A DNA stretch of 64,000 bases, taken from Mesoterricola sediminis. GTDB taxonomy: Bacteria > Acidobacteriota > Holophagae > Holophagales > Holophagaceae. Positions within the stretch are counted from its first letter, which is position 1, and the number at the start of each line of letters is the position of its first letter. Of the stretch, positions 1 through 64,000 are shown in pieces. The stretch is from NCBI RefSeq assembly GCF_030295425.1, contig NZ_AP027081.1, positions 3,455,001 through 3,519,000 on the forward strand. The letters are read 5' to 3'. The notes under the pieces are model-generated. The model was not told the DNA's origin. It worked only from the letters and a program-made list of their open reading frames with translations, and did no database searches. The position numbers and the translations under genes were made by a program.

Positions 1-166
1 ACCAGGCGGCATCCCGCCCAGAGCCGGCGCCCATGTCCAGGACGCGAAGCGGACCGTCGGGGATCAGATCCAGGATCGAGGCATGGATCGTCTCGAAGGC
101 GAGGGATTCAAAGAGAGCAGCATAGGCTCCCGCATGGTCCTCGTAGCTCGTCCAGGTTGGGGACAT
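1..166 (-). CDS. SAM-dependent methyltransferase, N-terminal fragment (runs off the window)
   Basis: The minus strand reads from an ATG at 166 into the left edge of the window, giving about 55 residues. They contain a glycine-rich motif I of class I methyltransferases (V-L-D-M-G-A-G-S-G-R-D). An acidic loop V-L-D-x-G-x-G-S-G after a hydrophobic strand is the usual SAM-binding signature. The substrate cannot be told, since the specificity region lies outside the window. It lies just beyond the outermost tRNA-derived att copy, so it may be the chromosomal flank of the integration hotspot or part of a further element. The start is chosen because the codons run uninterrupted into the motif; another in-frame-looking ATG at 174 is in a different frame. 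Confidence 0.75.
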   Translation of the reverse strand, partial: MSPTWTSYEDHAGAYAALFESLAFETIHASILDLIPDGPLRVLDMGAGSGRDAAW

Positions 167-266
167 GAGGACATTATTAGCACACCCAACCATTCGCGGC
201 TGTCCGTACGCCCAATGCCTCCCAGGGAATGAGTTAACCCCACCGCCTTACTCCGGCAGGTCCTCC

Positions 267-314
267 AGAGGGATTCGAACCCCCGGTGAGATCACTCCCA
301 CACCTGATTTCGAG
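267..314 (-). repeat. Outer att-like copy of the tRNA-Ser(CGA) 3' part (48 bp)
   Basis: These 48 bases are identical to the T-arm, variable arm and anticodon-side part of the intact tRNA-Ser at 19,524-19,613 and to the copy at 3,262-3,321. The acceptor-stem end has diverged (reads TCC then AGAGGG), so this copy is shorter than the inner one. There is no 5' half of a tRNA next to it, so it is not a tRNA gene. It most likely marks the far end of an earlier integration into the same tRNA gene, with the element between 267 and 3,272 being about 3.0 kb. Confidence 0.8.
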
Positions 315-357
315 CCATGGCACGGTGGACATCCCGCGCAAGAAATTCTTAATTCCA

Positions 358-363
358 TATAAT
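358..363 (+). promoter_or_regulatory. Possible -10 box (TATAAT) upstream of the RhuM-like gene
   Basis: A perfect TATAAT sits in a short AT-rich stretch just inside the 3.0-kb cassette, about 195 bases before the ATG at 559. No good -35 hexamer is seen at 16-18 bases upstream, so it may be chance. A small hairpin with 6-bp arms (489-494 and 503-508) lies between it and the gene. Confidence 0.3.
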
Positions 364-558
364 ACAGCAATAGGTTGCAACCCGACGTTTGTAAGAAGGA
401 TCGCCCTGTTGCTCCGGTGCACCCCTGGTAGGATGCGCCCAAAGCCATGGACCATCGGGCCTGGAACCTTCTGCGACCATCGGAACCGCGAGGCGCGAAA
501 ATGCCTCGCCAGCAGCGAACCATCTTGTACCTTACCAAGGAAGGATGGGAGCACCTGC

Positions 559-1587
559 ATGATCTCACGCGATGCCAAGCAGATTCGGAACAGCACCGCT
601 GAGTTCCTGATCTTCACCAATCAGACTGGCGAAAACACCATTGAAGTGAGGGTTGAGGATGGGACGGTATGGCTGTCTCAGAAACAGATGGCCGCCCTTT
701 TCGACGTGACCGTCCCCACGATCCACGAACACCTGACCACCTTGTTCGACCAAGGGGAAATTCGACGGGAAGCAACCATTCGGAATTTCCGAATAGTTCA
801 AAAAGAAGGGAATAGGAAAGTTACGCGCGGAGTCGATTTCGGTAACCTGGACGCCATCATCGCCGTCGGCTTCCGGGTGAACTCCGAACGAGCCCTCCAG
901 TTCCGCCAGTGGGCCCGGGACGTGCTCAGGAAGTTCGCGATCCGGGGCTACGTCCTGGACAAGGAGCGGCTGAAGAATGGGGCGTTCCTATCCCAGGACT
1001 ACTTCGAGGATCTCCTCGCGGAAATCCGGGAGATCCGTTCCAGCGAGCGCAGGTTCTACCAGAAGATCACCGATATCTATGCCACGGCGATGGACTATAA
1101 CAGGGATGCGGAGACCACCAAGACCTTCTTCGCGACCGTCCAGAACAAACTCCACTTCGCCATCCATGGCCACACCGCAGCGGAAATCATCGTCCAGAGG
1201 GCGGATGCAGAGAAGGACCGCATGGGACTCACCTCCTGGAAGAACGCGCCCCATGGAAAAATCCTGAAGCCGGACGTGTCCGTCGCCAAGAACTACCTGA
1301 CCCGGGAGGAACTGAGCACGCTCGAGCGGATCGTCGAAATGTACCTCAACTATGCCGAGGACCAAGCCATCCGCCGCATTCCCATGACCATGGCGGACTG
1401 GGCCAGCAAACTGAATGCCTTCCTCCAGTTCAATGAGCGGGACATCCTTCATGACTCCGGGAAGGTGACCCAGGAGGTAGCCAAGGCCTTTGCAGAGAGC
1501 GAATTCGAAAAGTACCGTCTCATCCAGGATCGCCTCTACGAATCCGACTTCGATCGGCTCATCAAGGGCGAACTGGGCGGCGGGTGA
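559..1587 (+). CDS. RhuM-family protein
   Basis: A 342-residue protein of the virulence RhuM family, named after a Salmonella pathogenicity-island gene; its molecular activity is not established. The central stretch reads V-W-L-S-Q-K-Q-M-A-A-L-F followed by an H-E-H-L helix and later R-A-L-Q-F-R-Q-W-A, the conserved family pattern that resembles the N-terminal DNA-binding part of some phage antirepressors. The frame is open from 286, but the ATG at 559 (M-I-S-R-D) is preferred because the family homology begins shortly after it. It shares a 3.0-kb cassette with one opposite-strand gene. RhuM genes are common on genomic islands and sometimes near restriction systems; a defence or toxin-like role is only an inference. 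Confidence 0.85.
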   Translation: MISRDAKQIRNSTAEFLIFTNQTGENTIEVRVEDGTVWLSQKQMAALFDVTVPTIHEHLTTLFDQGEIRREATIRNFRIVQKEGNRKVTRGVDFGNLDAIIAVGFRVNSERALQFRQWARDVLRKFAIRGYVLDKERLKNGAFLSQDYFEDLLAEIREIRSSERRFYQKITDIYATAMDYNRDAETTKTFFATVQNKLHFAIHGHTAAEIIVQRADAEKDRMGLTSWKNAPHGKILKPDVSVAKNYLTREELSTLERIVEMYLNYAEDQAIRRIPMTMADWASKLNAFLQFNERDILHDSGKVTQEVAKAFAESEFEKYRLIQDRLYESDFDRLIKGELGGG

Positions 1588-1609
1588 CCGCCCATCGAAA
1601 ACCGCGAAT

Positions 1610-1631
1610 GGAGATACCGGCGAGATACCAG
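1610..1631 (+). repeat. 22-bp direct repeat, copy 1
   Basis: Reads as two GAGATACC units 11 bp apart. It matches positions 3,163-3,184 at 20 of 22 bases in the same orientation. The two copies lie just outside the two ends of the minus-strand gene at 1,663-3,153, so they bound that gene neatly. Confidence 0.7.
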
Positions 1632-1662
1632 CGCCTCCCATGAATGGAAGGGGTTCGAATCG

Positions 1663-3153
1663 TCAAAGCTCTGCCTTCTCGGCGTCCGCAAAGTCCTTCC
1701 AGTCCCTCCGGGCCCGCACCTCCGGCAGGATGAAGCGGGCACCCTGGTTGTCGGACGGATTCAGCCACAGCAGGCGATCGAAGACGGTCTCCGCGTCATC
1801 GAAGCAGCCCAGGCGCCACATACAGAGCCCTACCCCATGCAGGCAACGCAGGTAGGGCCGGTTGCCCAGGCAACCCCAGGCCAGGACCCCATCGAATTTC
1901 GATCCAAGGGACAGCCGACCGATGGCGACCCCCACCTGGTAATGCATCAAGGCCCGTTCTGGATGGCGTTCAAAGTGGAAGGCGCCGAGGTGGGCGTGGG
2001 CGTCCAGGCAACGGAGATCGGCCCGGCAAAGGGCTTCCAGCACCCGGATGGCCTGGGCTTTCCTGCCCGAATTCCAATCCCCGATGGCTACCTGGATCGG
2101 GTCCGATTCCCAGTCCTCAGGGTCAGTTCCCGGCAGGCAGGCCTCGAACTCGAAGGACGGGCGTGGCCCCCGGGCAACAATCGGCCGCGCCCAGGCCTCC
2201 AGCGGTTGATCCTCCTCCCCCCAGTAGCAATCCTTCGGGTCCCAGAGTCCCCAAGCCTTCAGAGCCAGCGGGACCAATCCCAGGGCAGCTGCATCAAGCC
2301 GGTTGGCGACCTTCTCCCCCCTCAGGTAGGTGCTGCCCTGATAGGACCAGACCCGTTCCGGCTTGACCGTGATGACCCGGCCGGGGATCAAATCCTTGGT
2401 GGGGTCGTCACGCAGGACGAGGACACCCTCATGCCCTTGGAGGCGGCAGGTAGCGCCCGTGGTCTTGGTGGCAAGCACGACCAGGTCCACGGGGCAGCCG
2501 AGGGGCACCTCGGCGGGTGTGGCTTTGGGCTGCCGTTGGTGGAGTTTCCGAAGCCGCACATCGCATAGGACCGGGAAAGGGAGTTCATCGAAGATCCGGG
2601 TTCCCCGCTTTTCGGCCACAGGATCCGGCGCCTGGTGGCCGCCTTCCAAATCGAAGGTTTCGTCATCAAACCGCAAGGTCTTCGCCTTGGTCCGGCCCAG
2701 GGCCGCTTGTTCCAGAAGCATGGATTCCTGCAACGAAGGCGTCCATCGCCCGCCCATGGCCGTGAACCTGTCCCGCATGTCCACGATGTTGCCGGGACCG
2801 CCCTGGTCATCGAAGAATGCCTCCTGATGAGCACGGATCGAAGCCTCAGATTGGCGCCGATAACGGTCCATGTCGGGCCGGCCCTTGGCGTCAAAACGGA
2901 TCAGGGAGTAGCCGGCACGCTCCACGCTGTCAGGTTTACGGTCGACCATCCGCAGGACCAACTCAGCGAACCGGATGGAATGGCCGGCAAACGCTGTGAC
3001 GACGACAGGGCAAGGCTCCAGGTGGATCAGCGCCATCCCGGACAGGGTGAGGCGCAAAGGGAGCCCAGCGGGAGTCAGGCAGTAGAACCGGACGGAGAGG
3101 GAGTTGGATGTGCCGCGCGGCGCGCTGACCATCCCCCAGGATATCTCCGGCAC
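1663..3153 (-). CDS. Unrecognised protein with TPR-like C-terminus
   Basis: A 496-residue cytoplasmic protein if read from the GTG at 3,153; an ATG at 3,132 would shorten it by seven residues. I do not recognise the family. The N-terminal half has a strand-rich look (V-R-F-Y-C-L-T-P-A-G-L-P-L-R-L) and no catalytic motif I can name. The C-terminal 130 residues contain helix pairs of TPR character, such as A-H-A-H-L-G-A-F-H-F-E-R-H-P-E-R-A and D-D-A-E-T-V-F-D-R-L-L-W-L-N-P. It has no signal peptide or membrane segment. It faces the RhuM-like gene tail to tail and is bounded by 22-bp near-identical direct repeats. As cargo of an island it could serve in conflict or defence, but nothing in the sequence proves this. 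Confidence 0.75.
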   Translation of the reverse strand: MPEISWGMVSAPRGTSNSLSVRFYCLTPAGLPLRLTLSGMALIHLEPCPVVVTAFAGHSIRFAELVLRMVDRKPDSVERAGYSLIRFDAKGRPDMDRYRRQSEASIRAHQEAFFDDQGGPGNIVDMRDRFTAMGGRWTPSLQESMLLEQAALGRTKAKTLRFDDETFDLEGGHQAPDPVAEKRGTRIFDELPFPVLCDVRLRKLHQRQPKATPAEVPLGCPVDLVVLATKTTGATCRLQGHEGVLVLRDDPTKDLIPGRVITVKPERVWSYQGSTYLRGEKVANRLDAAALGLVPLALKAWGLWDPKDCYWGEEDQPLEAWARPIVARGPRPSFEFEACLPGTDPEDWESDPIQVAIGDWNSGRKAQAIRVLEALCRADLRCLDAHAHLGAFHFERHPERALMHYQVGVAIGRLSLGSKFDGVLAWGCLGNRPYLRCLHGVGLCMWRLGCFDDAETVFDRLLWLNPSDNQGARFILPEVRARRDWKDFADAEKAEL

Positions 3154-3162
3154 CTCGATTTC

Positions 3163-3184
3163 GGAGATACCAGTGAGATACCAG
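3163..3184 (+). repeat. 22-bp direct repeat, copy 2
   Basis: Second copy of the tandem GAGATACC motif, 20 of 22 bases identical to 1,610-1,631. It lies directly upstream of the minus-strand TPR-type gene start, so it could be either a module boundary or part of that gene's regulatory region. Confidence 0.7.
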
Positions 3185-3261
3185 TTGCCCCAGCAGGAGC
3201 GCCAGGGGTTGGTATCACTCCAAAAGAAAAGCCCGCAAACCTAATGGCAGCAGGCTTCTTC

Positions 3262-3321
3262 TGGCGGAGAGAGAGGGATTCGAACCCCCGGTGAGATCAC
3301 TCCCACACCTGATTTCGAGTC
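3262..3321 (-). repeat. attL-like copy of tRNA-Ser(CGA) 3' part (60 bp)
   Basis: All 60 bases are identical to 19,524-19,583, covering the encoded CCA end, acceptor and T stems, variable arm and the anticodon loop, and ending in the anticodon stem. Identity stops there (GTCGTGC here, GTCAGGC in the tRNA), which places strand exchange in or near the anticodon stem-loop, a usual place for tyrosine recombinases. Without a 5' half it cannot be a functional tRNA. Confidence 0.92.
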
Positions 3322-3424
3322 GTGCACGTTTAGTAATTCATGCTCACCTCATCAAGCTAAATCAGATCATTTCAATACCGCATATTTCCATCATGTTCCC
3401 ATAGGCCCCATTCTATCGTCGTCC

Positions 3425-3446
3425 CTGTAGGATGGCTGTAGGATGG
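3425..3446 (+). repeat. Tandem 11-bp repeats by attL, candidate integrase arm sites
   Basis: Two perfect copies of CTGTAGGATGG stand back to back between the attL copy and the integrase start. A similar 11-bp-spaced pair (TGTAGGACA and TGTAGGATG) is present at 19,469-19,488, just inside the right att copy. Short direct repeats at both inner ends of an element are what arm-type sites of tyrosine integrases look like. The position also suits autoregulation of the integrase. Confidence 0.55.
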
Positions 3447-3465
3447 AAACCACTCCGGAGGTCCC

Positions 3466-4845
3466 ATGGGAACGGAACGGAAGGCGCTCACCGACAGCCT
3501 GGTCCGGGGCCTGGAGCCCGGCGAGAAGAACTACTCCGTGTGGGACGCGAAGCAACCCGGCTTTGGCTGTCAGGTCACGCCGGCGGGGGTGAAGTCCTAC
3601 GTCTTCAAGTGGGTCCTCAGCGGCAAGCAGGGCTGGCTCACCATCGGCCAGACGCCGGCATGGAACGCCGACCGCGCCCGGAAGTACGCCGCCCAGCTCC
3701 GCGAGGAGGTGGACAACAAGCGCGATCCTCGTCGGCTCCGCCTAGACGAGCTCGAGGCCCCCACCATGGCCAAGCTCATGGACGACTACTTCGAGAAGCA
3801 CGTGCTCCGGAAGAACAAGCCGCGGACCCAGAGCGAAGCGCAGACCAACATCCGGATCATCAAGGAGCGGCTCGGCGCTCTCAAGGTGAAGGACTGCACC
3901 GACACCGACGTCCAGGTGAAGCTTATGGACGCCCTGGAGGACACCCCCATCCGTGCCAACCGGGCGCGCGCCGCGCTCTCCGTCGCCTTTGGCCTGGCGG
4001 AGCTCTGGAAGTGGCGCCCCCAGAATTCGAACCCCTGCGCGCTTGTCTCGAAGTACCCCGAAAACCCGCGCAAGCGGTTCCTCGCCACTGAGGAGCTACA
4101 GGAGTTGGGCGCCGAGTTGGGCCAGCGGGAAGCCTGCTGGCCCTATTCCGTGGCCGCGGTGCGCCTCCTGATCTTCACCGGTGCCCGGAAGGACGAGGTC
4201 CTCGGCATGAAGTGGGCGGACATCGACCTTGAGCGGCGCCAGGTGCGCATCACCGAACACAAGACGAGCGGCACCATGGGGGACAAGTACCTGCCCCTCA
4301 ACGGGGGGGCCCTGGACGTCCTGGGCTTCCAGCTGGACAAGGAGGGCCAGTTGGTCCTCGACGGCAAGGGCCGGCCCCGGCGGCGCCCGGGGGCCCTGCC
4401 CCGCGTCCTGGGCAACCCCTTCGTCCTGGTGGGAAGCGGCCGCGAGGATCCGTCCCACCCGGACCGGCGCCTGCCCTGGCACCTCATGGACCTGCAAGGC
4501 CCCTGGAAGGTCATCCGCGAGGCCGTGTCGGTGAAGCTCACCAGCGCAAAGAAGGTGGCCGCCTGGAAGAAGTGGGCCGCGCTGCCAGCGCCCGATCGGC
4601 TCAAGAGCCCCATGGAAGCGCCCGGCATCATGGACGTGCACCTGCACGACCTGCGCCACACCTTCGGGGCCTTCGGCGCCGGCTCGGGCCTGTCCCTGCC
4701 CCTCATCGGCGGCCTCCTGGGGCACTCCCAGGCCTCCACAACACAGCGATACGCCCACCTTGCGCCGTCGCCTCTCCAGGAGGCCTCCGAGGGCATTAGC
4801 GCACGGTTGGCGGCCGCCATGAAAAAGGCCCCCGAAGGGGCCTGA
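3466..4845 (+). CDS. int: Tyrosine recombinase / integrase
   Basis: A 459-residue integrase that would catalyse site-specific insertion into, and with an excisionase removal from, the tRNA-Ser gene. The N-terminal 85 residues form a DUF4102-type arm-binding domain (P-G-F-G-C-Q-V-T-P-A-G-V-K-S-Y). A core-binding SAM-like domain follows. The catalytic domain shows the first Arg in T-G-A-R-K-D-E-V, the H-D-L-R-H box, G-H-S-Q-A-S-T-T and the nucleophilic Tyr in Q-R-Y-A-H. Length and domain order match P4-type integrases. The start is supported by GGAGG six bases upstream of the ATG. The 3' end of the gene also contains a terminator for the opposite strand (4,822-4,843). Confidence 0.95.
   Translation: MGTERKALTDSLVRGLEPGEKNYSVWDAKQPGFGCQVTPAGVKSYVFKWVLSGKQGWLTIGQTPAWNADRARKYAAQLREEVDNKRDPRRLRLDELEAPTMAKLMDDYFEKHVLRKNKPRTQSEAQTNIRIIKERLGALKVKDCTDTDVQVKLMDALEDTPIRANRARAALSVAFGLAELWKWRPQNSNPCALVSKYPENPRKRFLATEELQELGAELGQREACWPYSVAAVRLLIFTGARKDEVLGMKWADIDLERRQVRITEHKTSGTMGDKYLPLNGGALDVLGFQLDKEGQLVLDGKGRPRRRPGALPRVLGNPFVLVGSGREDPSHPDRRLPWHLMDLQGPWKVIREAVSVKLTSAKKVAAWKKWAALPAPDRLKSPMEAPGIMDVHLHDLRHTFGAFGAGSGLSLPLIGGLLGHSQASTTQRYAHLAPSPLQEASEGISARLAAAMKKAPEGA
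4822..4843 (-). terminator. Rho-independent terminator on the minus strand, inside the integrase 3' end
   Basis: Read on the minus strand this is AGGCCCC, a TTCG loop, GGGGCCT and then a run of T. It would end transcripts from the minus-strand gene at 4,977-5,765. It lies within the last codons of the integrase gene and touches its stop codon, so the two transcription units are convergent and share bases. Confidence 0.85.
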
Positions 4846-4976
4846 GGGCGATCAGGTTGCCACCAGACTAGGCTTTGTGGTGATGCCTCATGTTGCCAAG
4901 GTGCCTGTGCGTTGATATGGCAATCCAAATCCCACCGAGGACTGCCATCCCGATTAATACCACGGGGATGATAAGG

Positions 4977-5765
4977 CTATCCATTTATCAACCTCCTCCG
5001 GAAAGAGATAATGTGGGCCTTGTACCAAAGGAAAATGAAGGCTGGAAGGATTATGGCAACCCACCACGCCCATCGGTGCAATACAGCTAGGGCTTCGGGG
5101 GCGGCTGCGGTCATTCTGAACCACAGGACCGCAATGGTTAAAGAGAATAACACAACAGTAGGCTCCTGGTGCGAAATCACAATGGCATTGATGTCATCGA
5201 TCGAGGGCCCCTTGAATCCCTTCTTTTCTGACTTGAGCAGGACTGCCCAAAGCCATCCAAAGAAGGAAATCAGAGTAAATCCAGCAAAAAACCAAAATGG
5301 CCTGAATGGGATGCTTGCCAGAATCAACAAAAACGACAGAAGCACAATCATAAGATCAATAATCAATCTACACGAAGCTCGTTTATCGAATTCTGGATAG
5401 CCGTGGTTTTGCAAAATCAATCTCGCACAAATCCAATCATCTACAACCCATAGCGTCGCAATTCCAAGCGGAACTATTTCGCCCAAAAATACCTTTACGT
5501 TATTAATTCCATGCGGCGTTATTTTTGGTGCAACCATTGAAACAGCAAAAGCAATACTCCCAGCATAAAGTGAATCCATGAAACCCAATACAGATAGATG
5601 CTGTTTGTCTTTTGAGACAAGGTAACGCCCGCCAACGCGAGATCTCCTCTTAGGTGGATTCTGAGGATTCACAGAATCCGAAGTCAGGGTTTTGCCGCAT
5701 TGGGGGCAATATGCGTATTCAGCCTCGACCTCGGAATTGCAACCAGCACATGAACGTGCCGCCAT
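4977..5765 (-). CDS. Zinc-ribbon multi-pass membrane protein
   Basis: A 262-residue protein with an N-terminal zinc ribbon (C-A-G-C near residue 7 and C-P-Q-C near residue 19) followed by basic sequence and several hydrophobic segments (around residues 62-80, 90-107, 130-165, 205-225 and 230-248). This layout is common in small bacterial membrane proteins of unknown function. An AGGGGA Shine-Dalgarno sequence precedes the ATG. Codon use and base composition are clearly more AT-rich than the neighbours, a sign of recent acquisition. It lies in the accessory slot between the integrase and the control region, where satellites and prophages often carry defence or superinfection genes. No function is claimed. 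Confidence 0.8.
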   Translation of the reverse strand: MAARSCAGCNSEVEAEYAYCPQCGKTLTSDSVNPQNPPKRRSRVGGRYLVSKDKQHLSVLGFMDSLYAGSIAFAVSMVAPKITPHGINNVKVFLGEIVPLGIATLWVVDDWICARLILQNHGYPEFDKRASCRLIIDLMIVLLSFLLILASIPFRPFWFFAGFTLISFFGWLWAVLLKSEKKGFKGPSIDDINAIVISHQEPTVVLFSLTIAVLWFRMTAAAPEALAVLHRWAWWVAIILPAFIFLWYKAHIISFRRRLING

Positions 5766-5884
5766 ATCAGTCCCCTATCGATGGTGGATTCCCCATCATT
5801 GCATAAAGATGGAGGTCGGAAATCTCCTTTTTGGGGCCTCAAACTTCTTGGGATCTCGCTCCACCTGACATCGGAATGGAGGAG

Positions 5885-6067
5885 TCAGGTCTTTTTCTCA
5901 GATACCTTCGGCCAATCCGACACCAGACGCAGGATCTCCGACTGCTCCGGTTCCGGGATCCGCTGCACCAGGGCGGAGACGATCCGGGCCAGGGATTCGA
6001 TTTGGCGCTGCAACTCCCCGATCTCCATCGCGAGTTGGCGTGTGATGGACTCATCCATGGGTGCCAT
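5885..6067 (-). CDS. Small coiled-coil-like protein
   Basis: A 60-residue protein read from an ATG at 6,067 with GGAGG at the correct distance. The middle is a helix with heptad-like spacing (L-A-M-E-I-G-E-L-Q-R-Q-I-E-S-L-A), which could make a short coiled coil. There is no HTH or metal motif. It lies between the zinc-ribbon membrane protein and the PD-(D/E)XK-like gene on the same strand, so the three may form one operon. Its small size makes the call less certain than for its neighbours. Confidence 0.6.
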   Translation of the reverse strand: MAPMDESITRQLAMEIGELQRQIESLARIVSALVQRIPEPEQSEILRLVSDWPKVSEKKT

Positions 6068-6169
6068 GCTGCCTCCTTCTGGGGCCCTATCCTACTCCAG
6101 GGAAACGGAAAGCCCCGGTCTGGCGGAGGGGCATCAAGCAACCGGTCACCGCGAAGCTGTGGCACGGGC

Positions 6170-7072
6170 TCATTCCGCCTCAAGATCAGGATCCTCGTCC
6201 CATGCCGGTTCGGGATTAATGGTGGTCAGCCCTCTTTCGGACCAAGAGTATCTCCGGAAGCCGGCCACCGCCTCCCCAGGGAAGGGAATTGAGGCCAGCG
6301 GGTTTTGCAGGAATTCCATTCCCTCAAGGAGGCTCCCGCGTCGGGCCCCACAGAAGGCCAAGCTGTGCATGACCCCCGACACATGCGCAAACGCGGGGTT
6401 CAGTAATGGGGTTGTAGAAACAGCTTCTCCGCTTTTCTTGGTGATCGAGTCGCTGAAAGCGTAGAAGCTATCCACGACCTCCAGGGTCTTGGCATCAATC
6501 GCGATGGTTGGGTGCCCAATTCCGAGGCAAGCCCGCACGAAGAGAGGTGGCGTGGCGTCCATGAATTCGTTGCAGCCAAATCCATTTAGGGCGATCAGGA
6601 ATCCGTCCCCTTCCTTCACAATGCCCTTCTCCAGCCACCCAGGCCACTTGCCGGCCTTGTCGGCAATCGAGGCGGCGTAACGAAGTTGGATCTGAGCATG
6701 GGGGACAAGTCGGGCCTCATGGCAATCGAAGTCCATCGCAGGGACTTGGTCGGCGCCATTTCCCTTCCCCGGCGCCACCGCCTCAATCCAATAGCGCCGA
6801 CCTTCGATCAGAACCGAGAAGTCTGGGCCGGCCCCCTCCCCTTTCTGGGGGTTCAGGCCCTGGTCTTGAAGGGCGGAGAAGAGGTACATCTCCCAGAAGC
6901 GCTCCTGGAAACTCGTCCTAGCCTCCCGAAGGAAGTGGCGGTCGTGGGATGGCTGGAACCGAGCCCACAAATCCTCAACAATCTGGCGCATGGGGTCACC
7001 CTGGTCCAGAGCCAAGAGGTTCGCATAGACGGTCCCACACGCACCCTTTTCAGAGAAGAAGGGCTCCCCCAT
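6170..7072 (-). CDS. PD-(D/E)XK nuclease-like protein
   Basis: A 300-residue protein from the ATG at 7,072 (AGAGG lies upstream; the frame is open further to 7,231 but that part is proline-rich and unlikely). It has E61 in F-W-E-M-Y-L, D84 in G-P-D-F and E97 in W-I-E-A-V, with the spacing of a PD-(D/E)XK nuclease core (helix Glu, then Asp, then E-x-V). The lysine of the classic motif is not evident, so the active site is variant. The remaining 200 residues are unrecognised. As the largest accessory gene of the element it could be a restriction-like or anti-phage effector; this is inferred from fold motif and location only. Confidence 0.7.
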   Translation of the reverse strand: MGEPFFSEKGACGTVYANLLALDQGDPMRQIVEDLWARFQPSHDRHFLREARTSFQERFWEMYLFSALQDQGLNPQKGEGAGPDFSVLIEGRRYWIEAVAPGKGNGADQVPAMDFDCHEARLVPHAQIQLRYAASIADKAGKWPGWLEKGIVKEGDGFLIALNGFGCNEFMDATPPLFVRACLGIGHPTIAIDAKTLEVVDSFYAFSDSITKKSGEAVSTTPLLNPAFAHVSGVMHSLAFCGARRGSLLEGMEFLQNPLASIPFPGEAVAGFRRYSWSERGLTTINPEPAWDEDPDLEAE

Positions 7073-7321
7073 TTGAGCCTCTGGATGAGGGAATGATGGC
7101 AGAATCCCACGGCGCAGGAATAAGCAGCTTACGAGAAGAAGGCCCCCATCTCGGCGGAGGACTGGGGGCCAGGGGTTCCAAGGCGGGGACCAAGGACATC
7201 CAAGTATGGAATTCTGGATACACTTGGTCAAGTTTTACATTTTCCATCAACCCGGAATTGATCCAAAAATACAGGGTTGACGATGGTCTACTTTGATATA
7301 CCATGGGTCTTGGGGACCAAT
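7073..7321. promoter_or_regulatory. Divergent control region of the element
   Basis: About 250 bases separate the minus-strand accessory block from the rightward genes. The right part (7,220-7,300) is noticeably AT-rich compared with its surroundings, with TTTTACATTTTCC and CCAAAAATACAGGG, and is the most likely site of divergent promoters. I cannot assign -35/-10 boxes with confidence, and no repressor gene of CI type is seen next to it. Confidence 0.4.
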
Positions 7322-7666
7322 ATGAAGAACTCACCGAAGGTAACCGTAAGCCTCAAGGCCGAGGAGTCGACTGCGCAGCTGCTGGATCGACTTACAGCTG
7401 CCATGAGGCTACTTGCTGACCGAACTCCTGATTGGATCCATGTTCCACAGACGCGCTCGGATCTTGGCAACTACCTCCTTCGGAAGGGAGCCATTGAGCT
7501 TCAGTCCAACCTCCTTGCCCTGGCAGACTTCTGGAGATGCGGGAGCAACAGGATGACTGAAGCGATGACTATTGCCATTGCCGCATCTAACGAAGAGCGT
7601 GACGCCGACTTCGCCTGGGAACTCGAACGCCTACTTCTCCAGATAACCGACGAAAAAGAAAGTTAA
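7322..7666 (+). CDS. Hypothetical protein of the element
   Basis: A 114-residue protein from the ATG at 7,322 (M-K-N-S-P-K-V-T-V-S-L-K). The N-terminal strand followed by helices could suit a ribbon-helix-helix regulator, but the match is only in outline. The rest is helical and acidic at the C-terminus (E-L-E-R-L-L-L-Q-I-T-D-E-K-E-S). It is the first rightward gene after the divergent control region, the place where element regulators are usually found. An in-frame extension to 7,277 exists but the shorter start avoids the AT-rich promoter-like stretch. Confidence 0.6.
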   Translation: MKNSPKVTVSLKAEESTAQLLDRLTAAMRLLADRTPDWIHVPQTRSDLGNYLLRKGAIELQSNLLALADFWRCGSNRMTEAMTIAIAASNEERDADFAWELERLLLQITDEKES

Positions 7667-7675
7667 TACAATGAT

Positions 7676-7722
7676 CCCCTCGGATTTGTTCCTTCTTTGG
7701 ACGGACGGACAAACCCGAGGGG
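7676..7722. repeat. Long inverted repeat (14-bp arms, 19-base loop)
   Basis: The arms CCCCTCGGATTTGT (7,676-7,689) and ACAAACCCGAGGGG (7,709-7,722) pair at 13 of 14 positions. The loop contains GGAC repeated three times at 4-bp spacing. It lies right after the stop at 7,666 and before the HTH gene at 7,809. There is no T-run after it, so it is not a classic terminator; operator, attenuator or replication-origin hairpin are all possible. Confidence 0.75.
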
Positions 7723-7808
7723 TGCCCAGCAGGACACCAGGCCTCCCCATGATGGGTCCAAGGCGGATCTGGTGCAACTTCAAGGCCCCATCATCACGGG
7801 AGAAACCC

Positions 7809-8039
7809 ATGAAGCCCCTCAACACCCCGTCGACCTCTCAGGCATCCCCGGATGACTTCCTGACCAGCAGGGATGTCACCAAACAGTTCCGCCTCTCTGC
7901 CGCATTCCTCAGCGCCCTTCGCTGCAAGGGGGAAGGCCCCCGGTTCACCAGGCTCGGCCGCCGCAAGGTCCTCTATCGCCGCGCGGATGTGGAGGCTTGG
8001 CTGAAGGCCCACGAAGTCGAAACCAATCCGGCTTGCTGA
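7809..8039 (+). CDS. AlpA/excisionase-like HTH protein
   Basis: A 76-residue protein with a winged-helix/MerR-like helix-turn-helix: F-L-T-S-R-D-V-T-K-Q-F, a turn, S-A-L-R-C-K-G-E-G-P-R-F and the tail R-R-K-V-L-Y-R-R-A-D-V-E-A-W-L typical of excisionase and AlpA-type regulators. Such proteins bend DNA at att sites or switch on integrase and replication genes. It opens a rightward chain of closely packed genes ending in the helicase, so a master-activator role is plausible. A GGGAG sequence lies before the ATG. The frame extends upstream to 7,671, but only the shorter form carries the family sequence. Confidence 0.8.
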   Translation: MKPLNTPSTSQASPDDFLTSRDVTKQFRLSAAFLSALRCKGEGPRFTRLGRRKVLYRRADVEAWLKAHEVETNPAC

Positions 8040-8052
8040 GAGAGAGGGGACC

Positions 8053-8325
8053 ATGGAAGCGATGGGAAACACCAATCAGGCCGAAGGCCTGAGCCAGTCC
8101 CTCACCCGCTCGCAGCTGGGTGCACATGCCTGGAAACAGTTCCGCACCGTCATCACGTACGGCCGGGTCCCTGCAGCCGTTTGGGTCCGACCGAACCCCC
8201 AGATCGGACTCCCCGGGGTGATGGTCGCCCCGAACAAGGCCGCGGCACTTTCCTTGATTCGGTCCTCTCAGTCGTCCCTCCCCTCGAAAGAGGTTGGAAA
8301 CCCCTTGGGCGGAGGTGCGGAATGA
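8053..8325 (+). CDS. Hypothetical protein, replication module
   Basis: A 90-residue protein that I do not recognise. A strong AGAGAGGGGA ribosome-binding site precedes the ATG, 13 bases after the previous stop. The sequence has a predicted strand-rich core (V-W-V-R-P-N-P-Q-I-G-L-P-G-V-M-V). Its stop overlaps the start of the next gene (ATGA at 8,322-8,325), so it is translationally coupled in the replication module. Confidence 0.65.
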   Translation: MEAMGNTNQAEGLSQSLTRSQLGAHAWKQFRTVITYGRVPAAVWVRPNPQIGLPGVMVAPNKAAALSLIRSSQSSLPSKEVGNPLGGGAE

Positions 8326-8480
8326 AGCCCCTCAGCATTCACCCACCGCATGCAAGCCGTTCGCAAGGAGACCAGGAATACCTTCAATGGCTCTTGGAAG
8401 ATTGCCAGCCGACAGGTGGGGCGGAGGAAGACTTGGCCGGCCATCCCCTGGCGGGGTCGGCCAGGCTCGGCGAGGAGTAG
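8322..8480 (+). CDS. Small hypothetical protein, coupled to its neighbours
   Basis: A 52-residue acidic protein beginning M-K-P-L-S-I-H-P-P-H. It starts inside the previous gene's stop (ATGA), and its own end is three bases from the next ATG, so its place in a tightly coupled operon is the main support. No motif is recognised. Confidence 0.5.
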   Translation: MKPLSIHPPHASRSQGDQEYLQWLLEDCQPTGGAEEDLAGHPLAGSARLGEE

Positions 8481-8483
8481 GCC

Positions 8484-8783
8484 ATGCGAAACTCCGCCAT
8501 TGCTCGTGCGGTCAGGGCGTGGTGCAGCCGGGCCTCCTGGACGCCATTCGAGACACCTTGCCTCGCCTGGTGCACGAGCTACGTCGCCCCCGAGAGGCTG
8601 AGAACCGGGTGCCTCTTGGTCGCCCTTCGTGATGCCCACGGAAGGCTTTTGGCGATCTACCAGTTCAACCGCCGGAACCAAAGCTGTAGGTACCTCGAGG
8701 ATGAGACCTGTGCCCAGCAAGAGTTCGAACACTGCAACCCGGAGGATAGGCCATTCTTCGCGGCCGTGAGGGATGGACGATGA
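8484..8783 (+). CDS. Hypothetical protein, Cys-rich
   Basis: A 99-residue protein with GAGGAG before the ATG at 8,484. It contains seven cysteines (C-S-R near 14, C-L and C-T-S near 26-30, C-L near 43, C-R-Y near 67, C-A-Q near 75 and C-N-P near 83), enough for a metal site, but the spacing fits no ribbon I know. The C-terminal half has a V-A-L-R-D-A-H-G-R-L-L-A-I-Y strand pattern. Its stop overlaps the next start (ATGA at 8,780-8,783). Confidence 0.6.
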   Translation: MRNSAIARAVRAWCSRASWTPFETPCLAWCTSYVAPERLRTGCLLVALRDAHGRLLAIYQFNRRNQSCRYLEDETCAQQEFEHCNPEDRPFFAAVRDGR

Positions 8784-9574
8784 ATCCCGCCAGAGTCTGG
8801 AACCTCCGAATCAACCTGGACGAGCTGAACGCTGAGTTCATGGCGCTTTCGAGCGACGAAGAGAAGGCGGAATTCTTCACGGGGATGTGCCGCGGCATGA
8901 ACGGCGCCAAGCCCCCCTCTCGCCCCTCCGAGGCTTTCGACGCAGGGTTCACCTTCGGCCAAGAGGCCAGGGGAGAGGCTGAAGACTTCCGAGAGAGGCA
9001 ACGGGTAGGCGGAGCGCGGAGCGCAGCCAGCAGGGCCCAGAAGTACGGGACCGCACAACCAAGTCGAAGCAACCTCGAAGAGTCTTCGAAGTCACCTCGA
9101 AGTGACCCCGAACCTAACCACAATCCACAATCCTTTAACTCAGTACCCGAGAATCCAGAAACCACTACCCCCCCTACCCCCCGCAGGCGGGGGAGGAAGG
9201 CGAAGGTGGAGGAGGTCACACCTCCGACCGAATACCCCGAGGACACCGTGGACGCCGTGAACCGGATCGTCGGCATGACGCCGAAGGAGGATCCCGCCGG
9301 GCGCAAGATCAGGCTCGACGCAGCCACCCTGGCCGAGCGGGTGAATGGGCTTCTCAGGGAACATCAGGCCCTCACGGGGGACGTCCTGGTCCAGTCCTGG
9401 GCGGATTACCTGGCGACAGAACCGGCCATGGTCAAGGCTCCGCAGTATTTCTTCGGCCGCAAGGACGACCAGAAGGACGGAGCCCACTGGAGGGCCTATG
9501 CTGCGCTGATCTGGCACAGGCAGGCCAAGGCCAGCCGCATGCATGACCAGGCGCCCGACGAGGTGCAGGCATGA
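8780..9574 (+). CDS. Replication-module protein, possible helicase loader/initiator
   Basis: A 264-residue protein just upstream of and coupled (ATGA) to the DnaB-type helicase. The first 60 residues begin M-N-P-A-R-V-W and contain an acidic helix. Residues around 60-150 are low in complexity, rich in Ser, Pro, Glu and Arg, and likely disordered (P-P-T-P-R-R-R-G-R-K-A-K). The last 100 residues form a compact helical domain (W-A-D-Y-L-A-T-E-P-A-M-V-K-A-P-Q-Y-F-F-G) of the sort seen in phage replisome organisers. The two-domain layout and the neighbour suggest a helicase-loading or origin-binding role; I cannot name the family. Confidence 0.65.
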   Translation: MNPARVWNLRINLDELNAEFMALSSDEEKAEFFTGMCRGMNGAKPPSRPSEAFDAGFTFGQEARGEAEDFRERQRVGGARSAASRAQKYGTAQPSRSNLEESSKSPRSDPEPNHNPQSFNSVPENPETTTPPTPRRRGRKAKVEEVTPPTEYPEDTVDAVNRIVGMTPKEDPAGRKIRLDAATLAERVNGLLREHQALTGDVLVQSWADYLATEPAMVKAPQYFFGRKDDQKDGAHWRAYAALIWHRQAKASRMHDQAPDEVQA

Positions 9575-10917
9575 CCAAGAAGCCGCCCCCCCAAGACGTC
9601 GGGGCCGAGCGAGCCCTCCTCACGACCCTCTGCGCACCAGGCGCCGAAGAGGCGGCTGCCAGGCTCGTCCCAGGCCTGCAGCGCGAGGATTTCATGGTCC
9701 CCGCCCACCAGGTGATCCTCGAGGCCCTGCGGGCCCTGCTCAAGACCGGCATTGAGATCTCCCTGGTTTCCATCCTCCACGAGCTGGAGGCCCATGGTCA
9801 GGCCAACCGCGTGGGTGGCGTGGCCGGCCTTGCCGACATCCTCGGCGCCGAAGAGGTCGCCAGACCCGAAGTGCTCGTGGACATCCTCCAGGCCCACCGC
9901 CGGCGCCGGGAAGTCATGCGCTGGGCCCACCAGGCCTACCTCCGAGCCGAGGACACCACGGACGATCCCGAGGGCATCCTCCACGACACCCAGGCCGAAA
10001 TGGCCCGGATCAGCCGCGACGGCCGCCGCGACGAGGGTGAGAGCTGGGAGGAGATCCTGGTCCAGATGGCGGCTCACCAGCCCTTCCGTCGCCCCGGGCC
10101 CGAGCGCGGCGGATGGTGGGGGATCCCGAGCCTGGACGAGACCTGCCCCATCCCTGCCGGCGAGTTCACAACCCTGGGGGCCCGGCCCGGCATCGGCAAG
10201 ACGGCCCTCCTGACCCAGATCGCCATCGAATCCGCCCGCCGCGGCATCAAGGTCCTCGTCCTGACCCTGGAGCTCCCGAAGCTCACCATGCGGGCCCGCC
10301 TCGCCAGCTACCTGGCCCACATCTCCGTGACGGCCCTGAAGCGCGGGGATTACCAGAGCAGCCACATCGACGCGGTCGGCCTGCAGGCCAACGTGCTGGA
10401 GATGGGCCGGACGCACGCACTGCCTGCCGGCATCCCATGGGCCAAGATCGAGGCGCTGATCCGGTTCGAGCAGGCGCGCCACGGCATCGAGCTCGTGCTC
10501 CTGGACCAGTTCGACAAGATCGGCCGCCCCCCGGTGGGCCGTGGCAGCTCCGAGGCATACGCCTTCGGCGCCGTGTCGACGTCGATCCTGGAGGTCTCCA
10601 AGGACCTGGGCATCGGGTTCGTGCTCCTGTGCCAGCTCAAGGGCGACGCCCAGGACCGGGAGCCCACCCTCAGCGATCACGCGGACAGCGACCGGCCCGC
10701 CAAGGACGCCGGGGTCATTCTGCACCTGTGGCGTGCAAAGAACGGTGAAGTGAAGGCCAAACTGCACAAGCACCGCGATGGGAGTTACGTCGGGAAGGTG
10801 TTCTCGCTGGACTTCGACGGCCGCACCCAGCACTTCCGCGACCTGGTGCAGGAGTCCTCTCTAACCTCCCAGCCTGCCCAGCCGAGGCTCTATAAGCCGG
10901 AGGACATGCCGCTATGA
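9571..10917 (+). CDS. DnaB-type replicative DNA helicase
   Basis: A 448-residue hexameric helicase that would unwind DNA at the element's replication fork. The N-terminal 110 residues match the DnaB N-domain (A-E-R-A-L-L-T-T-L-C, then Q-R-E-D-F-M-V-P-A-H-Q-V-I). The RecA-like domain has Walker A G-I-G-K-T at residues 207-211 and Walker B in E-L-V-L-L-D-Q-F-D. Length is typical. It is translationally coupled with the genes on each side. Being inside a mobile element and unlike the usual stand-alone chromosomal dnaB context, it most likely serves autonomous replication of the excised element. Confidence 0.92.
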   Translation: MTKKPPPQDVGAERALLTTLCAPGAEEAAARLVPGLQREDFMVPAHQVILEALRALLKTGIEISLVSILHELEAHGQANRVGGVAGLADILGAEEVARPEVLVDILQAHRRRREVMRWAHQAYLRAEDTTDDPEGILHDTQAEMARISRDGRRDEGESWEEILVQMAAHQPFRRPGPERGGWWGIPSLDETCPIPAGEFTTLGARPGIGKTALLTQIAIESARRGIKVLVLTLELPKLTMRARLASYLAHISVTALKRGDYQSSHIDAVGLQANVLEMGRTHALPAGIPWAKIEALIRFEQARHGIELVLLDQFDKIGRPPVGRGSSEAYAFGAVSTSILEVSKDLGIGFVLLCQLKGDAQDREPTLSDHADSDRPAKDAGVILHLWRAKNGEVKAKLHKHRDGSYVGKVFSLDFDGRTQHFRDLVQESSLTSQPAQPRLYKPEDMPL

Positions 10918-11213
10918 TCCCCCGGCCAGGTTCCAGACTTTGGATAACCGTCAAAGAGGCGGCCGCCGAATATGGCCTTGGGACCGACTATTTCCGACGG
11001 AACTACTGCGATCCAGGCGGGATCATGGACCGGGCCGGAGCGCTGCGCGTAAGAGTGACGCCAGGCGGCCGCCGTAGGGTTTTCGTGAGCCTCCCCAGAC
11101 TCCAGGAGATGATCGCGCGAGAAGCCACGGGAGGGCCGGGCCAGGCCCCAGGGGGTGATACAGACGGAAGTATAATAGAACAAACATCAATTAAGTACGC
11201 GCCCCAGCTTTGA
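10914..11213 (+). CDS. HTH protein downstream of the helicase
   Basis: A 99-residue protein coupled to the helicase by an ATGA overlap. It opens with W-I-T-V-K-E-A-A-A-E-Y-G-L-G-T-D-Y-F-R-R-N-Y, a MerR/excisionase-like HTH very similar to the start of the gene at 18,866 (W-I-N-V-K-E-A-A-A-M-V-G). A basic wing follows (R-V-R-V-T-P-G-G-R-R-R-V-F-V). The gene ends 26 bases before the IS256 target duplication, so it is complete. A control or excision role is likely. Confidence 0.75.
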   Translation: MIPRPGSRLWITVKEAAAEYGLGTDYFRRNYCDPGGIMDRAGALRVRVTPGGRRRVFVSLPRLQEMIAREATGGPGQAPGGDTDGSIIEQTSIKYAPQL

Positions 11214-11238
11214 ATAAAGGTAACCGAAAAAGCCTCCA

Positions 11239-11246
11239 GCTTTCGA
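11239..11246. repeat. IS256-family target duplication, left
   Basis: GCTTTCGA directly before the left inverted repeat; the same eight bases follow the right inverted repeat at 12,829-12,836. Confidence 0.88.
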
Positions 11247-12828
11247 GATAGAGTCCCAGGGAGTGGTGTAAGAGCCGGGTAGGCAGACAGATGGCCACCG
11301 TCCTCCGTATGTTTGTTTTTGCGGAAACAACATAGGAGCGGAGAACGATGGCCAGAGAAAGTGTGGAGGGTCTTGGGGCCCTGGGCAAGGCTTTGGAGGA
11401 AGGCAGCGGGGATTTCCTGCGCCAGCTCGTGATGATGACCCTGGAACGGATCATGGCAAGCGACGTCACCGCTCTCTGCCAGGCGGAGGCCGGGGAACGT
11501 TCGCCCTTGCGCGAGAATCAACGGAACGGGTACCGGGACCGGGCCTGGGAAACCCGCCTGGGGACGATGCCGCTGCGGATTCCGAAGCTTCGTCAGGGAA
11601 GCTACATGCCAGACTTTCTGGAGCCGCGCAGAAGCTGGGAAAGGGCCTTCCTGAGCGTGGTCTCGGAAGCCTACGTGCTCGGGATCTCCACCCGCAAGGT
11701 GGAGCACCTGGTCGAGGCCATGGGGGCCAAGGGGATGTCGAAAAGCGAAGTCTCCAGGCTGGCCAAGGACCTGGATACCGAGGTGACGGCGTTTCGTGAA
11801 AGGCCCCTGGAGGGCCCCTACCGCTACATCTGGCTGGACGCCATGTATCCGAAGGTTAGGGAAGGTCAGCGGGTGGTGGGCCTGGCAGTGCTCGTGGCCA
11901 TTGGCGTGAACCAGCAGGGATACCGGGAGGTGCTGGGCCTGGAAGTTGCTGATGGCGAGATGGAATCGGCGTGGAGCGGCTTCCTGGAGGGCCTGGTCAA
12001 GCGCGGGCTGAAGGGCGTCGAGCTGGTGGTTTCGGACGCCCACACTGGGCTGAAGGCGGCGGTGCGGCGGGTCCTGAACGGTGTCTCCTGGCAGCGGTGC
12101 CGGGTTCATTTCATGCGGAATGCAGCGACGCGGTTGCCCAAGGCGGCGCAGGAGGAGCTTCTGGACCGCCTGAAGCAGGCCTTCCAGGCGCCCTGCAAGG
12201 AGGATGCGCAGCGGTTGTTCGCAGCCCTGGCCCTGGATACCCAGCGCAAGCACCCCGGCTTCTCGGCCCTGCTGGACGAGGCGGTGGAGGACGTCCTGGT
12301 CTACATGGATTTCCCCAAAGCCCACTGGCGAAAGATCCACTCGACCAACGTGCTGGAACGGGAGAACCGTGAGCTTCGCCGGCGATCCGACGTGGTGGGC
12401 ATCTTTCCGAACCGGGCCGCAGTGCTGCGCCTTCTGGGCTCGTTGCTCGCGGACCAGCATGCTGAGTGGGTTTCTGCCCGGTTCCCTTACTTGAAGGTGA
12501 AGGCGTGATGGCCCTGGGGCGAGGTCGCGACCCACCCGGCCGGGGCGGTGCGCGGGCATGGAAAGGCTGATGGATTGCCCGCTGGATTTCGCTGCGCGAA
12601 ACGGGCCTCCGGCCCGCCCTCCGGGTCCACAGGCAACGCCCCTGCGGGGCGCCCTTCGGGTCCACAACCTTCCAACACCCGCGGGCTTCGCCTGGAAAAC
12701 GCTGGCGCGTTTTCCACACCGCCCCGGCCAAAGGTCCATCAGCAGCAGCATTTCATTGAAATCGGATCATACGGGTACGGCGGCGCTTCGCTGGCCGCTC
12801 TTGCTACACCACTTGACGGGACTCGGGC
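11247..12828 (+). mobile_element. IS256-family insertion sequence (1,582 bp)
   Basis: The ends form an imperfect inverted repeat: left GATAGAGTCCCAGGGAGTGG and the complement of the right end GCCCGAGTCCCGTCAAGTGG share GAGTCCC and AGTGGTGTA at the same offsets. Eight-base duplications flank the element, the length known for this family. One transposase gene fills most of it, followed by about 320 bases of GC-rich sequence with several short palindromes (12,600-12,720). Left and right flanks join to a continuous sequence, so the insertion caused no deletion. It interrupts the spacer after the helicase operon. Confidence 0.9.
11348..12508 (+). CDS. IS256-family (Mutator-type) transposase
   Basis: A 386-residue DDE transposase of the IS256 family, of normal length and apparently intact. 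The catalytic residues are visible as the first Asp in Y-I-W-L-D-A-M-Y, the second Asp in V-V-S-D-A-H-T-G-L, and the Glu in [11 protein letters not shown]. The C/D(2)H signature region around R-C-R-V-H-F-M-R-N is also present. GGAG lies upstream of the ATG. It lies between the inverted repeats described for this insertion sequence and probably still works. Confidence 0.95.
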
Positions 12829-12836
12829 GCTTTCGA
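12829..12836. repeat. IS256-family target duplication, right
   Basis: GCTTTCGA immediately after the right inverted repeat, identical to 11,239-11,246. Confidence 0.88.
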
Positions 12837-13059
12837 TAACGTCGATTCTGTCACCCATAGGCATTTGACGCAAGTCCATTAAATAATGACTTTAGATTGA
12901 TATTGCAAGATTATCGAATGGCCGATCAATTCCTGTGTGCAGTTTTTTGCGGCGAACATGAGCTGATCATCAATTAATCAAGGCGCCCATTCTTGGCATC
13001 CGTGTAAACAATTTGTTTATTGCCAATATTTAAATACCATCTTCATCAATCTGCGTATA
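12837..13059. other. AT-rich non-coding segment between two insertion sequences
   Basis: About 220 bases much richer in A and T than anything nearby, with runs such as CCATTAAATAATGAC and GCCAATATTTAAATACC and no credible reading frame. Before the insertions it linked the end of the replication operon to the small gene at 14,824. A promoter for the tape-measure genes or a replication origin are both possible; a TTGACG at 12,865-12,870 has no good -10 partner. Confidence 0.5.
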
Positions 13060-13064
13060 TTTAT
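13060..13064. repeat. IS1380-family target duplication, left
   Basis: TTTAT directly before the left end; repeated at 14,737-14,741 after the right end. Confidence 0.82.
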
Positions 13065-14736
13065 CCTGAGTCCGTGCAATCCGCCTGCGGCGAATCTCCG
13101 GAAACCCAATATCCATGAGGGTTTGGTACCATTGTAGTCGGGTGATCGGTGTCACCCAACGGGTGACCCGAATGGAAATCAAGTTCATCAAGTCTGAGAA
13201 GATGGAACTGGTTGGAGGCGCAGGGCTTGCCTTGGTGGGCCAGATCCTGAACCGGTGCACGACCCTGGGCAAGGATCTCACCCGGCAGTTCCCCAAGCGG
13301 ACCGGAGCCGTGCCGACCGGCGACGTGGCTTTGGCCTACGTCGCAACCCTCTGCACGGGGAAGAGCGACTTCGAGGCCGTCTCGACCCTGGAGGACAAGG
13401 TGCTCGCGCCGGAGAGCCTGGGCCTTCAGGCCTTCCCCTCGCCGGTCACCGTCCGGCAGCGGCTGGACGAAGGGGCGGACCTCTACATGCCCTACGTACA
13501 GAAAGCCACCGGCGACCTCCTACGCAAGAGCAAGGCCCCGATCACCGCCCTCTCCACCGGGCACGTGGCCCTGGACGTCGATGTCACCCCGCTGGACAAC
13601 TCCAACTCCAAGAAGGAAGGCATCGGCTGGACCTACAAGCAATTCGAGGGCTACGCGCCCATCGCCGCCTACCTGGGCGAGGAGGGCTGGGCCCTGGGCT
13701 TCGAATTGCGGGAGGGGACCCAACACTCGCAGAAGGAGACCCCCGCGTTCCTGGCGCGGGTGAGCGCCCTCGCCAAGAAACTGGTGAGCGGGAGGAGGAT
13801 CCTGCTCCGCATGGATTCCGGCAACGACGCATTGGAGAACTACGCCCTGGCTGCCGAGGAAGGCATCGACTACCTGGTCAAGCACAACTGGCGCACGGAG
13901 AACCTGGAGGTCTGGGCGGACAAGGCCGCGGGCATGCCGGAATCCGCCTGGAGCCACCCCCGGGAAGGGAAGCGGGTGGTGCGCTTCTCGGAGCGGATGG
14001 AACGAACGGTGAAGTTCAAAGGCGAGGAAAGGGTTGTTCGCTACCGGATGGTGGTGGAGGTTTCCGAGCGCACCACGGACGCCAAGGGCAACGCCCTGCT
14101 GCTCCCCCTGGTGGGCGTGGATGCCTGGATCACCAGCCTGGACCTGCCGGAAGCCGACGTGGTCGCCATCTACCGGGACCACGGCACGAGCGAGCAGTTC
14201 CATTCCGAGATGAAGGGAGAACTCGATCTGGAGCGGCTTCCCAGCGGCAAGTTCATGACCAACGCCCTCATCCTGGAGATGGGCGTCCTGGCCTACAACG
14301 TCCTGCGCCTCATGGGGCAGATCGGCCTGAAGGGGTACAAGCAGCGGCACGAGAGCAAGCGTCGCCGCATCCGGACGGTGATCCAGGAACTGCTGTGCGT
14401 GGCGGCACGGGTCGTTCACCACGCGGGCCAGGTGGCCTACAAGTTCGGGCGGACCTGTCTGGCCTTCGACCGGCTGGTCCTGCTCCGAGCCCATTTCTGC
14501 GGCGCCTGACGGCCTCCACGCTCTCGATCGGATGCCTCCAGAAACCACCGGCGTCAGGCCGGAGGACCATCCGGAATTTGGGGTATCCCGCCAAACGCCC
14601 CTGTTTCCCGGCCCACGAAGGGACCGTGAAGGTGCGAAGGCGGCCTTCGACATCTCAACCCGGCGCCTGGTCGGCGACAATGGCCCCATTCGGAGCGTGT
14701 TCCGTCGGATCCCGCAGGGATCCGCACGGATTCACG
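13065..14736 (+). mobile_element. IS1380-family insertion sequence (1,672 bp)
   Basis: The left end reads CCTGAGTCCGTGC and the complement of the right end reads CGTGAATCCGTGC, an inverted repeat that goes on imperfectly for about 35 bases. Five-base TTTAT duplications flank it. Size, end sequence style and duplication length fit the IS1380 family. The flanks rejoin without loss. It inserted in the AT-rich spacer 0.2 kb from the IS256-type element. Confidence 0.88.
13172..14509 (+). CDS. IS1380-family transposase
   Basis: A 445-residue DDE transposase from the ATG at 13,172 (M-E-I-K-F-I-K-S-E-K-M-E-L-V-G-G); the open frame extends further up but without family sequence. Catalytic residues are visible in V-A-L-D-V-D-V-T-P, in L-L-R-M-D-S-G-N-D-A and in the Glu of G-T-S-E-Q-F-H-S-E-M-K. 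The pattern F-H-S-E-M-K followed by L-D-L-E-R-L-P-S-G is a hallmark of IS1380 enzymes. Full length, no frameshift, so likely active. Confidence 0.95.
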   Translation: MEIKFIKSEKMELVGGAGLALVGQILNRCTTLGKDLTRQFPKRTGAVPTGDVALAYVATLCTGKSDFEAVSTLEDKVLAPESLGLQAFPSPVTVRQRLDEGADLYMPYVQKATGDLLRKSKAPITALSTGHVALDVDVTPLDNSNSKKEGIGWTYKQFEGYAPIAAYLGEEGWALGFELREGTQHSQKETPAFLARVSALAKKLVSGRRILLRMDSGNDALENYALAAEEGIDYLVKHNWRTENLEVWADKAAGMPESAWSHPREGKRVVRFSERMERTVKFKGEERVVRYRMVVEVSERTTDAKGNALLLPLVGVDAWITSLDLPEADVVAIYRDHGTSEQFHSEMKGELDLERLPSGKFMTNALILEMGVLAYNVLRLMGQIGLKGYKQRHESKRRRIRTVIQELLCVAARVVHHAGQVAYKFGRTCLAFDRLVLLRAHFCGA

Positions 14737-14741
14737 TTTAT
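14737..14741. repeat. IS1380-family target duplication, right
   Basis: TTTAT immediately after the right end, identical to 13,060-13,064. Confidence 0.82.
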
Positions 14742-14823
14742 GCCTTAATTCCCTATTTTCTTCTCCTCCAGAAAGCCAAATTGGCTCCAGAGGTGCGATA
14801 GCCCGTTTCCAGGAAGAGTGAAA

Positions 14824-14991
14824 ATGAGCAAAGTTGCGTTGGCCGAAATCCCTATTGAAACACTGACCTACAAGCAGGTGTGCGACAGCCAAACCACGAT
14901 CGATAGCCTCACCGCTTCTGGCCTGAACGTCCCGGAAGAAGAGGCTCCAATTCCCCAGAAGCCCGGAATTGGAGCCACCTCACGACGTTGA
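14824..14991 (+). CDS. Small hypothetical protein upstream of the tape-measure gene
   Basis: A 55-residue protein beginning M-S-K-V-A-L-A-E-I-P-I-E, with AGGAAG seven bases before the ATG. It ends 21 bases before the GTG of the tape-measure-like gene. The sequence is polar with a Pro/Glu-rich C-terminus (P-E-E-E-A-P-I-P-Q-K-P) and no known motif. In phages the gene before the tape measure often encodes a tail chaperone, but this one is much shorter and I see no programmed frameshift site, so the role is unknown. Confidence 0.55.
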   Translation: MSKVALAEIPIETLTYKQVCDSQTTIDSLTASGLNVPEEEAPIPQKPGIGATSRR

Positions 14992-15012
14992 TCGTTAACT
15001 AAGGAGGGTAGG

Positions 15013-17310
15013 GTGAGCAGCGACAACGAACTCACTGTCAAGATCATTGCCGATGTGAAGGAGTTCCTCGGCGGCATGAAGGAGAGCCGGGAGGCCTTCG
15101 AGTCGGCCTCGGCAGGAATGAAGGGTGATATGGATGCCCTTCGTGCCGCGGTCGACCACTTCGGTACCGGAGCTATCGTCCTCGGCGGCGTGGGCGTCGC
15201 GATGGAGGGCCTAGAAAAGGCCTGGGAATGGGTTGACCACGCCATCGAGCAGACTGTAGCCCTTACCCAGAAGATGGAAGGTCTGCAGTTCCAGACCGGC
15301 GCATCCTACGAGAGCCTGGCATCCCTGAACGTCGCCGAGCTGTTCATCGGCGGCAGCATGGACAACCTCCAGGGGATCGCCTTCGGGCTGTCCAAGGCCA
15401 TGAAGACGAACTCCGAGGTCTTCATCGAGAATGGCATCGCGGCGAGCAAGGCCGAACTCCAGCACCAGGACCTCATCACAACCCTGATGAAGGTCACCGA
15501 GAAGATGCTGACCATCCAGGATCCGGGCAAGCGCGCGGAATTCCTGATGGACACCCTCGGCCGGGCCGCGAAGGGCGCGGGCCCTGAGCTGATGAAGCTC
15601 CACGAGGTCTTCGAGAAATACGGTTCGGACGGGCTCCGCAGATTCGGCGTCACGATTGACGAGGACATGATTGCCAAGATCGACGAGCTCGAGCAGGAAC
15701 TCGGGAAATTCAAGGCCGCAGACCAGGCGGTGATGGCGTCCATGACCGAGCATGGCATGGCCGTGAAGCAGGGCTGGGAGGCTTCAAAGACCGCCTTGCT
15801 CCAGTACTTAGATGCACTCACTGGTGGCAACACACAGATGACCTGGGTCCCTGGACCCGTACCGATCCCTCTCGCTACGCCTTCGTTTGAGGATGAAGTA
15901 CCCGCATCTCCAAACGTGAAGGATGGTGTCGTCCAGCCCCCGTCAACTTCAGTTTCCAATGGGGACGTCCGGACTGCGGCCCAGATCGAGCGCGACAAGG
16001 CCCTCGTGGTCGAGGCCGCCAAGGAGAAGGTCAAGACCACCCTCTGGGTCGTGGAGGAGCAGCGGAAGGCCGAGGAGAGCCTCTACAAGGAGCAGAAGCT
16101 GAGCTTCACCGACATGGTGGAGATGGAGAAGAGCGGCGCCTACGAGCTGCTCCAGGCCCAGCTGCAGGCGGACCGGGCCATCCTCGGCACCCTGAAGGAC
16201 AAGCCGGTCCAGCAACGGCAGATCCTCAACCAGATGGAAGAAGCCCGCCGCCAGTACAACTCCACGATCAACGCCCTGGACCAGAGGTCGGCCGAGTGGC
16301 GAACCGGCATGGAGCGGGAGGCCACCCGGCTTGCTCACGAGATTGAGGAGAAGTCGGCCGCCGAGGCGGCGGAGATCGCCAAGGCGAAGGCGGAGGCACA
16401 GACGAAGGCCAGCACGCTGGCCCTGGAGATGCAGCGGCAGAGCCTGGACTATGCCGCAGAACTCGGCCTGATCAGCAGCTCCAAGGAGTTGGAGGCGCGC
16501 AAGCGCATTCTGGATCAGGAGGCCGCCCTCCAGGTGGCCGCCTTGCAGACCCAGCTGGAGGCCCTGAAGAAGGACGGCCTCGCCCACGTGGCCGAGGTCA
16601 CCAAGATCCAGGCGCAGATCGCCGCCGTGGAGGCCAAGGCCCGCATCGAGAAGCAGAAGCTCGACCAGGACGCCTCCAAGAAGTGGGTGAAAACCTGGGA
16701 GAAAGGCGTCGACTCTATATTCGCGAACTGGGATACGGCCCTCCAGAAGATCCTCCACGGCCAGATGAGCATTGCCGATGGAGGGAAGGCGGCCATGAAA
16801 CAATTTGAGGACGTTACCGAGAAAGCACTTCTCAATGCCGGCATGGAATGGGTCAAATTCGGCGTTCTCAAAGCGCTGATCAGCGACAAGGCCCATGAAA
16901 AGCAAGTAATGACTGACGCCAAGGAGGCCTTCACTGGCGCCTACAAGGCTACGGTGGGAATCCCTTACATCGGCCCTATCCTTGCCCCAGTTGCAGGCGC
17001 GGCCGCCTTCGCCGGCGTCATGGCCTTCGCGGAGGGCGGCTACCTCGACGTGCCCTCCGACCAGGTCGCCATGATCCACAAGAACGAGATGGTGCTCCCC
17101 GCCTGGGCGGCCGAGGGCGCCAGGCGCATGTTCGCGGAGGAGTCCGGCGGTGGCGCCGGCCATGGCGGAGGGCGCCGGGGAGAAACCGGAAACCATTACC
17201 ACATCCACGCCGCAGACGCTCAGAGTTTCATCGATATGTGCAAGCGCAACCAGGATGGACTCTTCGGTGTCCTCAAGACGGGCATCAAAAACGGGAGGGC
17301 GGCCAGGTGA
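15013..17310 (+). CDS. Phage tail tape-measure-like protein
   Basis: A 765-residue protein from a GTG preceded by AAGGAGG. The start L-T-V-K-I-I-A-D-V-K-E-F is typical of tape-measure and minor tail proteins. A hydrophobic segment (about 55-65), a very long charged helical middle (roughly 330-560, rich in Ala, Glu, Lys and Gln) and a C-terminal Gly/Ala hydrophobic region (about 650-680) followed by G-G-Y-L-D-V-P-S-D-Q-V-A-M-I-H-K-N-E-M-V-L-P all fit. The last motif is the common C-terminal signature of these proteins. Tail length of a phage is set by this protein. No other tail or head gene is visible, which is unusual. Confidence 0.85.
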   Translation: MSSDNELTVKIIADVKEFLGGMKESREAFESASAGMKGDMDALRAAVDHFGTGAIVLGGVGVAMEGLEKAWEWVDHAIEQTVALTQKMEGLQFQTGASYESLASLNVAELFIGGSMDNLQGIAFGLSKAMKTNSEVFIENGIAASKAELQHQDLITTLMKVTEKMLTIQDPGKRAEFLMDTLGRAAKGAGPELMKLHEVFEKYGSDGLRRFGVTIDEDMIAKIDELEQELGKFKAADQAVMASMTEHGMAVKQGWEASKTALLQYLDALTGGNTQMTWVPGPVPIPLATPSFEDEVPASPNVKDGVVQPPSTSVSNGDVRTAAQIERDKALVVEAAKEKVKTTLWVVEEQRKAEESLYKEQKLSFTDMVEMEKSGAYELLQAQLQADRAILGTLKDKPVQQRQILNQMEEARRQYNSTINALDQRSAEWRTGMEREATRLAHEIEEKSAAEAAEIAKAKAEAQTKASTLALEMQRQSLDYAAELGLISSSKELEARKRILDQEAALQVAALQTQLEALKKDGLAHVAEVTKIQAQIAAVEAKARIEKQKLDQDASKKWVKTWEKGVDSIFANWDTALQKILHGQMSIADGGKAAMKQFEDVTEKALLNAGMEWVKFGVLKALISDKAHEKQVMTDAKEAFTGAYKATVGIPYIGPILAPVAGAAAFAGVMAFAEGGYLDVPSDQVAMIHKNEMVLPAWAAEGARRMFAEESGGGAGHGGGRRGETGNHYHIHAADAQSFIDMCKRNQDGLFGVLKTGIKNGRAAR

Positions 17311-17726
17311 TTACTAGCATCTCAAGAAGGCAGAGAATCAATTCCCCCAAACAAATACGTTCAAGGGGCGATTCTCCGCGCTCATTGGAGCGCCAAGCCT
17401 ATGCCCTGGAACTTCGGAAAGCTGGAAAGACCTACGCTGAGATCTCGGCCGCCTTGGGGGTCGGTCGGACAATGGCCTTCAAACTGGTCCAGAATGCCCT
17501 CCGGACGTCGATTCAAGACATGGCCGGCCAGGTTCGAGATATAGAGCTGGCAAGGATCGAGAGGGTGCTCTCACTCCTAACGCGACGGATTGAACAGGGC
17601 GACGCCCATGCAATCCTCGCGGCCGCACGCATCTTCACTCTGCGGGCCAGGCTGATCCGTTGGCCCCCGTCAATCGGACAGGCCGAGGCTCACCTCATCC
17701 TCCCTTCCCAAACGGTGCAGGTTTGA
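17307..17726 (+). CDS. HTH protein resembling a terminase small subunit
   Basis: A 139-residue protein starting at a GTG that overlaps the tape-measure stop (GTGA). A homeodomain-like HTH lies at about residues 35-65 (A-Y-A-L-E-L-R-K-A-G-K-T-Y-A-E-I-S-A-A-L), followed by a helical part (L-A-R-I-E-R-V-L-S-L-L-T-R-R-I-E-Q-G-D). This order matches small terminase-like DNA-binding proteins of phages, which recognise packaging sites. A general HTH regulator is the alternative. In satellites such a protein can redirect a helper phage's packaging, which would fit the lack of a large subunit here; that is an inference. Confidence 0.65.
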   Translation: MITSISRRQRINSPKQIRSRGDSPRSLERQAYALELRKAGKTYAEISAALGVGRTMAFKLVQNALRTSIQDMAGQVRDIELARIERVLSLLTRRIEQGDAHAILAAARIFTLRARLIRWPPSIGQAEAHLILPSQTVQV

Positions 17727-17920
17727 GGGCACTACCTGCCACGCTCCCCCCCCCCTGTTCGGAGCCGTTGCTCTGGGTCGACTGTTAGGTCTCATGTGTT
17801 CGCCTTTCCAAGCCGGCCATTGTCGACCCACCGCCGACCCTCCGTCGACCTTCTGCATCTTTCAGCAGTAACCAATTCCCTCCCCCAAACCTCATTTCAC
17901 ATGGCGAAAGGACGTTCGAA
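17727..17920. other. Non-coding spacer with GTCGAC repeats
   Basis: 194 bases without a gene. They hold a run of ten C bases near 17,746 and an inverted repeat TGGGTCGAC (17,774-17,782) with GTCGACCCA (17,822-17,830), plus a third GTCGACC at 17,844-17,850. This could be a protein-binding region such as a packaging or operator site next to the terminase-like gene. Confidence 0.5.
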
Positions 17921-18217
17921 ATGACGACCCGCGTCTTGCCCCCCAACTACCCCAAAACATCTGAGGCCTACGGGCGCGTCTACGTCGGATCCCCCGGGGT
18001 TACCCAGGACGTTCCTGATGGGGATGCCCTCATCTTGGGCGCGAATGGCTGGAACATCCTTGGCCGGGTGGGACCCACCAGCCAGCGCCCCCTCAACAAC
18101 TCGACTGTGCCGCGCGAGCCTTTCGCGGGCATGGAGTACATCGATACCACCCTCGGGGCCCTGATCATCTTCGACGGCAGCGCCTGGCGGAACGCCGCAA
18201 CCGGGGCCATCGTTTAA
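17921..18217 (+). CDS. Small phage-structural-like protein, paralogue of the next gene
   Basis: A 98-residue protein with AAAGGA upstream of the ATG. It shares a domain with the C-terminal 75 residues of the next gene: G-R-V-Y-V-G-S-P-G, then D-V-P-D-G-D-A-L-I-L-G-A-N-G-W, and near the end A-L-I-I-F-D-G-S-A-W-R-N-A-A-T-G. The pattern of short strands and turn residues suggests a small beta domain as in tail fibres or appendages. The function is not known; position after the tape-measure gene supports a virion or decoration role. Confidence 0.7.
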   Translation: MTTRVLPPNYPKTSEAYGRVYVGSPGVTQDVPDGDALILGANGWNILGRVGPTSQRPLNNSTVPREPFAGMEYIDTTLGALIIFDGSAWRNAATGAIV

Positions 18218-18243
18218 CGCCCTCACCGCAGGAGAGGAACACC

Positions 18244-18765
18244 ATGAACACATCTAATTTCACAGGCCCCATGATGGCGCCCCAGGCCGGGGCTACAAAC
18301 GTGTCCCCGATCATAAACGGGAGGTCCTACTCAACCGCTTCCGGTCGCGCCATCCAGGTCCATTCCGATGATGTGGCCGACCTGGAAAAGGCGGGTTGGT
18401 TCCGCACGGACCGGCCCGAGCCCACACCCGAGGACCTGGAGAAGGCCCCCAAAGCCCCCCCGAGCTATCCTGCCCTCGCACCTGGCCAGCGGGTTTTCCG
18501 CATGCTTCCACCCCAGGGACATGGCAAGGCATACCTCGAGTACGAGGGGCGCATCTACGACGGAACTCCTGGCAGCCCCCTCGATGTCCCGGAGAGCGAC
18601 GCCAGGGTGCTGAAGGCCAACGGGTGGATCCCCCTCATGGAAGTGGGAGCAAAGCGCCCCTTCAATCCTGGGCGAGGCGAGAGATTCCTCGACCTGGTGG
18701 CCGGCGCCGAACTGGTCTTCGATGGTTTCAGGTGGCTCGACGCCCTGACGGGCAATCCTGCCTGA
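18244..18765 (+). CDS. Phage-structural-like protein, duplicated domain
   Basis: A 173-residue protein with GGAGAGGAAC before the ATG. The N-terminal half carries one degenerate copy of the domain (S-P-I-I-N-G-R-S-Y, then S-D-D-V-A-D-L-E-K-A-G-W) and the C-terminal half a clear copy (G-R-I-Y-D-G-T-P-G, then D-V-P-E-S-D-A-R-V-L-K-A-N-G-W and F-D-G-F-R-W-L-D-A-L-T-G). A Pro-rich linker joins them. The gene is thus a two-domain relative of its upstream neighbour and is followed by a strong terminator, closing the structural-like operon. Confidence 0.7.
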   Translation: MNTSNFTGPMMAPQAGATNVSPIINGRSYSTASGRAIQVHSDDVADLEKAGWFRTDRPEPTPEDLEKAPKAPPSYPALAPGQRVFRMLPPQGHGKAYLEYEGRIYDGTPGSPLDVPESDARVLKANGWIPLMEVGAKRPFNPGRGERFLDLVAGAELVFDGFRWLDALTGNPA

Positions 18766-18806
18766 TCCCCTTCAGGGCGGGAGGTGCCTCCTCGCCTTCA
18801 GCCCGG

Positions 18807-18842
18807 TCCCCCCAGGACGGTTCTCCCTGGGGGGATTTTTTT
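18807..18842 (+). terminator. Rho-independent terminator
   Basis: A perfect 10-bp stem, TCCCCCCAGG with CCTGGGGGGA, 9-base loop, followed by seven T bases. It ends the rightward operon of the tape-measure and small structural-like genes. Confidence 0.95.
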
Positions 18843-18865
18843 ACCCTGGAGCAAGAGGGAAGCGG

Positions 18866-19102
18866 ATGGAAGCAATGCGCACCTGGATCAACGTCAAGGA
18901 GGCCGCGGCCATGGTCGGCATCTCCGAGAAGCGCTTCCGGTCCGAATGGGTGCCCGAGGACGGCCCCGCCCAGGTCACCTTCCGGTGCACCAACGGCCAT
19001 TCCGGGCCATCTCGCCGCATCGAGGTCCTGCTCGAGGACCTGCTCATGGTCATCGAGGAGCGCACCACTCGCCGAGGAGAATGGGCGAGGCGTTTCCTAT
19101 GA
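18866..19102 (+). CDS. Excisionase-like HTH protein
   Basis: A 78-residue protein; the ATG at 18,866 has AGAGGGAAG upstream, and a second ATG at 18,875 is possible. The first 35 residues (T-W-I-N-V-K-E-A-A-A-M-V-G-I-S-E-K-R-F) are an HTH nearly the same as that of the gene at 10,914. The next part R-T-E-V-style wing is followed by an acidic helix. It sits after the terminator and near the right att site, so an excision or copy-control role is plausible. Confidence 0.7.
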   Translation: MEAMRTWINVKEAAAMVGISEKRFRSEWVPEDGPAQVTFRCTNGHSGPSRRIEVLLEDLLMVIEERTTRRGEWARRFL

Positions 19103-19133
19103 CCTGGCGCTGTCTGCCCTGCCAAGGAAGGGA

Positions 19134-19406
19134 TCATTCGCGGCTTTTGGCTAGCCAATACCCTGCGGGATCCTCAATCCATCGCAGCACTTCCGAGAGG
19201 CGGAACCAGCGCCCAGTCCGCTGGCCTGTGCCCTTACCCGTTCCTGGTTTCGTGATGAATGGCATGGGATGTTGCGGCCGGTCCATCCAGTTGTACAGGG
19301 TCCTCCTGGACGGGGGGCGCGGGCTTCCATCATCGTTTGTCGGAAGCACCTCCGAGAGGGCGATCTGCAGCTGCTTTAACGTAAGGAATTGCTCAGGCAT
19401 GGCCAT
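19134..19406 (-). CDS. Small HTH protein near attR
   Basis: A 90-residue protein on the minus strand, started at the ATG at 19,406 (M-A-M-P-E-Q-F-L-T-L-K-Q-L). It contains L-K-Q-L-Q-I-A-L-S-E-V-L, then R-R-T-L-Y-N-W-M and the tail G-R-W-F-R-L-S-E-V-L-R-W-I, an arrangement of small DNA-binding proteins related to excisionases and phage-type regulators. It is the last gene of the element and converges with the preceding HTH gene. Its location by attR suits a recombination directionality factor. Confidence 0.65.
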   Translation of the reverse strand: MAMPEQFLTLKQLQIALSEVLPTNDDGSPRPPSRRTLYNWMDRPQHPMPFITKPGTGKGTGQRTGRWFRLSEVLRWIEDPAGYWLAKSRE

Positions 19407-19468
19407 AGGTCTCTCTGGGAGCACACTACCTCATGCGCCTCATCTCGACTCTGTTCGTTCGTCGAGAA

Positions 19469-19488
19469 TGTAGGACACCTGTAGGATG
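19469..19488 (+). repeat. 11-bp-spaced repeats by attR, candidate integrase arm sites
   Basis: TGTAGGACA and TGTAGGATG, 11 bases apart, matching the tandem CTGTAGGATGG pair at 3,425-3,446 on the other end of the element. The second copy shares ten bases with the left-hand repeats. Confidence 0.5.
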
Positions 19489-19522
19489 AATCAAAAAGGC
19501 CCGATCCGAGAATCAGGCCTAA

Positions 19523-19613
<91 letters not shown>

Positions 19614-19967
19614 AGGACGGTTAGTTTACCAGAAACAGGGGCCTCTTCCAGGGCCGGGAATCGCTGGAAGCTGGAGCTGGGGCGAGGTGGAAGGCCTCGC
19701 GGAATCCATCTACCCGGCCAGGTTTGCGCAGACAGGTTTCGCGGCGGCGCTTCGCTGCGGACCTCCCCCCTGCCCTGCCGCCTCCGTCTTCACGCTCTGC
19801 CCTGCCCGGTCCACCCCGCCGATCCGCCCTGCCGATTCACCCTGCCCTGTCCGCCCCCTTCCAGGGGCTGACAGCACAGACAACTCGAACGATTCCGACC
19901 TTTGGAACCCTTCGGACAGGGCAGCCAGGCCCGGCTCCGCTTGGCGTCCCGCCCCGATTCTCCAGAT
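19614..19967. other. Intergenic region between tRNA-Ser and the glucan locus
   Basis: 354 bases with no gene. The part next to the tRNA must hold its promoter, though no sure hexamers are seen. The part from about 19,760 to 19,865 is C-rich with several interspersed CCCTGCC and CCGCC(C/G)GATC-like repeats and is probably low-complexity sequence. Confidence 0.5.
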
Positions 19968-22900
19968 CTACAAGCCCAACCAGACTTCCACACGGGCGAC
20001 CTGGCCTGTGCGGTCGAGGATGGCGCGGGTGGTGGGGTGGTCGAGGGCGAGGGTGTCCCAGGTGCGGAGGGTGCCATCGGCGAGGTGGGCCTGGACGGCG
20101 GGGGGGCCTTCGCGGTGGGCGAGGACGGGAACCTGGCAGAGGGTGTAGGCCAGGGCGCCGGCGGGGACGGTGAGGGTGGCGGGGGTGCCGTGGACGTCGT
20201 AGTGGGGGAAGGGGACGGGTCGGGTGAGGAACTCGTCCTGGGGCATCCAGGCGGGGTGGAAGGTGATGCGGCCGTTTTCGACCTGGACGCCGAGGTCGCC
20301 GAAGCGGCTCAGGAAGTCCTCTTTCACCTGGCCGGTCATGCCGGGCTGCTGGGCGCCGGCGAAGCTGGGGGTGTGGGAATAGGGGTCGGTGGGGATGGCG
20401 CCCACCTGGGCGGGGCCGCGGTGGATGCCGAGGCCTTCGCGGATGAGGCCGCAGTGGGCCTGGAGGCGCGGGAAGGCGGGGTCGGAGGGGTCGGTGGCCC
20501 TGCGGGCCTCGTCGGCGGCGAGGAGGAGCTTGGAGACCATGTGCCAGTAGATGCAGCCCAGGCCTTCGTACTTGTAGAAGGTGCCGGAGCGGCCGGTGAA
20601 GGCGCGGTGGTCGAAGACCTGCTCGTGGAGGTCGAGGACGGCCTGGCGGTCCCGGTGGGCGGCCTCCGCGTGGGGGCCGCCGGCGAGGGCGTCGAGGGCG
20701 GCCTCGAGGCCGCGGCGATTGCGGAAGGCGGCGTTGAAGTGGACGCGGCCGGCCACGTCGCGGGCGACGAGGGAGGTGTCGCCGGTCTCGAGGAGCCGGG
20801 CCAGGAGGGGGATGGCGGCGGCGGCCTCGGCGGGGACGTTGTTCTTGTCCTGGAAGCGCGGCAGGGCGCGGTCGGGGTAGAGGAGGTAGCTGTCCAGGTC
20901 CTGGCGGCGCAGGGGGCTGCGGCGCAGGGCGTCCAGGAGGTCGGCGGCCTCGGCGGGGCGGAGGGTGCCGGCGGAGAGGGCGGCCACCTGCCCTTCCAGC
21001 ATGGGCTGGAGGCGGCGGATGTGGATGCCGTCGGGGCCGGCTTCCATGAGGTTGTAGGCGTGGTAGAGGCCATCGTCGCGGCGGTTGGCGCGCACGGCGT
21101 GGTCGAGGTGGCCGAGGGCGGCGTCGAGGAGGCCCTGGACGAGGCCGGGGGCGAGGGGCGCGAGGCGGCCCGAGAAGCCTTCGCGGTACAGGCCCTCGCG
21201 GTAGCGGGAGGCGGCGAGGCCGAGGGCGTCCAGGAGGGACCGGCGGCCCTGGGGGGTGTCGGCGGCTTCGGGGGTCGCGCCCTGGAGGGCGGCGTGGACG
21301 GCCTGGAGCCAGGCGGCGACTTCGGCGGAGACGGTGACGCCGCCGGCGAGGAGGCCGCGGCAGAAGGCCAGGTAGCGGCGCAGGTGGCAGAGGGTGACGA
21401 CGGAGAGGCCATAGCCCACGAGGGCGTTGTTGGCGTCGTTCCACTCGGGGCGCTGGGTGTTCATCCAGATGCCGGCGCCGGGGACGAGGTTGGAGAGCTT
21501 GGCCAGGGCGGCGATGAGGAGCTTCTCGCCGAGGCCGGCGCGGACGGGGCCGCCGGGGCCCTGGAGGAGCTTGCCGTCGGCGCCCTGGGCGGCGGCGCGG
21601 GCCAGGACGGCCCGGTGGGCGCGCTCGTCGAAGTCGATGGTGCGGTGGGGGTCGGCGAGGAGGTCGGCGTAGGGCTTGATGCGGTAGGGCACGTCCGCGA
21701 AGGCGAAGATCCGCCGGTCCAGGAGGCCGGCCAGGGCTCCGGGGTGGGCGCGCTCGGAGGCCTCCAGGAGGCGCAGGAGGTAGACGATCTGGTGATCGCC
21801 CCAGTAGCCGATGAAGGACCAGGGGTCGTGGGGGTCCACGGTCTCCCAGTCGAAGCCCTCGCGCAGGACGCGGTAGGGGTTGTGGCCGTCGGCGGTGGAG
21901 CAGTCCGCGAACTTGGCGATCATAGCCTCCAGGAACACGGGGTAGCTGTGGCCGAGGGCCTCCCAGTTCTGGAAGATGTCGCGCCAGTTGCCCTGGTAGG
22001 CGTAGGCGCGGGAGCCGTCCTCGGCCTGGACCTGGATGGAGAAGATATTCCAGGGGCGGCTGGGGTCGCCGTGGCGGCGGCTGAAGGTGAGGGGCAGGTA
22101 CTCCCGGGCCAGGCGCTCCAGGTCGGGGTCGCCGGTGGCGGCGGCGCGGCCGACGAGGTCGGGGCGCTCGAGCTCGGCGGGCAGGCTGTCCAGGAAGGCC
22201 TGGGCCCGGGCGGCGGTGGCCCGGCTGGAGGCCTCCACGTAGCGGCGGAAGTCATCGGCGGGCACGCGGGTGCCCAGGCCGGGGATGCCGCCCCGCATGA
22301 TGTTGAAGAGGGTGTTGGAGAAGTGGCGGGCGACGCTGCGCTCGTCGGCGGTGGCCTGGAGGCCGTCGGCGGCGGCCACGCGGCGCTGGAGGCCCTCGGC
22401 GCCGCGGGCGATGTCGGCGAGGAGTTCGGCTTCCAGGTCGCGGCCGTCGGCCAAGCGGGCTTCCAGGGCGGCCACGGCGCAGGCGTCGAGGCCCAGGTCG
22501 GCCACCAGATACCACGACCGGGAGGCGCCCGGTTCCAGGGTGAGGGTGGAACCTGCCAGGTAGGCGCCTCGCCGGCCGCGGATGTCGGTCTCCTCCACGA
22601 GGGCCGCGCCCCGGCGGAAGGCGGGGAGCTGGGTGCTGGACAGGAGGTGGACGGGGGCGTCGAGGCCCAGGGACCAGGCCACGTTGGCGCGCAGGGCCTC
22701 GCTGGGCTCGGGGCGGTCGGCTGGGACGGAGCTGAGGCGGAAGAGGGCGAGGCCCGTCGCGGGCAGGAGCTCGGTGCGCTTGTAGCCGTCGACGAGGGTG
22801 CTGAACTCCAGCTGGAAGCGCCAGCCGATGTCGGCGGGGAGCACGTTCTGGATGCCGTCCAGGAGGTCCACGGTCACGGGGCCGGAGCCGGTGTTCACGA

Positions 22901-23387
22901 GGGTGCAGCGGCGCACGAACCCGAAGCGGTGGCTGGTGGACCAGGCCACGCGGAAGGCGAGGCCCAGGTCCTCGTTGCGCTCCTCGAAGACGACCCGGTC
23001 GCCGCGCACGTGCTTGTAGAGGTCGCGGGCGGTGCGGTAGGCGCCCTGCCAGCGGTCGGAGAAGGGCTCCCAGAGGCAGGTGCGCCCGTCCCGGGCGACG
23101 CGCAGGAGGGTGCGGCTGCCGGTGTGCTCCACGCTGTCGTGGATGCGGTCGTCGGAGTGGTAGGGGAAGAGGGCGTGGTCGGGGTCCCGGCGCCCGGCGG
23201 TGAGGGCGCCGTTGCTGCTGAGGAAGAGCCAGTGGTCGGAGTCGCTGACGACGCTCATGAAGAAGGGCGGCATGCCGTCCAGGTTGGAGACGCGGAAGTA
23301 GCGCGCTCCGTCCAGGTCGGTGAACCCGCCGTCCACCTCCAGGCCGGGGGTGGACAGGGGCAGATCGGAAACGTGGATGCTCGTCAT
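19968..23387 (-). CDS. GH94-like beta-glucan phosphorylase (GH149/GH161 type)
   Basis: A 1,139-residue cytoplasmic enzyme without signal peptide, from the ATG at 23,387, eight bases after the GH17 stop. The N-terminal 280 residues are a beta-sandwich as in GH94 phosphorylases; the (alpha/alpha)6 barrel holds G-N-W-R-D-I-F-Q-N-W-E and R-P-E-W-N-D-A-N-N-A-L-V-G, where D651 matches the general acid of GH94 (G-D-W-N-D). Length is well above ordinary GH94 enzymes (about 800) and fits the beta-1,3-oligoglucan phosphorylase families GH149 and GH161. The expected reaction is phosphorolysis of beta-1,3-oligoglucosides to glucose-1-phosphate. GH17, GH16 and a symporter in the locus support this substrate. 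Which family it is cannot be decided by eye. Confidence 0.8.
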   Translation of the reverse strand: MTSIHVSDLPLSTPGLEVDGGFTDLDGARYFRVSNLDGMPPFFMSVVSDSDHWLFLSSNGALTAGRRDPDHALFPYHSDDRIHDSVEHTGSRTLLRVARDGRTCLWEPFSDRWQGAYRTARDLYKHVRGDRVVFEERNEDLGLAFRVAWSTSHRFGFVRRCTLVNTGSGPVTVDLLDGIQNVLPADIGWRFQLEFSTLVDGYKRTELLPATGLALFRLSSVPADRPEPSEALRANVAWSLGLDAPVHLLSSTQLPAFRRGAALVEETDIRGRRGAYLAGSTLTLEPGASRSWYLVADLGLDACAVAALEARLADGRDLEAELLADIARGAEGLQRRVAAADGLQATADERSVARHFSNTLFNIMRGGIPGLGTRVPADDFRRYVEASSRATAARAQAFLDSLPAELERPDLVGRAAATGDPDLERLAREYLPLTFSRRHGDPSRPWNIFSIQVQAEDGSRAYAYQGNWRDIFQNWEALGHSYPVFLEAMIAKFADCSTADGHNPYRVLREGFDWETVDPHDPWSFIGYWGDHQIVYLLRLLEASERAHPGALAGLLDRRIFAFADVPYRIKPYADLLADPHRTIDFDERAHRAVLARAAAQGADGKLLQGPGGPVRAGLGEKLLIAALAKLSNLVPGAGIWMNTQRPEWNDANNALVGYGLSVVTLCHLRRYLAFCRGLLAGGVTVSAEVAAWLQAVHAALQGATPEAADTPQGRRSLLDALGLAASRYREGLYREGFSGRLAPLAPGLVQGLLDAALGHLDHAVRANRRDDGLYHAYNLMEAGPDGIHIRRLQPMLEGQVAALSAGTLRPAEAADLLDALRRSPLRRQDLDSYLLYPDRALPRFQDKNNVPAEAAAAIPLLARLLETGDTSLVARDVAGRVHFNAAFRNRRGLEAALDALAGGPHAEAAHRDRQAVLDLHEQVFDHRAFTGRSGTFYKYEGLGCIYWHMVSKLLLAADEARRATDPSDPAFPRLQAHCGLIREGLGIHRGPAQVGAIPTDPYSHTPSFAGAQQPGMTGQVKEDFLSRFGDLGVQVENGRITFHPAWMPQDEFLTRPVPFPHYDVHGTPATLTVPAGALAYTLCQVPVLAHREGPPAVQAHLADGTLRTWDTLALDHPTTRAILDRTGQVARVEVWLGL

Positions 23388-23395
23388 GTTCGCTT

Positions 23396-24370
23396 TCAGT
23401 TGCCCACCGGGCCCTGGCCCGGGGTGGTCGGCCCGCCGGGGCGGAGCTCGGGGTAGCGGGGCAGGACGGCCGGCTTGGCCTTGCGGTCCACGCTGAACAG
23501 GCCCCAGTGCCCCTCGGTGCCCTTGCCCTTCCAGGGCTCGTCGAAGGCCTCGAAGAAGAAGGTGGTCACGCCCTTGGCCTTGGCCCAGGCGTTCATCTCC
23601 CGGAAGTAGCGGTCCTGCTTGGCCTCGCTGCCGGCGCCGGGGACGTGCTGCGGATTCGAATCCGTGAAGGTGGCCCAGCCGACTTCGCCGAAGACGATGG
23701 TGCTGCCGGGATGGGCCTTGCGGACGGCCTCGAACTTGTCGACGGTGGTCCCGAAGGCCTCGTCGATGTCCTGACGGCCCCACATGGGGTAGCTGTGGAG
23801 GGTGATGAAGTCCACTTCGGCGGCGAGCTTCGTGCCGGGCTTGACCCAGTAGAGGAAGTCGTCGGCCACGGTGACCCGGCAGGGGACGGCGGCCTTCACG
23901 CGCTTCACGAAACCGATGACGTCGGCCTCGGTGAGCTTGTGGTCGGACCAGTCCACGAGGGCCTCGTTGCCGACGCTGACGGCGACGACGACGTCGGGGT
24001 AGGCTTTGGCGAGGCGGATGCCCTCGGCGACCTGGCGCTCGTTCTCCTCGGCCTTGCCGGGCTTGCCGCTCAGCCACATGCCCAACATCACCCGGAGGCC
24101 CAGCTTGTGGGCGCGGATCTGGGCGAGGACGTCGGCGGCGTGGCGGTCGGAGCCGTAGAGGCGGATGAGCTTCCACTCCCGGTCCAGGATCCGCAGGTCC
24201 TCCAGCACCTGGGCGGGGCTGGGGTAGAGCTGCTTGTCGGGGTCCTGGCCCTCGCGGTAGCCGGAGTAGCACACGGCGGGGCCCCACCAGGCCTGGCGGG
24301 CCAGATCGGGGGCGGCCTGGGCGCAGAGCGGGGCCGCGAGGAGGAGGATCAGGGGTCGGGGTATGCGCAT
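23396..24370 (-). CDS. GH17 beta-1,3-glucanase/glucanosyltransferase, exported
   Basis: A 324-residue enzyme with an N-terminal signal peptide (L-I-L-L-L-A-A-P-L-C-A-Q-A). The TIM barrel shows the GH17 landmarks: I-R-L-Y-G-S-D early, the acid/base E136 in V-S-V-G-N-E-A-L and the nucleophile E229 in V-F-G-E-V-G-W-A-T. GH17 enzymes act on beta-1,3-glucans as endo-hydrolases or transferases. Export makes it likely to work in the periplasm on imported oligosaccharides. It lies between the symporter (7-base gap) and the phosphorylase (8-base gap), so all three are co-transcribed. Confidence 0.92.
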   Translation of the reverse strand: MRIPRPLILLLAAPLCAQAAPDLARQAWWGPAVCYSGYREGQDPDKQLYPSPAQVLEDLRILDREWKLIRLYGSDRHAADVLAQIRAHKLGLRVMLGMWLSGKPGKAEENERQVAEGIRLAKAYPDVVVAVSVGNEALVDWSDHKLTEADVIGFVKRVKAAVPCRVTVADDFLYWVKPGTKLAAEVDFITLHSYPMWGRQDIDEAFGTTVDKFEAVRKAHPGSTIVFGEVGWATFTDSNPQHVPGAGSEAKQDRYFREMNAWAKAKGVTTFFFEAFDEPWKGKGTEGHWGLFSVDRKAKPAVLPRYPELRPGGPTTPGQGPVGN

Positions 24371-24377
24371 GTTCCGC

Positions 24378-25835
24378 TCAGGCTTGGGACTTGCGGTCCT
24401 TGAGGTCCTGCTCGATCCGGACCATCATGGCGTCGTCCAGGGGGTAGAACTTCATCAGGAGGGCCGCCAGGATCAGGAGCAGGCCCGGGAAGATGCTCAT
24501 GGAGAGGCGGATGCCGGTCAGGGACCGGGCGGTCTGCTCCACGTTGGCCACGTAGCCGAACCAGGACAGGATCAGGCCGGTGACCCAGGCGCCGACGGCC
24601 AGGCCGATCTTGGTGCCGAAGATGGCGGACGCGAAGACGAGGCCGGTGTTGCGGCGGCCCCCGCGCCATTCGGCGTCGTCGGCGGTGTCGGCGAACATGG
24701 CCCAGAGCAGGGGCGAGTTGAAGCCGATGATGAAGCTGGAGAGGATCTGCAGGCCGAAGATCAGGGGGAGGCTGTCGGGGCCCGCGGGCCAGAAGCCGAG
24801 GATGACGACCCCGCCGCCGCCGATGGCGGCCATGAAGAGGGCCTTCTTGTCGAAGCGGCGGGCCACGGGCGGGGCCAGGGTCACCGCGGCCAGGAAGGCC
24901 AGGGCGTTGCTCACGAGGAAGGGGCCGAGGAGGTCGGTGCGGTGGAGGTAGTACTTGAAGTAGTAGGCGGAGACGGAGCCCTTGAGGACGAAGGAGGTGA
25001 TCACCACCACGCAGGCGGCGATCATCACGACGAAGGCCCGGCTGCCCAGGAGGTCCTTGAAGTCCCGCCGGAGATCGGCCTCCTGGTCCGCGGGCGGGGC
25101 GACCCGCTCCCGGGTGGTCAGGAAGCACAGGGCGAAGAGGACGACGGCCACGGCGCCGTAGAGCACCAGGGTGAGCTGCCAGCCCTTGGCCAGGTCGGAG
25201 GGGAGGGCGAGGAATTCCTTGGACAGGAACCAGCGGACCCAGGCGCCGGGGTGGGCGAGGAAGGCGTGCTGGGCCCGCAGGGCGGGCGCCAGGCCGAACC
25301 ACTGGGCCAGGCTGGGGGTGCAGTACTGCACGATCACCGCCACGGAGAACGCGCCCACGAACCGGTACGAGGCCAGGGAGGTGCGCTCCTTGCTGTTGGA
25401 GGTCATGACCCCCAGCAGGGCGCTGTAGGGGATGTTGACGACCGTGTAGAGGATCATCAGGAGGCAGTAGGTGACGTAGGCGTAAACCACCTTGCCGCCG
25501 GGGGCCAGGTTGGGCGTGGTGAAGGTCAGGACGCCGGCGGCGGCCAGGGGCAGGCCGAACCAGACCAGGTAGGGGCGGAAGTGCCCCCACCGGGTCCGGG
25601 TGCGGTCCGCGAGGGTCCCCATGACGGGATCGGCGACGGCGTCCACGACCCGGGTCACGAGCATCATCGTCCCGACGGTGCCGGCGGCGATGCCGAACAC
25701 GTCGGTGTAGAAGAAGATGATGAAGAACTCGAAGGTCTTCCAGTAGAAGTTGGAAGCCGCGTCTCCCAGGGCGTACCCGGCCTTCTCCCGGAAGGAGAGG
25801 AGGCCGGTGTCTTCGTGCTGCGCAGTCTCGGTCAC
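24378..25835 (-). CDS. GPH-family sugar:cation symporter (MelB-like)
   Basis: A 485-residue inner-membrane transporter with 12 hydrophobic segments. The signature D-A-V-A-D-P-V-M-G-T-L-A-D-R-T followed by R-W-G-H-F-R-P-Y is that of the glycoside-pentoside-hexuronide symporters. N- and C-terminal ends are polar and cytoplasmic. In this operon it probably moves beta-glucan oligosaccharides from the periplasm to the cytoplasmic phosphorylase. It starts at an ATG 13 bases from the stop of the upstream outer-membrane protein gene. Confidence 0.92.
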   Translation of the reverse strand: MTETAQHEDTGLLSFREKAGYALGDAASNFYWKTFEFFIIFFYTDVFGIAAGTVGTMMLVTRVVDAVADPVMGTLADRTRTRWGHFRPYLVWFGLPLAAAGVLTFTTPNLAPGGKVVYAYVTYCLLMILYTVVNIPYSALLGVMTSNSKERTSLASYRFVGAFSVAVIVQYCTPSLAQWFGLAPALRAQHAFLAHPGAWVRWFLSKEFLALPSDLAKGWQLTLVLYGAVAVVLFALCFLTTRERVAPPADQEADLRRDFKDLLGSRAFVVMIAACVVVITSFVLKGSVSAYYFKYYLHRTDLLGPFLVSNALAFLAAVTLAPPVARRFDKKALFMAAIGGGGVVILGFWPAGPDSLPLIFGLQILSSFIIGFNSPLLWAMFADTADDAEWRGGRRNTGLVFASAIFGTKIGLAVGAWVTGLILSWFGYVANVEQTARSLTGIRLSMSIFPGLLLILAALLMKFYPLDDAMMVRIEQDLKDRKSQA

Positions 25836-25848
25836 GGGGACTCCAGGT

Positions 25849-26439
25849 TCAGAACGTGTAGCGGGCGCCGAGCTGGATCCAGCCGGGGTTGATGGCGCCC
25901 TGGCGGATCAGGGTGTCGTTGCGCTGGCGGCCGGCGAGCTCCGTGACCTGGAGGATGGCCTCGTAGCTCAGGTGGGGGTTCTGGACGTACTCCAGGCCCA
26001 GGCGGACGCCGCCCTTGAGTCCCTTGCAGTCGTGGAAGGGGAAGTGGTGCTCGGCGTCGAAGATGCTCGGGCTCTCGTCGCCGCTGAACTTGGCCGTGTA
26101 GCTGTTGACGCTGAGGCCGAAGATGCCGCGAAGCCTGGGCGAGGGGGTCTCCAGGAGGAGGTCGCCGGTGAGCTGGACGAGGGTGAGGGAGGTCTTGAGG
26201 CCGTTGCGCTCCTTGCCGGGCATGGTGGCCGCGGCCAGGGAGACCCGGGCGGGGACGCCGGACTTGAGGAGCTGGGTCTCCCAGCCCACGTTGACGAGGA
26301 AGCCGGTGGTGGCGTTGACGGCCTTCTTGTAGCTGTCGAGGCCCAGGATGACGCCCCCGCCCACGGAGAGGCCCGTGGGTTGGGCGGCGGCCAGCGGTAG
26401 CGCCAGGAGGCCCGTCAGGACGGTGCGGATGAGTTTCAT
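25849..26439 (-). CDS. Small outer-membrane beta-barrel protein
   Basis: A 196-residue exported protein (signal peptide through about residue 19, ending A-A-A-Q). The remainder alternates polar and hydrophobic residues in strands such as L-S-V-G-G-G-V-I-L-G-L and ends I-Q-L-G-A-R-Y-T-F, with the terminal Phe expected of barrel proteins recognised by BAM. There is no enzymatic motif. It follows the TonB receptor in the operon by nine bases. A porin-like or accessory role in oligosaccharide passage is an inference from context. Confidence 0.8.
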   Translation of the reverse strand: MKLIRTVLTGLLALPLAAAQPTGLSVGGGVILGLDSYKKAVNATTGFLVNVGWETQLLKSGVPARVSLAAATMPGKERNGLKTSLTLVQLTGDLLLETPSPRLRGIFGLSVNSYTAKFSGDESPSIFDAEHHFPFHDCKGLKGGVRLGLEYVQNPHLSYEAILQVTELAGRQRNDTLIRQGAINPGWIQLGARYTF

Positions 26440-26448
26440 GGCGTTCTC

Positions 26449-29400
26449 CTAGAACTTGAGGCCGATGCTGAAGTCGCTGACCTTCCGTCCGCCGTAGCCC
26501 TGGTTGTAGTCGCCGTACTTGGCGCCGGCGTCGCCGGGGGTCTGGCCATAGAAGCGGTTGCCGTAGTAGAGGGCCATGGGGCTGCCGGCGGCCACGTTGT
26601 TGGTGGTGGTCGGCTGGTCACCCGTGAAGTAGCCGTACACGTTGGTCATCACGAAGTGGTTGAAGAGGTTGTCGATGGACACGTAGCCGATGAGGCGGAC
26701 CTTGCCGAGGCCCAGGGGGATGTCCCACTGGATCTTGGCGCCGATCTGGTAGTAGTCCACGCCGGTCTTGAAGGAGCCCATGTCCCCGTAGTAGGTGGGG
26801 AAGTAGGTCTGCCAGTTCCCGGTGCGCTGGTCGACGTCGATGACGCGCTCGCCGTTGATGGTGCCGGGGAGCTGCAGGGCGGAGAAGCCCGGGAGGGTGC
26901 GGTAGTCGGTCCAGCCCTGGGCCTGGATGACGCCGCCGGTCCAGGTGTCGGCCTTCAGGGAGAAGGAGACGTTGCCGGCGCCCACGGGGTGGGTGTAGGT
27001 CAGGAACAGGTGGGCGATCTGGTTGCGGCTCAGGAGGCCGTGGCCGACGGCGCGGGCCTGCTGCTCGGGGGTGAGGAGCTTCTCGCGCAGGCTCTTGTAG
27101 TTGTAGTAGTCCAGATCGTTGGTGCCGGTGGACTGGTCGATGGTGTACGACCCGATCATGCTCCAGCGGGCGCTGAGCTGCTTCTGGAAGGCGATCTCGA
27201 TGCCGGTGTAGATGCGGTCGAACTCGGAGTTGAGCCACGAGGTCTTCTGCTTCCACATGCGGAGGGGATCGTTGGGGTCGGGGCTGACCATGTGCACCAT
27301 GGCGTCCATGCCGTAGTCGTGGATGGAGCTGACGATGCTGTCCTTGTAGATGCGGCGGATGCCGTTGATCTTGAAGTAGCCGGTCTCGTAGTTGCGCTGG
27401 TAGCCGACGCTGAACTCATAGGCGAAGGGGGCGCGGAGGCCCTTGGCGACGTAGGTCTGCCGGGCGTCGAGCATGTCGTAGGCCGGGCCGTAGTTCTTGG
27501 GGTCGATGAGGGTGTTGTAGTCCACGAAGCGGACGCCGTACATCGACTGGCCGGTGTAGGTGTAGCCGTTGTAGGTGCCCACGGGGGCGTCGCCGTAGGC
27601 GGCGGCGGTGTCGAAGCCGGGCTGGCTCACGCCGAGGTTGCCGCCGTTCCAGAGGTGGACGGTGCGGACTTCCCAGGCGTTGCCGCGGAAGTTGTTGGCG
27701 ATGGCGTCGGAGTAGGCGGAGGCCAGCTTGGCGGCGGAGGCGGACCAGATCTCGCGGTTCTTGCCGTCGGGGTTGAACTTCACCATCAGGCGGGGCTCGA
27801 AGATGTTCATGTCGTCGAGGCGGTTGCCGCCCTGGTCCTGCATCACCAGCTTGTTGTAGCGGAAGCCGGCCATGATGTTCAGGTTGGGGCTGACGGTCCA
27901 GTTGTCGTTCAGGTAGACCGACGTGGTGCTGTTCTTGGAATCGCCCGGGTTGTCGTAGAACTTCTCCATGTGGGCGCTGGGGCCGCGGATGGCCTCCCAG
28001 TGGAGGAAGGGGGCCTGGGTGCCGAGGCCGTTGGGCATGTTGCCCCAGGCGGACCAGCCGTTGGCCACCGGGTTCTCGCCGGGGCCGATCTGGAGGATCT
28101 CGGTGGGGTCGGTGCCGGGGTCGCCGCGGTGGAAGACGGGGTAGAGGTACTTGCCGGTGGCCTCGTCGAGGTACCAGCCGCCGGTGAAGACGCCGCGGTT
28201 CCCGTACTTGGACCGGCCGAAGTTGTAGAGGGTCTGCACCCGCTCGGCGCCCATGTCGATGTCGTGGTTGCCGTGCCAGTCCTGGAGGGTCTTGACGTTC
28301 ACCGACCAGGTCCGGTTGCCCTTCTTCAGGGGGCTGACGTCGTAGGTGGACATGTTGGTGAGCAGCGGGCCGTAGTCGTAGCTGTCGGGGCTGCCCAGCC
28401 AGGAGTGGGCGCCGCTCTCGCCGCGCAGGACCATCCCGGGGTCGGGGCTGGCGAAATAGCCGGAGACCGAGACGCTGGGGTTGGGGTTCTTGACGTCGTT
28501 GAAGGTGTTGGCCGCGTAGGTGGTGCGGGCCTCGATGGACCAGTTGGGGCTCAGCATGCCGTTCCAGCCCAGGGTCCAGGCCTTGGTCTCGGTCACCATG
28601 TCGCCGACGCCGCGGAGGATGTTGCCCTCCCAGGGATCCGTGTTGCGCTGGCCCTGGACGCCGCCCTGGGTGGTCTTCTCGGTGAGGAAGGTGGCGCTCA
28701 CGGAGTGGTTGGAGCTCACCATGCCGGTCAGCTTGCCTTCGAACTTCTGGAACTTGATGTTGGAGCTGAGCTTGGTGCCGGCATCCTCGGCGCTCATCCC
28801 GTAGTTGCCGCCGGGACCTGTGTTGATGACGGAGTCGACGTTGGGGTTCAGGCCGTAGGTGGCCATGGGCCGGAGCATGGTCTGGACCTGGCTCCAGGGG
28901 ATGTTGGGCTGGCCGGCCTTGACGCCGACGACGGTGTAGCCCAGGAGGCCGGTGGTGGCCTGGCTGGGGGTCAGGCGGGTGCCGAGGGTGAACCACAGGC
29001 GGTCCTTGATGATGGGGCCGCTGAAGGTGAAGTCGGTGGTGTGGGTCAGGTCCTCGCGCAGGAGGTTGGAGTTGTTGTTGGCGTTGGTGAGGGGGTTGTC
29101 GGCGCCCATGGAGGCCCGGGACATGTTGGACCGGACGGTGCCCTCGAAGGTGTTGGAGCCGCTCTTGGTGACGATGTTCACCTGGCCGCCGCTCACCATG
29201 CCGTTGCGGGCGTTGAGGCCCGAGGTCACCACCTGGACGTCCTCGATGGAGTCGGGCAGCGGGGCGTAGAGGGACGAGTAGGTGCCCGTGTCGTCCTTCA
29301 CGTTGATGCCGTCGATGCTGTAGAGGATCTGGTTGGTGTCGGAGCCGCGGACGCGGGCGTCCTTGCCGTAGCCGGCGATGCCGGGGGCGATGTTGGTGAT

Positions 29401-29874
29401 GGCGTCGAAGCCCTGCATGGAGACGGGCATCTTGAGCAGCTGCTCGGAGGAGTAGTTCACCGAGACCTTGTCGCTGGTCTTGGCCTCGGCCGCGGCGGCG
29501 GAGGCCACGACCTCGACGGTCGCGGAGGCCTGCTGGACGGCCTTCAGGGTGAACGGGAGGGACTGGTTGGAGCCGACGCCGACGCGCACGTTCTTGGCGG
29601 TGCGGCCGAGCATCCCGGGCGCGCTGACCCGGATGGTGTAGTTGCCCACCGGGAGGAGCAGGGCGTGGTACTCGCCCTTCTCGTCCGTGGTGAAGACCTT
29701 GGTCTGGAAGAGCGCGGGGCTCTCCAGGGACACCCGGGCGCCCTTGATGGGCTTGCCGGCCTCGTCGGTCACGAGGCCGCTCAGGGCCCCGCTGGTGGTC
29801 TGGGCCACCAGGGTCGCCCCGGCGGCGAGCATGGCCGCGATGGTGGAGCGGAACATCACATTTCGCATGGTCAT
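26449..29874 (-). CDS. TonB-dependent receptor with carboxypeptidase-regulatory-like N-domain
   Basis: A 1,141-residue outer-membrane receptor of the acidobacterial Oar-like type. A signal peptide (to about residue 25) is followed by a carboxypeptidase-regulatory-like Ig domain (about 28-110: G-A-L-S-G-L-V-T-D-E-A-G-K-P-I-K-G-A-R-V), a plug domain (about 130-250, with G-S-D-T-N-Q-I-L-Y-S-I-D-G-I-N-V) and a large barrel ending in D-F-S-I-G-L-K-F. No SusD-like partner is encoded in the locus. It most likely takes up beta-glucan fragments. Start at the ATG at 29,874 with GGAGAC upstream; a second ATG lies two codons on. Confidence 0.93.
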   Translation of the reverse strand: MTMRNVMFRSTIAAMLAAGATLVAQTTSGALSGLVTDEAGKPIKGARVSLESPALFQTKVFTTDEKGEYHALLLPVGNYTIRVSAPGMLGRTAKNVRVGVGSNQSLPFTLKAVQQASATVEVVASAAAAEAKTSDKVSVNYSSEQLLKMPVSMQGFDAITNIAPGIAGYGKDARVRGSDTNQILYSIDGINVKDDTGTYSSLYAPLPDSIEDVQVVTSGLNARNGMVSGGQVNIVTKSGSNTFEGTVRSNMSRASMGADNPLTNANNNSNLLREDLTHTTDFTFSGPIIKDRLWFTLGTRLTPSQATTGLLGYTVVGVKAGQPNIPWSQVQTMLRPMATYGLNPNVDSVINTGPGGNYGMSAEDAGTKLSSNIKFQKFEGKLTGMVSSNHSVSATFLTEKTTQGGVQGQRNTDPWEGNILRGVGDMVTETKAWTLGWNGMLSPNWSIEARTTYAANTFNDVKNPNPSVSVSGYFASPDPGMVLRGESGAHSWLGSPDSYDYGPLLTNMSTYDVSPLKKGNRTWSVNVKTLQDWHGNHDIDMGAERVQTLYNFGRSKYGNRGVFTGGWYLDEATGKYLYPVFHRGDPGTDPTEILQIGPGENPVANGWSAWGNMPNGLGTQAPFLHWEAIRGPSAHMEKFYDNPGDSKNSTTSVYLNDNWTVSPNLNIMAGFRYNKLVMQDQGGNRLDDMNIFEPRLMVKFNPDGKNREIWSASAAKLASAYSDAIANNFRGNAWEVRTVHLWNGGNLGVSQPGFDTAAAYGDAPVGTYNGYTYTGQSMYGVRFVDYNTLIDPKNYGPAYDMLDARQTYVAKGLRAPFAYEFSVGYQRNYETGYFKINGIRRIYKDSIVSSIHDYGMDAMVHMVSPDPNDPLRMWKQKTSWLNSEFDRIYTGIEIAFQKQLSARWSMIGSYTIDQSTGTNDLDYYNYKSLREKLLTPEQQARAVGHGLLSRNQIAHLFLTYTHPVGAGNVSFSLKADTWTGGVIQAQGWTDYRTLPGFSALQLPGTINGERVIDVDQRTGNWQTYFPTYYGDMGSFKTGVDYYQIGAKIQWDIPLGLGKVRLIGYVSIDNLFNHFVMTNVYGYFTGDQPTTTNNVAAGSPMALYYGNRFYGQTPGDAGAKYGDYNQGYGGRKVSDFSIGLKF

Positions 29875-29903
29875 CTCAAGTCTCCGCGATGCGTGTGCAT
29901 GGC

Positions 29904-30668
29904 CTAGAAGTGGAACGCGTAGGCGATTTCGGCGTGGGGCACCGCGCGGTTGCGGGTGACCAGGCCGTCCAGGGGCCAGGTGGCGTCCTGGGAGGAACGC
30001 CGGCCGGGGGCGCCCGCGTCATAGGCGGAGGCGGTTCCCACATAGTGGTGGTATTCCATGGCCTGGTAGGCGAGGAGGACGACGTTGAACTCGAGGCTGG
30101 AGTCCTTGTCGATCCGCCAGATGACGCCGGCGTAGGGGCTCGGCGTGTACTTGGCCTTCTGGGGGGTGCCCAGGTAGAAGTCGCGCCAGGCCTTGTTGCC
30201 GGAGGCCACGTCCCAGGGGGCGCTCTGGGCGTCGCCCACGTACTGGTGCTTGAAGCTGCCGCCGAACTGCAGGCCGGCCTGCCAGCGCCAGGTGGGGTTG
30301 ATGGCCCGGCTGAAGGAGGCGCGGAGGGTGAGGCCGGAGAGCTGGTTGCGCTTGGATTCCACGGACTTGGCCGGGTTCATGGGCAGCAGCCCGGCATTCA
30401 GCGAGGAATCGTCGGGGGTGGTGAAGTAGTCGTCGCCGGTCTTGTACATGTAGCCCACTTCCAGGGCGACGGTGCCGGGGCCCACGCCGTAGCCGACGTT
30501 GAAGCCGAGACCGGTGTAGGTGGCGCGCAGGTGGTCCTTCTGGCTTCCGTAGGCCATGCGGAACTTGAAGGCCTTGGTGAAGCCCGTCTCCTGGGCGCCC
30601 AGGGGCGCCAGGGTGCCGCACAGGCACATGGCGAGGCCCCAGCGGACCAGGTTGGTTGCTTCGATCAT
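29904..30668 (-). CDS. Outer-membrane beta-barrel protein
   Basis: A 254-residue exported protein. The ATG at 30,668 is preferred over an upstream TTG because GGAGG sits just before it. The signal peptide is residues 1-26 (ends P-L-G-A-Q). Strand patterns with aromatic belts (V-G-Y-M-Y-K-T-G-D-D-Y-F) run through to the C-terminal A-Y-A-F-H-F. It resembles medium-size porin-like proteins of unknown substrate. It lies between the glycan-binding lipoprotein and the TonB receptor and probably belongs to the same operon. Confidence 0.8.
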   Translation of the reverse strand: MIEATNLVRWGLAMCLCGTLAPLGAQETGFTKAFKFRMAYGSQKDHLRATYTGLGFNVGYGVGPGTVALEVGYMYKTGDDYFTTPDDSSLNAGLLPMNPAKSVESKRNQLSGLTLRASFSRAINPTWRWQAGLQFGGSFKHQYVGDAQSAPWDVASGNKAWRDFYLGTPQKAKYTPSPYAGVIWRIDKDSSLEFNVVLLAYQAMEYHHYVGTASAYDAGAPGRRSSQDATWPLDGLVTRNRAVPHAEIAYAFHF

Positions 30669-30762
30669 GACATCCTCCAATGGGGAAAGGTCGAGGGGTG
30701 GGGTCGGACGTCAGGGGTCCGGCGGGCCTGGCCGTGGGGCCGGCCCGCCGGAACCGTCCAGG

Positions 30763-33700
30763 TCAGGGGACGAAGGTCAGGTCGTCGAAGTAGAACGCGA
30801 CGCCGGTGCCCGCGTTCCCGAAGTCGGGGAAGAGGGACAGCTTGTCGTAGGTCTTGGCGGCGTCGAAGAGGCCGGTGAAATCGAAGGTCAGGGTCTCCCA
30901 GGCGTTGGCCGTGGTGGTGGCGACCTTCTTCTCGCAGGACACGGTGTTGTTGCCCTGGTCCTCGACCTTGAGGAGGATCTGGGTGCCGGCGGCGGGGCTG
31001 TAGACGCGGACGGTGAACTTGTTGTTCGCGCCGCTGCCGAAGGGGATCCGGCCGATGGAGAAGTTGGCCCCGGTGGCCACGGTGGCCCCGGCCCAGGTCT
31101 GGGCGCCGCTGGCCTTGAAGATGCGGAGGGCCTTGTTGGTGGCGACGACGGGATCCGCGGCGACGGTGGCGTCCTCGGCGCCGCCGAAGCCGGCCAGGGT
31201 GTAGGCGACGAGGAAGTTGTCGAAGGTGACCGGGCCGTCGAAGGCGTCGAAGGTGACGTCGTCGAAGTAGTAGGAGGCGCCGGTGCCGGGGTTGCCGAAG
31301 TCGAAGAAGATGGAGGCCTTGTTGTAGACCGCGTTGGCGTTGAGGGCGGCGGTGCCGCTGCTCGGGTTGGCGAAGTCGAAGACCAGGGTCTCCCAGGCGT
31401 TGGCCGCGGTGGTGGTGGCGTCGGTCTCGCAGGAGATCGTGCCGTCGGCGGCGTTCTCGACCTTCAGCTTGACCTTGAGGCCGGCGGCCGGGGAGTAGGC
31501 GCGCACCAGCATGCGGGTGGAGCCGTTGCCCAGGGGGATGCGGCCCAGGGCGAGGTTGGCGGCGCCGGTGCCGAGGGTGACGCCGGCCCAGGTCTGGGCG
31601 CCGGCGGCCTTGACGACCTTGCCGACGTAGTTGGCGGAGTTGGCCGGGTCGGCGGCGATGCTGGAGCCTTCGGCGCCGCCGAAGCCGGTCAGGCCGTAGG
31701 CGATGGCGGGATCGTCGAAGGTGACGGTGGTGAAGTGGTCGAAGGCCACGTCATCGAAGTAGTAGGTCTTGTCGGCGGCCATGGCGGTTCCGCCGGCGCC
31801 GAAGTTGAAGTTGAAGAAGATGGAGGCCTTGTCGTAGGTCTTGGCCAGGTCCAGGGCGGCGGTGCCGCTCACGGGGCTGGCGAAGTCGAAGACCAGGGTC
31901 TCCCAGGCGTTGGCGACGGTCGTGTTGACCTGGGCCTCGCAGGTGACGCTGCTGTTGGTGTGGTCCTCGACCTTGAGGCGCACGGGGGTTCCGGCGTCGG
32001 GGGAGTAGACCCGGACGTTGATGCGGGTGTGGGTGGCGTCGAAGGGGATGGCGTGCTTGAAGCCGAGGGTCCCGTCGGCGGACAGGGTGGTGCCGCCCCA
32101 GAACTGGGCGGTGGTGGGCTTGACGACCTTGACGACCTTGTTGGACGCGTTGCCGGGGTCGGCGGCGAAGGAAGAGGCGACGCCGCCGAAGTCGGTGAGG
32201 CCGTAGGAGACCGTCGCCGCGTCGAAGGTGACGATGGGCAGGTCCATCTGGCGCATCACGATGCGGGTGTCGTAGTCCTGCGAGGCGCTGACGGCCGCGA
32301 GGCTGGCGTTGCCGGCCAGGTCGGAGAAGGCGCCGGCGGGGACGGTGACGGTGATGGTGCCCGCGGTGGTCGGGGGCGGGACGACGTCCAGGGTGTAGAG
32401 GGTGTCGCTCACCTTGGTGAGGGTGCCGGGGGTCCCGCCGGTGACGGTGATGGAGCTGGCGGTGAAGCTGGTGCCGACGCTCTCGCTGAAGGTGAACTTG
32501 AAGGTGACGGTGCCGTTGGCCGTGGCGGCCGCGATGTTGTCGGTGATGGCCAGGGTCGGCGGGGTGTTGTCGATGAAGGGGCTGTTGTGGAAGTAGACGT
32601 TGTCTACGTAGACGGTGCCGGCGCCGTAGGGCGTGGCGCCCACGAAGAGCAGCTGGGACAGGTGCTTGCGGCTGGCCAGGCTGCCGAAGTTGGCCAGGGG
32701 GATGTCCAGGGACACCCACTGCTTCTGGGCGTTGAGGGCCGGGGTCGTGGTGGCGTCCAGGTCGACCTCGCTCTCGGAGTCGTCGCCGCCGCCGTAGACG
32801 GTGTTGGCGCCGAAGTCGACGAGCTTGATGCCGAACTTGGTGATGTCGGGGGTCCAGACGTCGACGTGGAGGTAGGTCATGTTGGTGGCGTCGACGGCGT
32901 TGCCCGCCGCGAAGAACTCGACGCCCACGTACTTCAGGTTGGCGTACTTCTTGACGTCGTCGCCGCCGATGGTGAGCGCGGTGACGTTGGGGCCGGCGCC
33001 GTCGTTGCTCCAGCTGGTGCCCCAGGTGTCCACGGGGATGTTGGTGTAGGCCTTGGACAGGAGGGAGATGACCTTGGCGGGGTCAACGGTCGGGCGGGCC
33101 GGGGCGGTCGTCGGGACCACCGGGGTGATGACGGTGACGGTGGAGGACCCGGTGACGTTGATGCCGGCCAGGGTGGCGGTGATGTCGGTGGTGCCCAGGG
33201 TCAGGCCGGAGACGAGGCCGGTGCTGTCGACGGTGGCGACGGCGGGATTGCTGGAGGCCAGGTCGAACCAGCGCAGGCTGACGTTGCTGACGGTGACCGC
33301 GGGGGTGGCGTAGGTGAGGGTGCCGGTGAGGCCCAGGGACTTGGTCTTGGAGATCTCCACCTGCGCGGGGGCCCAGGCGATGGTGGCGGCCGTGGGGGCG
33401 GCAAGCTCGGCGGCGCTCAGCTTCTCGTAGCGGATGTCGTCCAGCCAGATGCTGTAGGCGCCCTCATCGGCGCCTTCGGCGAAGTGGAAGAGGCCGGTGG
33501 TGGAGGTGAGCTTGGCCTTGTTGGGGATGGGGATGATCTGCTTGACCCAGGCGGTGGTGACCGGGATGTTGGCGACTTCGGCGGCCCAGTCGCTGTTGCT
33601 GCCGTCGTTGCCGAGGCCGGCGACGTTCAGGGTGGCGGCCTTGCTGGCCTTCACCCAGAAGGTGACGGCGTTGTAGAGGCTCAGGTTCTGGGCCGTGGCG

Positions 33701-34218
33701 GCCTTGAAGGCGCCGCCGGTGTAGCCGGTGGAGGGGACGTCGATGCGCAGGGAGGCGGTGCCGGCCTGGTGCTCGGCCGTGTCCACGGCCAGGGCGTTGC
33801 TGGAGCCGCCGAAGGGCACGAAGGTGACGTTCTTGGCGTAGGCGTCCGCGAAGACCGGGAAGTTGGTGGGGGCCACGTCCACGGTCGCGTCGGCGCTCTT
33901 GCCGCCCACGGTGGCCGAGACGGTGGCGGTGCCCGCGCCCACGCCGGAGACCAGGCCGCTGGCGGCGATGGTGGCGACGTTGGGGGCCCAGGCGGTGTAG
34001 GTGGCCTGGGTGGTGGCCGCCTCCGAGGTGCCGTCGCTGTAGTGGGCGGTGACGGTCAGCTGGGCCGTCTCGCCGGGGAACAGGGCGACGTGGGTGGGCG
34101 CCACGGAGACGAACGAGAGGGCACGCCCTCCCTTGGACGAGCTGCCGCAACCCAGCAGCCAGAACAGGGGCATCAAGGCCAGCAGCGCCAAGCTTGCCCG
34201 GAAGCGGGGGGTGGACAT
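30763..34218 (-). CDS. Multi-domain glycan-binding surface lipoprotein
   Basis: A 1,151-residue protein with a lipoprotein signal (lipobox L-L-G-C near residue 23) and AAAGGAG before the ATG at 34,218. In order: a BIG2-type Ig domain (about 35-115), a jelly-roll carbohydrate-binding-like domain (about 118-270), a second Ig domain (about 275-365), a further CBM-like domain (about 370-550), a bacterial Ig-like domain (about 555-655), and three similar jelly-roll repeats of about 165 residues at 661-830, 831-995 and 996-1151. Each repeat begins V-T-F-D, contains A-W-E-T-L-x-F-D-F and ends Y-Y/F-F-D-D-V/L-x-F. It is the first gene of the glucan-uptake operon and probably serves as the surface glucan-binding protein where other bacteria use SusD/E/F. 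Confidence 0.85.
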   Translation of the reverse strand: MSTPRFRASLALLALMPLFWLLGCGSSSKGGRALSFVSVAPTHVALFPGETAQLTVTAHYSDGTSEAATTQATYTAWAPNVATIAASGLVSGVGAGTATVSATVGGKSADATVDVAPTNFPVFADAYAKNVTFVPFGGSSNALAVDTAEHQAGTASLRIDVPSTGYTGGAFKAATAQNLSLYNAVTFWVKASKAATLNVAGLGNDGSNSDWAAEVANIPVTTAWVKQIIPIPNKAKLTSTTGLFHFAEGADEGAYSIWLDDIRYEKLSAAELAAPTAATIAWAPAQVEISKTKSLGLTGTLTYATPAVTVSNVSLRWFDLASSNPAVATVDSTGLVSGLTLGTTDITATLAGINVTGSSTVTVITPVVPTTAPARPTVDPAKVISLLSKAYTNIPVDTWGTSWSNDGAGPNVTALTIGGDDVKKYANLKYVGVEFFAAGNAVDATNMTYLHVDVWTPDITKFGIKLVDFGANTVYGGGDDSESEVDLDATTTPALNAQKQWVSLDIPLANFGSLASRKHLSQLLFVGATPYGAGTVYVDNVYFHNSPFIDNTPPTLAITDNIAAATANGTVTFKFTFSESVGTSFTASSITVTGGTPGTLTKVSDTLYTLDVVPPPTTAGTITVTVPAGAFSDLAGNASLAAVSASQDYDTRIVMRQMDLPIVTFDAATVSYGLTDFGGVASSFAADPGNASNKVVKVVKPTTAQFWGGTTLSADGTLGFKHAIPFDATHTRINVRVYSPDAGTPVRLKVEDHTNSSVTCEAQVNTTVANAWETLVFDFASPVSGTAALDLAKTYDKASIFFNFNFGAGGTAMAADKTYYFDDVAFDHFTTVTFDDPAIAYGLTGFGGAEGSSIAADPANSANYVGKVVKAAGAQTWAGVTLGTGAANLALGRIPLGNGSTRMLVRAYSPAAGLKVKLKVENAADGTISCETDATTTAANAWETLVFDFANPSSGTAALNANAVYNKASIFFDFGNPGTGASYYFDDVTFDAFDGPVTFDNFLVAYTLAGFGGAEDATVAADPVVATNKALRIFKASGAQTWAGATVATGANFSIGRIPFGSGANNKFTVRVYSPAAGTQILLKVEDQGNNTVSCEKKVATTTANAWETLTFDFTGLFDAAKTYDKLSLFPDFGNAGTGVAFYFDDLTFVP

Positions 34219-34488
34219 GAGGTCTCCTTTAGATAGAAGCATTGCAGGCTTTGCATAACGGGTCGGTCTGACCTGCGCGCGGAAGGAAGGACCCACGCGA
34301 GGGGACCGCCGGATGGACCAGGCTCAAAGAGGACTGAAGCAGGTTGAATCATGAAAAATGATAAGTAAATGGTCTTTTTTTATTTTTTCAGGTAAGCTTT
34401 GGGGACCGCCGCAAAGCCCAGATTCTTCACAAAATGGCCAAAAATGCCCCTCCTTGACTGTCTGGCTTAGACAAGAAAGGATCATCAC
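34219..34488. promoter_or_regulatory. Divergent control region of the glucan locus
   Basis: 270 bases between the lipoprotein operon and the regulator gene. A direct repeat TTGCA-GGCT-TTGCA (34,242-34,255) lies close to the lipoprotein start, and an inverted repeat GTCT-N5-AGAC (34,460-34,472) lies close to the regulator start. The stretch 34,345-34,400 is strongly AT-rich. These are candidate sites for the XylR-like regulator; exact promoters are not clear. Confidence 0.45.
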
Positions 34489-35667
34489 ATGCCCCGAATC
34501 CGCCATATCGCCCTCCTGGTCCCCGCCTCGGGCGGCTACTCCCGGGGCGTCTGCCGCGGGGTGGCCACCTTCGCCCTGGACCGGGACGATTGGCTCATCT
34601 TTCCCTATGAGCGGGCGGAGTTCACCAAGCTCCCGCCCTGGCTGAAAAAGGGCCACATCGACGGGATCATCGGCTTCATCTCCAACCCGGACCTGGGCCG
34701 GCAGATCACCTCCCTGGGCGTGCCCATCGTGGATGTGCAGGGGGAGGGCAACTGCCCGGACTTCCCCTGGATCGACACGGACGCCGAGGTGGTGGCCGGT
34801 CTGGCCGAGGACTTCTTCACCCAGGCCGGCTTCGCGCACTTCGCCTTCTGCGGCTATCCGGGGGTGTTCTTCTCGGACCGGCGGTCGGACGCCTTCACGG
34901 GCCTGGTGCGGGGCAAGGGCGTGGAACCCCACGTGTACGAGCCCCCGCCCCGGGTGACCACGACGATCCGCAACCAGTTCCGGGAAATGCGGGGCCTGGA
35001 GTACGAGCCGGCCTTGGCGGCCTGGCTGGCGCGCCTCCCCAAGCCCGTGGCCATCCTGGCCTGCAACGACACCCGGGGCCAGCAGATCATCACCGCCTGC
35101 CGGGACCTGGGGATCTCCATGCCGGCCGACGTGTCGGTCATGGGCGTGGACAACGACGAGATCCTCTGCCGCCTGTGCCGGCCGACCCTCACCAGCATCG
35201 CCCCGGACACGGAGGGCATCGGCATCCTGGCCGGCCGGCTCCTCAACGCCATCCTGGAGGGGGAGGCGGTGGAACCCCGCCTGTACAAGCAGCCGCCCCT
35301 GCGTGTGGTGGAGCGGGAATCCACGGATGTGACGACGGCCCAGAACCCCCTGGTGCTGGCGGCCTCCCGGGTGATCCGGGACCGGGCCTGCCGGGGGATC
35401 TCGGTGGAACAGGTGTGCGAGTTGGCGGGCTGCTCCCGCTCGACCCTGGACGGCCTGTTCAAGAAGCACCTGGGCCGCTCCATCGCCGGTGAAATGGTGC
35501 GGGTGCGCCTGGGCACGGCCATGCGCCTGCTCGAGAACACGACCCTGACCCTGGACGAGATCGCCACGGCCTGCGGCTTCCAGTCGGCCACCTACTTCTG
35601 CCGGTTCTTCAAGCGGGAGAGCGGCTCAACGCCCGCCCAGTACCGCAGCGCCCAGGCCCTCCGCTGA
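34489..35667 (+). CDS. XylR-like regulator (LacI-type sensor domain with AraC HTH)
   Basis: A 392-residue transcription factor. Residues 1-280 are a periplasmic-binding-protein fold as in LacI effectors (S-V-M-G-V-D-N-D-E-I-L-C and L-T-S-I-A-P-D-T). The last 100 residues are an AraC double HTH (S-V-E-Q-V-C-E-L-A-G-C-S-R-S-T-L, then L-D-E-I-A-T-A-C-G-F-Q-S-A-T-Y-F-C-R-F-F-K-R). The order sensor-then-AraC matches XylR of E. coli, an activator. It stands divergent to the uptake operon and upstream of the glycosidase genes, so it probably turns both on in response to a glucan-derived sugar. No N-terminal LacI HTH is present. Confidence 0.92.
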   Translation: MPRIRHIALLVPASGGYSRGVCRGVATFALDRDDWLIFPYERAEFTKLPPWLKKGHIDGIIGFISNPDLGRQITSLGVPIVDVQGEGNCPDFPWIDTDAEVVAGLAEDFFTQAGFAHFAFCGYPGVFFSDRRSDAFTGLVRGKGVEPHVYEPPPRVTTTIRNQFREMRGLEYEPALAAWLARLPKPVAILACNDTRGQQIITACRDLGISMPADVSVMGVDNDEILCRLCRPTLTSIAPDTEGIGILAGRLLNAILEGEAVEPRLYKQPPLRVVERESTDVTTAQNPLVLAASRVIRDRACRGISVEQVCELAGCSRSTLDGLFKKHLGRSIAGEMVRVRLGTAMRLLENTTLTLDEIATACGFQSATYFCRFFKRESGSTPAQYRSAQALR

Positions 35668-35785
35668 GGGGCCAGGAAAGAACATCCCGCGTTTACGAAA
35701 AAAGACTATAGGACGTCCCCCTTTCACTTGGCACCCTGGTTCGGCCCCTTCCCCCGCTGACAGCCAGGCAATCCCCGGAGTTCCC

Positions 35786-36631
35786 ATGAAAGCCGTCTTC
35801 GCTCTTCCCTTCGCCCTGTCGCTGGCCCTGGCCTGCGGCGGGGGGTCCACCTCCACCGGTGGGAATAACAACAACAACAATGGCACCGGCACCTGGGTCC
35901 TGAGCTGGAGCGACGAGTTCAACGGGGCCGACGGCAGCGCGCCCGACAGCTCCAAGTGGGCCTTCGACGTGGGCGGCAACGGCTGGGGCAACAACGAACT
36001 GGAGACGTACACCAGCCGGTCCACCAACGCCCAGATCACCGGCGGCAACCTGGTGATCACGGCCCAGGCCGAAACGTTCACGGGCACGGACGGCATCACC
36101 CGGTCCTACACCTCCGCCCGCCTCAAGACCCAGGGCCTGTTCTCCCAGGCCAACGGGCGCTTCGAGGCCCGCATCAAGGTCCCCACGGGCAAGGGCATCT
36201 GGCCGGCCTTCTGGATGCTGGGCACCGATCTGGCCAACAACCCCTGGCCCGCCTGCGGGGAAGTGGACATCGCCGAAGTGGTCGGCCAGCAGCCCTCCAC
36301 CGTGTGGGGCACCCTGCACGGCCCCGGGTACTCGGGCGGCAACGGCCTCTCCGCCAGCAAGACCCTGACCTCCGGGAAGCTCTCGGACGACTACCACGTC
36401 TACGCGGTGGAGTGGGAGAACACGACGATCCGCTTCTACCTGGACGACACCCTCTACGCGACCCGCACCTCGGCCGAGGTGCCCACGGGCGGGCTCTGGG
36501 TCTTCGATCACCCCTTCTTCCTCATCCTGAACGTGGCCGTGGGCGGCAACTGGCCCGGCAGCCCCGACGGGAGCACCACCTGGCCCCAGAAGATGTACGT
36601 GGACTACGTGCGGGTCTACCGCCGCTCCTAG
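35786..36631 (+). CDS. GH16 endo-beta-1,3-glucanase (laminarinase-like) lipoprotein
   Basis: A 281-residue enzyme with a lipoprotein signal peptide (lipobox L-A-L-A-C, Cys17) and a Ser/Gly/Asn linker that includes a run of six Asn. The GH16 jelly roll follows from about residue 36. The active-site motif E-V-D-I-A-E has nucleophile E159 and acid/base E164, the spacing of the laminarinase-type GH16. Further landmarks are G-R-F-E-A-R-I-K and W-P-A-F-W-M-L-G. As a surface or periplasmic lipoprotein it likely makes the first cuts in beta-1,3-glucan. It is followed ten bases later by the next glycosidase gene. Confidence 0.93.
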   Translation: MKAVFALPFALSLALACGGGSTSTGGNNNNNNGTGTWVLSWSDEFNGADGSAPDSSKWAFDVGGNGWGNNELETYTSRSTNAQITGGNLVITAQAETFTGTDGITRSYTSARLKTQGLFSQANGRFEARIKVPTGKGIWPAFWMLGTDLANNPWPACGEVDIAEVVGQQPSTVWGTLHGPGYSGGNGLSASKTLTSGKLSDDYHVYAVEWENTTIRFYLDDTLYATRTSAEVPTGGLWVFDHPFFLILNVAVGGNWPGSPDGSTTWPQKMYVDYVRVYRRS

Positions 36632-36641
36632 GAGGTCCGAC

Positions 36642-38234
36642 ATGAAGCGCTTCGTCCTTGGCCTGGCCCTGGCGGGTCAGTGCCTGGCCGGCGGCCTGGA
36701 AACCCGGGACGGCCGCTATCTCCTCGACGGCCATCCCTTCCTCCTGAACGCCCTGGGCTACGAGACCGGGGCCCGCCCGGGGGAGGCCCCCTACCAGAGC
36801 GCGGCCCGCGACCTGGGCCAGGTGGCGACGGACTTGGCGGTCATCAGGGCCGCGGGCTTCAACGGGATCCGGACCTGGTCCCAGCTGAGCGAGCCGGAGC
36901 TGAAGCTCGTCCAGGCCTCGGGGCTGAAGGCGGTCTACGGCATCTGGCTCAAGCCCGACGAGGACTTCGCCGACCCGGCCGTGGTGGCCCGGGACCTGGA
37001 CCTGGTGCGGCGCACCGTGGCCTGGACGCGGAAGTACGACTGCGTCGTCACCTACCTGGTCATGAACGAGCCCATGCCCGAGCACATCCGCAAGGTGGGC
37101 GCCCAGGCCACGAAGGACCTCTGGATGAAGGTCCAGGCCCTCATCCACGAACTGCACCCGGGGGTGCCCGTCACCATCTCCGGCAATTCGGCCATCACGG
37201 AGTGGGTGGACATGGGGATCTTCGACGTGCGGGCCCGGAACGCCTACGACTACCATGACAGCGCCAACTTCACCCACGGCTTCGCGGAGGCCCAGCGGAT
37301 GCTGGCGGGCGCCGACGGCAAGCCCGCCCTGCTCACGGAGTTCGGCCGGTCCGTCTCGGGCCGGGGCCAGGGCCTCTACGGGGGCAACACGCTGCGCCAG
37401 CAGGCCGATTCGGTGCTCCAGTCCTATCGGGACTTCCTGGACGCGGGCGGGGCCGGGCTCTGCCCCTTCTACTACGCCGACGGCTGGTGGAAGGCGGGCA
37501 ACCCCGCCGTGCACGACGACGAGGCCGAGGAGTGGTTCGGCTTCCTCGGGTTCGCCGACCTCAAGGACACCGTGGGCCGGCCGCGGCCCGTGTGGCACGC
37601 CCTGGCCCAGTACAACCAGGCCCTCGTGGCCTCGCCCCGGAACCACGCCTTCTACCTGAACGCGGTGCCCCTGGAGGCCCACTGCCTGCCCGGGGTCCGC
37701 AAGGTCCGGGTCCTCCACCGGGACCGGGTGCTCCTGGAGACGGCCCCCGACGCCCGGGGCCTGGCCCGGGGCGAGCTGCGCTTCCCCGGCGAGGGCCTCG
37801 CGGACCGGGAGCTGGTGGTGGAGGCCCTGGACGCCGCGGGCCGGGTGCTCAAGTGGGAATCCCTGGTCGTCCTCACCGGTCCCGAGCCGGTGGTGTGGCC
37901 TTCCCTGGAGCTCCGCACCGGCGTGGTGGACCTGACGGGCGCCGCCGAGGTGCCGGTGGAGGTCCGCCTGGGGGCGACGGGCCCCTTCAAGGTGGAGGGG
38001 GACCTGCGCTACGCCTTCTCCGCCCACAAGGGCTGGGAGCCCGGGGAGACCCGGAGCCGGCCGCTGGCGCCCGGCGGAACCCTCAAGGACACCTTCCGGG
38101 TCCCGGCGGACTGCCCCGTGGGGGCCGTCTACGCGGGCGTCGACGTGCGCTACGGCAAGTTCGTGAAGACCCTCACGGCCCGGCGCTTCCTCTACCCCGG
38201 CACCTGGGCGGACCCGCTGCGGGTGAAGGAATGA
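36642..38234 (+). CDS. GH5/GH2-like TIM-barrel glycosidase, exported
   Basis: A 530-residue protein with a signal peptide (ending C-L-A-G). The barrel opens with the GH2_C-like phrase Y-L-L-D-G-H-P-F-L-L-N-A-L-G-Y. Likely catalytic residues are E143 in V-M-N-E-P (acid/base) and E233 in L-L-T-E-F-G (nucleophile), as in clan GH-A. A C-terminal 190-residue beta-rich part (from about 340) is likely an Ig-like or CBM-like domain. The family within the clan cannot be fixed by eye; substrate is inferred to be a beta-glucan. The gene overlaps the next by four bases (ATGA). Confidence 0.82.
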   Translation: MKRFVLGLALAGQCLAGGLETRDGRYLLDGHPFLLNALGYETGARPGEAPYQSAARDLGQVATDLAVIRAAGFNGIRTWSQLSEPELKLVQASGLKAVYGIWLKPDEDFADPAVVARDLDLVRRTVAWTRKYDCVVTYLVMNEPMPEHIRKVGAQATKDLWMKVQALIHELHPGVPVTISGNSAITEWVDMGIFDVRARNAYDYHDSANFTHGFAEAQRMLAGADGKPALLTEFGRSVSGRGQGLYGGNTLRQQADSVLQSYRDFLDAGGAGLCPFYYADGWWKAGNPAVHDDEAEEWFGFLGFADLKDTVGRPRPVWHALAQYNQALVASPRNHAFYLNAVPLEAHCLPGVRKVRVLHRDRVLLETAPDARGLARGELRFPGEGLADRELVVEALDAAGRVLKWESLVVLTGPEPVVWPSLELRTGVVDLTGAAEVPVEVRLGATGPFKVEGDLRYAFSAHKGWEPGETRSRPLAPGGTLKDTFRVPADCPVGAVYAGVDVRYGKFVKTLTARRFLYPGTWADPLRVKE

Positions 38235-39799
38235 GGGCCCGGGCGGCGGTGTTCGGGCTCGCGGCCCTGGCCCTGGCGGGCCAGGCCCCCTTCGTCCAGA
38301 CCACGGCCGCCGGCGACCGCCTCCGGCCCCTGCCGGCGCCCCGGTTCCGCCGCGGCGCCCCGCCCCCGGGACCCGCCGTCGCCGTCCGCCTCGGGGAGCC
38401 CCGCCAGACGGTGGAGGGTTTCGGCGGCGCCCTGACCGAGGCCTCGGCCTGGGTCCTGGCCCAGCTCCCTCCCGCGCGGCGCCAGGAGGTGCTGGACCTG
38501 TGCTTCGGGCCCGGCGGGGCGGGTTTCACCCTGGCCCGGGTGCCCGTGGGGGCCTGCGATTTCAGCGTGGAGGGGCGCTGGTCGTACGACGACCACCCGG
38601 GGGACGAGGCCCTCGCGCACTTCTCCATCGAGCCCGACCGGCGCGGTTTCAAGGACGCCCGGGATCCGGCCTACGCCCTCCTGCCCCTGGTGAAGGACGC
38701 CCTGGCCCGGGAGCCCGGGCTGCGCCTCGTGGCGAGCCCGTGGACGGCCCCGGCCTGGATGAAGGACAACGGGGCCTGGTACGGGGAGGGCCGCGGCGGC
38801 GCCCTGCTGCCCCGGCACTACGACACCTTCGCGCGCTACATGGTGCGCTACCTCCAGGCCTACCGGGACGAGGGCGTCCCCATCTGGGCCGTGACCCCGG
38901 AGAACGAGCCCGGCGGCAACGGCGGCCAGTGGGAGAGCATGGAGTTCACGCCGGAGGCCCTCTCGGACTACATCGGCCTCCATCTGGGCCCCCGCCTGAA
39001 GGCGGCGGGCTTCGGTGGCGTCAGGATCATCCAGTACGACCACAACCGGGACGCCGCCGCGGTGCGGTTCACGGAGGCCGCCCTGAAGGGGCCCGCGGCG
39101 CCCTATGTGTGGGGCACCGGGGTGCACTGGTACGAGCGGACCCGGGACGCGGGCGCGGACGTCCTGGACCGGCTCCGGGCCCTCGCGCCCCAGTGGACGC
39201 TGCTCCACACCGAGGGCTGCGTCGACGCCCTCGCCGACGAGGTCAACGCGCCCGGGGGGAGGTTCCTGGGCTGGCGGAACGACGCCTGGTGGTGGACCGC
39301 CGGGGCCGCGGACTGGGGCCACCGCTGGGCCCCCGAGGCGGACCGGGCCGACCATCCCCTCTACGCCCCGGCCCTGCGCTACGCCCGGGACATGCTGACC
39401 GGGCTGAACCACGGCCTCGCCGGCTGGATCGACTGGAACATCGTCCTGGACCGCCGGGGCGGCCCCAACCACGTGGGCAACGTCTGCGGCGCGCCCGTGA
39501 TGGTGGACACGGCGGCGGGGGAGGTCTACGTCACGCCCCTCCACCCGGTGCTGGCCCACCTGAGCCGCTACTTCCGCCCCGGCGACCGCGTGCTCGCGGT
39601 GGACGCGGGGGGCGGGCTCCTCGCCGCCGCGGCCCGGGACGGCGCCCACCTGAAGGTGGTGATCCACAACCCCGGGGATGCGCCGGTGGCCTACGCCCTG
39701 CGGGCCGGCCGGGCCTGGGCGAGGGTGGCCATCCCGGGACGGGCGATCCAGTCCGTGCGGGTCCCGCTGCGGGGCCTGGATGGCCCGCGGAAGCGGTGA
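38231..39799 (+). CDS. GH30 glycosidase (beta-1,6-glucanase/glucosylceramidase-like), exported
   Basis: A 522-residue enzyme with a signal peptide (A-L-A-L-A-G-Q-A). The phrase T-V-E-G-F-G-G-A-L-T-E-A near residue 60 is a GH30 hallmark. The acid/base is E226 in V-T-P-E-N-E-P and the nucleophile E328 in L-L-H-T-E-G-C. The C-terminal part is the beta-sandwich typical of the family. GH30_3 enzymes hydrolyse beta-1,6-glucan, and laminarin carries beta-1,6 branches, so a debranching role fits the locus. Translationally coupled to the preceding gene. Confidence 0.9.
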   Translation: MRARAAVFGLAALALAGQAPFVQTTAAGDRLRPLPAPRFRRGAPPPGPAVAVRLGEPRQTVEGFGGALTEASAWVLAQLPPARRQEVLDLCFGPGGAGFTLARVPVGACDFSVEGRWSYDDHPGDEALAHFSIEPDRRGFKDARDPAYALLPLVKDALAREPGLRLVASPWTAPAWMKDNGAWYGEGRGGALLPRHYDTFARYMVRYLQAYRDEGVPIWAVTPENEPGGNGGQWESMEFTPEALSDYIGLHLGPRLKAAGFGGVRIIQYDHNRDAAAVRFTEAALKGPAAPYVWGTGVHWYERTRDAGADVLDRLRALAPQWTLLHTEGCVDALADEVNAPGGRFLGWRNDAWWWTAGAADWGHRWAPEADRADHPLYAPALRYARDMLTGLNHGLAGWIDWNIVLDRRGGPNHVGNVCGAPVMVDTAAGEVYVTPLHPVLAHLSRYFRPGDRVLAVDAGGGLLAAAARDGAHLKVVIHNPGDAPVAYALRAGRAWARVAIPGRAIQSVRVPLRGLDGPRKR

Positions 39800-39866
39800 G
39801 CCCGGCCCTGGACGGCCGGGGTCCCAGGTAGAATGGACCCCATCGTCTGGTGAAGGGAGGCAGGTC

Positions 39867-40928
39867 ATGGTGGGCAGGATGGCACTGGTCGCGGTGCTGG
39901 CCGCGGGGGCGCTGGGGGCGCAGGGCGTCTCGCGGGAGACCGCGTCGCGGTTCGCGGGGCACGTGCTCGTGTCGGTGGACCGGGAGTACCCCAACAAGCT
40001 GGACCACACGATGGCGGGCCCCCAGGACGTGCGCGGGCCCAAGGACCTGCATCCGGCCTTCTACGGCTGCTTCGACTGGCATTCCTCCGTCCATGGCCAC
40101 TGGATGCTGGCCCGCGTCCTGCGGACCCACCCCGCCCTGCCCGAGGCCGCGGGGATCCGCCGGGTCTTCGACGCCCACTTCGCCCCCGCCGCGGTGAAGG
40201 CCGAGGTGGACTACTTCCGGAGCCCGGGACACCGGGGCTTCGAGCGCACCTACGGCTGGGCCTGGCTCCTCAAGCTCCAGGCGGAGCTGCGCACCTGGGA
40301 CAGCCCGGAGGGCCGGCGCTGGGCCGACCAGCTCCAGCCCCTGGCGGACGCGGTGGCCGCGGAGCTGCGCGCCTTCCTGCCCAAGCTCACCTACCCCAAC
40401 CGCACCGGGGTACACCCCAACACGGCCTTCACCCTCTCCCTGGCCCTGGACTACGCCAAGGCCGCCCAGGACGGCCCCCTGCAGGCGCTGCTGACGGAGC
40501 GGGCCCGCGCCTACTACGGCCGGGACCGGCAGGGACCCCTGGCCTGGGAGCCCGGCGGCGAGGACTTCATCTCCCCCTGCCTGGAGGAGGCGGCGCTCAT
40601 GGGCAAGGTCCTGCCGCCCGCCGAGTTCCGGCCCTGGCTGGAGGGCTTCCTGCCCGGGCTTCTCAAGGGAGCGGTGCCCCGGCCGGCCCACGTGTCGGAC
40701 CGCACCGATCCCCGGATCGTGCACCTGGACGGCCTCAACCTGAGCCGGGCCCGGTGCCTGCGGGAGATCGCGGCCGGCCTTCCCCCCCGCGACGCCCGGC
40801 GCAAGGCCCTGCTGGTCTCCGCCCAGGCCCACGAGGAGGCCGCCCTGCCCCACGTCCTCAACGGCAACTACGAGGGCGACCACTGGCTGGCCACCTTCGC
40901 GGTGCGGATGATGGAGGCCCCGCGCTAG
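39867..40928 (+). CDS. DUF2891 family protein, exported
   Basis: A 353-residue protein with a signal peptide (to about residue 19, A-L-G-A-Q-G) and GGGAGG before the ATG. The DUF2891 pattern is visible: H-P-A-F-Y-G-C-F-D-W-H-S-S-V-H-G-H-W, then T-Y-G-W-A-W-L-L-K-L and N-G-N-Y-E-G-D-H-W-L-A-T-F. The helix-rich fold and the conserved His/Asp/Trp residues resemble (alpha/alpha)-barrel sugar enzymes, but no activity is established for the family as far as I know. It follows the GH30 gene by 67 bases and may share its transcript. Confidence 0.85.
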   Translation: MVGRMALVAVLAAGALGAQGVSRETASRFAGHVLVSVDREYPNKLDHTMAGPQDVRGPKDLHPAFYGCFDWHSSVHGHWMLARVLRTHPALPEAAGIRRVFDAHFAPAAVKAEVDYFRSPGHRGFERTYGWAWLLKLQAELRTWDSPEGRRWADQLQPLADAVAAELRAFLPKLTYPNRTGVHPNTAFTLSLALDYAKAAQDGPLQALLTERARAYYGRDRQGPLAWEPGGEDFISPCLEEAALMGKVLPPAEFRPWLEGFLPGLLKGAVPRPAHVSDRTDPRIVHLDGLNLSRARCLREIAAGLPPRDARRKALLVSAQAHEEAALPHVLNGNYEGDHWLATFAVRMMEAPR

Positions 40929-40932
40929 CGCA

Positions 40933-41047
40933 GGTAGATCGAATCACCGGAACCGCGTTGTTCCGATCCTTCGTGCTGGCGAGGGTGAGTAAAAAACCCG
41001 TACGCCGAGAGCGCCGGGACGCGGAGTCACGCGGAGTCAGCTTCGCG
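40933..41047 (+). repeat. 115-bp direct repeat, copy A
   Basis: Begins GGTAGATCGAATCACCGG and ends CTTCGCG. It is identical to 41,119-41,233 apart from one base; similarity goes on for about 50 bases further. The period is 186 bp. It starts five bases after the DUF2891 stop codon. Confidence 0.93.
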
Positions 41048-41118
41048 GTTCAGCGCGCCGACCCACACCACCCAGGCCCTGGCCCTCAAGCGCCTCCTGA
41101 CCCAGCTGGGCTCGTGTC

Positions 41119-41233
41119 GGTAGATCGAATCACCGGAACCGCGTTGTTCCGATCCTTCGTGCTGGTGAGGGTGAGTAAAAAACCCGTACGCCGAGAGCGC
41201 CGGGACGCGGAGTCACGCGGAGTCAGCTTCGCG
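41119..41233 (+). repeat. 115-bp direct repeat, copy B
   Basis: Second copy of the repeat at 40,933-41,047. It is also the outer part of the left arm of the long inverted repeat at 41,119-41,827. Confidence 0.93.
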
Positions 41234-41827
41234 ACCCACCGCGCCGACCCATACCACCCAGGCCCTGGCCCGCTGGCGCTGGCCGCGATGCTGCGCATCG
41301 CTCGGCTGGGGGCTCCGGGCCTTCCGCATGCACGCCTGTGGGTGCCCTGCGCCCCCAGCCTTGGACGGGCCTGGGCTCAGCCGCCAGATCTGCTTGAGGA
41401 ACTTCAGCCATTCCGGGTGCCGGTGCAAGGACGCGTGCACGGTCCGCCTGATCCTGGGTGGCCTTTCGCCGCCGGACGGTGTTGCAATCCACCTGGAGCT
41501 GGTCGGCGGTGGGCCGATCCCCGGTCCCGTCCGCGAGCAGCAGCAGGATCCGGCATCTTGGGCCGAAACTCCAACCCAGGCCCGCCCAAGGCTGGGGGCG
41601 CAGGGCACCCGCAGGCGTGCCTGCGGAAGGCCCGGAGCCCCCAGCCGAGCGATGCGCAGCATCGCGGCCCGCGCCAGCGGGCCAGGGCCTGGGTGGTGTG
41701 GGTCGGCGCGCTGAACCGCGAAGCCGACTCCGCGTGACTCGACATCTCAGCGCACTCGGTGTACGGGATTTTTACTCACCCTCACCAGCACGAAGGATCG
41801 GAACAACGCGGTTCCGGTGATTCGATC
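41119..41827. repeat. Long imperfect inverted repeat (arms about 255 bp)
   Basis: The left arm (41,119-41,377) is nearly the reverse complement of the right arm (41,573-41,827), with about 195 bases between. The arms keep phrases such as GATGCTGCGCATCGCTCGG and GTGCCCTGCGCCCCCAGCC. The outer parts match the 115-bp direct repeat; the right copy is the most diverged (TTTTTACTCACCCTCACC). No intact gene lies in the arms or the loop. It might be a decayed insertion sequence with long ends, a MITE-like repeat or a convergent-gene hairpin. Together with copy A it fills the 907 bases between the DUF2891 gene and tadA. Confidence 0.85.
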
Positions 41828-41835
41828 CGCCTGCC

Positions 41836-42288
41836 CTAGCGCCTGCGGCGGAAGAAGGCCTGGAGCTGCTCCCGGCATTCCTCCGCCAGGAGGCCGCCTT
41901 CGAAGGCGATGCGGTGGTTCAGGTTGGCGCCGGCGAGGGTGTCCAGCATGCCGCTGACGCCCACCTTGGGATCCGCCGCCCCGAAGACCACCCGGGCCAC
42001 GCGCGCGTGGGTGAGGGCGCCGAAGCACATGAGGCAGGGCTCGAGGGTGACGTAGAGGGTGGCGCCGGTCATGCGGTAGTTGCGGAGCCAGGCGCCGGCG
42101 CTGCGCAGGGCCATGATCTCGGCGTGGGCGGAGGGGTCGTGGGAGGTGACGGGGCAGTTGTGGCCCCGGGCGACGAGCTTGCCGTCCGCGACGAGGGCGG
42201 CCCCGATGGGGACCTCGTCGAGGCGGTCGGCCTTTTCCGCCTCCTCCAGGGCCAGCTTCATGAAGTAGATGTCATCGCCCGACCACAT
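41836..42288 (-). CDS. tadA: tRNA-specific adenosine-34 deaminase
   Basis: A 150-residue zinc deaminase that converts A34 to inosine in tRNA-Arg. The Zn/catalytic motifs are S-A-H-A-E-I-M and P-C-L-M-C-F-G-A. Length and the N-terminal D-D-I-Y-F-M-K-L-A-L-E-E-A fit TadA. The ATG at 42,288 is the only start that keeps the family N-terminus. The downstream end is nine bases from the inverted repeat region. Confidence 0.95.
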   Translation of the reverse strand: MWSGDDIYFMKLALEEAEKADRLDEVPIGAALVADGKLVARGHNCPVTSHDPSAHAEIMALRSAGAWLRNYRMTGATLYVTLEPCLMCFGALTHARVARVVFGAADPKVGVSGMLDTLAGANLNHRIAFEGGLLAEECREQLQAFFRRRR

Positions 42289-42305
42289 GCAGCCGCTCCC
42301 GGCTC

Positions 42306-44465
42306 CTATCTTGCCATCATCGCGGCGAAGGTCCGCTCCAGGTCCACCTGCTCCGCGTGGAGGCCCAGGGCCCGCAGGGCCTCCCGCAGGGGCTGGTAGA
42401 CGGCGGTGTCCTCCTCGGCGCGCCGCTCCAGGATCCAGCGACGCTCCCAGGGGCGCAGGTCCCTGGCGGGGCGCTGGTCGAGGCGGTCCCACGCGGCCTG
42501 GAACCAGGCGCGCATCTGGGGGAAGGCCCCCTGCCGGCGCAGCTCGGCGGCCACGCGCCGCAGCACCGGATAGGGCAGCGCCGCGCGCCAGTCGGCGCCC
42601 GGGGACCAGTGCGGCAGGTCCTCGGCCAAGGCGAGGAGGGAGGGGCACCCGGGATGGAACCGGGACCAGGCGATCCAGGCCTTCCAGAGCCCGGCGTCCC
42701 GGGGCCAGGTGCGGAGGCGCTCCTCCAGCCGGGGCAGGACGGCCTGGGCGGCGGCGCCCCACAGGTCCGGGTCCGGCTTCCAGGGGGCGTCGGGCCCGAA
42801 GGGGAGTTCGAGAAGGGCCTCGGCGGCGTCCCCGGCCAGCTCCGGCTCCAGGCCCCGCTCGGGCATGCGCGCCAGGAGCAGGCGGAACCGGGCCCGGCGC
42901 GCGCCCTCGTGGCCGGGTTCGGCGGAGAGGAGGCGCCGCAGGCGCTCCAGGAGGGGGGTGCCGTGGGCCGCCAGTTCCGCGGCGAGGGCCTGGGGCGCGG
43001 GCAGGGCGTCCCCGGAGGCCAGCAGCTCCTCCCCGCGCAGGAGGGCCCAGCGGGGCCGCGCGTCCCAGCCGTGGCGGGCCCGGGCCTCCGCGTGGGCCCG
43101 GGGGCCCGGGATCTCCCAGCGGAGTTCGGAGGGGGACCAGGCCGCGAGTTCGGGGGCCTCCCGCAGCGCGGTCCAGCGCAGGAGCCAGGGCGGCAGGCCC
43201 AGGAGGGCCAGGCGCAGCGGGGGCGGCTGCTCCGGCATGGGCGGGCGCCGGTGCCGGACCTCGTCCCGCGCGAAGAGGAGGCGGCGCCAGGCCCCGGGGT
43301 CGGCGGTGGTGTCCAGGTGGCCCCGGGCCAGGAAGGCGGTGCGCACGGCGTGGGAGCCGCCCCAGGCCGAGGCCTCGTCCATGGCGGCCCGGGCCTGGTC
43401 CCAGGCGCCCTGGCTGGCCGAGTTCACAGCCTGGTTGGCCAGGAGGGCCGACCGCAGGTCGCAGTAGGCCTCCCAGCCCTTCGGGGCGAGGGGCTCGGGG
43501 GGGCCGGCCGGGGTCAGATCCTCCAGGAGGCGGGCCACGGCCGTGAAATCCCGCCTGCGGCGGTACGGCTCGAGGAGCGAGGTCAGGTCCTCGGCCCGGG
43601 GCCACACGCTCCCCGGCGGCGCCGTGAAGCGCCCCGACAGGGTTTCGGGCAGCCGCCCGGCCCCCTCCAGGCAGGTCATCCAGAGGCGGAGCAGGCCTCC
43701 GTTCCGGGGGTCCGCGGCCACCCGGGGCTCCAGGTCCTCCGCCACCTGGGCGAAGAGGTCCCGCCAGCCCGAGGATTGGCCCAGCTGGATGGACCCCAGC
43801 CGGGCGACGATGGCGGACGCCTCCAGGTGCCAGCCCGGGGCCCGGGTCAGGCGGCGGAAGGCGTCCTCGGCCTCCCGGTAGAGCTCCCCGGCCAGGGCGT
43901 CGGCCCCGGAGCCGGCGAGGGCGATGCGGTCGTCGGCGGGGGCCGGCCCCGGCACGGGGTGCCAGAGGGGCACCTGGATCCGCCCCTGGGCGTCCAGGGC
44001 CGCCAGGCGGGCCCGCAGGAGGTTCATGGCCAGGGCCAGGTCCTCCAGCAGGGCGTCTCCCTGGCCGGGGTGCTCGTGGAGGAAGGCCTCCCGCTCCTCC
44101 CACCGGGCCCGGGCGCCCCGGGCGTGGAGGGCCGCCAGGAGGCGCTCCCCGGTGGGGATCCCCCGCCCCTTCCCGGCCACGTCCCCGGCGGGGCCGAGCA
44201 GGGCCCAGTCGGCCCCCAGGGCCCCCTTCAGGTCCTGGGCCTGGGCCGGGTTGAGGACCTCCAGCCCCCAGCCCCCGCCCACGGCCAGGCGCTGGTAGGC
44301 CTCGTCCTTCACCAGGTCCCGGGTGGCGACCAGGTTCGGGCGGACGCAGAGGGTCCAGCGGGGCTCGCCCCGCGTGGCCCGGCCCCGGGCCTGGAGGAAG
44401 TCGTCCCAGGGTCCGGCCAGGGCCTGGACCGTTGAGAAAGCGAGGAAGATCAGCGCGCGGTTCAC
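42306..44465 (-). CDS. Exported protein with TPR-like helical repeats, unknown
   Basis: A 719-residue protein with a signal peptide (M-N-R-A-L-I-F-L-A-F-S-T-V-Q-A-L-A). The first 110 residues (D-F-L-Q-A-R-G-R-A, then G-A-D-W-A-L-L-G-P) look like a small alpha/beta domain; the rest is almost entirely helical with TPR-like pairs rich in Ala, Leu and Trp (for example A-I-V-A-R-L-G-S-I-Q-L-G). No enzyme motif is seen. It starts six bases after the stop of the oxidase gene upstream and ends 17 bases before tadA, so these genes form one operon. I do not recognise the family. Confidence 0.75.
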   Translation of the reverse strand: MNRALIFLAFSTVQALAGPWDDFLQARGRATRGEPRWTLCVRPNLVATRDLVKDEAYQRLAVGGGWGLEVLNPAQAQDLKGALGADWALLGPAGDVAGKGRGIPTGERLLAALHARGARARWEEREAFLHEHPGQGDALLEDLALAMNLLRARLAALDAQGRIQVPLWHPVPGPAPADDRIALAGSGADALAGELYREAEDAFRRLTRAPGWHLEASAIVARLGSIQLGQSSGWRDLFAQVAEDLEPRVAADPRNGGLLRLWMTCLEGAGRLPETLSGRFTAPPGSVWPRAEDLTSLLEPYRRRRDFTAVARLLEDLTPAGPPEPLAPKGWEAYCDLRSALLANQAVNSASQGAWDQARAAMDEASAWGGSHAVRTAFLARGHLDTTADPGAWRRLLFARDEVRHRRPPMPEQPPPLRLALLGLPPWLLRWTALREAPELAAWSPSELRWEIPGPRAHAEARARHGWDARPRWALLRGEELLASGDALPAPQALAAELAAHGTPLLERLRRLLSAEPGHEGARRARFRLLLARMPERGLEPELAGDAAEALLELPFGPDAPWKPDPDLWGAAAQAVLPRLEERLRTWPRDAGLWKAWIAWSRFHPGCPSLLALAEDLPHWSPGADWRAALPYPVLRRVAAELRRQGAFPQMRAWFQAAWDRLDQRPARDLRPWERRWILERRAEEDTAVYQPLREALRALGLHAEQVDLERTFAAMMAR

Positions 44466-44471
44466 ATGAAC

Positions 44472-45536
44472 CTAGTGCGCCAGGAACCGTCCAGGCTCCA
44501 GGGCTCCGGTGGAGGCGCCTTCCAGGAGGGCCCGCGCGGCGAGCTCGCCCACGGCCAGGCCCGACGTCATGCCGTGCCCGCCCAGGCCGGCGACCCAGAA
44601 CAGGCGCGGGTTCACGGGGTCGGGGCCCAGCACGAAGCGCCGGTCCGGGGCGAAGGTGCGGATGCCGCACCAGAGGCGGTCCACCGAGGCCTCGCCAAAG
44701 GCGGGGGCCAGGTCCCGGAGGGAGGCGGACAGGCTTTCCAGCATCGACGGGTCCACCGGGGGCTGGACGCCCCGGCCGGGGGGCACCACGGGCTGCTCCT
44801 CGCAGGCGCAGAAGAGGACGCCCCCCGATTCGGGCCGCAGGTAGAGGGGCCGGTCGGCCCACCACACATAGGGCCGGTCGGCGGCGTAGGGGGTGCGGCT
44901 CCACACCAGGTGGCGCCGCAGGGGCTGGAAGGCCAGGTCCAGGCCCCCCGCCCAGCGGCCGACTTCGCCCGCCCAGCCGCCCGCGGCGTTCACGATCCGG
45001 CCCACCCGCAGGGGGCCGCCGTCCAGGTCCACGGTGAACCCGTCGGCCTCCGGCTGGAGGGCGCGCACCTGGCACCCGAAGCGCAGGCGGGCGCCCCCCG
45101 CCCGGGCCCCCTCGGCGCAGGCGCGCAGGAGGGCGTCCACGTCGATGGCCCCGTCGCCGGGGATGTGCAGGGCCTCCGCGGCCCGCAGATCCGGGAAGGG
45201 GGAGCCGGGGGTGAGACGAACGTCCAACCCGAAGGCCGCGGCCTCCCGGGCCAGGGCCCCGGCCCCGCCGGGCTCGGCGCCCAGGAGGTAGCCCCCTGTG
45301 ACCGTCATGAGGCCGGCCTCGGCCAGCCGGTCCCGGCCCCGCACGGTCAGGGCGGTGTGCTCCGCCCGGCCGGTAAGCTGGCGGGCGATGCCCGCGTTGT
45401 GGCCGCTGGCGTAGAAGCCCGGAAGGTCCTCCCGCTCCGCCAGGACCACGTCCCCCCTGCCCGCGCGCGCGAGGTGGAAGGCGGTGGACAGGCCTGCGAT
45501 GCCGCCGCCGATGATAAGGATCTCCGCGCGTTCCAT
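44472..45536 (-). CDS. FAD-dependent amine/D-amino-acid oxidase-like protein
   Basis: A 354-residue flavoenzyme of the DAO family. The N-terminal dinucleotide-binding motif I-I-G-G-G-I-A-G-L-S-T-A-F-H-L is clear, and a second FAD motif near the C-terminus reads V-A-G-L-G-G-H-G-M-T-S-G-L-A-V-G-E. Length suits glycine oxidase, sarcosine oxidase or glycerol-3-phosphate dehydrogenase-like members. The substrate cannot be told. It runs divergent from the copper operon, sharing a 104-base intergenic region with it. Confidence 0.85.
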   Translation of the reverse strand: MERAEILIIGGGIAGLSTAFHLARAGRGDVVLAEREDLPGFYASGHNAGIARQLTGRAEHTALTVRGRDRLAEAGLMTVTGGYLLGAEPGGAGALAREAAAFGLDVRLTPGSPFPDLRAAEALHIPGDGAIDVDALLRACAEGARAGGARLRFGCQVRALQPEADGFTVDLDGGPLRVGRIVNAAGGWAGEVGRWAGGLDLAFQPLRRHLVWSRTPYAADRPYVWWADRPLYLRPESGGVLFCACEEQPVVPPGRGVQPPVDPSMLESLSASLRDLAPAFGEASVDRLWCGIRTFAPDRRFVLGPDPVNPRLFWVAGLGGHGMTSGLAVGELAARALLEGASTGALEPGRFLAH

Positions 45537-45568
45537 GGATATAGGCTCTCCGGCTCCATTGTGGCATC

Positions 45569-45597
45569 TTGACGGGGATCCCGGGCGGACCTAAGCT
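45569..45597 (+). promoter_or_regulatory. Promoter of the copper operon (TTGACG-N17-TAAGCT)
   Basis: A near-consensus -35 (TTGACG, 45,569-45,574) and a weak -10 (TAAGCT, 45,592-45,597) are exactly 17 bases apart. The GC-rich palindrome at 45,604-45,627 begins seven bases after the -10, over the expected transcription start, so a repressor there would block initiation. Confidence 0.6.
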
Positions 45598-45603
45598 GGA
45601 CCA

Positions 45604-45627
45604 ACCCCACCCCAGGGGGGGAGGGGT
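45604..45627. promoter_or_regulatory. CsoR/RcnR-type operator
   Basis: A 24-bp palindrome whose half-site is ACCCC[A/T]CCCC, mirrored as GGGG-A-GGGGT, with a one-base mismatch. CsoR-family repressors bind operators with long G/C tracts flanked by A and T. It lies between the promoter and the Shine-Dalgarno of the first gene, and a CsoR-like gene is in the operon, so autorepression is expected. Confidence 0.65.
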
Positions 45628-45640
45628 AAGGAGATCCACC

Positions 45641-45844
45641 ATGATCCAACTGACCATCCAAGGCATGACCTGCGGCCATTGCGTGATGAGCGTCAAGCAG
45701 GCGCTCGCGGCCGTCCCCGGCGTGGACGGCCCCGTCGACGTCGACCTGCGCTCCGGTGCCGCCAAGGTGCCCGGCAGCCCCGATCCCCAGGCCCTCGTCG
45801 CCGCCGTGGCCGACGAGGGATTCACCGCCACCCTGGCGCAGTGA
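45641..45844 (+). CDS. CopZ-like heavy-metal-associated chaperone
   Basis: A 67-residue ferredoxin-like HMA domain with the metal motif M-T-C-G-H-C, an AAGGAG ribosome site, and V-K-Q-A-L-A-A-V-P-G-V after the motif as in CopZ. The His between the Cys residues is a small change from the usual M-x-C-x-x-C filling. It is the first gene of the metal operon and probably hands Cu(I) to the ATPase encoded two genes on. Confidence 0.92.
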   Translation: MIQLTIQGMTCGHCVMSVKQALAAVPGVDGPVDVDLRSGAAKVPGSPDPQALVAAVADEGFTATLAQ

Positions 45845-45851
45845 GGCTCCC

Positions 45852-46148
45852 ATGGAAGGCGGCTGCTGCGGGCACGGACTCAGGCTGGACGGGCCGGTGC
45901 GCGACGACGCGCGCCGCCGCCTCCTCTCGGTGAAGGGGCACGTGGAGGGCATCCTCCGCATGCTCGAGGACGACACGGTCTACTGCGTGGACGTCCTCAA
46001 GCAGCTCAAGGCGGTGGACGGCGCCCTGGGCAAGGTGGGGAACCTGGTCCTCCAGAGCCACCTGCGCCACCACGTCGTGACGGCCCACGAGCGCGGCGAC
46101 GAGGACCGCATCGTGGCCGAGCTGATGGAAATCCTCAAGTACCGCTAG
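45852..46148 (+). CDS. CsoR/RcnR-family metal-sensing repressor
   Basis: A 98-residue all-helical repressor (DUF156). Key ligands are C45 in V-Y-C-V-D-V-L, H70 and H74 in S-H-L-R-H-H-V. In copper sensors of CsoR type the third ligand is Cys (C-H-C), while RcnR-type Ni/Co sensors have C-H-H plus an N-terminal residue. Here the N-terminus is M-E-G-G-C-C-G-H-G, adding Cys and His that could act as the fourth ligand. The operon (CopZ-like and P1B-1 ATPase) points to copper, so the ligand set is notable. It most likely binds the palindrome at 45,604-45,627. Starts seven bases after the preceding stop. Confidence 0.9.
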   Translation: MEGGCCGHGLRLDGPVRDDARRRLLSVKGHVEGILRMLEDDTVYCVDVLKQLKAVDGALGKVGNLVLQSHLRHHVVTAHERGDEDRIVAELMEILKYR

Positions 46149-46156
46149 GAGGGACC

Positions 46157-48226
46157 GTGGACCGCACGTTCAAGGTCGAAGGCATGACCTGCGCCAGCTG
46201 CCTGCGCAGGGTGGAGAAGGCGCTGGCCTCCGTGGACGGCGTCGCCGAGGTCAAGGTGAACCTGGCCACGGAGGAGGCCCGCGTGGTCTTCCGGGACCGG
46301 CCCGCGGACGACGCGGCCCTGGCCAGGGCCCTGGAGGCGCGGGGCTACCGCATGGCCGCGGAGGACGCCCCCGCCGACACGTCCGCGGAACGGGAGGCCC
46401 TGGTCCGCGTCGCCGCGGCCTGGGCCTGCACCCTGCCGCTGATGGCCGGCATGTTCCACCTCTTCCACCTGCCCTGGCAGGTCCAGGCCGCCCTGGCCGC
46501 GGGCTCCGCCTTCGGGGCGGGCTCCGGGTTCTTCCGCCGCGCCGCCGCCCAGGCCCTGCGGCTGGAGACGAGCATGGACACCCTCATCGCCCTGGGGGCG
46601 TCCGTGACCTGGCTCTTCGCCATCCGGGAGGCCCTGCAGGGCTCCCCCCACGCGCCCTTCGAGAGCGCGGCCGCCCTCGCGGCCTTCCTCCTCACGGGCA
46701 AGTACCTGGAGGCCAAGGCCCGCCACCGGGCCACGGGGAGCCTGGAGGCCCTGGTGCGCCTCGCGCCCGTCCTGGCCGTGCGCATCGGCCCCGGCGGGGA
46801 CGAGGAGGTGCCCACCCGCTTCGTCCAGCCCGGGGACCGCCTCCGGGTGCGCCCCGGCACCGCCTGCCCCGTGGACGGCACCGTCCTCGCGGGCCGGGCC
46901 GAGGTGGAGGAGGCCCTCCTCACCGGCGAGCCCCTGCCCGTGCCCAAGGGCCCGGGGGACGGGGTCATCGCGGGGGCCATGGTCCACGGCGGCGCCCTGG
47001 AGATCGAGGCCGCCAGCACCGGCCAGGACACCTGGCTCTCGCGCCTGGCCCGCCAGGTGGCCCAGGCCCAGGGGTCCCGGGCTCCGGCCCAGGACCTGGC
47101 GGACCGGGTCTCGGCGGTCTTCGTGCCGGCGGTGCTGGCCCTCTCCCTCCTGACCCTGGCCGCCTGGTGGTGGCACACGGGTCACCTGGCCGAAGCCTGG
47201 CGCCCGGCCGTCACCCTCCTCGTCATCGCCTGCCCCTGCGCCCTGGGCCTGGCCACGCCGGTGGCCTCGGCCGCGGCCCTGGGCACCGCCGCCCGGAACG
47301 GCCTCCTGGTGCGGGACGCCTCGGCCATGGAGGCCCTGGCCCGGGCCACGGACCTGGTCCTCGACAAGACCGGCACCCTCACCCAGGGGCGGCCCACCCT
47401 GGCCGACGTGGCGGGGGATCCGGACACGCTGCGCCTGGCCGCCGCCCTGGAGCGCCCCTCCGAACATCCGGTCGCCCGGGGCGTGCGCGAGGCCGCCGAG
47501 GGCCTCCCGGTGCCGGAGGTGGAGGACTTCCGCGCCCTTCCGGGCCTGGGGGTGGAGGGCCGGGTGGAAGGCCGCTGGCTCCGCCTCGGCAGCCCCGCCT
47601 TTCTGGGGGTGCCCTTCCCCGCCGCGCCGGCCGGCGTCCGCATCGGCCTGGCGGAAGGGGATCGCCTGCTCGGCACCCTGACCCTCACCGACGCCCTGCG
47701 GGAGGACGCCGCCGAGGCCGTGGCCGACCTGCGGCGCCAGGGCCTGCGCCTGCACCTGTTCAGTGGCGACCGGGCGGAGGCCGCCCAGGCCCTGGGGGCC
47801 TCCCTGGGCATCCCGGACGCCCGGGGCGGCTGCGCTCCGGCGGACAAGGCCGCTGGCGTCCAGGCGCTCCAGGCCCAGGGGGCCGTCGTGGCCTTCGTGG
47901 GCGACGGGGTGAACGACGCCCCGGCCCTGGCCCAGGCGGACGCTGGCATCAGCCTGCCGGGCCTGGAGGCGGCCCAGGCCGCCGCCCCCCTGAACCTCCT
48001 GCGGGAGGGCCTCGTCCCCCTGCTCCAGGCCCGCCGGCTGGCCCTGCGCACCCGCGCCGTCATCCGCCAGAACCTGGGGTGGGCCTTCGGCTACAACCTG
48101 GTCCTCGTTCCTCTGGCTGCTTTCAACTTGCTCGATCGTCTGGGTGGCCCGATGCTGGCCGGCGCGGCGATGGGCCTCAGTTCCCTGACCGTCGTCCTCA
48201 ACGCCTTGCGGCTCCGCAGGGTCTGA
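46157..48226 (+). CDS. copA: Cu(I)-translocating P1B-type ATPase
   Basis: A 689-residue pump that exports Cu(I) from the cytoplasm. GTG start with GGAGGG upstream. One N-terminal HMA domain has M-T-C-A-S-C (C12, C15). The transmembrane copper site C-P-C is at C359/C361, the phosphorylation motif D-K-T-G-T has D403, and H-P (S-E-H-P-V-A) and G-D-G-V-N-D-A-P follow. Y-N in G-Y-N-L-V-L and M-G-L-S-S near the C-terminus complete the P1B-1 signature. It stands eight bases after the sensor gene. Some P1B-1 pumps serve cuproenzyme assembly instead of detoxification; the neighbours favour detoxification. Confidence 0.96.
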   Translation: MDRTFKVEGMTCASCLRRVEKALASVDGVAEVKVNLATEEARVVFRDRPADDAALARALEARGYRMAAEDAPADTSAEREALVRVAAAWACTLPLMAGMFHLFHLPWQVQAALAAGSAFGAGSGFFRRAAAQALRLETSMDTLIALGASVTWLFAIREALQGSPHAPFESAAALAAFLLTGKYLEAKARHRATGSLEALVRLAPVLAVRIGPGGDEEVPTRFVQPGDRLRVRPGTACPVDGTVLAGRAEVEEALLTGEPLPVPKGPGDGVIAGAMVHGGALEIEAASTGQDTWLSRLARQVAQAQGSRAPAQDLADRVSAVFVPAVLALSLLTLAAWWWHTGHLAEAWRPAVTLLVIACPCALGLATPVASAAALGTAARNGLLVRDASAMEALARATDLVLDKTGTLTQGRPTLADVAGDPDTLRLAAALERPSEHPVARGVREAAEGLPVPEVEDFRALPGLGVEGRVEGRWLRLGSPAFLGVPFPAAPAGVRIGLAEGDRLLGTLTLTDALREDAAEAVADLRRQGLRLHLFSGDRAEAAQALGASLGIPDARGGCAPADKAAGVQALQAQGAVVAFVGDGVNDAPALAQADAGISLPGLEAAQAAAPLNLLREGLVPLLQARRLALRTRAVIRQNLGWAFGYNLVLVPLAAFNLLDRLGGPMLAGAAMGLSSLTVVLNALRLRRV

Positions 48227-48255
48227 AGGATGATGATCGCTTCAAAGGAGTTCCC

Positions 48256-48501
48256 ATGTTGACCCTCGTCCTCACCGCCGCCCTCTCCATCGCCCCTCAG
48301 GCCGGACAGGTGAAGCCTGCCACCAATACGATCTGCCCCGTGCTCGGCGGCAAGGTCGACCCCAAGAAGAGCCCCAAGGTCGTGGTCCGCGGCCAGGAGT
48401 ATTACATCTGCTGCAAGGGCTGCGACAAGGAGCTGGCGGCCAACCCCGACAAGTTCCTCGAGAAGGACGGCACCCCCAAGAACGCCAAGAAGGCCAAGTA
48501 G
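48256..48501 (+). CDS. Exported YHS/TRASH-type metal-binding protein
   Basis: An 81-residue protein with a short signal peptide (to about residue 16) and AAAGGAG before the ATG. The mature part has Cys27 in I-C-P-V-L-G-G-K-V-D and Cys52/53/56 in Y-Y-I-C-C-K-G-C, the spacing of YHS domains that bind copper or other metals. The Lys-rich C-terminus is probably flexible. It closes the copper operon and may hold metal in the periplasm. Confidence 0.85.
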   Translation: MLTLVLTAALSIAPQAGQVKPATNTICPVLGGKVDPKKSPKVVVRGQEYYICCKGCDKELAANPDKFLEKDGTPKNAKKAK

Positions 48502-48518
48502 CCTCCCGTTCCCGTCCC

Positions 48519-48553
48519 CGCCCGGTGCCAGGCCCGCGCCTCCGCACCGGGCG
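48519..48553. terminator. Bidirectional hairpin between convergent genes
   Basis: A perfect 10-bp stem, CGCCCGGTGC with GCACCGGGCG, in the 68 bases between the convergent YHS and kinase genes. It has no T-run, so it may work as a weak or Rho-aided terminator. Confidence 0.6.
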
Positions 48554-48569
48554 GCGCGCGTACGGGGAC

Positions 48570-50633
48570 CTACCCCCGGAGGGGCAGCCTCAGGGTGAAG
48601 CGGCTGCCCGGAGCCAGGGGCGCGTAGCGGGCCTCGCCGTGGTGGTCCTCGGCGATGCGGCGCACGATGGCCAGGCCCAGGCCCGTGCCCCGCTGCTTGG
48701 TGGAGAAGTAGGGCTCGAAGAGGTGGTGCCGGTTCTCCTCCGGGACGCCCGGACCGTCGTCCTCGATGTCCAGGCGGGCCACGCCGGCCTCCGCCCGGAG
48801 GGAGACGCGGATGCGGCCCTGGCCTTCCATGGCGCTGATGGCGTTGTCCACCATGTTGATGAGGGCGCGCTTCACCATGTCGCCGTCCCAGTGGACGGGG
48901 AGGTGGTCAGGCAGGTCCAGGTCGAAGGCCACGCCGGGGTGGGTGGGCTCGTACAGGCGCAGGGCGTGGCGGACCAGCTCGGTCGCGTCCAGGTCCGCGG
49001 GGTGGGGCGCGGGCAGCTTGGCGAACTGGGTGAAGCTGTCCACCAGGCGCGTCAGGCTGGCCACCTCGGCCAGGATGGTGGCGGCGGCGTCGCTCACCGT
49101 GTCCGGATCCAGGCGCCCGTCCCGGCTGCGCCGCTGGAGACGCTGGGCCGTGAGCTTGATGGGCGTGAGGGGGTTCTTCACCTCGTGGGCCATGCGCCGG
49201 GCCACCTCCTGCCACGCGGCCCGCTTCTCGGCGTGGGCCAGGAGGGAGAGGTCCTCGAGCACGGCCAGCACCCCGCCGCCGGTCAGGGGGATGATGATGG
49301 CCCGGACGGGCCGTCCGTCCCCCCCGCCCCCGATGCGGATCTCCTCCACGTGGGCGCGGTTGGCCCCCCGGACCTCGGCCACCAGTTCCGGCAGGCGCCC
49401 GAGGCTCGGCAGGCGGCTGAAGGCGGCCCACGTGCGGTCCAGGGAGGACTCGCCGGTGACGCCCAGCCAGCCCCGGGCCACGGAATTGAAGGTGCGGAGC
49501 TCCAGGTCGGCCTGCCAGCTCAGGAGCCCCACGGGGAGGGCCTCCACCAGCTGGTCCAGGTAGGCCCGGTGGCCCTCGATGCGCTCGGCCTGGGCCTCGA
49601 TGGCGCTGCGCGACTGGCGCAGGTCCCGGGTCATGGCGTTGAAGGTCCGCGACAGGAAGGCCAGCTCGTCCTCGCCCTGCTCGGGCAGGGAGACCTCCAG
49701 GTCCCCCATGCCCACGCGCTGGGCGGCGCGGGCCAGGCCCCGGACGGGCTCGGAGATGGTGCGGGCGATGGCGAGGCCCGTCCACACGGCCACGAAGAGG
49801 GTCAGGACGGTCAGGAACAGGAGGGTGCTCTGGGGCAGGCTCTCCAGGCTCTCGCGGCCCGCGTGGATCTGGAAGGACTCGCGGTAGCGCTTGTCCAGGC
49901 GGGTCATGCCCTCCAGGGTCTCCCGGGTCACGAAGATCCCCGCCACGATGCGGTCGCCCTCGCCCCGGACGGGGCCCACCCCCAGCTGCCATTCTCCGCC
50001 GGTCCCGTGGACCACGTGGGAGCCCTCGCCCAGGCCCTGCAGGGCCGGCGTCTGGCGTCCCGGCGCGAGGGCCGCGCCCGCGGGCGCGCCCTGGCGGAGC
50101 CGCGCCAGCAGGTCGAAGCCCAGGGCCTCGCGCTCCGCCTCCAGGTCCGCCACCCGGGCGGGGTCGAGGCGGGCCGCGGCGGCCTTCAGGCGGAGCCGGA
50201 CCTGCTCCCGGAAGGCCTCGTTCACGTGGCGCCCGTCCTGGATCACCTCCATGGTCTCGGGCATGAACCAGCGGTCCACGTTCTTGCGGATGAAGTTGCG
50301 CCCCAGCGCGAAGAGCAGCATCGTGGGCGCGATACCCACCGCGAGGAAGGCCAGCACGAGGCGCGTCCGGATGCGGGCCCCGAGGATGCCGGAGCGGCGC
50401 TCGAAGTAGAGCTTGGCGATGCTCCGGATGACGATGAACAGGAGGGTCCCGATGGCCAGCACGTTGGTGAGGCCCAGGGCCATGAGGCTCCACTTGCTGG
50501 GCGCGTCCAGCCCCATCTCCACCTGCCGGGAGAGGACCCGGTAGCCCATGAAGATCGCCCAGATGAGAACCGACAGCCCCACCGCGGCATAGAGCCGGGT
50601 GAGTTCGGGGTGGCGCTTGGGCTTGGGGGCCAT
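48570..50633 (-). CDS. NtrY-like sensor histidine kinase
   Basis: A 687-residue membrane kinase. Three hydrophobic segments occur in the first 110 residues (A-V-G-L-S-V-L-I-W-A-I-F-M; L-G-L-T-N-V-L-A-I-G; V-L-A-F-L-A-V-G-I-A-P), then a periplasmic-type region, a further membrane segment near residue 275, a HAMP domain, a PAS domain (about 365-460), and HisKA with H483 in H-E-V-K-N-P-L-T-P-I followed by an ATPase domain (D-N-A-I-S-A-M; D-D-G-P-G-V-P; G-T-G-L-G-L-A-I-V). The architecture is that of NtrY. No response regulator is next to it, at least on this side. Confidence 0.92.
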   Translation of the reverse strand: MAPKPKRHPELTRLYAAVGLSVLIWAIFMGYRVLSRQVEMGLDAPSKWSLMALGLTNVLAIGTLLFIVIRSIAKLYFERRSGILGARIRTRLVLAFLAVGIAPTMLLFALGRNFIRKNVDRWFMPETMEVIQDGRHVNEAFREQVRLRLKAAAARLDPARVADLEAEREALGFDLLARLRQGAPAGAALAPGRQTPALQGLGEGSHVVHGTGGEWQLGVGPVRGEGDRIVAGIFVTRETLEGMTRLDKRYRESFQIHAGRESLESLPQSTLLFLTVLTLFVAVWTGLAIARTISEPVRGLARAAQRVGMGDLEVSLPEQGEDELAFLSRTFNAMTRDLRQSRSAIEAQAERIEGHRAYLDQLVEALPVGLLSWQADLELRTFNSVARGWLGVTGESSLDRTWAAFSRLPSLGRLPELVAEVRGANRAHVEEIRIGGGGDGRPVRAIIIPLTGGGVLAVLEDLSLLAHAEKRAAWQEVARRMAHEVKNPLTPIKLTAQRLQRRSRDGRLDPDTVSDAAATILAEVASLTRLVDSFTQFAKLPAPHPADLDATELVRHALRLYEPTHPGVAFDLDLPDHLPVHWDGDMVKRALINMVDNAISAMEGQGRIRVSLRAEAGVARLDIEDDGPGVPEENRHHLFEPYFSTKQRGTGLGLAIVRRIAEDHHGEARYAPLAPGSRFTLRLPLRG

Positions 50634-50671
50634 GCATCCAGGCTACCCTGGAAGCCGCACGGAGGGGGATC

Positions 50672-51871
50672 TTGGGAACGACGTCGGACATCAGGGACCT
50701 GCTGCGGGAGTGCCCGGAGGAGGTGAAGCTGGGGGTGCCCCACCACGGGGGCTCCTTCTGGACGCCCCGCCAGCGCCAGGCGGCGCCCCTCCACGAGGTG
50801 AGCTACCGCGCCTGCTTCAAGCCCCAGCTGCCGCGCTTCTTCATCGAGGGCCTGACCCGGCCCGGGGACCTCGTCTACGACCCCTTCAGCGGGCGGGGCA
50901 CCACGGCCCTAGAGGCGGCCCTGCTGGGCCGGCGCGCCGCCGCCAACGATGTGAACCCCCTCGCCCGCATCCTCCTGGCCCCCCGGCTGGCGCCGCCGGC
51001 CTCCGAGGCCGTGGCCGCGCGCCTGGCCCAGATCCCCCTGGCCAACGACGAGGCGGCGACCTGGGGCATGTTCTTCCACCCGGACACCGAGCGGGAGATC
51101 CGGGCCTACCGGGCCTGGTTCGCCGCCCGGGAGGCCGAGGGGACCTTCGACGGCGTGGACGCCTGGATCCGCATGGTGGCCACCAACCGCCTCACCGGCC
51201 ACAGCGCCGGCTTCTTCTCCGTGTACACCCTGCCCCCCAACCAGGCGGTGCGCCCCGACAAGCAGGAGGCCATCAACCGCCGCCTGGGCCAGGTGCCCCC
51301 CTACCGGGACACCCGGGCCCTCATCCTCCGCAAGACCGCCAGCCTCCTCAAGGGCCTCGGGGAGGCGGAGCGGAGCCGGCTCGCGGCCGCCCAGCCCCGG
51401 CTCCTGACCGGCCCCGCCGACGCCACCCCGGAGCTGGCGGACGGTTCCGTGGCCCTCACCGTCACCTCCCCCCCCTTCCTGGACGTGGTCCAGTACGCGG
51501 ACGACAACTGGCTGCGCTGCTGGTTCTGCGGCCTGGACGCCGAGGCCCTGGGCCGGGCCATCACCCAGGCCCGCACGGTGGCCGCCTGGTCCGAGGCCAT
51601 GGGGCGGGTCTTCCGGGAGCTGGCCCGGGTGACGGCCCCCGGCGGCCACGTGGCCTTCGAGGTGGGGGAGGTGCGCAAGGGCACCGTGCAGTTGGAGGAG
51701 GCCGTGCTGCCCCTGGGCGCGGCCGCGGGGCTGGAACCGGTGGCCGTCCTGCTGAACCGCCAGACCTTCACCAAGACCGCCAACATCTGGGGCATCGCCA
51801 ACAACGCGCGGGGCACCAACACCAACCGCATCGTCCTCTTCCGCAAGGGGGACCCGCGTCCCTGCGATTGA
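50672..51871 (+). CDS. DNA methyltransferase-like protein (SPPF-type)
   Basis: A 399-residue protein from a TTG preceded by GGAGGGGG. The SAM-binding motif D-P-F-S-G-R-G-T-T-A-L-E-A comes early (about residue 70) and the catalytic motif T-S-P-P-F-L-D late (about residue 266), the order motif I then IV, which differs from the common beta class (IV first). S-P-P-F/Y is typical of N4-cytosine or N6-adenine DNA methyltransferases. No restriction enzyme is close, so it may be an orphan methylase or modify RNA instead. It is divergent to the kinase gene with only 38 bases between. Confidence 0.8.
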   Translation: MGTTSDIRDLLRECPEEVKLGVPHHGGSFWTPRQRQAAPLHEVSYRACFKPQLPRFFIEGLTRPGDLVYDPFSGRGTTALEAALLGRRAAANDVNPLARILLAPRLAPPASEAVAARLAQIPLANDEAATWGMFFHPDTEREIRAYRAWFAAREAEGTFDGVDAWIRMVATNRLTGHSAGFFSVYTLPPNQAVRPDKQEAINRRLGQVPPYRDTRALILRKTASLLKGLGEAERSRLAAAQPRLLTGPADATPELADGSVALTVTSPPFLDVVQYADDNWLRCWFCGLDAEALGRAITQARTVAAWSEAMGRVFRELARVTAPGGHVAFEVGEVRKGTVQLEEAVLPLGAAAGLEPVAVLLNRQTFTKTANIWGIANNARGTNTNRIVLFRKGDPRPCD

Positions 51872-51893
51872 ACGCCTGGATCAGGAACGCGGC

Positions 51894-52298
51894 CTACAGC
51901 GTCCGGACGTAGAGGACCGCGTCCTCGCCGTCCCGGTAGTAGGCGCGGCGCAGGCCGCACTCCCGCCAGCCCTCGGCGGCGTAGAGGCGCCGGGCGGCGT
52001 CGTTGCCGAGGCGCACCTCCAGGTGGGCGGTGGCCACCCCCAGGCGGGCGATGGCCGCCTGGCTGTGGGCCAGGATCCGGCGCCCCGCCCCGGTCCGGCG
52101 GTGGGCCGGGTCCACGGCGATGCGGATCAGCTCGGCCTCGCCGGCGGCCTCCACCACCTGCCAGCGGGCGAAGCCCACGCCGGGCTCGGCCCAGAGGTGC
52201 TCCAGGTCGTCCAGGTCCCCCCAGGCGTCCCCGAAGCAGGCCGTTTCGAGGGCCTCCGCCCAGGCCGGAACCTGGGAACCGGGGGCCAGGTGGATCAC
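51894..52298 (-). CDS. rimI: Ribosomal-protein-alanine acetyltransferase-like GNAT protein
   Basis: A 134-residue GNAT acetyltransferase. The acetyl-CoA-binding motif A reads I-A-V-D-P-A-H-R-R-T-G-A-G-R-R-I-L, with a later N-D-A-A-R-R-L-Y-A-A-E-G-W as in RimI. The GTG start overlaps the tsaB stop (GTGA), and tsaB-rimI is a classic gene pair. It probably acetylates the N-terminus of ribosomal protein S18. Confidence 0.88.
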   Translation of the reverse strand: MIHLAPGSQVPAWAEALETACFGDAWGDLDDLEHLWAEPGVGFARWQVVEAAGEAELIRIAVDPAHRRTGAGRRILAHSQAAIARLGVATAHLEVRLGNDAARRLYAAEGWRECGLRRAYYRDGEDAVLYVRTL

Positions 52299-52990
52299 CG
52301 GGCGATGCCCCGGCGCAGGGCCTCGGGCAGATGGGCGGAGGCCTCGGGGAAGTTCACTTCCGCGTCCGTCTCCCGCAGGTAGAAGGGGACCAGGGGCGCT
52401 TCGGAGGGCCGGCCCGGCAGGTCGTGGCACAGGGCGGCGAGGCCGGCCAGGGTCGCGCCCGCCTCGTCCGCGAGGGCCAGGGGGGCCTGGGGCAGATGGG
52501 CCGCGGCCTTCTCCCGGAACCCGGCGGGGGTCCACCAGGCGGCGCCGCCCACCTTGGCGGCGATCTCGGCCAGGGGCACCTTGAGGGCCGGGGTGCGGGG
52601 CGCCTCGTCCCAGAGCTGGACGAAGGTCTCCTGGCGCTGGCCGTCCAGCAGGATCCACACGGGCCCCTTCAGGCCGGCGCTGCGGAGGGCGCGGCTGCGG
52701 AGCTCGAAGGCGGAGAAGCCCCAGGTGGGCAGGCCCGTCAGGGCGAGCCCCTCGGCCGTGGCGACGCCGATGCGGAGCGACGTGAAGCCCCCGGGGCCCA
52801 CGCAGGCCACCACGCCGGTGAGGTCGGCGGGGGCGGCCCCCGCGGACACCAGCAGTTCCTCCACCGCGGGGAGGAGGGTGCCGCTGTGGCTGCGGCCGAC
52901 GCCCACCTCCACGGCCCGGGTCCAGTCCCGGCCCGCCCCGGCCAGGGCCAGGTGGAGGCGCTCCGTGGTGGTGTCGATGCCGAGGATCAA
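52295..52990 (-). CDS. tsaB: tRNA threonylcarbamoyladenosine biosynthesis protein TsaB
   Basis: A 231-residue actin-fold protein needed with TsaD and TsaE for t6A in tRNA. The start I-L-G-I-D-T-T-T and G-P-G-G-F-T-S-L-R-I-G-V-A are TsaB signatures. Translation probably starts at a TTG at 52,990, which gives the usual N-terminus; a TTG at 53,008 is also in frame but falls in the terminator hairpin of rpmB. Overlaps rimI by four bases. Confidence 0.92.
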   Translation of the reverse strand: MILGIDTTTERLHLALAGAGRDWTRAVEVGVGRSHSGTLLPAVEELLVSAGAAPADLTGVVACVGPGGFTSLRIGVATAEGLALTGLPTWGFSAFELRSRALRSAGLKGPVWILLDGQRQETFVQLWDEAPRTPALKVPLAEIAAKVGGAAWWTPAGFREKAAAHLPQAPLALADEAGATLAGLAALCHDLPGRPSEAPLVPFYLRETDAEVNFPEASAHLPEALRRGIAR

Positions 52991-53009
52991 GGGTCCATCC
53001 GGAAACAAA

Positions 53010-53034
53010 ACGGCCCCCAGTCGCAGGGGGCCGT
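53010..53034 (-). terminator. Rho-independent terminator after rpmB
   Basis: Read on the minus strand: ACGGCCCCC, a short loop, GGGGGCCGT and TTTGTTT. It ends the rpmB transcript and lies just before tsaB. Confidence 0.88.
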
Positions 53035-53053
53035 GTGGAAAGTCGGGCGGGGC

Positions 53054-53245
53054 CTAGACGTTCTTCACGACCCGGCCGGCCTGGATGCAGGAGGCGCACA
53101 CGCGCAGCCGCTTGGGAACGCCGGCCACGAGGGCGCGCACGTTCTGGATGTTGGGGTTCCAGCGCCGGTTGGTGATGTTGTGGGCATGGGAGACGTTGTG
53201 CCCGAACTGGGGCTTCTTACCACAAATTTCGCACTGACGGGACAT
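53054..53245 (-). CDS. rpmB: 50S ribosomal protein L28
   Basis: A 63-residue ribosomal protein with the Zn-binding pair C-E-I-C-G-K near the start and C-A-S-C near the end, and [11 protein letters not shown] typical of L28. AGGTTCCC precedes the ATG. A strong terminator follows, so it is probably a single-gene unit. Confidence 0.97.
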
Positions 53246-53382
53246 GGGAACCTCACGGACACAAGTAGGGCAAGACCAGGAAGGGACAGTCTACCAAACC
53301 CAGCGGCGATGGCAAGCCCGAATATCGCGTCCCTTGCGCGCGCGACGGAAGGCCCCAACGTGGGTCCGCCTTGGAGGCTTCC

Positions 53383-54225
53383 GTGGATCTCGCCGTTTGG
53401 GCCCTCGCCTTCACCCTTTTGCCCTGGCCCGAACGCCGGAAGGCCGCGGCCTGGGAACGCCTGCAAGGCGGGCTGGAGCCCGAGGACCCGGACCTGCGGG
53501 AGGCGGAGGGGGCGGGGCGGCTCCGGCCCGCCCTGGAGGCGGAGGCCGCGGCCCGGGGGGCCCGCCTGGCCCTGCCGGGCCAGGCGGACGCGGACCGGCT
53601 CCTGGCCCTCCTGCCCTACCCCCTGGCCCTCTGGGTGCGGGGCAGTCTGCCCCCCGCCGGCGCGGCCGTGGCGATGGTGGGGAGCCGACGGGCCACCGCC
53701 GCCGGCCGGGACCGGGCCCGGCGCTGGGCCCGCGCGCTCACCGAGGCCGGGGTGGGCGTGGTGTCGGGCCTCGCCCGGGGCATCGACGGGGCCGCCCACC
53801 TGGGGGCCCTGGAGGCCGGCCCCACGTGGGGCATCCTGGGCTCGGGCCTGGACCACCCCTACCCGCCCGAGCACGCCGGCCTCATGGACCGCATCGCCGC
53901 CTCCGGGGGCGGGGTCATCACCCCCTTCCCCCCGGCGGCCCCGCCCCGGGCCTGGCACTTCCCGAGGCGGAACGTGCTCCTGGCCGCCTGGACCCAGGGG
54001 GTGCTGGTGGTGGAGGGCCGGTACGCCTCCGGCTCCCTGGTGACCGCTCGCCTGGCTTTGGACCTCGGCCGGGACCTCTGGGTGTGCCCCGGCGCACCCG
54101 AAAACCCCGCCTATGAAGGACCAAATCGCCTCCTCCGGGAGGGGGCCGCCCGCCCCTGCCTGGGACCCGGCGATATAATTGAGGATTTATCGTTTGACGT
54201 GAATTTCTTGACAAATCACCCATGA
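53383..54225 (+). CDS. dprA: DNA-processing protein DprA
   Basis: A 280-residue Rossmann-fold protein that loads RecA on incoming single-stranded DNA in transformation. Landmarks are V-A-M-V-G-S-R-R-A-T, S-G-L-A-R-G-I-D-G-A-A-H and R-N-V-L-L-A-A-W, with G-S-L-V-T-A-R-L-A. The GTG at 53,383 is preferred over the TTG at 53,371 because GGAGG is five bases before it. It lacks the C-terminal winged helix of longer homologues. topA follows 31 bases on, a common pairing. Confidence 0.93.
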   Translation: MDLAVWALAFTLLPWPERRKAAAWERLQGGLEPEDPDLREAEGAGRLRPALEAEAAARGARLALPGQADADRLLALLPYPLALWVRGSLPPAGAAVAMVGSRRATAAGRDRARRWARALTEAGVGVVSGLARGIDGAAHLGALEAGPTWGILGSGLDHPYPPEHAGLMDRIAASGGGVITPFPPAAPPRAWHFPRRNVLLAAWTQGVLVVEGRYASGSLVTARLALDLGRDLWVCPGAPENPAYEGPNRLLREGAARPCLGPGDIIEDLSFDVNFLTNHP

Positions 54226-54256
54226 TGGGTTCCAAACTCGAACCTTGGAGACTCCC

Positions 54257-56674
54257 TTGACCAGACTCGTCATCGTCGAAAGCCCCTCCAAGGCGAAAAC
54301 CATCACCAAATACCTGGGGAAGGGCTACACGGTCAAAGCCAGCGTGGGCCACATCCGGGATCTGCCCAAGAAGCTCGGGGTGGATATCGAGCATGGTTTC
54401 CAGGAGGAATACGAAATACCGGCCAGCAAAGCGAAGGTCGTCACCGAGCTGAAGGCCGCCGCCAAGAACGCCAATGAAATCTTTCTCGCGACCGACCCTG
54501 ACCGGGAGGGGGAGGCCATCAGCTGGCACCTCCTGGAGGCCATCAAGCCGGCCAAGGGGACCCCGGTCCACCGGGTGCTCTTCAACGAGATCACCCCGTC
54601 GGGCATCCAGAAGGCCATGGCGGCCCCCACCCAGATCAACAAGAAGCTGGTGGACGCCCAGCGCGCCCGGCGGGTCCTGGACCGGCTGGTGGGCTACAAG
54701 GTCAGCCAGGTGCTGTGGGACAAGGTGCGCCGGGGCCTGAGCGCCGGACGGGTCCAGAGCGTCGCCGTCCGCCTCATCGTCGACCGGGAGCGGGAGATCC
54801 AGGCCTTCCAGCCCATCGAATACTGGGTGCTGAAGGGCCGCTTCTCGGCCAAGGTCCCCCCCGCCTTCTGGATGAAGCTCACCCGCCTGGACGGCGCCCA
54901 GGTCCAGCTCGGCAACAAGGAGACCAAGGTCCGCATCGGGGACGCCCAGCGGGCCCACGCCCTGCGCGACCTGGTGAAGGCCGCCGCCTGGAAGGTCACC
55001 TCCCTGGAAACCAAGGAGAAGAAGCGGAACCCCGCGGCCCCCTTCACCACGGCCAAGCTCCAGCAGGAGGCCGCCCAGAAGCTGCGCATGAGCGTCACCC
55101 GGACCATGCAGAACGCCCAGCGCCTCTACGAGGGCGTGGACTTCGGCGAGGGCCCCGTGGGCCTCATCACCTACATGAGGACGGACTCGCCCCGCCTGGC
55201 CCCCGAGGCCGTGACGGCGGTGCGGGACTACATCCTCCAGAAGTACGGCAAGGACCACCTGCCGGCCAAGGCCCGGATCTACAAGGGCAAGGCCGGGGCC
55301 CAGGACGCCCACGAGGCCATCCGGCCCACGGACATCACCCGCACCCCCGAGAGCCTGAAGAACCGGCTGGAGCCCGACCAGTACCGCCTCTACGCCCTCA
55401 TCTGGCGCCGCACCGTCGCCAGCCAGATGGAAGCCGCGGTCTTCGACGAGACCGTCGTCGAGGCCGAGACCCGCCTGGGCAACGGCGAGCTGGCCGCCTT
55501 CGAGGCCAAGGGCGAGATCGAGCGCTTCCCCGGTTGGCTTGTCCTCTACCGCGCCGAGGAGACGGAGAAGCCCGTCGCCGACGACGAGGAGGAGGAATCC
55601 TCCGTCGGCCTGCCACCCCTCAAGGTGGGCATGCCCCTGAAGCTGGACGAGCTGGACTGCGATCAGCAGGCCACCAAGCCGCCCGCGCGGTTCTCGGAAG
55701 CCACCCTCGTCAAGGAGCTGGAAGAGGACGGCATCGGCCGCCCCTCCACCTACGCCAGCATCATCGCCACGATCCAGGACCGGGACTACGTGAAGAAGCA
55801 GGAGGGCCGCTTCAAGCCCACCGAGCTCGGATGCGTGGTCACCGACCTGCTGGTCCAGGGCTTCGAGGAGCTGATGGACCCGTCGTACACCAGCGGCCTG
55901 GAATCCCAGCTGGACCGCGTGGAGGAGGGCGATCTCACCTTCCTGAAGGCGATGAAGGACTTTTACGGCCCCTTCGAGAAGCTGCTGGCCAAGGCCGGCA
56001 AGCACATGGCCAACCTGAAGGCGGGCATCCCCGCCGGCGCCCCCTGCAAGAAGTGCGGGGCCCCCCTCCTCAAGCGCATCGGCAAGAACGGCCTCTTCCT
56101 CGGCTGCTCCAAGTACCCCGAGTGCGACTACACGGAGGAGCTGGAGAAGCTGGAGGAGCCCGAGGACGCCCCGGAGTGCCCGCTGTGCGGCGCCACCCCC
56201 ATGACCCTGCGCAAGGGCCAGTTCGGGCCGTTTTGGGCCTGCCCCAACTACCCCGGCTGCAAGGGCATCCGCAAGGCCGACCCCAAGGGCATCCCCGTGC
56301 CCCCCGACCAGCCCCTGGACGAGAAGTGCCCCACCTGCGGCAAGCACTTCGTGAAGCGCCACGGCCGGTACGGCGAGTTCGTCTGCTGCGTGGACTACCC
56401 CAAGTGCAAGACGGTGAAGAAGGAGATCCTCGGGGTCCCCTGCCCCAAGTGCGGCGGCGACCTGAGCCCCCGCAAGACCCGCTTCGGCAAGGTGTTCTAC
56501 GGCTGCACCAACTACCCCAAGTGCGACTTCACCGCCTGGGACAAGCCGGTGCCCCGTTCCTGCCCCAAGTGCAAGAACCCCTACGTCACCGAAAAGACCC
56601 GCAAGCCGAGGGGCAAGGACCCCATCACCGTCCTGCTCTGCCCCGCCTGCCACCACGAGGAGCCCCTCGGCTGA
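54257..56674 (+). CDS. topA: DNA topoisomerase I
   Basis: An 805-residue type IA topoisomerase that relaxes negative supercoils. The TTG at 54,257 (M-T-R-L-V-I-V-E-S-P-S-K-A-K) is preferred because GGAG lies six bases before it; another TTG at 54,245 is in frame. The Toprim domain has E-S-P-S-K-A-K-T and D-P-D-R-E-G-E; catalytic Tyr306 is in I-T-Y-M-R-T-D-S. The C-terminal 215 residues hold four C4 zinc ribbons (starting C-K-K-C, C-P-L-C, C-P-T-C, C-P-K-C-G) and a final C-P-K-C...C-P-A-C pair, more than the three of E. coli. Confidence 0.97.
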   Translation: MTRLVIVESPSKAKTITKYLGKGYTVKASVGHIRDLPKKLGVDIEHGFQEEYEIPASKAKVVTELKAAAKNANEIFLATDPDREGEAISWHLLEAIKPAKGTPVHRVLFNEITPSGIQKAMAAPTQINKKLVDAQRARRVLDRLVGYKVSQVLWDKVRRGLSAGRVQSVAVRLIVDREREIQAFQPIEYWVLKGRFSAKVPPAFWMKLTRLDGAQVQLGNKETKVRIGDAQRAHALRDLVKAAAWKVTSLETKEKKRNPAAPFTTAKLQQEAAQKLRMSVTRTMQNAQRLYEGVDFGEGPVGLITYMRTDSPRLAPEAVTAVRDYILQKYGKDHLPAKARIYKGKAGAQDAHEAIRPTDITRTPESLKNRLEPDQYRLYALIWRRTVASQMEAAVFDETVVEAETRLGNGELAAFEAKGEIERFPGWLVLYRAEETEKPVADDEEEESSVGLPPLKVGMPLKLDELDCDQQATKPPARFSEATLVKELEEDGIGRPSTYASIIATIQDRDYVKKQEGRFKPTELGCVVTDLLVQGFEELMDPSYTSGLESQLDRVEEGDLTFLKAMKDFYGPFEKLLAKAGKHMANLKAGIPAGAPCKKCGAPLLKRIGKNGLFLGCSKYPECDYTEELEKLEEPEDAPECPLCGATPMTLRKGQFGPFWACPNYPGCKGIRKADPKGIPVPPDQPLDEKCPTCGKHFVKRHGRYGEFVCCVDYPKCKTVKKEILGVPCPKCGGDLSPRKTRFGKVFYGCTNYPKCDFTAWDKPVPRSCPKCKNPYVTEKTRKPRGKDPITVLLCPACHHEEPLG

Positions 56675-56715
56675 GGGTTTTCCGCTAGACTGGACCGATC
56701 CCGGGGGATGCCTGC

Positions 56716-57111
56716 ATGGAATTCGTGGAATGGACTGAGAAATTCACGGTCGGCAACCCCCTGATCGATGCCTACCACCACATCTTCTTCCAGATGGTGG
56801 AGGAGTTCCGCCGGGCCATGGACGAGGAGGTCCCGCCCCCCATGGGCGACCGCATCGAGTTCCTGGTGGACTACACGCTCATGCACTTCGACAGCGAGGA
56901 GCGCTGGATGGCCAAGGTCGGCTACCCCGACCTGGAGGCCCACAAGCAGGTCCACCAGGCCTTCCGGGACCGCATCGAGGCCCTGCGCAAGTCCTACAAG
57001 GAGGACCCCGGCTCCGTGGGCGCCGAGCAGCTCCTGCACACGGTCCAGGACTGGTTCGCCCAGCACATCCTGGGCACCGACATGGAATTCAAGGCCTACG
57101 CCCACAAGTAG
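56716..57111 (+). CDS. Bacteriohemerythrin
   Basis: A 131-residue four-helix O2-binding protein. The di-iron ligand pattern is present: I-D-A-Y-H-H (H21), H-F-D-S-E-E, H-K-Q-V-H and H-I-L-G-T-D. Stand-alone, single-domain form, probably used for oxygen delivery or sensing in a microaerophilic or facultative organism. It follows topA by 41 bases. Confidence 0.94.
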   Translation: MEFVEWTEKFTVGNPLIDAYHHIFFQMVEEFRRAMDEEVPPPMGDRIEFLVDYTLMHFDSEERWMAKVGYPDLEAHKQVHQAFRDRIEALRKSYKEDPGSVGAEQLLHTVQDWFAQHILGTDMEFKAYAHK

Positions 57112-57129
57112 CGGGTCCGGGCGCACGCG

Positions 57130-57182
57130 CCATCCCCGGCGGGGGCGGCGCGCGTGCCGGGCGCCGTCACCACCGGGGATGG
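57130..57182. terminator. Hairpin between convergent genes
   Basis: A perfect 10-bp inverted repeat, CCATCCCCGG (57,130-57,139) with CCGGGGATGG (57,173-57,182), enclosing a second GC-rich palindrome. It lies between the convergent hemerythrin and pyrophosphatase genes and lacks a T-run. Confidence 0.55.
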
Positions 57183-57203
57183 GCCTTGCGGGGAGGCGCG
57201 TTC

Positions 57204-58202
57204 CTACTTGAACGCCTTCTCCAGGTTGGGGATGACCTGCTTCTTGCGGCTCATGACGCCGGGGAGCCACAGGGCGCCGTCCTTGGCGGTGGCCCCGAGG
57301 GCGCGCTCCAGGAGGGCGGGGTCGTCCGAGGCGAAGACCAGGTCCGTGGCCTCCTTCATGATGTCGGTCTGCATGAGCAGGACGCTGTGGTAGCCGTCGG
57401 CCTTGAAGGCCGCCACGGCCTTCACCAGGTCCTTGCGGAGGGGCTTCAGGATGGCCAGGTCGACCACCTCGAGCTGGGCCACGGCCACCTTCCTGCCGCC
57501 CATGGTGAAGGTCTTGAGGTCGCGGCGGAGCAGGTCATTGGCGGGCACGCCGGCGACCTGGGACTTCACCTCGAAGAGCTTCAGGCCGAGGGCCCCCATG
57601 TCCTTCACGCCCGCGAGCCTGGCCAGCCGCGCCGCCGTCGCCCGGTCCTCGGGCGTGCACGTGGCCGACTTGAAGATCACGGTGTCGGAGAGGATGGCGC
57701 AGAGCATGCCGCCAGCGAGGGGCTTGGGGATGGGCACCTTGGCCGCCGCGTACATGCGGGCGATGAGGGTGCTGGTGGAGCCGACGGGGCCCATCACCAC
57801 CTCCAGGGGCTTGTCGGTGGCCAGGCCGCCCAACTTGTGGTGATCCACGATGCCCACCAATTCGGCCTTGGCCAGGTCCTCGGGGGCCTGCGGGCCGTCC
57901 GCGTGGTCCACCAGGATGACCTTGCGGCCGGCCACGTGGGTCTCCACGGCCGGGGCCGTGAGCTTGAAGGTGTCGAGGACGTACCGGGTCTCGGGGTTGA
58001 CCGGACCCTGGGCGACGGCGGTGGCCGGGACCCCGAGGGCGCCCTTGAGGTGCGCCACGGCGAGGGCCGCCACGATGCTGTCCGTGTCGGGGTTCTTGTG
58101 GCCCACCACGAGGATTTCGGCGGGCGCCTTGGCCGGTTCGGCGCCAAGGATCAGACCGGGCAGCAGGGCCGCGGCCAGGAGCAGGGAGAAGAGCGGTTTC
58201 AT
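57204..58202 (-). CDS. Exported family II (DHH) inorganic pyrophosphatase-like protein
   Basis: A 332-residue protein with a signal peptide (F-S-L-L-L-A-A-A-L-L-P-G-L-I-L-G-A, to about residue 20). The enzyme part has the family II motifs G-H-K-N-P-D-T-D-S, V-D-H-A-D and V-D-H-H-K-L-G-G, and in the C-terminal DHHA2 domain S-R-K-K-Q-V-I-P. Such Mn/Co-dependent enzymes hydrolyse PPi and are normally cytoplasmic, so the export signal is unusual. The start at 58,202 is supported by a GGAGT sequence (AGGACTCC on the other strand) and by the signal peptide. Confidence 0.88.
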   Translation of the reverse strand: MKPLFSLLLAAALLPGLILGAEPAKAPAEILVVGHKNPDTDSIVAALAVAHLKGALGVPATAVAQGPVNPETRYVLDTFKLTAPAVETHVAGRKVILVDHADGPQAPEDLAKAELVGIVDHHKLGGLATDKPLEVVMGPVGSTSTLIARMYAAAKVPIPKPLAGGMLCAILSDTVIFKSATCTPEDRATAARLARLAGVKDMGALGLKLFEVKSQVAGVPANDLLRRDLKTFTMGGRKVAVAQLEVVDLAILKPLRKDLVKAVAAFKADGYHSVLLMQTDIMKEATDLVFASDDPALLERALGATAKDGALWLPGVMSRKKQVIPNLEKAFK

Positions 58203-58501
58203 CAGGACTCCATGGAAAGGGATGGGGACCCTCAGCAACGGGCAGGCCAAACCCTAACCCCTGTCTTCTCAACGCCCGACCTCCCCGCCCCGGGGCGGAC
58301 CATGCGGATTCCCGCACGCCCCATGCGGGCGTCCGCATGGCTTACCGGCTTGGAAGGGGTCGCCGGACCGAAGGGCCCATCCCCTGGATGGCCCGTGCTC
58401 GGCGATCCTCCGCGCGACCTCCCAGGCCCGGGGTCTGTGCCCTCTGGCACAGGCATCCACCCGGCGCCGGGGTACACTGGCCTCCGTTTCCGGGAGTCCC
58501 C

Positions 58502-60562
58502 ATGAAGATCCTTGGCCTTGCCGCCATGCTCGCCGCCTCCGCCGCCCTGCCGGCCGTCGCGGCCCCCCCCGCGGAGGTCGCGCTGCAGTCCGATCCCCTC
58601 GTCGCGGAACTGGTCGCCAAGTACGGCCAGGCCCAGGCCGCCCGCGCCGAGCGCGGCCTCCGCCAGGTGAAGGCCCTCTGGCGCGCGGAGGACGGGAGCC
58701 GCGCGGACCTCGAGGCCTTCGTCCGCGCCCAGTTCGCCGGCGACGCCAAGGCCCAGGACGCCCTGTTCAAGCGCCTGGAATTCGCCCTGGAGAGCCTCGA
58801 GGGGCACATGCAGGAGATCGGCCGCGACTTCAAGTGGCACGCCGAGCTGGACCTGGGCCCCCTCCAGCCCGTGGACGAGATCCTCTCCGGCTACGACCCG
58901 GGCGCCCACGTCCGGGATGACGCCTTCCAGAACAAGCTGGCCTTCGTCGTCCTCCTCAACTTCCGCATGTCGACGCTGGACGAGCGCCTCAAGGAAGGGG
59001 CCGCCTGGACCGGCCGCCAGTGGGCGGAAGCCCGCCTCGTGGACCGCTTTGCCGAGCGCATTCCGGCCTCGGTCAACCTCGCCATCGCCCAGGCCTCCGG
59101 CGCCGCCGAGCGCTACATCGCCGGCTACAACCTCTGGATGCACCACCTGGTGGACGCCCAGGGCCACCGCGCCTTCCCCGCCGGCAAGCGCCTCCTCTCC
59201 CACTGGAACCTGCGGGACGAGATCAAGAGCCAGTACGCCCAGGGCGCCGCGGGCCTGGGCCGGCAGCGCACCATCCAGAAGGTCATGGAGCGCATCGTCA
59301 CCCAGACGATCCCCGCCGTCGTCATCGACAACCCCGCCGTGGACTGGGACCCCTTCACGAACCAGGTGGCCCCCGCCGCCGTGAAGGATTCGGACCGGCC
59401 CGCCGCCGCCCAGCCGGTGAGCGCGGCCCCCGAGCCCGACACCCGCTACAAGGTGTGGCTGGACGACTTCAAGGCCATACGGCAGGCGGATCCCTACTGC
59501 CCCGCCGCCCCCACCCACATCGCCCGCAGCTTCGAGCAGGGCCGCCAGCTGCCCGAGGCCCGGGTCGTCCAGATGCTCCGCGACGTCTGCGGCTCGCCCC
59601 TGGTGGCGCGCACGGCCAAGGTGATCCAGGCCCGCCTGGGGCGGAAGCTGGAGCCCTTCGACATCTGGTTCAACGGCTTCCGCCCCGGCTCCCACCTGGA
59701 CGAGGCCAAGCTGGACGAGCTGGTGCGCCGCCGCTTCCCCACCGCCGAGGCCTACAAGCAGGAGATGCCCAAGCTCCTCCTGGCCCTGGGCTTCAAGCCG
59801 GAGAAGGCCGCCTGGCTCGCCTCCAACATCGAGGTGGATCCCGCCCGGGGCTCCGGCCACGCCATGGGCACCGGCCGCCGCGGCGACCACCCCCGCCTGC
59901 GCACCCGGGTGGGCAAGGACGGCATGGACTACAAGGGCTTCAACATCGCCGTGCACGAGAACGGGCACAACGTGGAGCAGTCCTTCTCCATGCACGGGGC
60001 CCCCTCCCCCCTCATGGCCGGCGTGCCCAACACCTCCTTCACGGAGGCCATCGCCTTCACCTTCCAGGCCCGGGACCTGGAGCTGCTGGGCCAGCCGAAG
60101 CCCTCCGAGGAGGACCGCGCCCTGGCCGTGCTGAACGACTTCTGGGGCACCTACGAGATCGCGGGCGTGGCCCTCGTGGACATCGCCGCCTGGCACTGGA
60201 TGTACGAACACCCGGACGCCAAGCCCGCCGAATTCCGCGAGGCCGTCCTCAAGCTCAGCCGCGACGTGTGGAACCAGTACTACGCCCCCGTCTTCGGCCA
60301 GCGGGACTGCGTGCTGCTCGGCATCTACAGCCACATGGTGAACAGCTTCCTCTACCTGCCCGACTACCCAGTGGGCCACATGATCGCCTTCCAGATCCAG
60401 CGCCAGATCGAGAAGACCGGCGACCTGGGCGGCGAGGTTGAGCGCATGACCAGCCAGGGCGCGCTCACCCCCGACCTCTGGATGACCCGCGCCACCGGGT
60501 CGCCCGTGGGCCCCGAGGCCCTCCTGGAGGCGACCGCCGCGGCCCTGGGGAAGGTGCGGTAG
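58502..60562 (+). CDS. Exported zinc metallopeptidase, M3/gluzincin-like
   Basis: A 686-residue protein with a signal peptide (to about residue 20). The HExxH motif is H-E-N-G-H (H485, E486, H489), and the third ligand is likely E515 in F-T-E-A-I-A-F, 26 residues on, the M3-type gluzincin spacing. The sequence before it, helical and rich in Ala, Arg and Glu, and the sequence H-G-A-P-S-P-L-M-A-G-V-P-N-T-S-F between the motifs support an oligopeptidase-like fold. It does not look like a typical OpdA or PepF, so the family assignment is tentative. It stands alone, divergent to the pyrophosphatase gene. Confidence 0.82.
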   Translation: MKILGLAAMLAASAALPAVAAPPAEVALQSDPLVAELVAKYGQAQAARAERGLRQVKALWRAEDGSRADLEAFVRAQFAGDAKAQDALFKRLEFALESLEGHMQEIGRDFKWHAELDLGPLQPVDEILSGYDPGAHVRDDAFQNKLAFVVLLNFRMSTLDERLKEGAAWTGRQWAEARLVDRFAERIPASVNLAIAQASGAAERYIAGYNLWMHHLVDAQGHRAFPAGKRLLSHWNLRDEIKSQYAQGAAGLGRQRTIQKVMERIVTQTIPAVVIDNPAVDWDPFTNQVAPAAVKDSDRPAAAQPVSAAPEPDTRYKVWLDDFKAIRQADPYCPAAPTHIARSFEQGRQLPEARVVQMLRDVCGSPLVARTAKVIQARLGRKLEPFDIWFNGFRPGSHLDEAKLDELVRRRFPTAEAYKQEMPKLLLALGFKPEKAAWLASNIEVDPARGSGHAMGTGRRGDHPRLRTRVGKDGMDYKGFNIAVHENGHNVEQSFSMHGAPSPLMAGVPNTSFTEAIAFTFQARDLELLGQPKPSEEDRALAVLNDFWGTYEIAGVALVDIAAWHWMYEHPDAKPAEFREAVLKLSRDVWNQYYAPVFGQRDCVLLGIYSHMVNSFLYLPDYPVGHMIAFQIQRQIEKTGDLGGEVERMTSQGALTPDLWMTRATGSPVGPEALLEATAAALGKVR

Positions 60563-60565
60563 CGG

Positions 60566-60603
60566 CCCGGCCCGCGGCCTCCGCCCGGAGGCCGCGGGCC
60601 GGG
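60566..60603. terminator. Strong GC hairpin between convergent genes
   Basis: A perfect 17-bp stem (60,566-60,582 with 60,587-60,603) and a 4-base loop, lying between the metallopeptidase and phosphatase genes, which converge. No T-run follows on either strand. Confidence 0.75.
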
Positions 60604-60610
60604 ACCGGGC

Positions 60611-61324
60611 CTACCGCCACTCGGCTTCGCAGACCTCCTTGATCAGCTGCCGGTGCTCGGGCTGGTTGATCCAGGCCGTGGCGAAGGCCTTGCCCAGCAT
60701 CTCGCCGCCCAGCACGTCGCTGGGATAGTGGCTGCCCGCCAGCACCCGGTCCGCGCCCAGCTGGCAGCCCTTCTCGCAGAGGGCCTCCCGCAGGTCGGGG
60801 CGGAACTGGGAGAGGATCTGCGCGTAGACGCAGCCGAGGGCGGCGGTGGAGCTGGGGAAGCTGGGGGTGGTCAGCTTCTCCTCCACGGGCAGGATGGCGG
60901 GGTAGGTCACGTAGGGGCGGGGTCGGGCGTAGTAGTTGCGCAGGGCGGACACCAGGGGCAGGAGGTCCTCGCGGGCGTGCGCGAGGAGGGCCCGGGTGCG
61001 GGGGTGGTCCGCGGCCCTGTAGGGGCGGTGGGGCATGATGAGGCCGGGGTTCGGGTCGTGGGCCAGCTCCTCGGTGAAGCACTCCAGGGTCGGGGTGCTG
61101 TCGAACCGGACGCGGGCGATGTCGGCCTGGGTGCGGGTCCGCTGCAGCCACAGCATCACCGCCACCTCCTCGCGCATGGCCCCGTCCCGGAGGTGGCCGT
61201 AGCGCTGGACGGCGGTGTTGGCGGCGGTGACGTCCATCAGGGCCGCGTTGCAGCCCTGGGCGGAAAGGGGCGCCTGGGCCGCGCAGGCCAGGGCCAGGAG
61301 GGGAAGACTGAGGATCTTGATCAT
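60611..61324 (-). CDS. Exported PAP2-family (class A-like) acid phosphatase
   Basis: A 237-residue protein with a signal peptide (to about residue 22, A-P-L-S-A-Q). The PAP2 motifs are recognisable but altered: A-R-P-R-P-Y for the first, P-S-F-P-S-S-T-A in place of P-S-G-H-T/S, and D-R-V-L-A-G-S-H-Y-P-S-D-V-L-G-G in place of S-R-x5-H-x3-D. The His of the second motif is replaced by Ser, though the His and Asp of the third remain. The ATG at 61,324 gives the signal peptide; the frame is open to 61,360. Confidence 0.85.
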   Translation of the reverse strand: MIKILSLPLLALACAAQAPLSAQGCNAALMDVTAANTAVQRYGHLRDGAMREEVAVMLWLQRTRTQADIARVRFDSTPTLECFTEELAHDPNPGLIMPHRPYRAADHPRTRALLAHAREDLLPLVSALRNYYARPRPYVTYPAILPVEEKLTTPSFPSSTAALGCVYAQILSQFRPDLREALCEKGCQLGADRVLAGSHYPSDVLGGEMLGKAFATAWINQPEHRQLIKEVCEAEWR

Positions 61325-61459
61325 GGAGAGGCTCCCTCGAAGAGGGGGTGAGTCTGGCACCGCCGCCGGCGCTCCTCCAAGGCCAAATATTCCATTATTT
61401 ATACTTATAATCCAATCGTCCGCCCACCGCCCCCCGGTCCGGGGTCCCCCGCAGGTGGG

Positions 61460-62776
61460 TCAAGGACGGGGCCGGACCTGGAGGGCCGGAGGGCGTGCGG
61501 GACCATTCATCCCGTCCTCGGGCGAGGGGAAGACCAGTTCGTCGTAGTACTCGCACCGGTCCACCAGGTCCCCGGCCAGGGCCCCCAGGAGGGCCCAGGG
61601 CGTCCCGGGCAGGGCCGCCGGCAGGGCGAGGCCTCCCAGGCGCGCCAGGGCCGCCAGGGGCCTCCAGGGCCGCCCCGCGCGCAGGAACCGCGCCTTCCGG
61701 GCCAGATAGGCCCCCGCCTTCACGGCGCCGGCGGCCAGGGCCAGCTCCCGGGACCCGGCCAGGACCGCCGCCAGGAAGACCCCGTTGAGGAGGGCCCCCC
61801 CGCTGTGCAGGTCGTGGACGCGGATGCGCAGGGCGGCGTGGTAGACCCGGTCCACCGCGAAGAGCGCCGCGAAGCCCGCGGCGGCCGCGGCCCAGGCCGG
61901 CGCCAGGCCCAGGTTCCAGGCCCCGCAGAGGGCCAGGAAGAGCCCCGTGAGGGCGATCTCGCGGCTCACCCAGCTGGTGCGCAGGTTCAGGACGGCGCGC
62001 CAGGCCCGCTCCGGGCGGCCCAGGTGGGCGAGGCTGAGGCCCATGGCCCCCGCCAGGGCCGCCGGGAGGGCCCAGGGGACGCGGGAGGGGCCCCCGGCGG
62101 CCATCACCGCCGTGGCGGCGGAGAGGACCATCGTGAAGACCACCAGGGTCCATTCCCCGCGCAGGGTGACGCGCCGGGGCGGCGCCTGGACGAGGCCGGG
62201 GAGGGCCAGGTCCGCCGCGGCCCGGTCCGGGGGCGCCGCGAGGCGCGGCGCGGCCGGGTCGAACACGAAGCGGATCCCGGGCCCCAGGTCCCGCCCGTGG
62301 AAGCCCGGGGGCGCGGCGGCGCCGGGATCCCCCTCCCGGGGCTCGACCCCGAGCGCGCCCACGGGGCACCGGGCCGCGCAGGCCGGGACCTCGCCCCGGG
62401 CCTGGCGCTCCGGGCAGAAGGTGCACTTCTCCACCGTCCCCGTGGCCTCGGAGAAGCGGGGGGCGTCGTGGGGGCAGGTCCAGGTGCAGTACCGGCACCC
62501 GATGCACCGGTCCGCGTCCAGGGTCACGGCGCCGGTGGCGGGGTCCTTGGCGTAGGCGCCCGCGGGGCACCCTTCCAGGCACGCGGGCCGGTCGCAGTGG
62601 TGGCAGGCCAGGGAGGCGTGGAAGACCGGCAGGTCCGGGTGGCGGTGGGCGTTGTAGGTGAGGACCTTGCGCCAGGGCCGGGACATGCGGGCCCGGTTCT
62701 CCATCCAGCACCCGACGGCGCAGGCCTCGCACCCGGTGCAGCGGGAGGCGTCGAAGCGGAAGCGCAGGGCCGTCAT
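61460..62776 (-). CDS. Fused 4Fe-4S (DmsB-like) and membrane-anchor (DmsC-like) subunit
   Basis: A 438-residue protein. The first 190 residues are a DmsB-type electron-transfer subunit with four Cys clusters: C-T-G-C-E-A-C-A-V-G-C, C-H-H-C-D-R-P-A-C-L-E-G-C-P, C-I-G-C-R-Y-C-T-W-T-C-P and C-T-F-C-P-E-R...C-A-A-R-C-P. From about residue 195 the sequence becomes hydrophobic with about eight membrane segments, as in DmsC. The two are separate genes in E. coli. The ATG at 62,776 overlaps the end of the molybdenum subunit gene by four bases, so both make one complex that takes electrons from quinol. Confidence 0.92.
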   Translation of the reverse strand: MTALRFRFDASRCTGCEACAVGCWMENRARMSRPWRKVLTYNAHRHPDLPVFHASLACHHCDRPACLEGCPAGAYAKDPATGAVTLDADRCIGCRYCTWTCPHDAPRFSEATGTVEKCTFCPERQARGEVPACAARCPVGALGVEPREGDPGAAAPPGFHGRDLGPGIRFVFDPAAPRLAAPPDRAAADLALPGLVQAPPRRVTLRGEWTLVVFTMVLSAATAVMAAGGPSRVPWALPAALAGAMGLSLAHLGRPERAWRAVLNLRTSWVSREIALTGLFLALCGAWNLGLAPAWAAAAAGFAALFAVDRVYHAALRIRVHDLHSGGALLNGVFLAAVLAGSRELALAAGAVKAGAYLARKARFLRAGRPWRPLAALARLGGLALPAALPGTPWALLGALAGDLVDRCEYYDELVFPSPEDGMNGPARPPALQVRPRP

Positions 62777-64000
62777 CGCGCGCGCTCCACGTCGACGAAG
62801 GTCTCGTGGAAGGCCGCGCCGTGGCCCATGTCGGTCTCCAGGTCCTGGCTCAGGAGGTTCACGGATCCGCCGTGGGCGGCCCCGTAGCCGTTGAAGGCCA
62901 CGGCCACGCCCCTGGGCAGGCTGAGATCCAGCCTGAGGGGCAGCACCAGTCCGCCCCGGGCGTTGTGGACCCGGACCCGGTCCCCCTCCCGGAGGCCCCG
63001 GGCGGCGGCCTCCTCCGCGCCCAGGAGCAGGCGGGGACCCGGATCCAGGGCCCGGAGGACGGCCAGGTCGATGAACTGGCTGTGGATGCTGTTCTTGTGA
63101 TTGGGGGTCAGGAGGCGCAAAGGGAAGGATCCTGGCGCGTCGGCCCGGGTGTAGTCCGGCAGGGGATCCACCCCCCAGCGGGCCGCGGCCTCCGCGGAGG
63201 CCAGCTCGATCCGGCCGGAGGGCGTGGGGAAGACCCGGTCCGCGAAGGCCACCTCCTCCGCGCCGGGGGCCAGGACGGGCCCCTCCCGGAGGCGGTCCAG
63301 GGTGACGCCCGGGAGGGGCGCCAAGCGGGCTTCCAGCCAGGCCTCCTCCCCGCCGGGGGGCACCAGTCCCGTCCGGTCCAGGCCCATGCGGCCGGCCAGG
63401 TCCCAGTACACCTCGGTCTCCGGCCGCACCTGGCCCGGGGGATCCACGAGCCGGGGCCGCAGCTGCAGGTAGGGATGCCAGTAGGCGCCGATGACATCGG
63501 TCTGCTCGAAGAGGCTCTTGGAGGGGAGGACCAGATCCGCCTCCCGGGCGGTGTCCGTGAGCCGCTCGTCCACGACCACCCGGAAGTCCAGGGCCCGCCA
63601 GGCCTCCAGCACCCGCGGGGTGGCGGGGTTCTGGCAGAGGGGGTTGCCCCGCTCCACCCAGGCCGCCTTCACGGGCGGATCCTGGAGGGCGGCCAGGTCC
63701 CGGCCCAGGCGGGCCGTGGACACCCCCACCCGGACGACGCCGTCGGGGCGCTCCGGCGGGTAGAAATCCAGGGGATCCTTGAGCCCCCCGAAGACCTGGG
63801 TCTGGAGGTTGGCGAAGACCCAGCCCGCCCCGGGCCGGCCCACGTTCCCCGTGAGGGCCAGGAGGGCGAGGATGGCCCGCATGGTCTGGCCCGAATCCTG
63901 GTAGCGCTGCATCCCGAAGCCCGCGCACACGGTGACGGGGCCGGCGGTGGCCAGGTCCCGGGCCAGGGCCTCGATTTCAGCGGACGGCACGCCGGTGACG
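62773..64000 (-). CDS. Molybdopterin oxidoreductase, catalytic subunit (C-terminal part, off window)
   Basis: About 409 residues in the window; the N-terminal part lies beyond 64,000. The DMSO-reductase family is seen in L-L-A-L-T-G-N-V-G-R-P-G, the phrase A-D-L-V-L-P-S-K-S-L-F-E-Q-T-D and the C-terminal molydopterin-binding domain (G-R-I-E-L-A-S, L-L-T-P-N-H-K-N-S-I-H-S-Q-F, G-D-R-V-R-V-H-N-A-R-G). With the fused B/C subunit it should form a membrane-bound reductase for DMSO, thiosulfate, polysulfide or a like acceptor. The active-site ligand is outside the window, so the substrate cannot be told. Confidence 0.9.
   Translation of the reverse strand, partial: VTGVPSAEIEALARDLATAGPVTVCAGFGMQRYQDSGQTMRAILALLALTGNVGRPGAGWVFANLQTQVFGGLKDPLDFYPPERPDGVVRVGVSTARLGRDLAALQDPPVKAAWVERGNPLCQNPATPRVLEAWRALDFRVVVDERLTDTAREADLVLPSKSLFEQTDVIGAYWHPYLQLRPRLVDPPGQVRPETEVYWDLAGRMGLDRTGLVPPGGEEAWLEARLAPLPGVTLDRLREGPVLAPGAEEVAFADRVFPTPSGRIELASAEAAARWGVDPLPDYTRADAPGSFPLRLLTPNHKNSIHSQFIDLAVLRALDPGPRLLLGAEEAAARGLREGDRVRVHNARGGLVLPLRLDLSLPRGVAVAFNGYGAAHGGSVNLLSQDLETDMGHGAAFHETFVDVERAR

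Follow-up and report, generated by a model that had tools for sequence, protein, structure and literature searches.

The locus considered here, part of a window of 64,000 nucleotides from the acidobacterium Mesoterricola sediminis (NZ_AP027081.1, positions 3,455,001–3,519,000), raises the question of what the three tandem repeats at the C-terminus of a large lipoprotein are, and which polymer they might hold for the uptake genes that follow. An earlier note, made from the nucleotide sequence, had read these repeats as unknown CBM-like modules that could define a new glucan-binding family.

The lipoprotein gene and its genomic setting

The gene lies at the positions proposed in the earlier note and is read on the minus strand, from an ATG at 34218 to a stop at 30763 (Table 1), with a GTG 78 bases upstream of the ATG as an alternative start; the plus-strand frame over the same stretch is a shadow frame. 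The product has a lipoprotein-type N-terminus, MSTPRFRASLALLALMPLFWLLGC, followed by an Ig domain (Big_2), CBM-like domain A, an Ig domain, CBM-like domain B, an Ig domain (Big_12) and three repeats of approximately 160 residues. The two other CBM-like and three Ig-like domains noticed at the outset were recovered, the former as predicted β-sandwich folds and the latter by a Pfam search of the whole protein, which returned Big_2 twice and Big_12 once. An NCBIfam search gave no match.

Table 1. Positions in the window of the lipoprotein gene, its predicted domains and the neighbouring genes.
Feature	Position	Strand	Basis or remark
Whole lipoprotein gene, 1151 aa	30763..34218	-	Open frame; GC3 0.97; full-length orthologues in G001, G004, G002
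Putative signal peptide with lipobox-like LLGC (LWLLGC), residues 1–24	34147..34218	-	Read from the sequence
Ig-like domain 1, Big_2, residues 36–112	33883..34113	-	Pfam PF02368, E 2e-13
CBM-like domain A, residues 115–270	33409..33876	-	Weak Pfam CBM_11 and Cip1-like matches below cut-off; model resembles CBM4 chains, Z about 12.5
Ig-like domain 2, residues 273–370	33109..33402	-	Second Pfam Big_2 stretch; inter-genus homology; fold model of low confidence
CBM-like domain B, residues 376–548	32575..33093	-	Model resembles CBM30 and CBM11, Z about 13; homologue in Emticicia GH16 protein; distant profile match to repeats
Ig-like domain 3, Big_12, residues 550–642	32293..32571	-	Pfam PF19078, E 5.9e-11
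Repeat R1, residues 663–827, type II relative of CBM X584	31738..32232	-	Identity, profile, tree
Repeat R2, residues 829–990	31249..31734	-	AlphaFold2 pLDDT 96.5; top PDB match 8QX6, Z 17.0
Repeat R3, residues 994–1149	30772..31239	-	Identity, BLASTP, tree
Operon gene 2, conserved 258-aa protein without Pfam match	29904..30680	-	Kept in locus of both genera
Operon gene 3, TonB-dependent outer-membrane transporter	26449..29874	-	CarboxypepD_reg, Plug, OMP_b-brl_4
Operon gene 4, small outer-membrane beta-barrel-like protein	25849..26439	-	Weak OMP_b-brl match below cut-off; conserved
Operon gene 5, GPH-type sugar symporter (MFS_2)	24378..25835	-	E 1.4e-95
Operon gene 6, GH17 glucanase	23396..24370	-	Pfam Glyco_hydro_17, above cut-off
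Operon gene 7, GH149-type beta-1,3-oligosaccharide phosphorylase, start inferred	19968..23387	-	1068 bits to 6HQ6 over 1113 residues
Intergenic region between divergent operons	34219..34488	.	No gene called; comparatively AT-rich
XylR-type regulator (sugar-sensing domain and AraC helix-turn-helix), divergent	34489..35667	+	Domain matches
GH16 lipoprotein, laminarinase-type	35786..36631	+	Sole GH16 in genome
GH2/GH5-like TIM-barrel protein	36642..38234	+	Weak Glyco_hydro_2_C match below cut-off
GH30 glucanase, start inferred	38231..39799	+	Pfam E 1.4e-58 in frame of ORF 37487–39799

The suggestion that the gene heads an uptake operon also held, as it is the first of seven co-directional genes with small gaps. 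Together with the divergent operon, which encodes the regulator, the GH16 lipoprotein, the GH2/GH5-like protein and the GH30 enzyme, the transporter, symporter, GH17 and GH149 genes make the setting a complete β-1,3-glucan system, and the presence of GH30 beside GH16 suggests that the substrate is a branched β-1,3/1,6-glucan, for example laminarin or the glucan of fungal walls. The repeats are confined to this one gene in the 4.5 Mb genome, with its single GH16 gene 1.6 kb away. A large Ig-rich lipoprotein might instead be a cell-surface adhesin or matrix component with no part in nutrient capture, and multidomain Ig/CBM proteins can be adhesins, but a place at the head of an operon containing a TonB-dependent transporter, a symporter and glucan enzymes, in an order conserved between genera, leaves this reading very little probability.

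No match to SusD (PF07980 or PF14322) was found in the whole genome, the control Bacteroides genome being matched by the same families, and the SusC/SusD pair of a canonical polysaccharide utilization locus was not found here. The transporter is flanked in both genera by two small conserved outer-membrane-like proteins (operon genes 2 and 4), which could serve as accessory components of an importer that works without SusD. The TIM-barrel protein likewise keeps its place between GH16 and GH30 in each genus, its sister-genus counterpart having no Pfam match, and possibly represents an unassigned glycosidase family. A phage-derived stretch at positions 3466–19473 (plus strand) encodes an integrase, a DnaB-like helicase, a tape-measure protein and a virion protein; two transposases break it up, and it lies near a tRNA-Ser gene at 19524–19613 and the end of the glucan operon.

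Relation of the repeats to the laminarin-binding module X584

The three tandem repeats, here termed R1–R3, share 51–55% pairwise identity, and BLASTP of repeat against repeat gave E values far beyond chance (6e-48 for R1/R2 and 4e-57 for R2/R3); the AWETL and F-D-D motifs singled out in the earlier note recur in every copy. Three further genomes of the genus (G001, G004 and G002) contain all three copies in unchanged order. Since each copy is nearer to its counterpart in these congeneric species (67–80% identity) than to the other copies beside it, the triplication predates the genus and has been retained. The closest named relative containing the whole protein is another Holophagaceae genome of the Acidobacteriota (L031).

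The apparent novelty of the repeats stems from single copies scoring below Pfam cut-offs: R2 alone matched no family at E 0.01 and R1 alone reached 13.6 bits, short of the required 23. The whole protein, for which the score sums the copies, passes CBM_35_2 and CBM_4_9 with 27.0 bits each (cut-offs of 23 and 25.9, respectively). A profile built from 63 repeats and compared with the PDB gave a single significant match, over the full length, to CBM X584 (PDB entry 8QX6, `Novel laminarin-binding CBM X584'), with an E value of 1.1e-19 and profile positions 3–161 aligned with residues 5–163 of the chain. An AlphaFold2 model of R2 (mean pLDDT 96.5) led to the same entry, which was ranked first by both Foldseek and VIA-align; in the latter, 147 residues were aligned with a Z score of 17.0 and an r.m.s.d. 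of 2.5, the runner-up having a Z score of 12.7. The matches ranked below 8QX6 include CBM families 4, 11, 15, 22, 28, 29 and 30, and weak or absent VIA-align rows were never counted against any family. Profile and model thus indicate that R1–R3 are CBM-type β-sandwiches clearly homologous to the laminarin-binding CBM, at about 24% identity. The description as CBM-like therefore stands, while the repeats are not unknown, being homologous to the solved X584 module and to hundreds of further modules, mostly from Bacteroidota.

The resemblance to X584, from a PKD domain-containing protein, extends to the fold, the full-length profile match and the tandem occurrence in glucan loci, but the repeats of the window form a sister clade. 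The first split in a tree of 85 modules, rooted at its midpoint and with 8QX6 on a long branch, separates 19 modules that include 8QX6 (type I) from 66 that include R1–R3 (type II), with support of 99/95. Profile scores agree, the type I profile giving 8QX6 80.8 bits and the type II profile 48.8 bits. Residues Pro30, Lys91, Glu93 and Trp114 and the C-terminal Asp pair are common to both types, whereas type II modules, R1–R3 among them, have inserted stretches, forming extra loops, near residues 59–64 and 127–131, and DP..N in place of NP..S. The comparison thus places R1–R3 beside X584 and outside its solved subfamily, in a new subfamily. The proposal of a new glucan-binding family has to be modified accordingly: as X584 homologues the repeats do not found a family, yet they belong to a separate sister clade that lies outside the Pfam models and for which neither a solved structure nor binding measurements were found.

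Type I and type II modules alternate within single chains of the sampled loci, in the order I-II-I in 11 proteins and II-II-I in another 11, many of them from Bacteroidota, and in one case looked at (L062) the modules follow a PKD domain. A bolder reading would make type II a separate, uncatalogued CBM family with a specificity other than that of X584, for instance for another chain conformation or for β-1,6 branch points; alternating arrays would then read two features of one glucan, and the fused lipoprotein would stand in for the missing SusD of the acidobacterial system in delivering substrate to the TonB transporter. This is conceivable but rather unlikely.

For domains A and B, a model of residues 115–549 was of medium quality (pLDDT mostly 70–90 in A and B and below 40 in the middle Ig domain), and its matches, given in Table 1, also included the Bacteroides SGBP-B structures 7KWB and 7KWC. 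Single-sequence PDB searches of A and B returned nothing useful, and no Pfam family was found for B, CBM_11 scoring weakly over the stretch of an annotated Emticicia GH16 protein of which a B homologue forms part. Profile–profile comparison relates B to the repeats (probability 91%, E 1e-6) and found no such kinship for A. The relationship of B is based on this result alone, as an iterated B profile drifted into the repeats and was dropped; matches of the A profile to antibody heavy chains, with E values of 0.02 or worse, were taken as chance. Domain B turns up again in a GH16 protein and in further lipoproteins of glucan loci, and may have a better claim than the repeats to a separate family.

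Distribution of the repeats and the split lipoproteins of a sister genus

A scan of 84,980 species genomes, biased towards the conserved motif that was searched, yielded 216 confirmed repeat stretches, mostly in Bacteroidota. In a sample of 297 genomes from the phylum the repeat occurs in five, every one from Holophagaceae. The family sample of 77 genomes includes 11 with the repeat, 14 with GH16 and eight with both, so that GH16 is present in 8/11 repeat-bearing genomes versus 6/66 others (Fisher p = 1.8e-5, kinship being ignored). Repeats are present and GH16 absent in G043, G033 and G060; in the first two a GH81 gene adjoins the repeats, and G033 also has GH17. Both GH81 and GH17 are families known for β-1,3-glucan.

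Eighty loci from named genomes were surveyed, spanning Bacteroidota, Ignavibacteriota, Chloroflexota, Myxococcota, Pseudomonadota, Verrucomicrobiota and Acidobacteriota. GH16 occurs in 46 of these mutually related loci, and at least one of GH16, GH17, GH30, GH81 and GH149 in 57. The other 23, many of them short contig pieces, lack the β-1,3-glucan enzymes sought, with GH3 present in some. The 63% matches of R1 in Oscillochloris and Kofleriaceae exceed its identity to R2, and R1 groups with them in the tree; horizontal transfer of the repeat between phyla is likely on these comparisons.

The repeats might instead bind some other polymer, such as an α-glucan or a mixed-linkage glucan, with their placement in a β-1,3-glucan locus reflecting broad specificity. 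Some Bacteroidota repeat proteins carry Por_Secre_tail, CBM48/AMPK-type and CBM26-like domains, and the fold matches include CBM11, which binds mixed-linkage glucan. Against this, the nearest solved relative of the repeats is a laminarin binder and the gene has GH16, GH17, GH30 and GH149 as its neighbouring enzymes; no α-glucan enzyme was found in the window locus, for which an α-glucan role was set aside on account of its enzymes. Binding of another polymer is accordingly considered improbable.

The sister genus provides a further comparison. In G047 and G039 the locus comprises the same genes, but two lipoproteins stand in opposite operons: one with the order Ig-A-Ig-B heads the transporter operon, and one with the order Big_12-repeat-B lies in the divergent enzyme operon. 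In the genus of the window a single gene combines the two and comes first in the transporter operon, the gene order of which is conserved between genera. The gene therefore probably arose by fusion of two lipoproteins predicted to bind glycans at the surface. Judged from these arrangements, fusion is a simpler explanation than fission, given that the sister genus has, besides the separate forms, others with two (G033) or five (G043) repeats.

The split arrangement also lends something to the idea that the three repeats are chiefly structural spacers or protein–protein adaptors, contacting for example the transporter, with sugar binding left to A and B: the lipoprotein that comes first in the transporter operon of the sister genus contains A and B and no repeats, and many Ig-like and CBM-fold modules act as spacers. 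Elsewhere, however, one polypeptide carries both the repeats and a GH16 catalytic domain, directly fused (in Oscillochloris, Litorilinea and a gammaproteobacterium; L032, L045 and L099), and the repeats alternate with X584-type modules. Their copy number, moreover, varies from one to nine among proteins, with five in G043 and nine in one Bacteroidales chain, which fits avidity better than a fixed contact and suggests that copy number may be tuned for it. The variation in copy number was noted at L112 (8018–11074) and L055 (7440–13433). A chiefly structural role is considered improbable.

A predicted multivalent glucan-binding protein

Taken together, the protein is very probably a lipid-anchored, multivalent surface glycan-binding protein for β-1,3-glucan, either laminarin-like or a fungal β-1,3/1,6-glucan, with type II repeats sister to X584 and a probable origin in the fusion of two lipoproteins. 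Surface exposure in Acidobacteriota is inferred by analogy with Bacteroidota. Anchored on the outer face of the outer membrane, the lipoprotein would hold β-1,3-glucan through several weak sites on its five Ig-spaced CBM-type β-sandwiches, and the neighbouring GH16 lipoprotein and GH30 would cut the held polymer. The TonB-dependent transporter would bring the pieces in, GH17 and the GH149 phosphorylase would convert them to shorter sugars and glucose 1-phosphate, and the GPH symporter would move sugars across the inner membrane.

The arrangement recalls Bacteroides SGBP-B (PDB entries 7KWB and 7KWC), a CBM-like surface protein whose gene adjoins those of a TonB transporter and glucanases. The Bacteroides loci, however, pair SGBP-B with SusD, which the genome of the window lacks, and the window protein combines five binding-type domains, of different module families, in one chain. 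CHU_1279 from Cytophaga hutchinsonii, an SGBP-B-like protein with two CBM-like domains encoded in an atypical PUL, is needed for growth on its polysaccharide (PMC12016534); it differs in its target, cellulose instead of β-1,3-glucan, in having two modules and in belonging to Bacteroidota (PMC12016534). The GH16_3 laminarinases of Maribacter carry additional domains that bind laminarin, and one of these is reported to be 29% identical to an SGBP-B with the same ligand (PMC11345257). In these marine Bacteroidota the binding domains are carried on the enzyme, whereas those of the window are on a separate lipoprotein.

These results assign a likely function to a widespread module that has no Pfam coverage and tie it to β-1,3-glucan use beyond Bacteroidota, describing a SusD-less glucan-uptake locus in Acidobacteriota. 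The alternation of sister modules and the pair of split and fused lipoproteins lend themselves to direct tests of how proteins that capture glycans multivalently are assembled.

Follow-up and report, generated by a model that had tools for sequence, protein, structure and literature searches.

The composite repeat in the window (the whole 64,000-nt stretch of Mesoterricola sediminis DNA analysed here) is best explained, with a probability of roughly 85%, as a non-autonomous, internally deleted, MITE-like derivative of an IS630-family insertion sequence (IS), which has unusually long terminal inverted repeats (TIRs, ~270 bp), was inserted at a shared CTAG and carries arms that most likely serve as insulators. 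As an IS630-derived deletion product the element is mostly ordinary. The part that is not ordinary, and is worth following, is the arm itself, which is shared and conserved in shape. The repeat thus becomes readable as a rare CTAG word, end letters that rebuild stop codons, and long ends with a conserved fold.

The direct family (D1) consists of two 170-nt copies, 40924-41093 and 41110-41279, which are 92% identical at a spacing of 186, the period given by an earlier note made from the sequence. Inverted arms of 266 nt each (41110-41375 and 41575-41840) are 91% complementary and have 199 nt between them, and an outer inverted pair is present at 40922-41093 and 41671-41842. Copies, arms and loop are therefore real, but the sizes first given for them (115, 255 and 195 bp) were slightly low; similarly, the borders, including the CTAG ends, are 40925-41839, slightly beyond the 40933-41827 noted. 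The claim that the region holds no intact gene stands: a Pfam scan of the longest ORF that the loop holds on its reverse strand (41213-41662), the only ORF scanned inside the repeat, gave nothing at E <= 0.01. Below, A denotes the outer part of each arm (~136 nt) and B its inner part (~122-125 nt) (Table 1). The spacer between the tandem A units equals the 3' terminus of a host gene, which flanks the family copies located at 3.53 and 3.12 Mb. Consequently, the window copy carries flanking DNA of another locus, which may have come either by transposition of an element with a doubled end or by recombination between copies.

Table 1. Parts of the repeat element in the window
Feature	Position	Strand	Remark
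Left CTAG	40925..40928	.	The DUF2891 gene (+ strand) stops at TAG 40926-40928; same offset to GATCGAATC in 20/41 family ends
Presumed left target duplication, TA	40926-40927	.	
Whole element between presumed TA duplications, 909 bp	40928..41836	.	IS630-family internal-deletion derivative; extent set by analogy with the UBA692 element and 16 other IS630 copies bearing CTAG ends
Outer left A unit (arm's terminal region), extra tandem copy	40933..41068	+	
Spacer between tandem A units	41085..41118	+	34 nt; host-gene 3' end (…AALKRLLTQLG), captured flanking DNA
Inner left A unit	41119..41254	+	
Left B unit, cloverleaf	41254..41378	+	P1 enclosing P2, P3 and P4; 127.9 bits; z -4.2
IS630 transposase fragment HRHPEWLKFLKQIWRLSP	41372..41425	-	Residues 237-254 of the UBA692 transposase, 83%
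IS630 transposase fragment RCRILLLLADGTGDRPTADQLQVDCNTVRR	41469..41558	-	Residues 38-67 of the UBA692 transposase, 83%
Right B unit, inverted cloverleaf	41572..41696	-	129.3 bits
Right A unit, inverted	41697..41828	-	Element's transposase-proximal end
Right CTAG	41836..41839	.	41836-41838 is the TAG stop of the TadA-like deaminase gene (- strand)
Presumed right target duplication, TA	41837-41838	.	

Outside the M. sediminis genome, the best match among the 61 family genomes searched lies in a genus-mate (G029), where two arms are 1.7 kb apart. Their contig, of 5,954 bases and belonging to Holophagaceae bacterium UBA692 (DBMS01000078.1, which is both L065 and L087) contains a 2.2-kb element bounded by 269-bp TIRs that are 91.8% identical. 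Between these ends are an IS630 transposase (NF033545, 266.5 bits against a cut-off of 100, with 323 residues searched) and, convergent with it, a GxxExxY gene (TIGR04256, 113.1 bits against a cut-off of 35), whose product also falls within PF13366 (PDDEXK_3, of the PD-(D/E)XK nuclease superfamily). The transposase frame changes near residue 323, and an end resembling the transposase of a Geothrix element (L092) follows in another frame. Because of this frameshift, no fully intact long-armed copy has been seen; judged by its genes and ends, the UBA692 element is parent-like, with putative activity. The window loop aligns with positions 1051-1108 and 456-543 of this element and contains two fragments of its transposase. 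In the M. sediminis genome no IS630 transposase scores over the cut-off, the eight weak matches having 29 bits or less. With two fragments only, and nothing over the cut-off elsewhere in its genome, the window copy is a derivative rather than an IS. It has its ends in common with a full-length element, lacks coding capacity and exists in several copies, as does an IS630-derived MITE, and the earlier idea of a decayed or non-autonomous mobile element was right in this sense.

The M. sediminis genome (G000; 4,524,604 bases, single contig) gives 102 matches to the region at 24 separate places. At 13 of these loci, A is present at both ends in inverted orientation, with B and loop remains between (L021, L022, L023, L024, L026, L030, L034, L036, L038, which is the window copy, L039, L040, L043 and L044). 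The others are a single complete arm (L033), short A/A' palindromes (L025, L029, L037, L042) and fragments (L027, L028, L031, L032, L035, L041). Copy sizes across the family are roughly 0.5-1.8 kb. One B unit has been lost or shortened in the two-ended copies L021, L026, L034 and L044. Nine of the 13 (L021, L022, L024, L030, L036, L039, L040, L043 and L044) restart at parent position 484, and such shared internal-deletion junctions mean that deleted forms either multiplied or exchanged sequence. Between copies, B units are 96% identical and A units 83%; A units within one element are 89% identical. Exchange between copies thus happens, given the greater likeness of A units within elements and the shared junctions. 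The transposase is destroyed in every copy in this genome, including L036 with its open GxxExxY frame (178/183 residues, 85% to UBA692; 3294-3827, - strand; G000:C1:3120293-3120826).

Several smaller observations belong to these loci. GxxExxY-like genes or remains occur outside the repeat copies in L034 (156-539; 55%, 128 residues) and L030 (near 990-1189). The loop of L022 (2621-3055, G000:C1:107620-108054) holds a threefold tandem repeat with a 169-bp unit made of a transposase piece and a B end, and the right outer end of L034 has a small tandem array of a 17-bp, GATCGTTCCGGTGACTC-like unit (G000:C1:2704286-2704337). An exact 21-mer of the A unit, searched against genome contigs, found 0 stretches in a set that perhaps does not include this genome.

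CTAG, the target word, is rare outside gene ends; it occurs 17 times in the 64 kb, against 185 expected by base composition. In the window, the left CTAG holds the stop of the DUF2891 gene and the right CTAG that of the deaminase gene, and the two genes are convergent. The window copy and the UBA692 element each have CTAG with the flanking TA of the IS630 family at their two ends. TIRs are detectable in 17 of 80 IS630 relatives, and among these CTAG is present at the left end in 17/17 and at the right end in 16/17, the remaining one being cut by the contig end. IS630 itself reportedly targets the TA within 5'-CTAG-3', a result attributed to Tenzen et al. (1990/1991). The Geothrix element, which has an IS630 transposase, a GxxExxY gene and 31-bp ends, lies at a TAG stop. 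The borders of the family copies, which the earlier note had wished to see along with the copies themselves, carry CTAG at 22 of 41 outer ends (at the same offset in 20 and shifted by one in 2; absent in 19). These 41 ends were hand-picked from a regex listing that allowed up to 4 substitutions; inner tandem copies, internal copies of L034, and matches judged spurious (from L029, L030, L034, L036 and L043) were left out. A coding-like frame stops in 18 of the 22 CTAG ends compared with 7 of 28 background CTAGs drawn from the window and the flanks of 23 loci only (Fisher p 1.5e-4), although purging of harmful intragenic insertions could give the same pattern. Many element ends have a second TAG, in frame and nine bases past the first, e.g. 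CTAGGGCAGGTAG; at the right ends of L036 and L024, which have lost CTAG, this second TAG seems to serve as the stop of the flanking gene.

Sites lacking the element are present in congeners. The neighbour genes of L024 are ~25 bases apart in G015 and ~42 bases apart in G023, with no element between them, while in G005 CTAG is kept at the stop and is followed by another palindromic repeat; CTAG is missing in two of the three relatives having both flanks. At the L026 site, ~30 bases separate the flanks in G023, the sole empty relative, which also lacks CTAG. For the window locus, no clean empty site was found in G005, G029 or G015. The intergenic DNA there is 1.17 kb in G029 and 5.5 kb or more in G015, and in G005 it holds 266 bp of another palindromic repeat with CTAG on either side, a repeat that may have been inserted there independently, into the same CTAG word.

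The very long hairpin that the earlier note proposed for a transcript of the region is borne out in silico only: as single-stranded RNA, the 919-nt stretch has a predicted energy of -741.6 kcal/mol versus -434.5 +- 6.7 for 20 dinucleotide shuffles, which excludes chance. However, local structure has the better support, namely a separate cloverleaf in each arm with compensatory substitutions, and the interpretation in that note is, overall, partly supported. This cloverleaf occupies the innermost 125 nt of an arm and is kept in close relatives by compensatory changes while the letters change. An alignment of B units (21 rows: 15 of the 23 in the M. sediminis genome and 6 from congeners) gives a P1 of 10 pairs, a P2 of 7 pairs with a variable 4-nt loop, a P3 of 7 pairs and a long P4. 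Among 20 distinct rows, 13 of 44 pairs have both-sided changes, whereas shuffles have 3.3 +- 1.3 (0/500 as high) and slid versions <= 4; since the cloverleaf was derived from the same alignment, it is favoured relative to the slid versions. Single B sequences fold far below shuffles; energy minimisation returns this cloverleaf for L067 and for each of the two L184 arms, and a partly different fold for L068 and L069.

A model of the cloverleaf finds 23 copies in the M. sediminis genome, 3 in G029, 5 in G033 and 2 in G023. These four positives, out of 77 family genomes, all belong to its own genus, and the remaining 73 have none; G005 and G015, which are single-contig congeners, have no B unit at all. 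A phylum-wide search was positive in 1 of 297 genomes (its own), a weak negative, as no more than 11 candidates were scored per genome and 11 of the 23 copies in its own genome were recovered. Rfam 15 gives no match at E <= 1 for window positions 39500-43000 and two matches for L065-L069, both under the gathering score. A promoter scan of the region found nothing. A terminator scan gave two weak - strand sites, both within the left A units, and none with a T tail at the arms in the inward sense, so classical termination is unsupported. In a literature search, no report was found that combines a palindromic cloverleaf with the terminal inverted repeat of an insertion sequence.

A related arm is present on an element of another family. 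Two cloverleaf matches in G033 (2.2e-16 and 5.1e-11) are the arms of a single 1.44-kb element (L184, 1425-2864), which are 264 bp long and 78% complementary. Its IS5-type transposase is split into two ORFs, of which the C-terminal part is over the NF033580 cut-off of 110 (119.8 bits) and the N-terminal part below it (100.5 bits); a scan for an IS630 transposase or GxxExxY gave no match. Like IS5-family members, the element combines an IS5 transposase with a TNA-type 3-bp duplication (TAA on either side), and the left TAA is the stop of the upstream ORF. An IS5 nested in an IS630-type element is unlikely, since the outermost ends are IS5-like, with the TAA duplication and the letters GAA… of four IS5 copies in the M. 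sediminis genome. The evidence for this IS5-type arm comes from a single contig, and the MAG to which it belongs has a listed contamination of 8%. The four IS5 copies in M. sediminis (L189-L192; G000 near 378161, 2160816, 2758302 and 3144167) are ~1,079 bp long with 21-bp TIRs, and L189 is 94% identical to the rest. In each of them, a subterminal palindrome of 131-158 bp contains TGGGTCGGCGCA, which resembles the GCGCCGACCCA found where A meets B in the IS630 arms. G005 has 91 occurrences of TGGGTCGGCGCA and G033 has 25, compared with 1 in each for the backward control; those in G033 often form inverted pairs spaced ~290 bp apart. The pattern suggests a further dispersed palindromic family.

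The steps that would have produced the window copy can be proposed as follows. An IS630 transposase acting in trans would have moved the element into the TA of a CTAG at which two convergent genes ended. Since the element starts with G and ends with C, duplication of the TA would rebuild CTAG and both TAG stops. The transposase and GxxExxY genes would have been lost through internal deletions, after insertion or earlier in the moving copy; the left terminal unit would have been doubled together with a piece of a different host gene; and element copies would have exchanged sequence. The arms are most likely passive insulators. A read-through transcript from either flank would fold into the cloverleaf, and the folded arm would end or stabilise the incoming transcript. 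Because a transcript of either flanking gene reads A and then B in the same sense, such insulation would work from both sides. In the full-length element, the folded arm may shield the transposase gene from read-through; in the UBA692 element, B precedes the start of the transposase ORF, ending at 2014 while the ORF starts at 2089. Folded ends that protect transposase genes from read-through are known for IS10 and IS50.

Other origins and roles have to be weighed against this account. That the window holds two broken, opposed copies of one IS would explain why the arms are inverted and why transposase pieces remain. However, the complete IS that this predicts was not found; instead, the parent-type element carries the same long inverted ends, the A-B-loop-B'-A' order is present at 13 two-ended loci (partly deleted arms counted), and both transposase pieces share one orientation. 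The long inverted repeat is thus the element's own terminal pair, and so improbable an origin has been rejected. It is also unlikely that the copies are now a domesticated host structure of transposon origin, i.e. dispersed bidirectional 3'-end or terminator elements kept at gene ends. The homogeneity of the B units relative to the A units, the fold kept with compensatory changes and the gene stops at CTAG ends would all fit such a role, but the position of the stops follows from CTAG targeting together with loss of harmful insertions, the likeness of B units may come from sequence exchange among copies, one B has been lost in L021, L026, L034 and L044, and G005 and G015 have none.

The main rival to the insulator reading is a DNA role involving the GxxExxY nuclease-like protein, in which the cloverleaf would be extruded as a four-way junction and serve as the GxxExxY substrate in recombination of copies or replication of the element. 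We consider this improbable, even though the protein belongs to PF13366, its frame in L036 has stayed open over 178 residues although no copy retains an intact transposase, and exchange between copies does happen. Moreover, one-sided changes in the cloverleaf have no clear bias of G-U over A-C, a bias that would point to RNA. Against a DNA role, the IS5-type element has arms but no GxxExxY match, and only 31-bp TIRs were detected on the Geothrix element with IS630 transposase and GxxExxY genes, which argues that GxxExxY does not need the arms. Passive insulation is the reading preferred here. A broader proposal, offered tentatively and at somewhat less than even odds, is that the arm is a transferable cloverleaf end module, selected for its fold rather than its letters and taken up within one genus by elements of two unrelated transposase families, IS630 and IS5. 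It would allow these elements to lie at stop codons and would shield host genes and transposase genes from the transcripts of one another; should the fold act as DNA, the nuclease-like GxxExxY passenger might use the arm as its substrate instead. If an arm common to IS630 and IS5 elements is indeed selected for its shape, then IS ends can hold modules other than the site bound by the transposase, and it becomes possible to test what the GxxExxY genes on such elements do.

Among known systems, the nearest are IS630 and its Tc1-mariner relatives (IS630, ISY100), which are alike in transposase family, in the TA/CTAG target and in having CTAG at the ends. ISY100 inserts almost only at TA, which it duplicates (PMC2170065). 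The window family differs in its TIRs of ~270 bp, compared with ~31 bp in the IS630 relatives measured, and in its GxxExxY passenger, which is present in only 2 of 80 IS630 relatives (L087 and L092). RUP, a MITE of IS630-Spn1 in pneumococcus, is similarly a many-copy, non-autonomous IS630-type element at TA (PMC2229807), but is 107 bp long with short TIRs, whereas copies in the window family measure ~0.5-1.8 kb, have long structured arms and contain mosaic remains of genes. MITEPsy1 is likewise a miniature element, inserted after CTAG or YTAA (PMC3189936); it is 100 bp long with 18-nt TIRs and tentatively IS5/ISPsy2-derived. Finally, REP/BIME sequences are also many-copy extragenic structured palindromes, and long TIRs surround some RAYT genes (PMC3733652). 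REP/BIME palindromes are GTAG-tagged, 20-40 nt long and accompanied by a RAYT gene. Compared with them, the unit in the window is much larger, the anatomy of its arm is different, its ends are of the IS630 type, and a transposase of the IS200/IS605 type was not seen with it.
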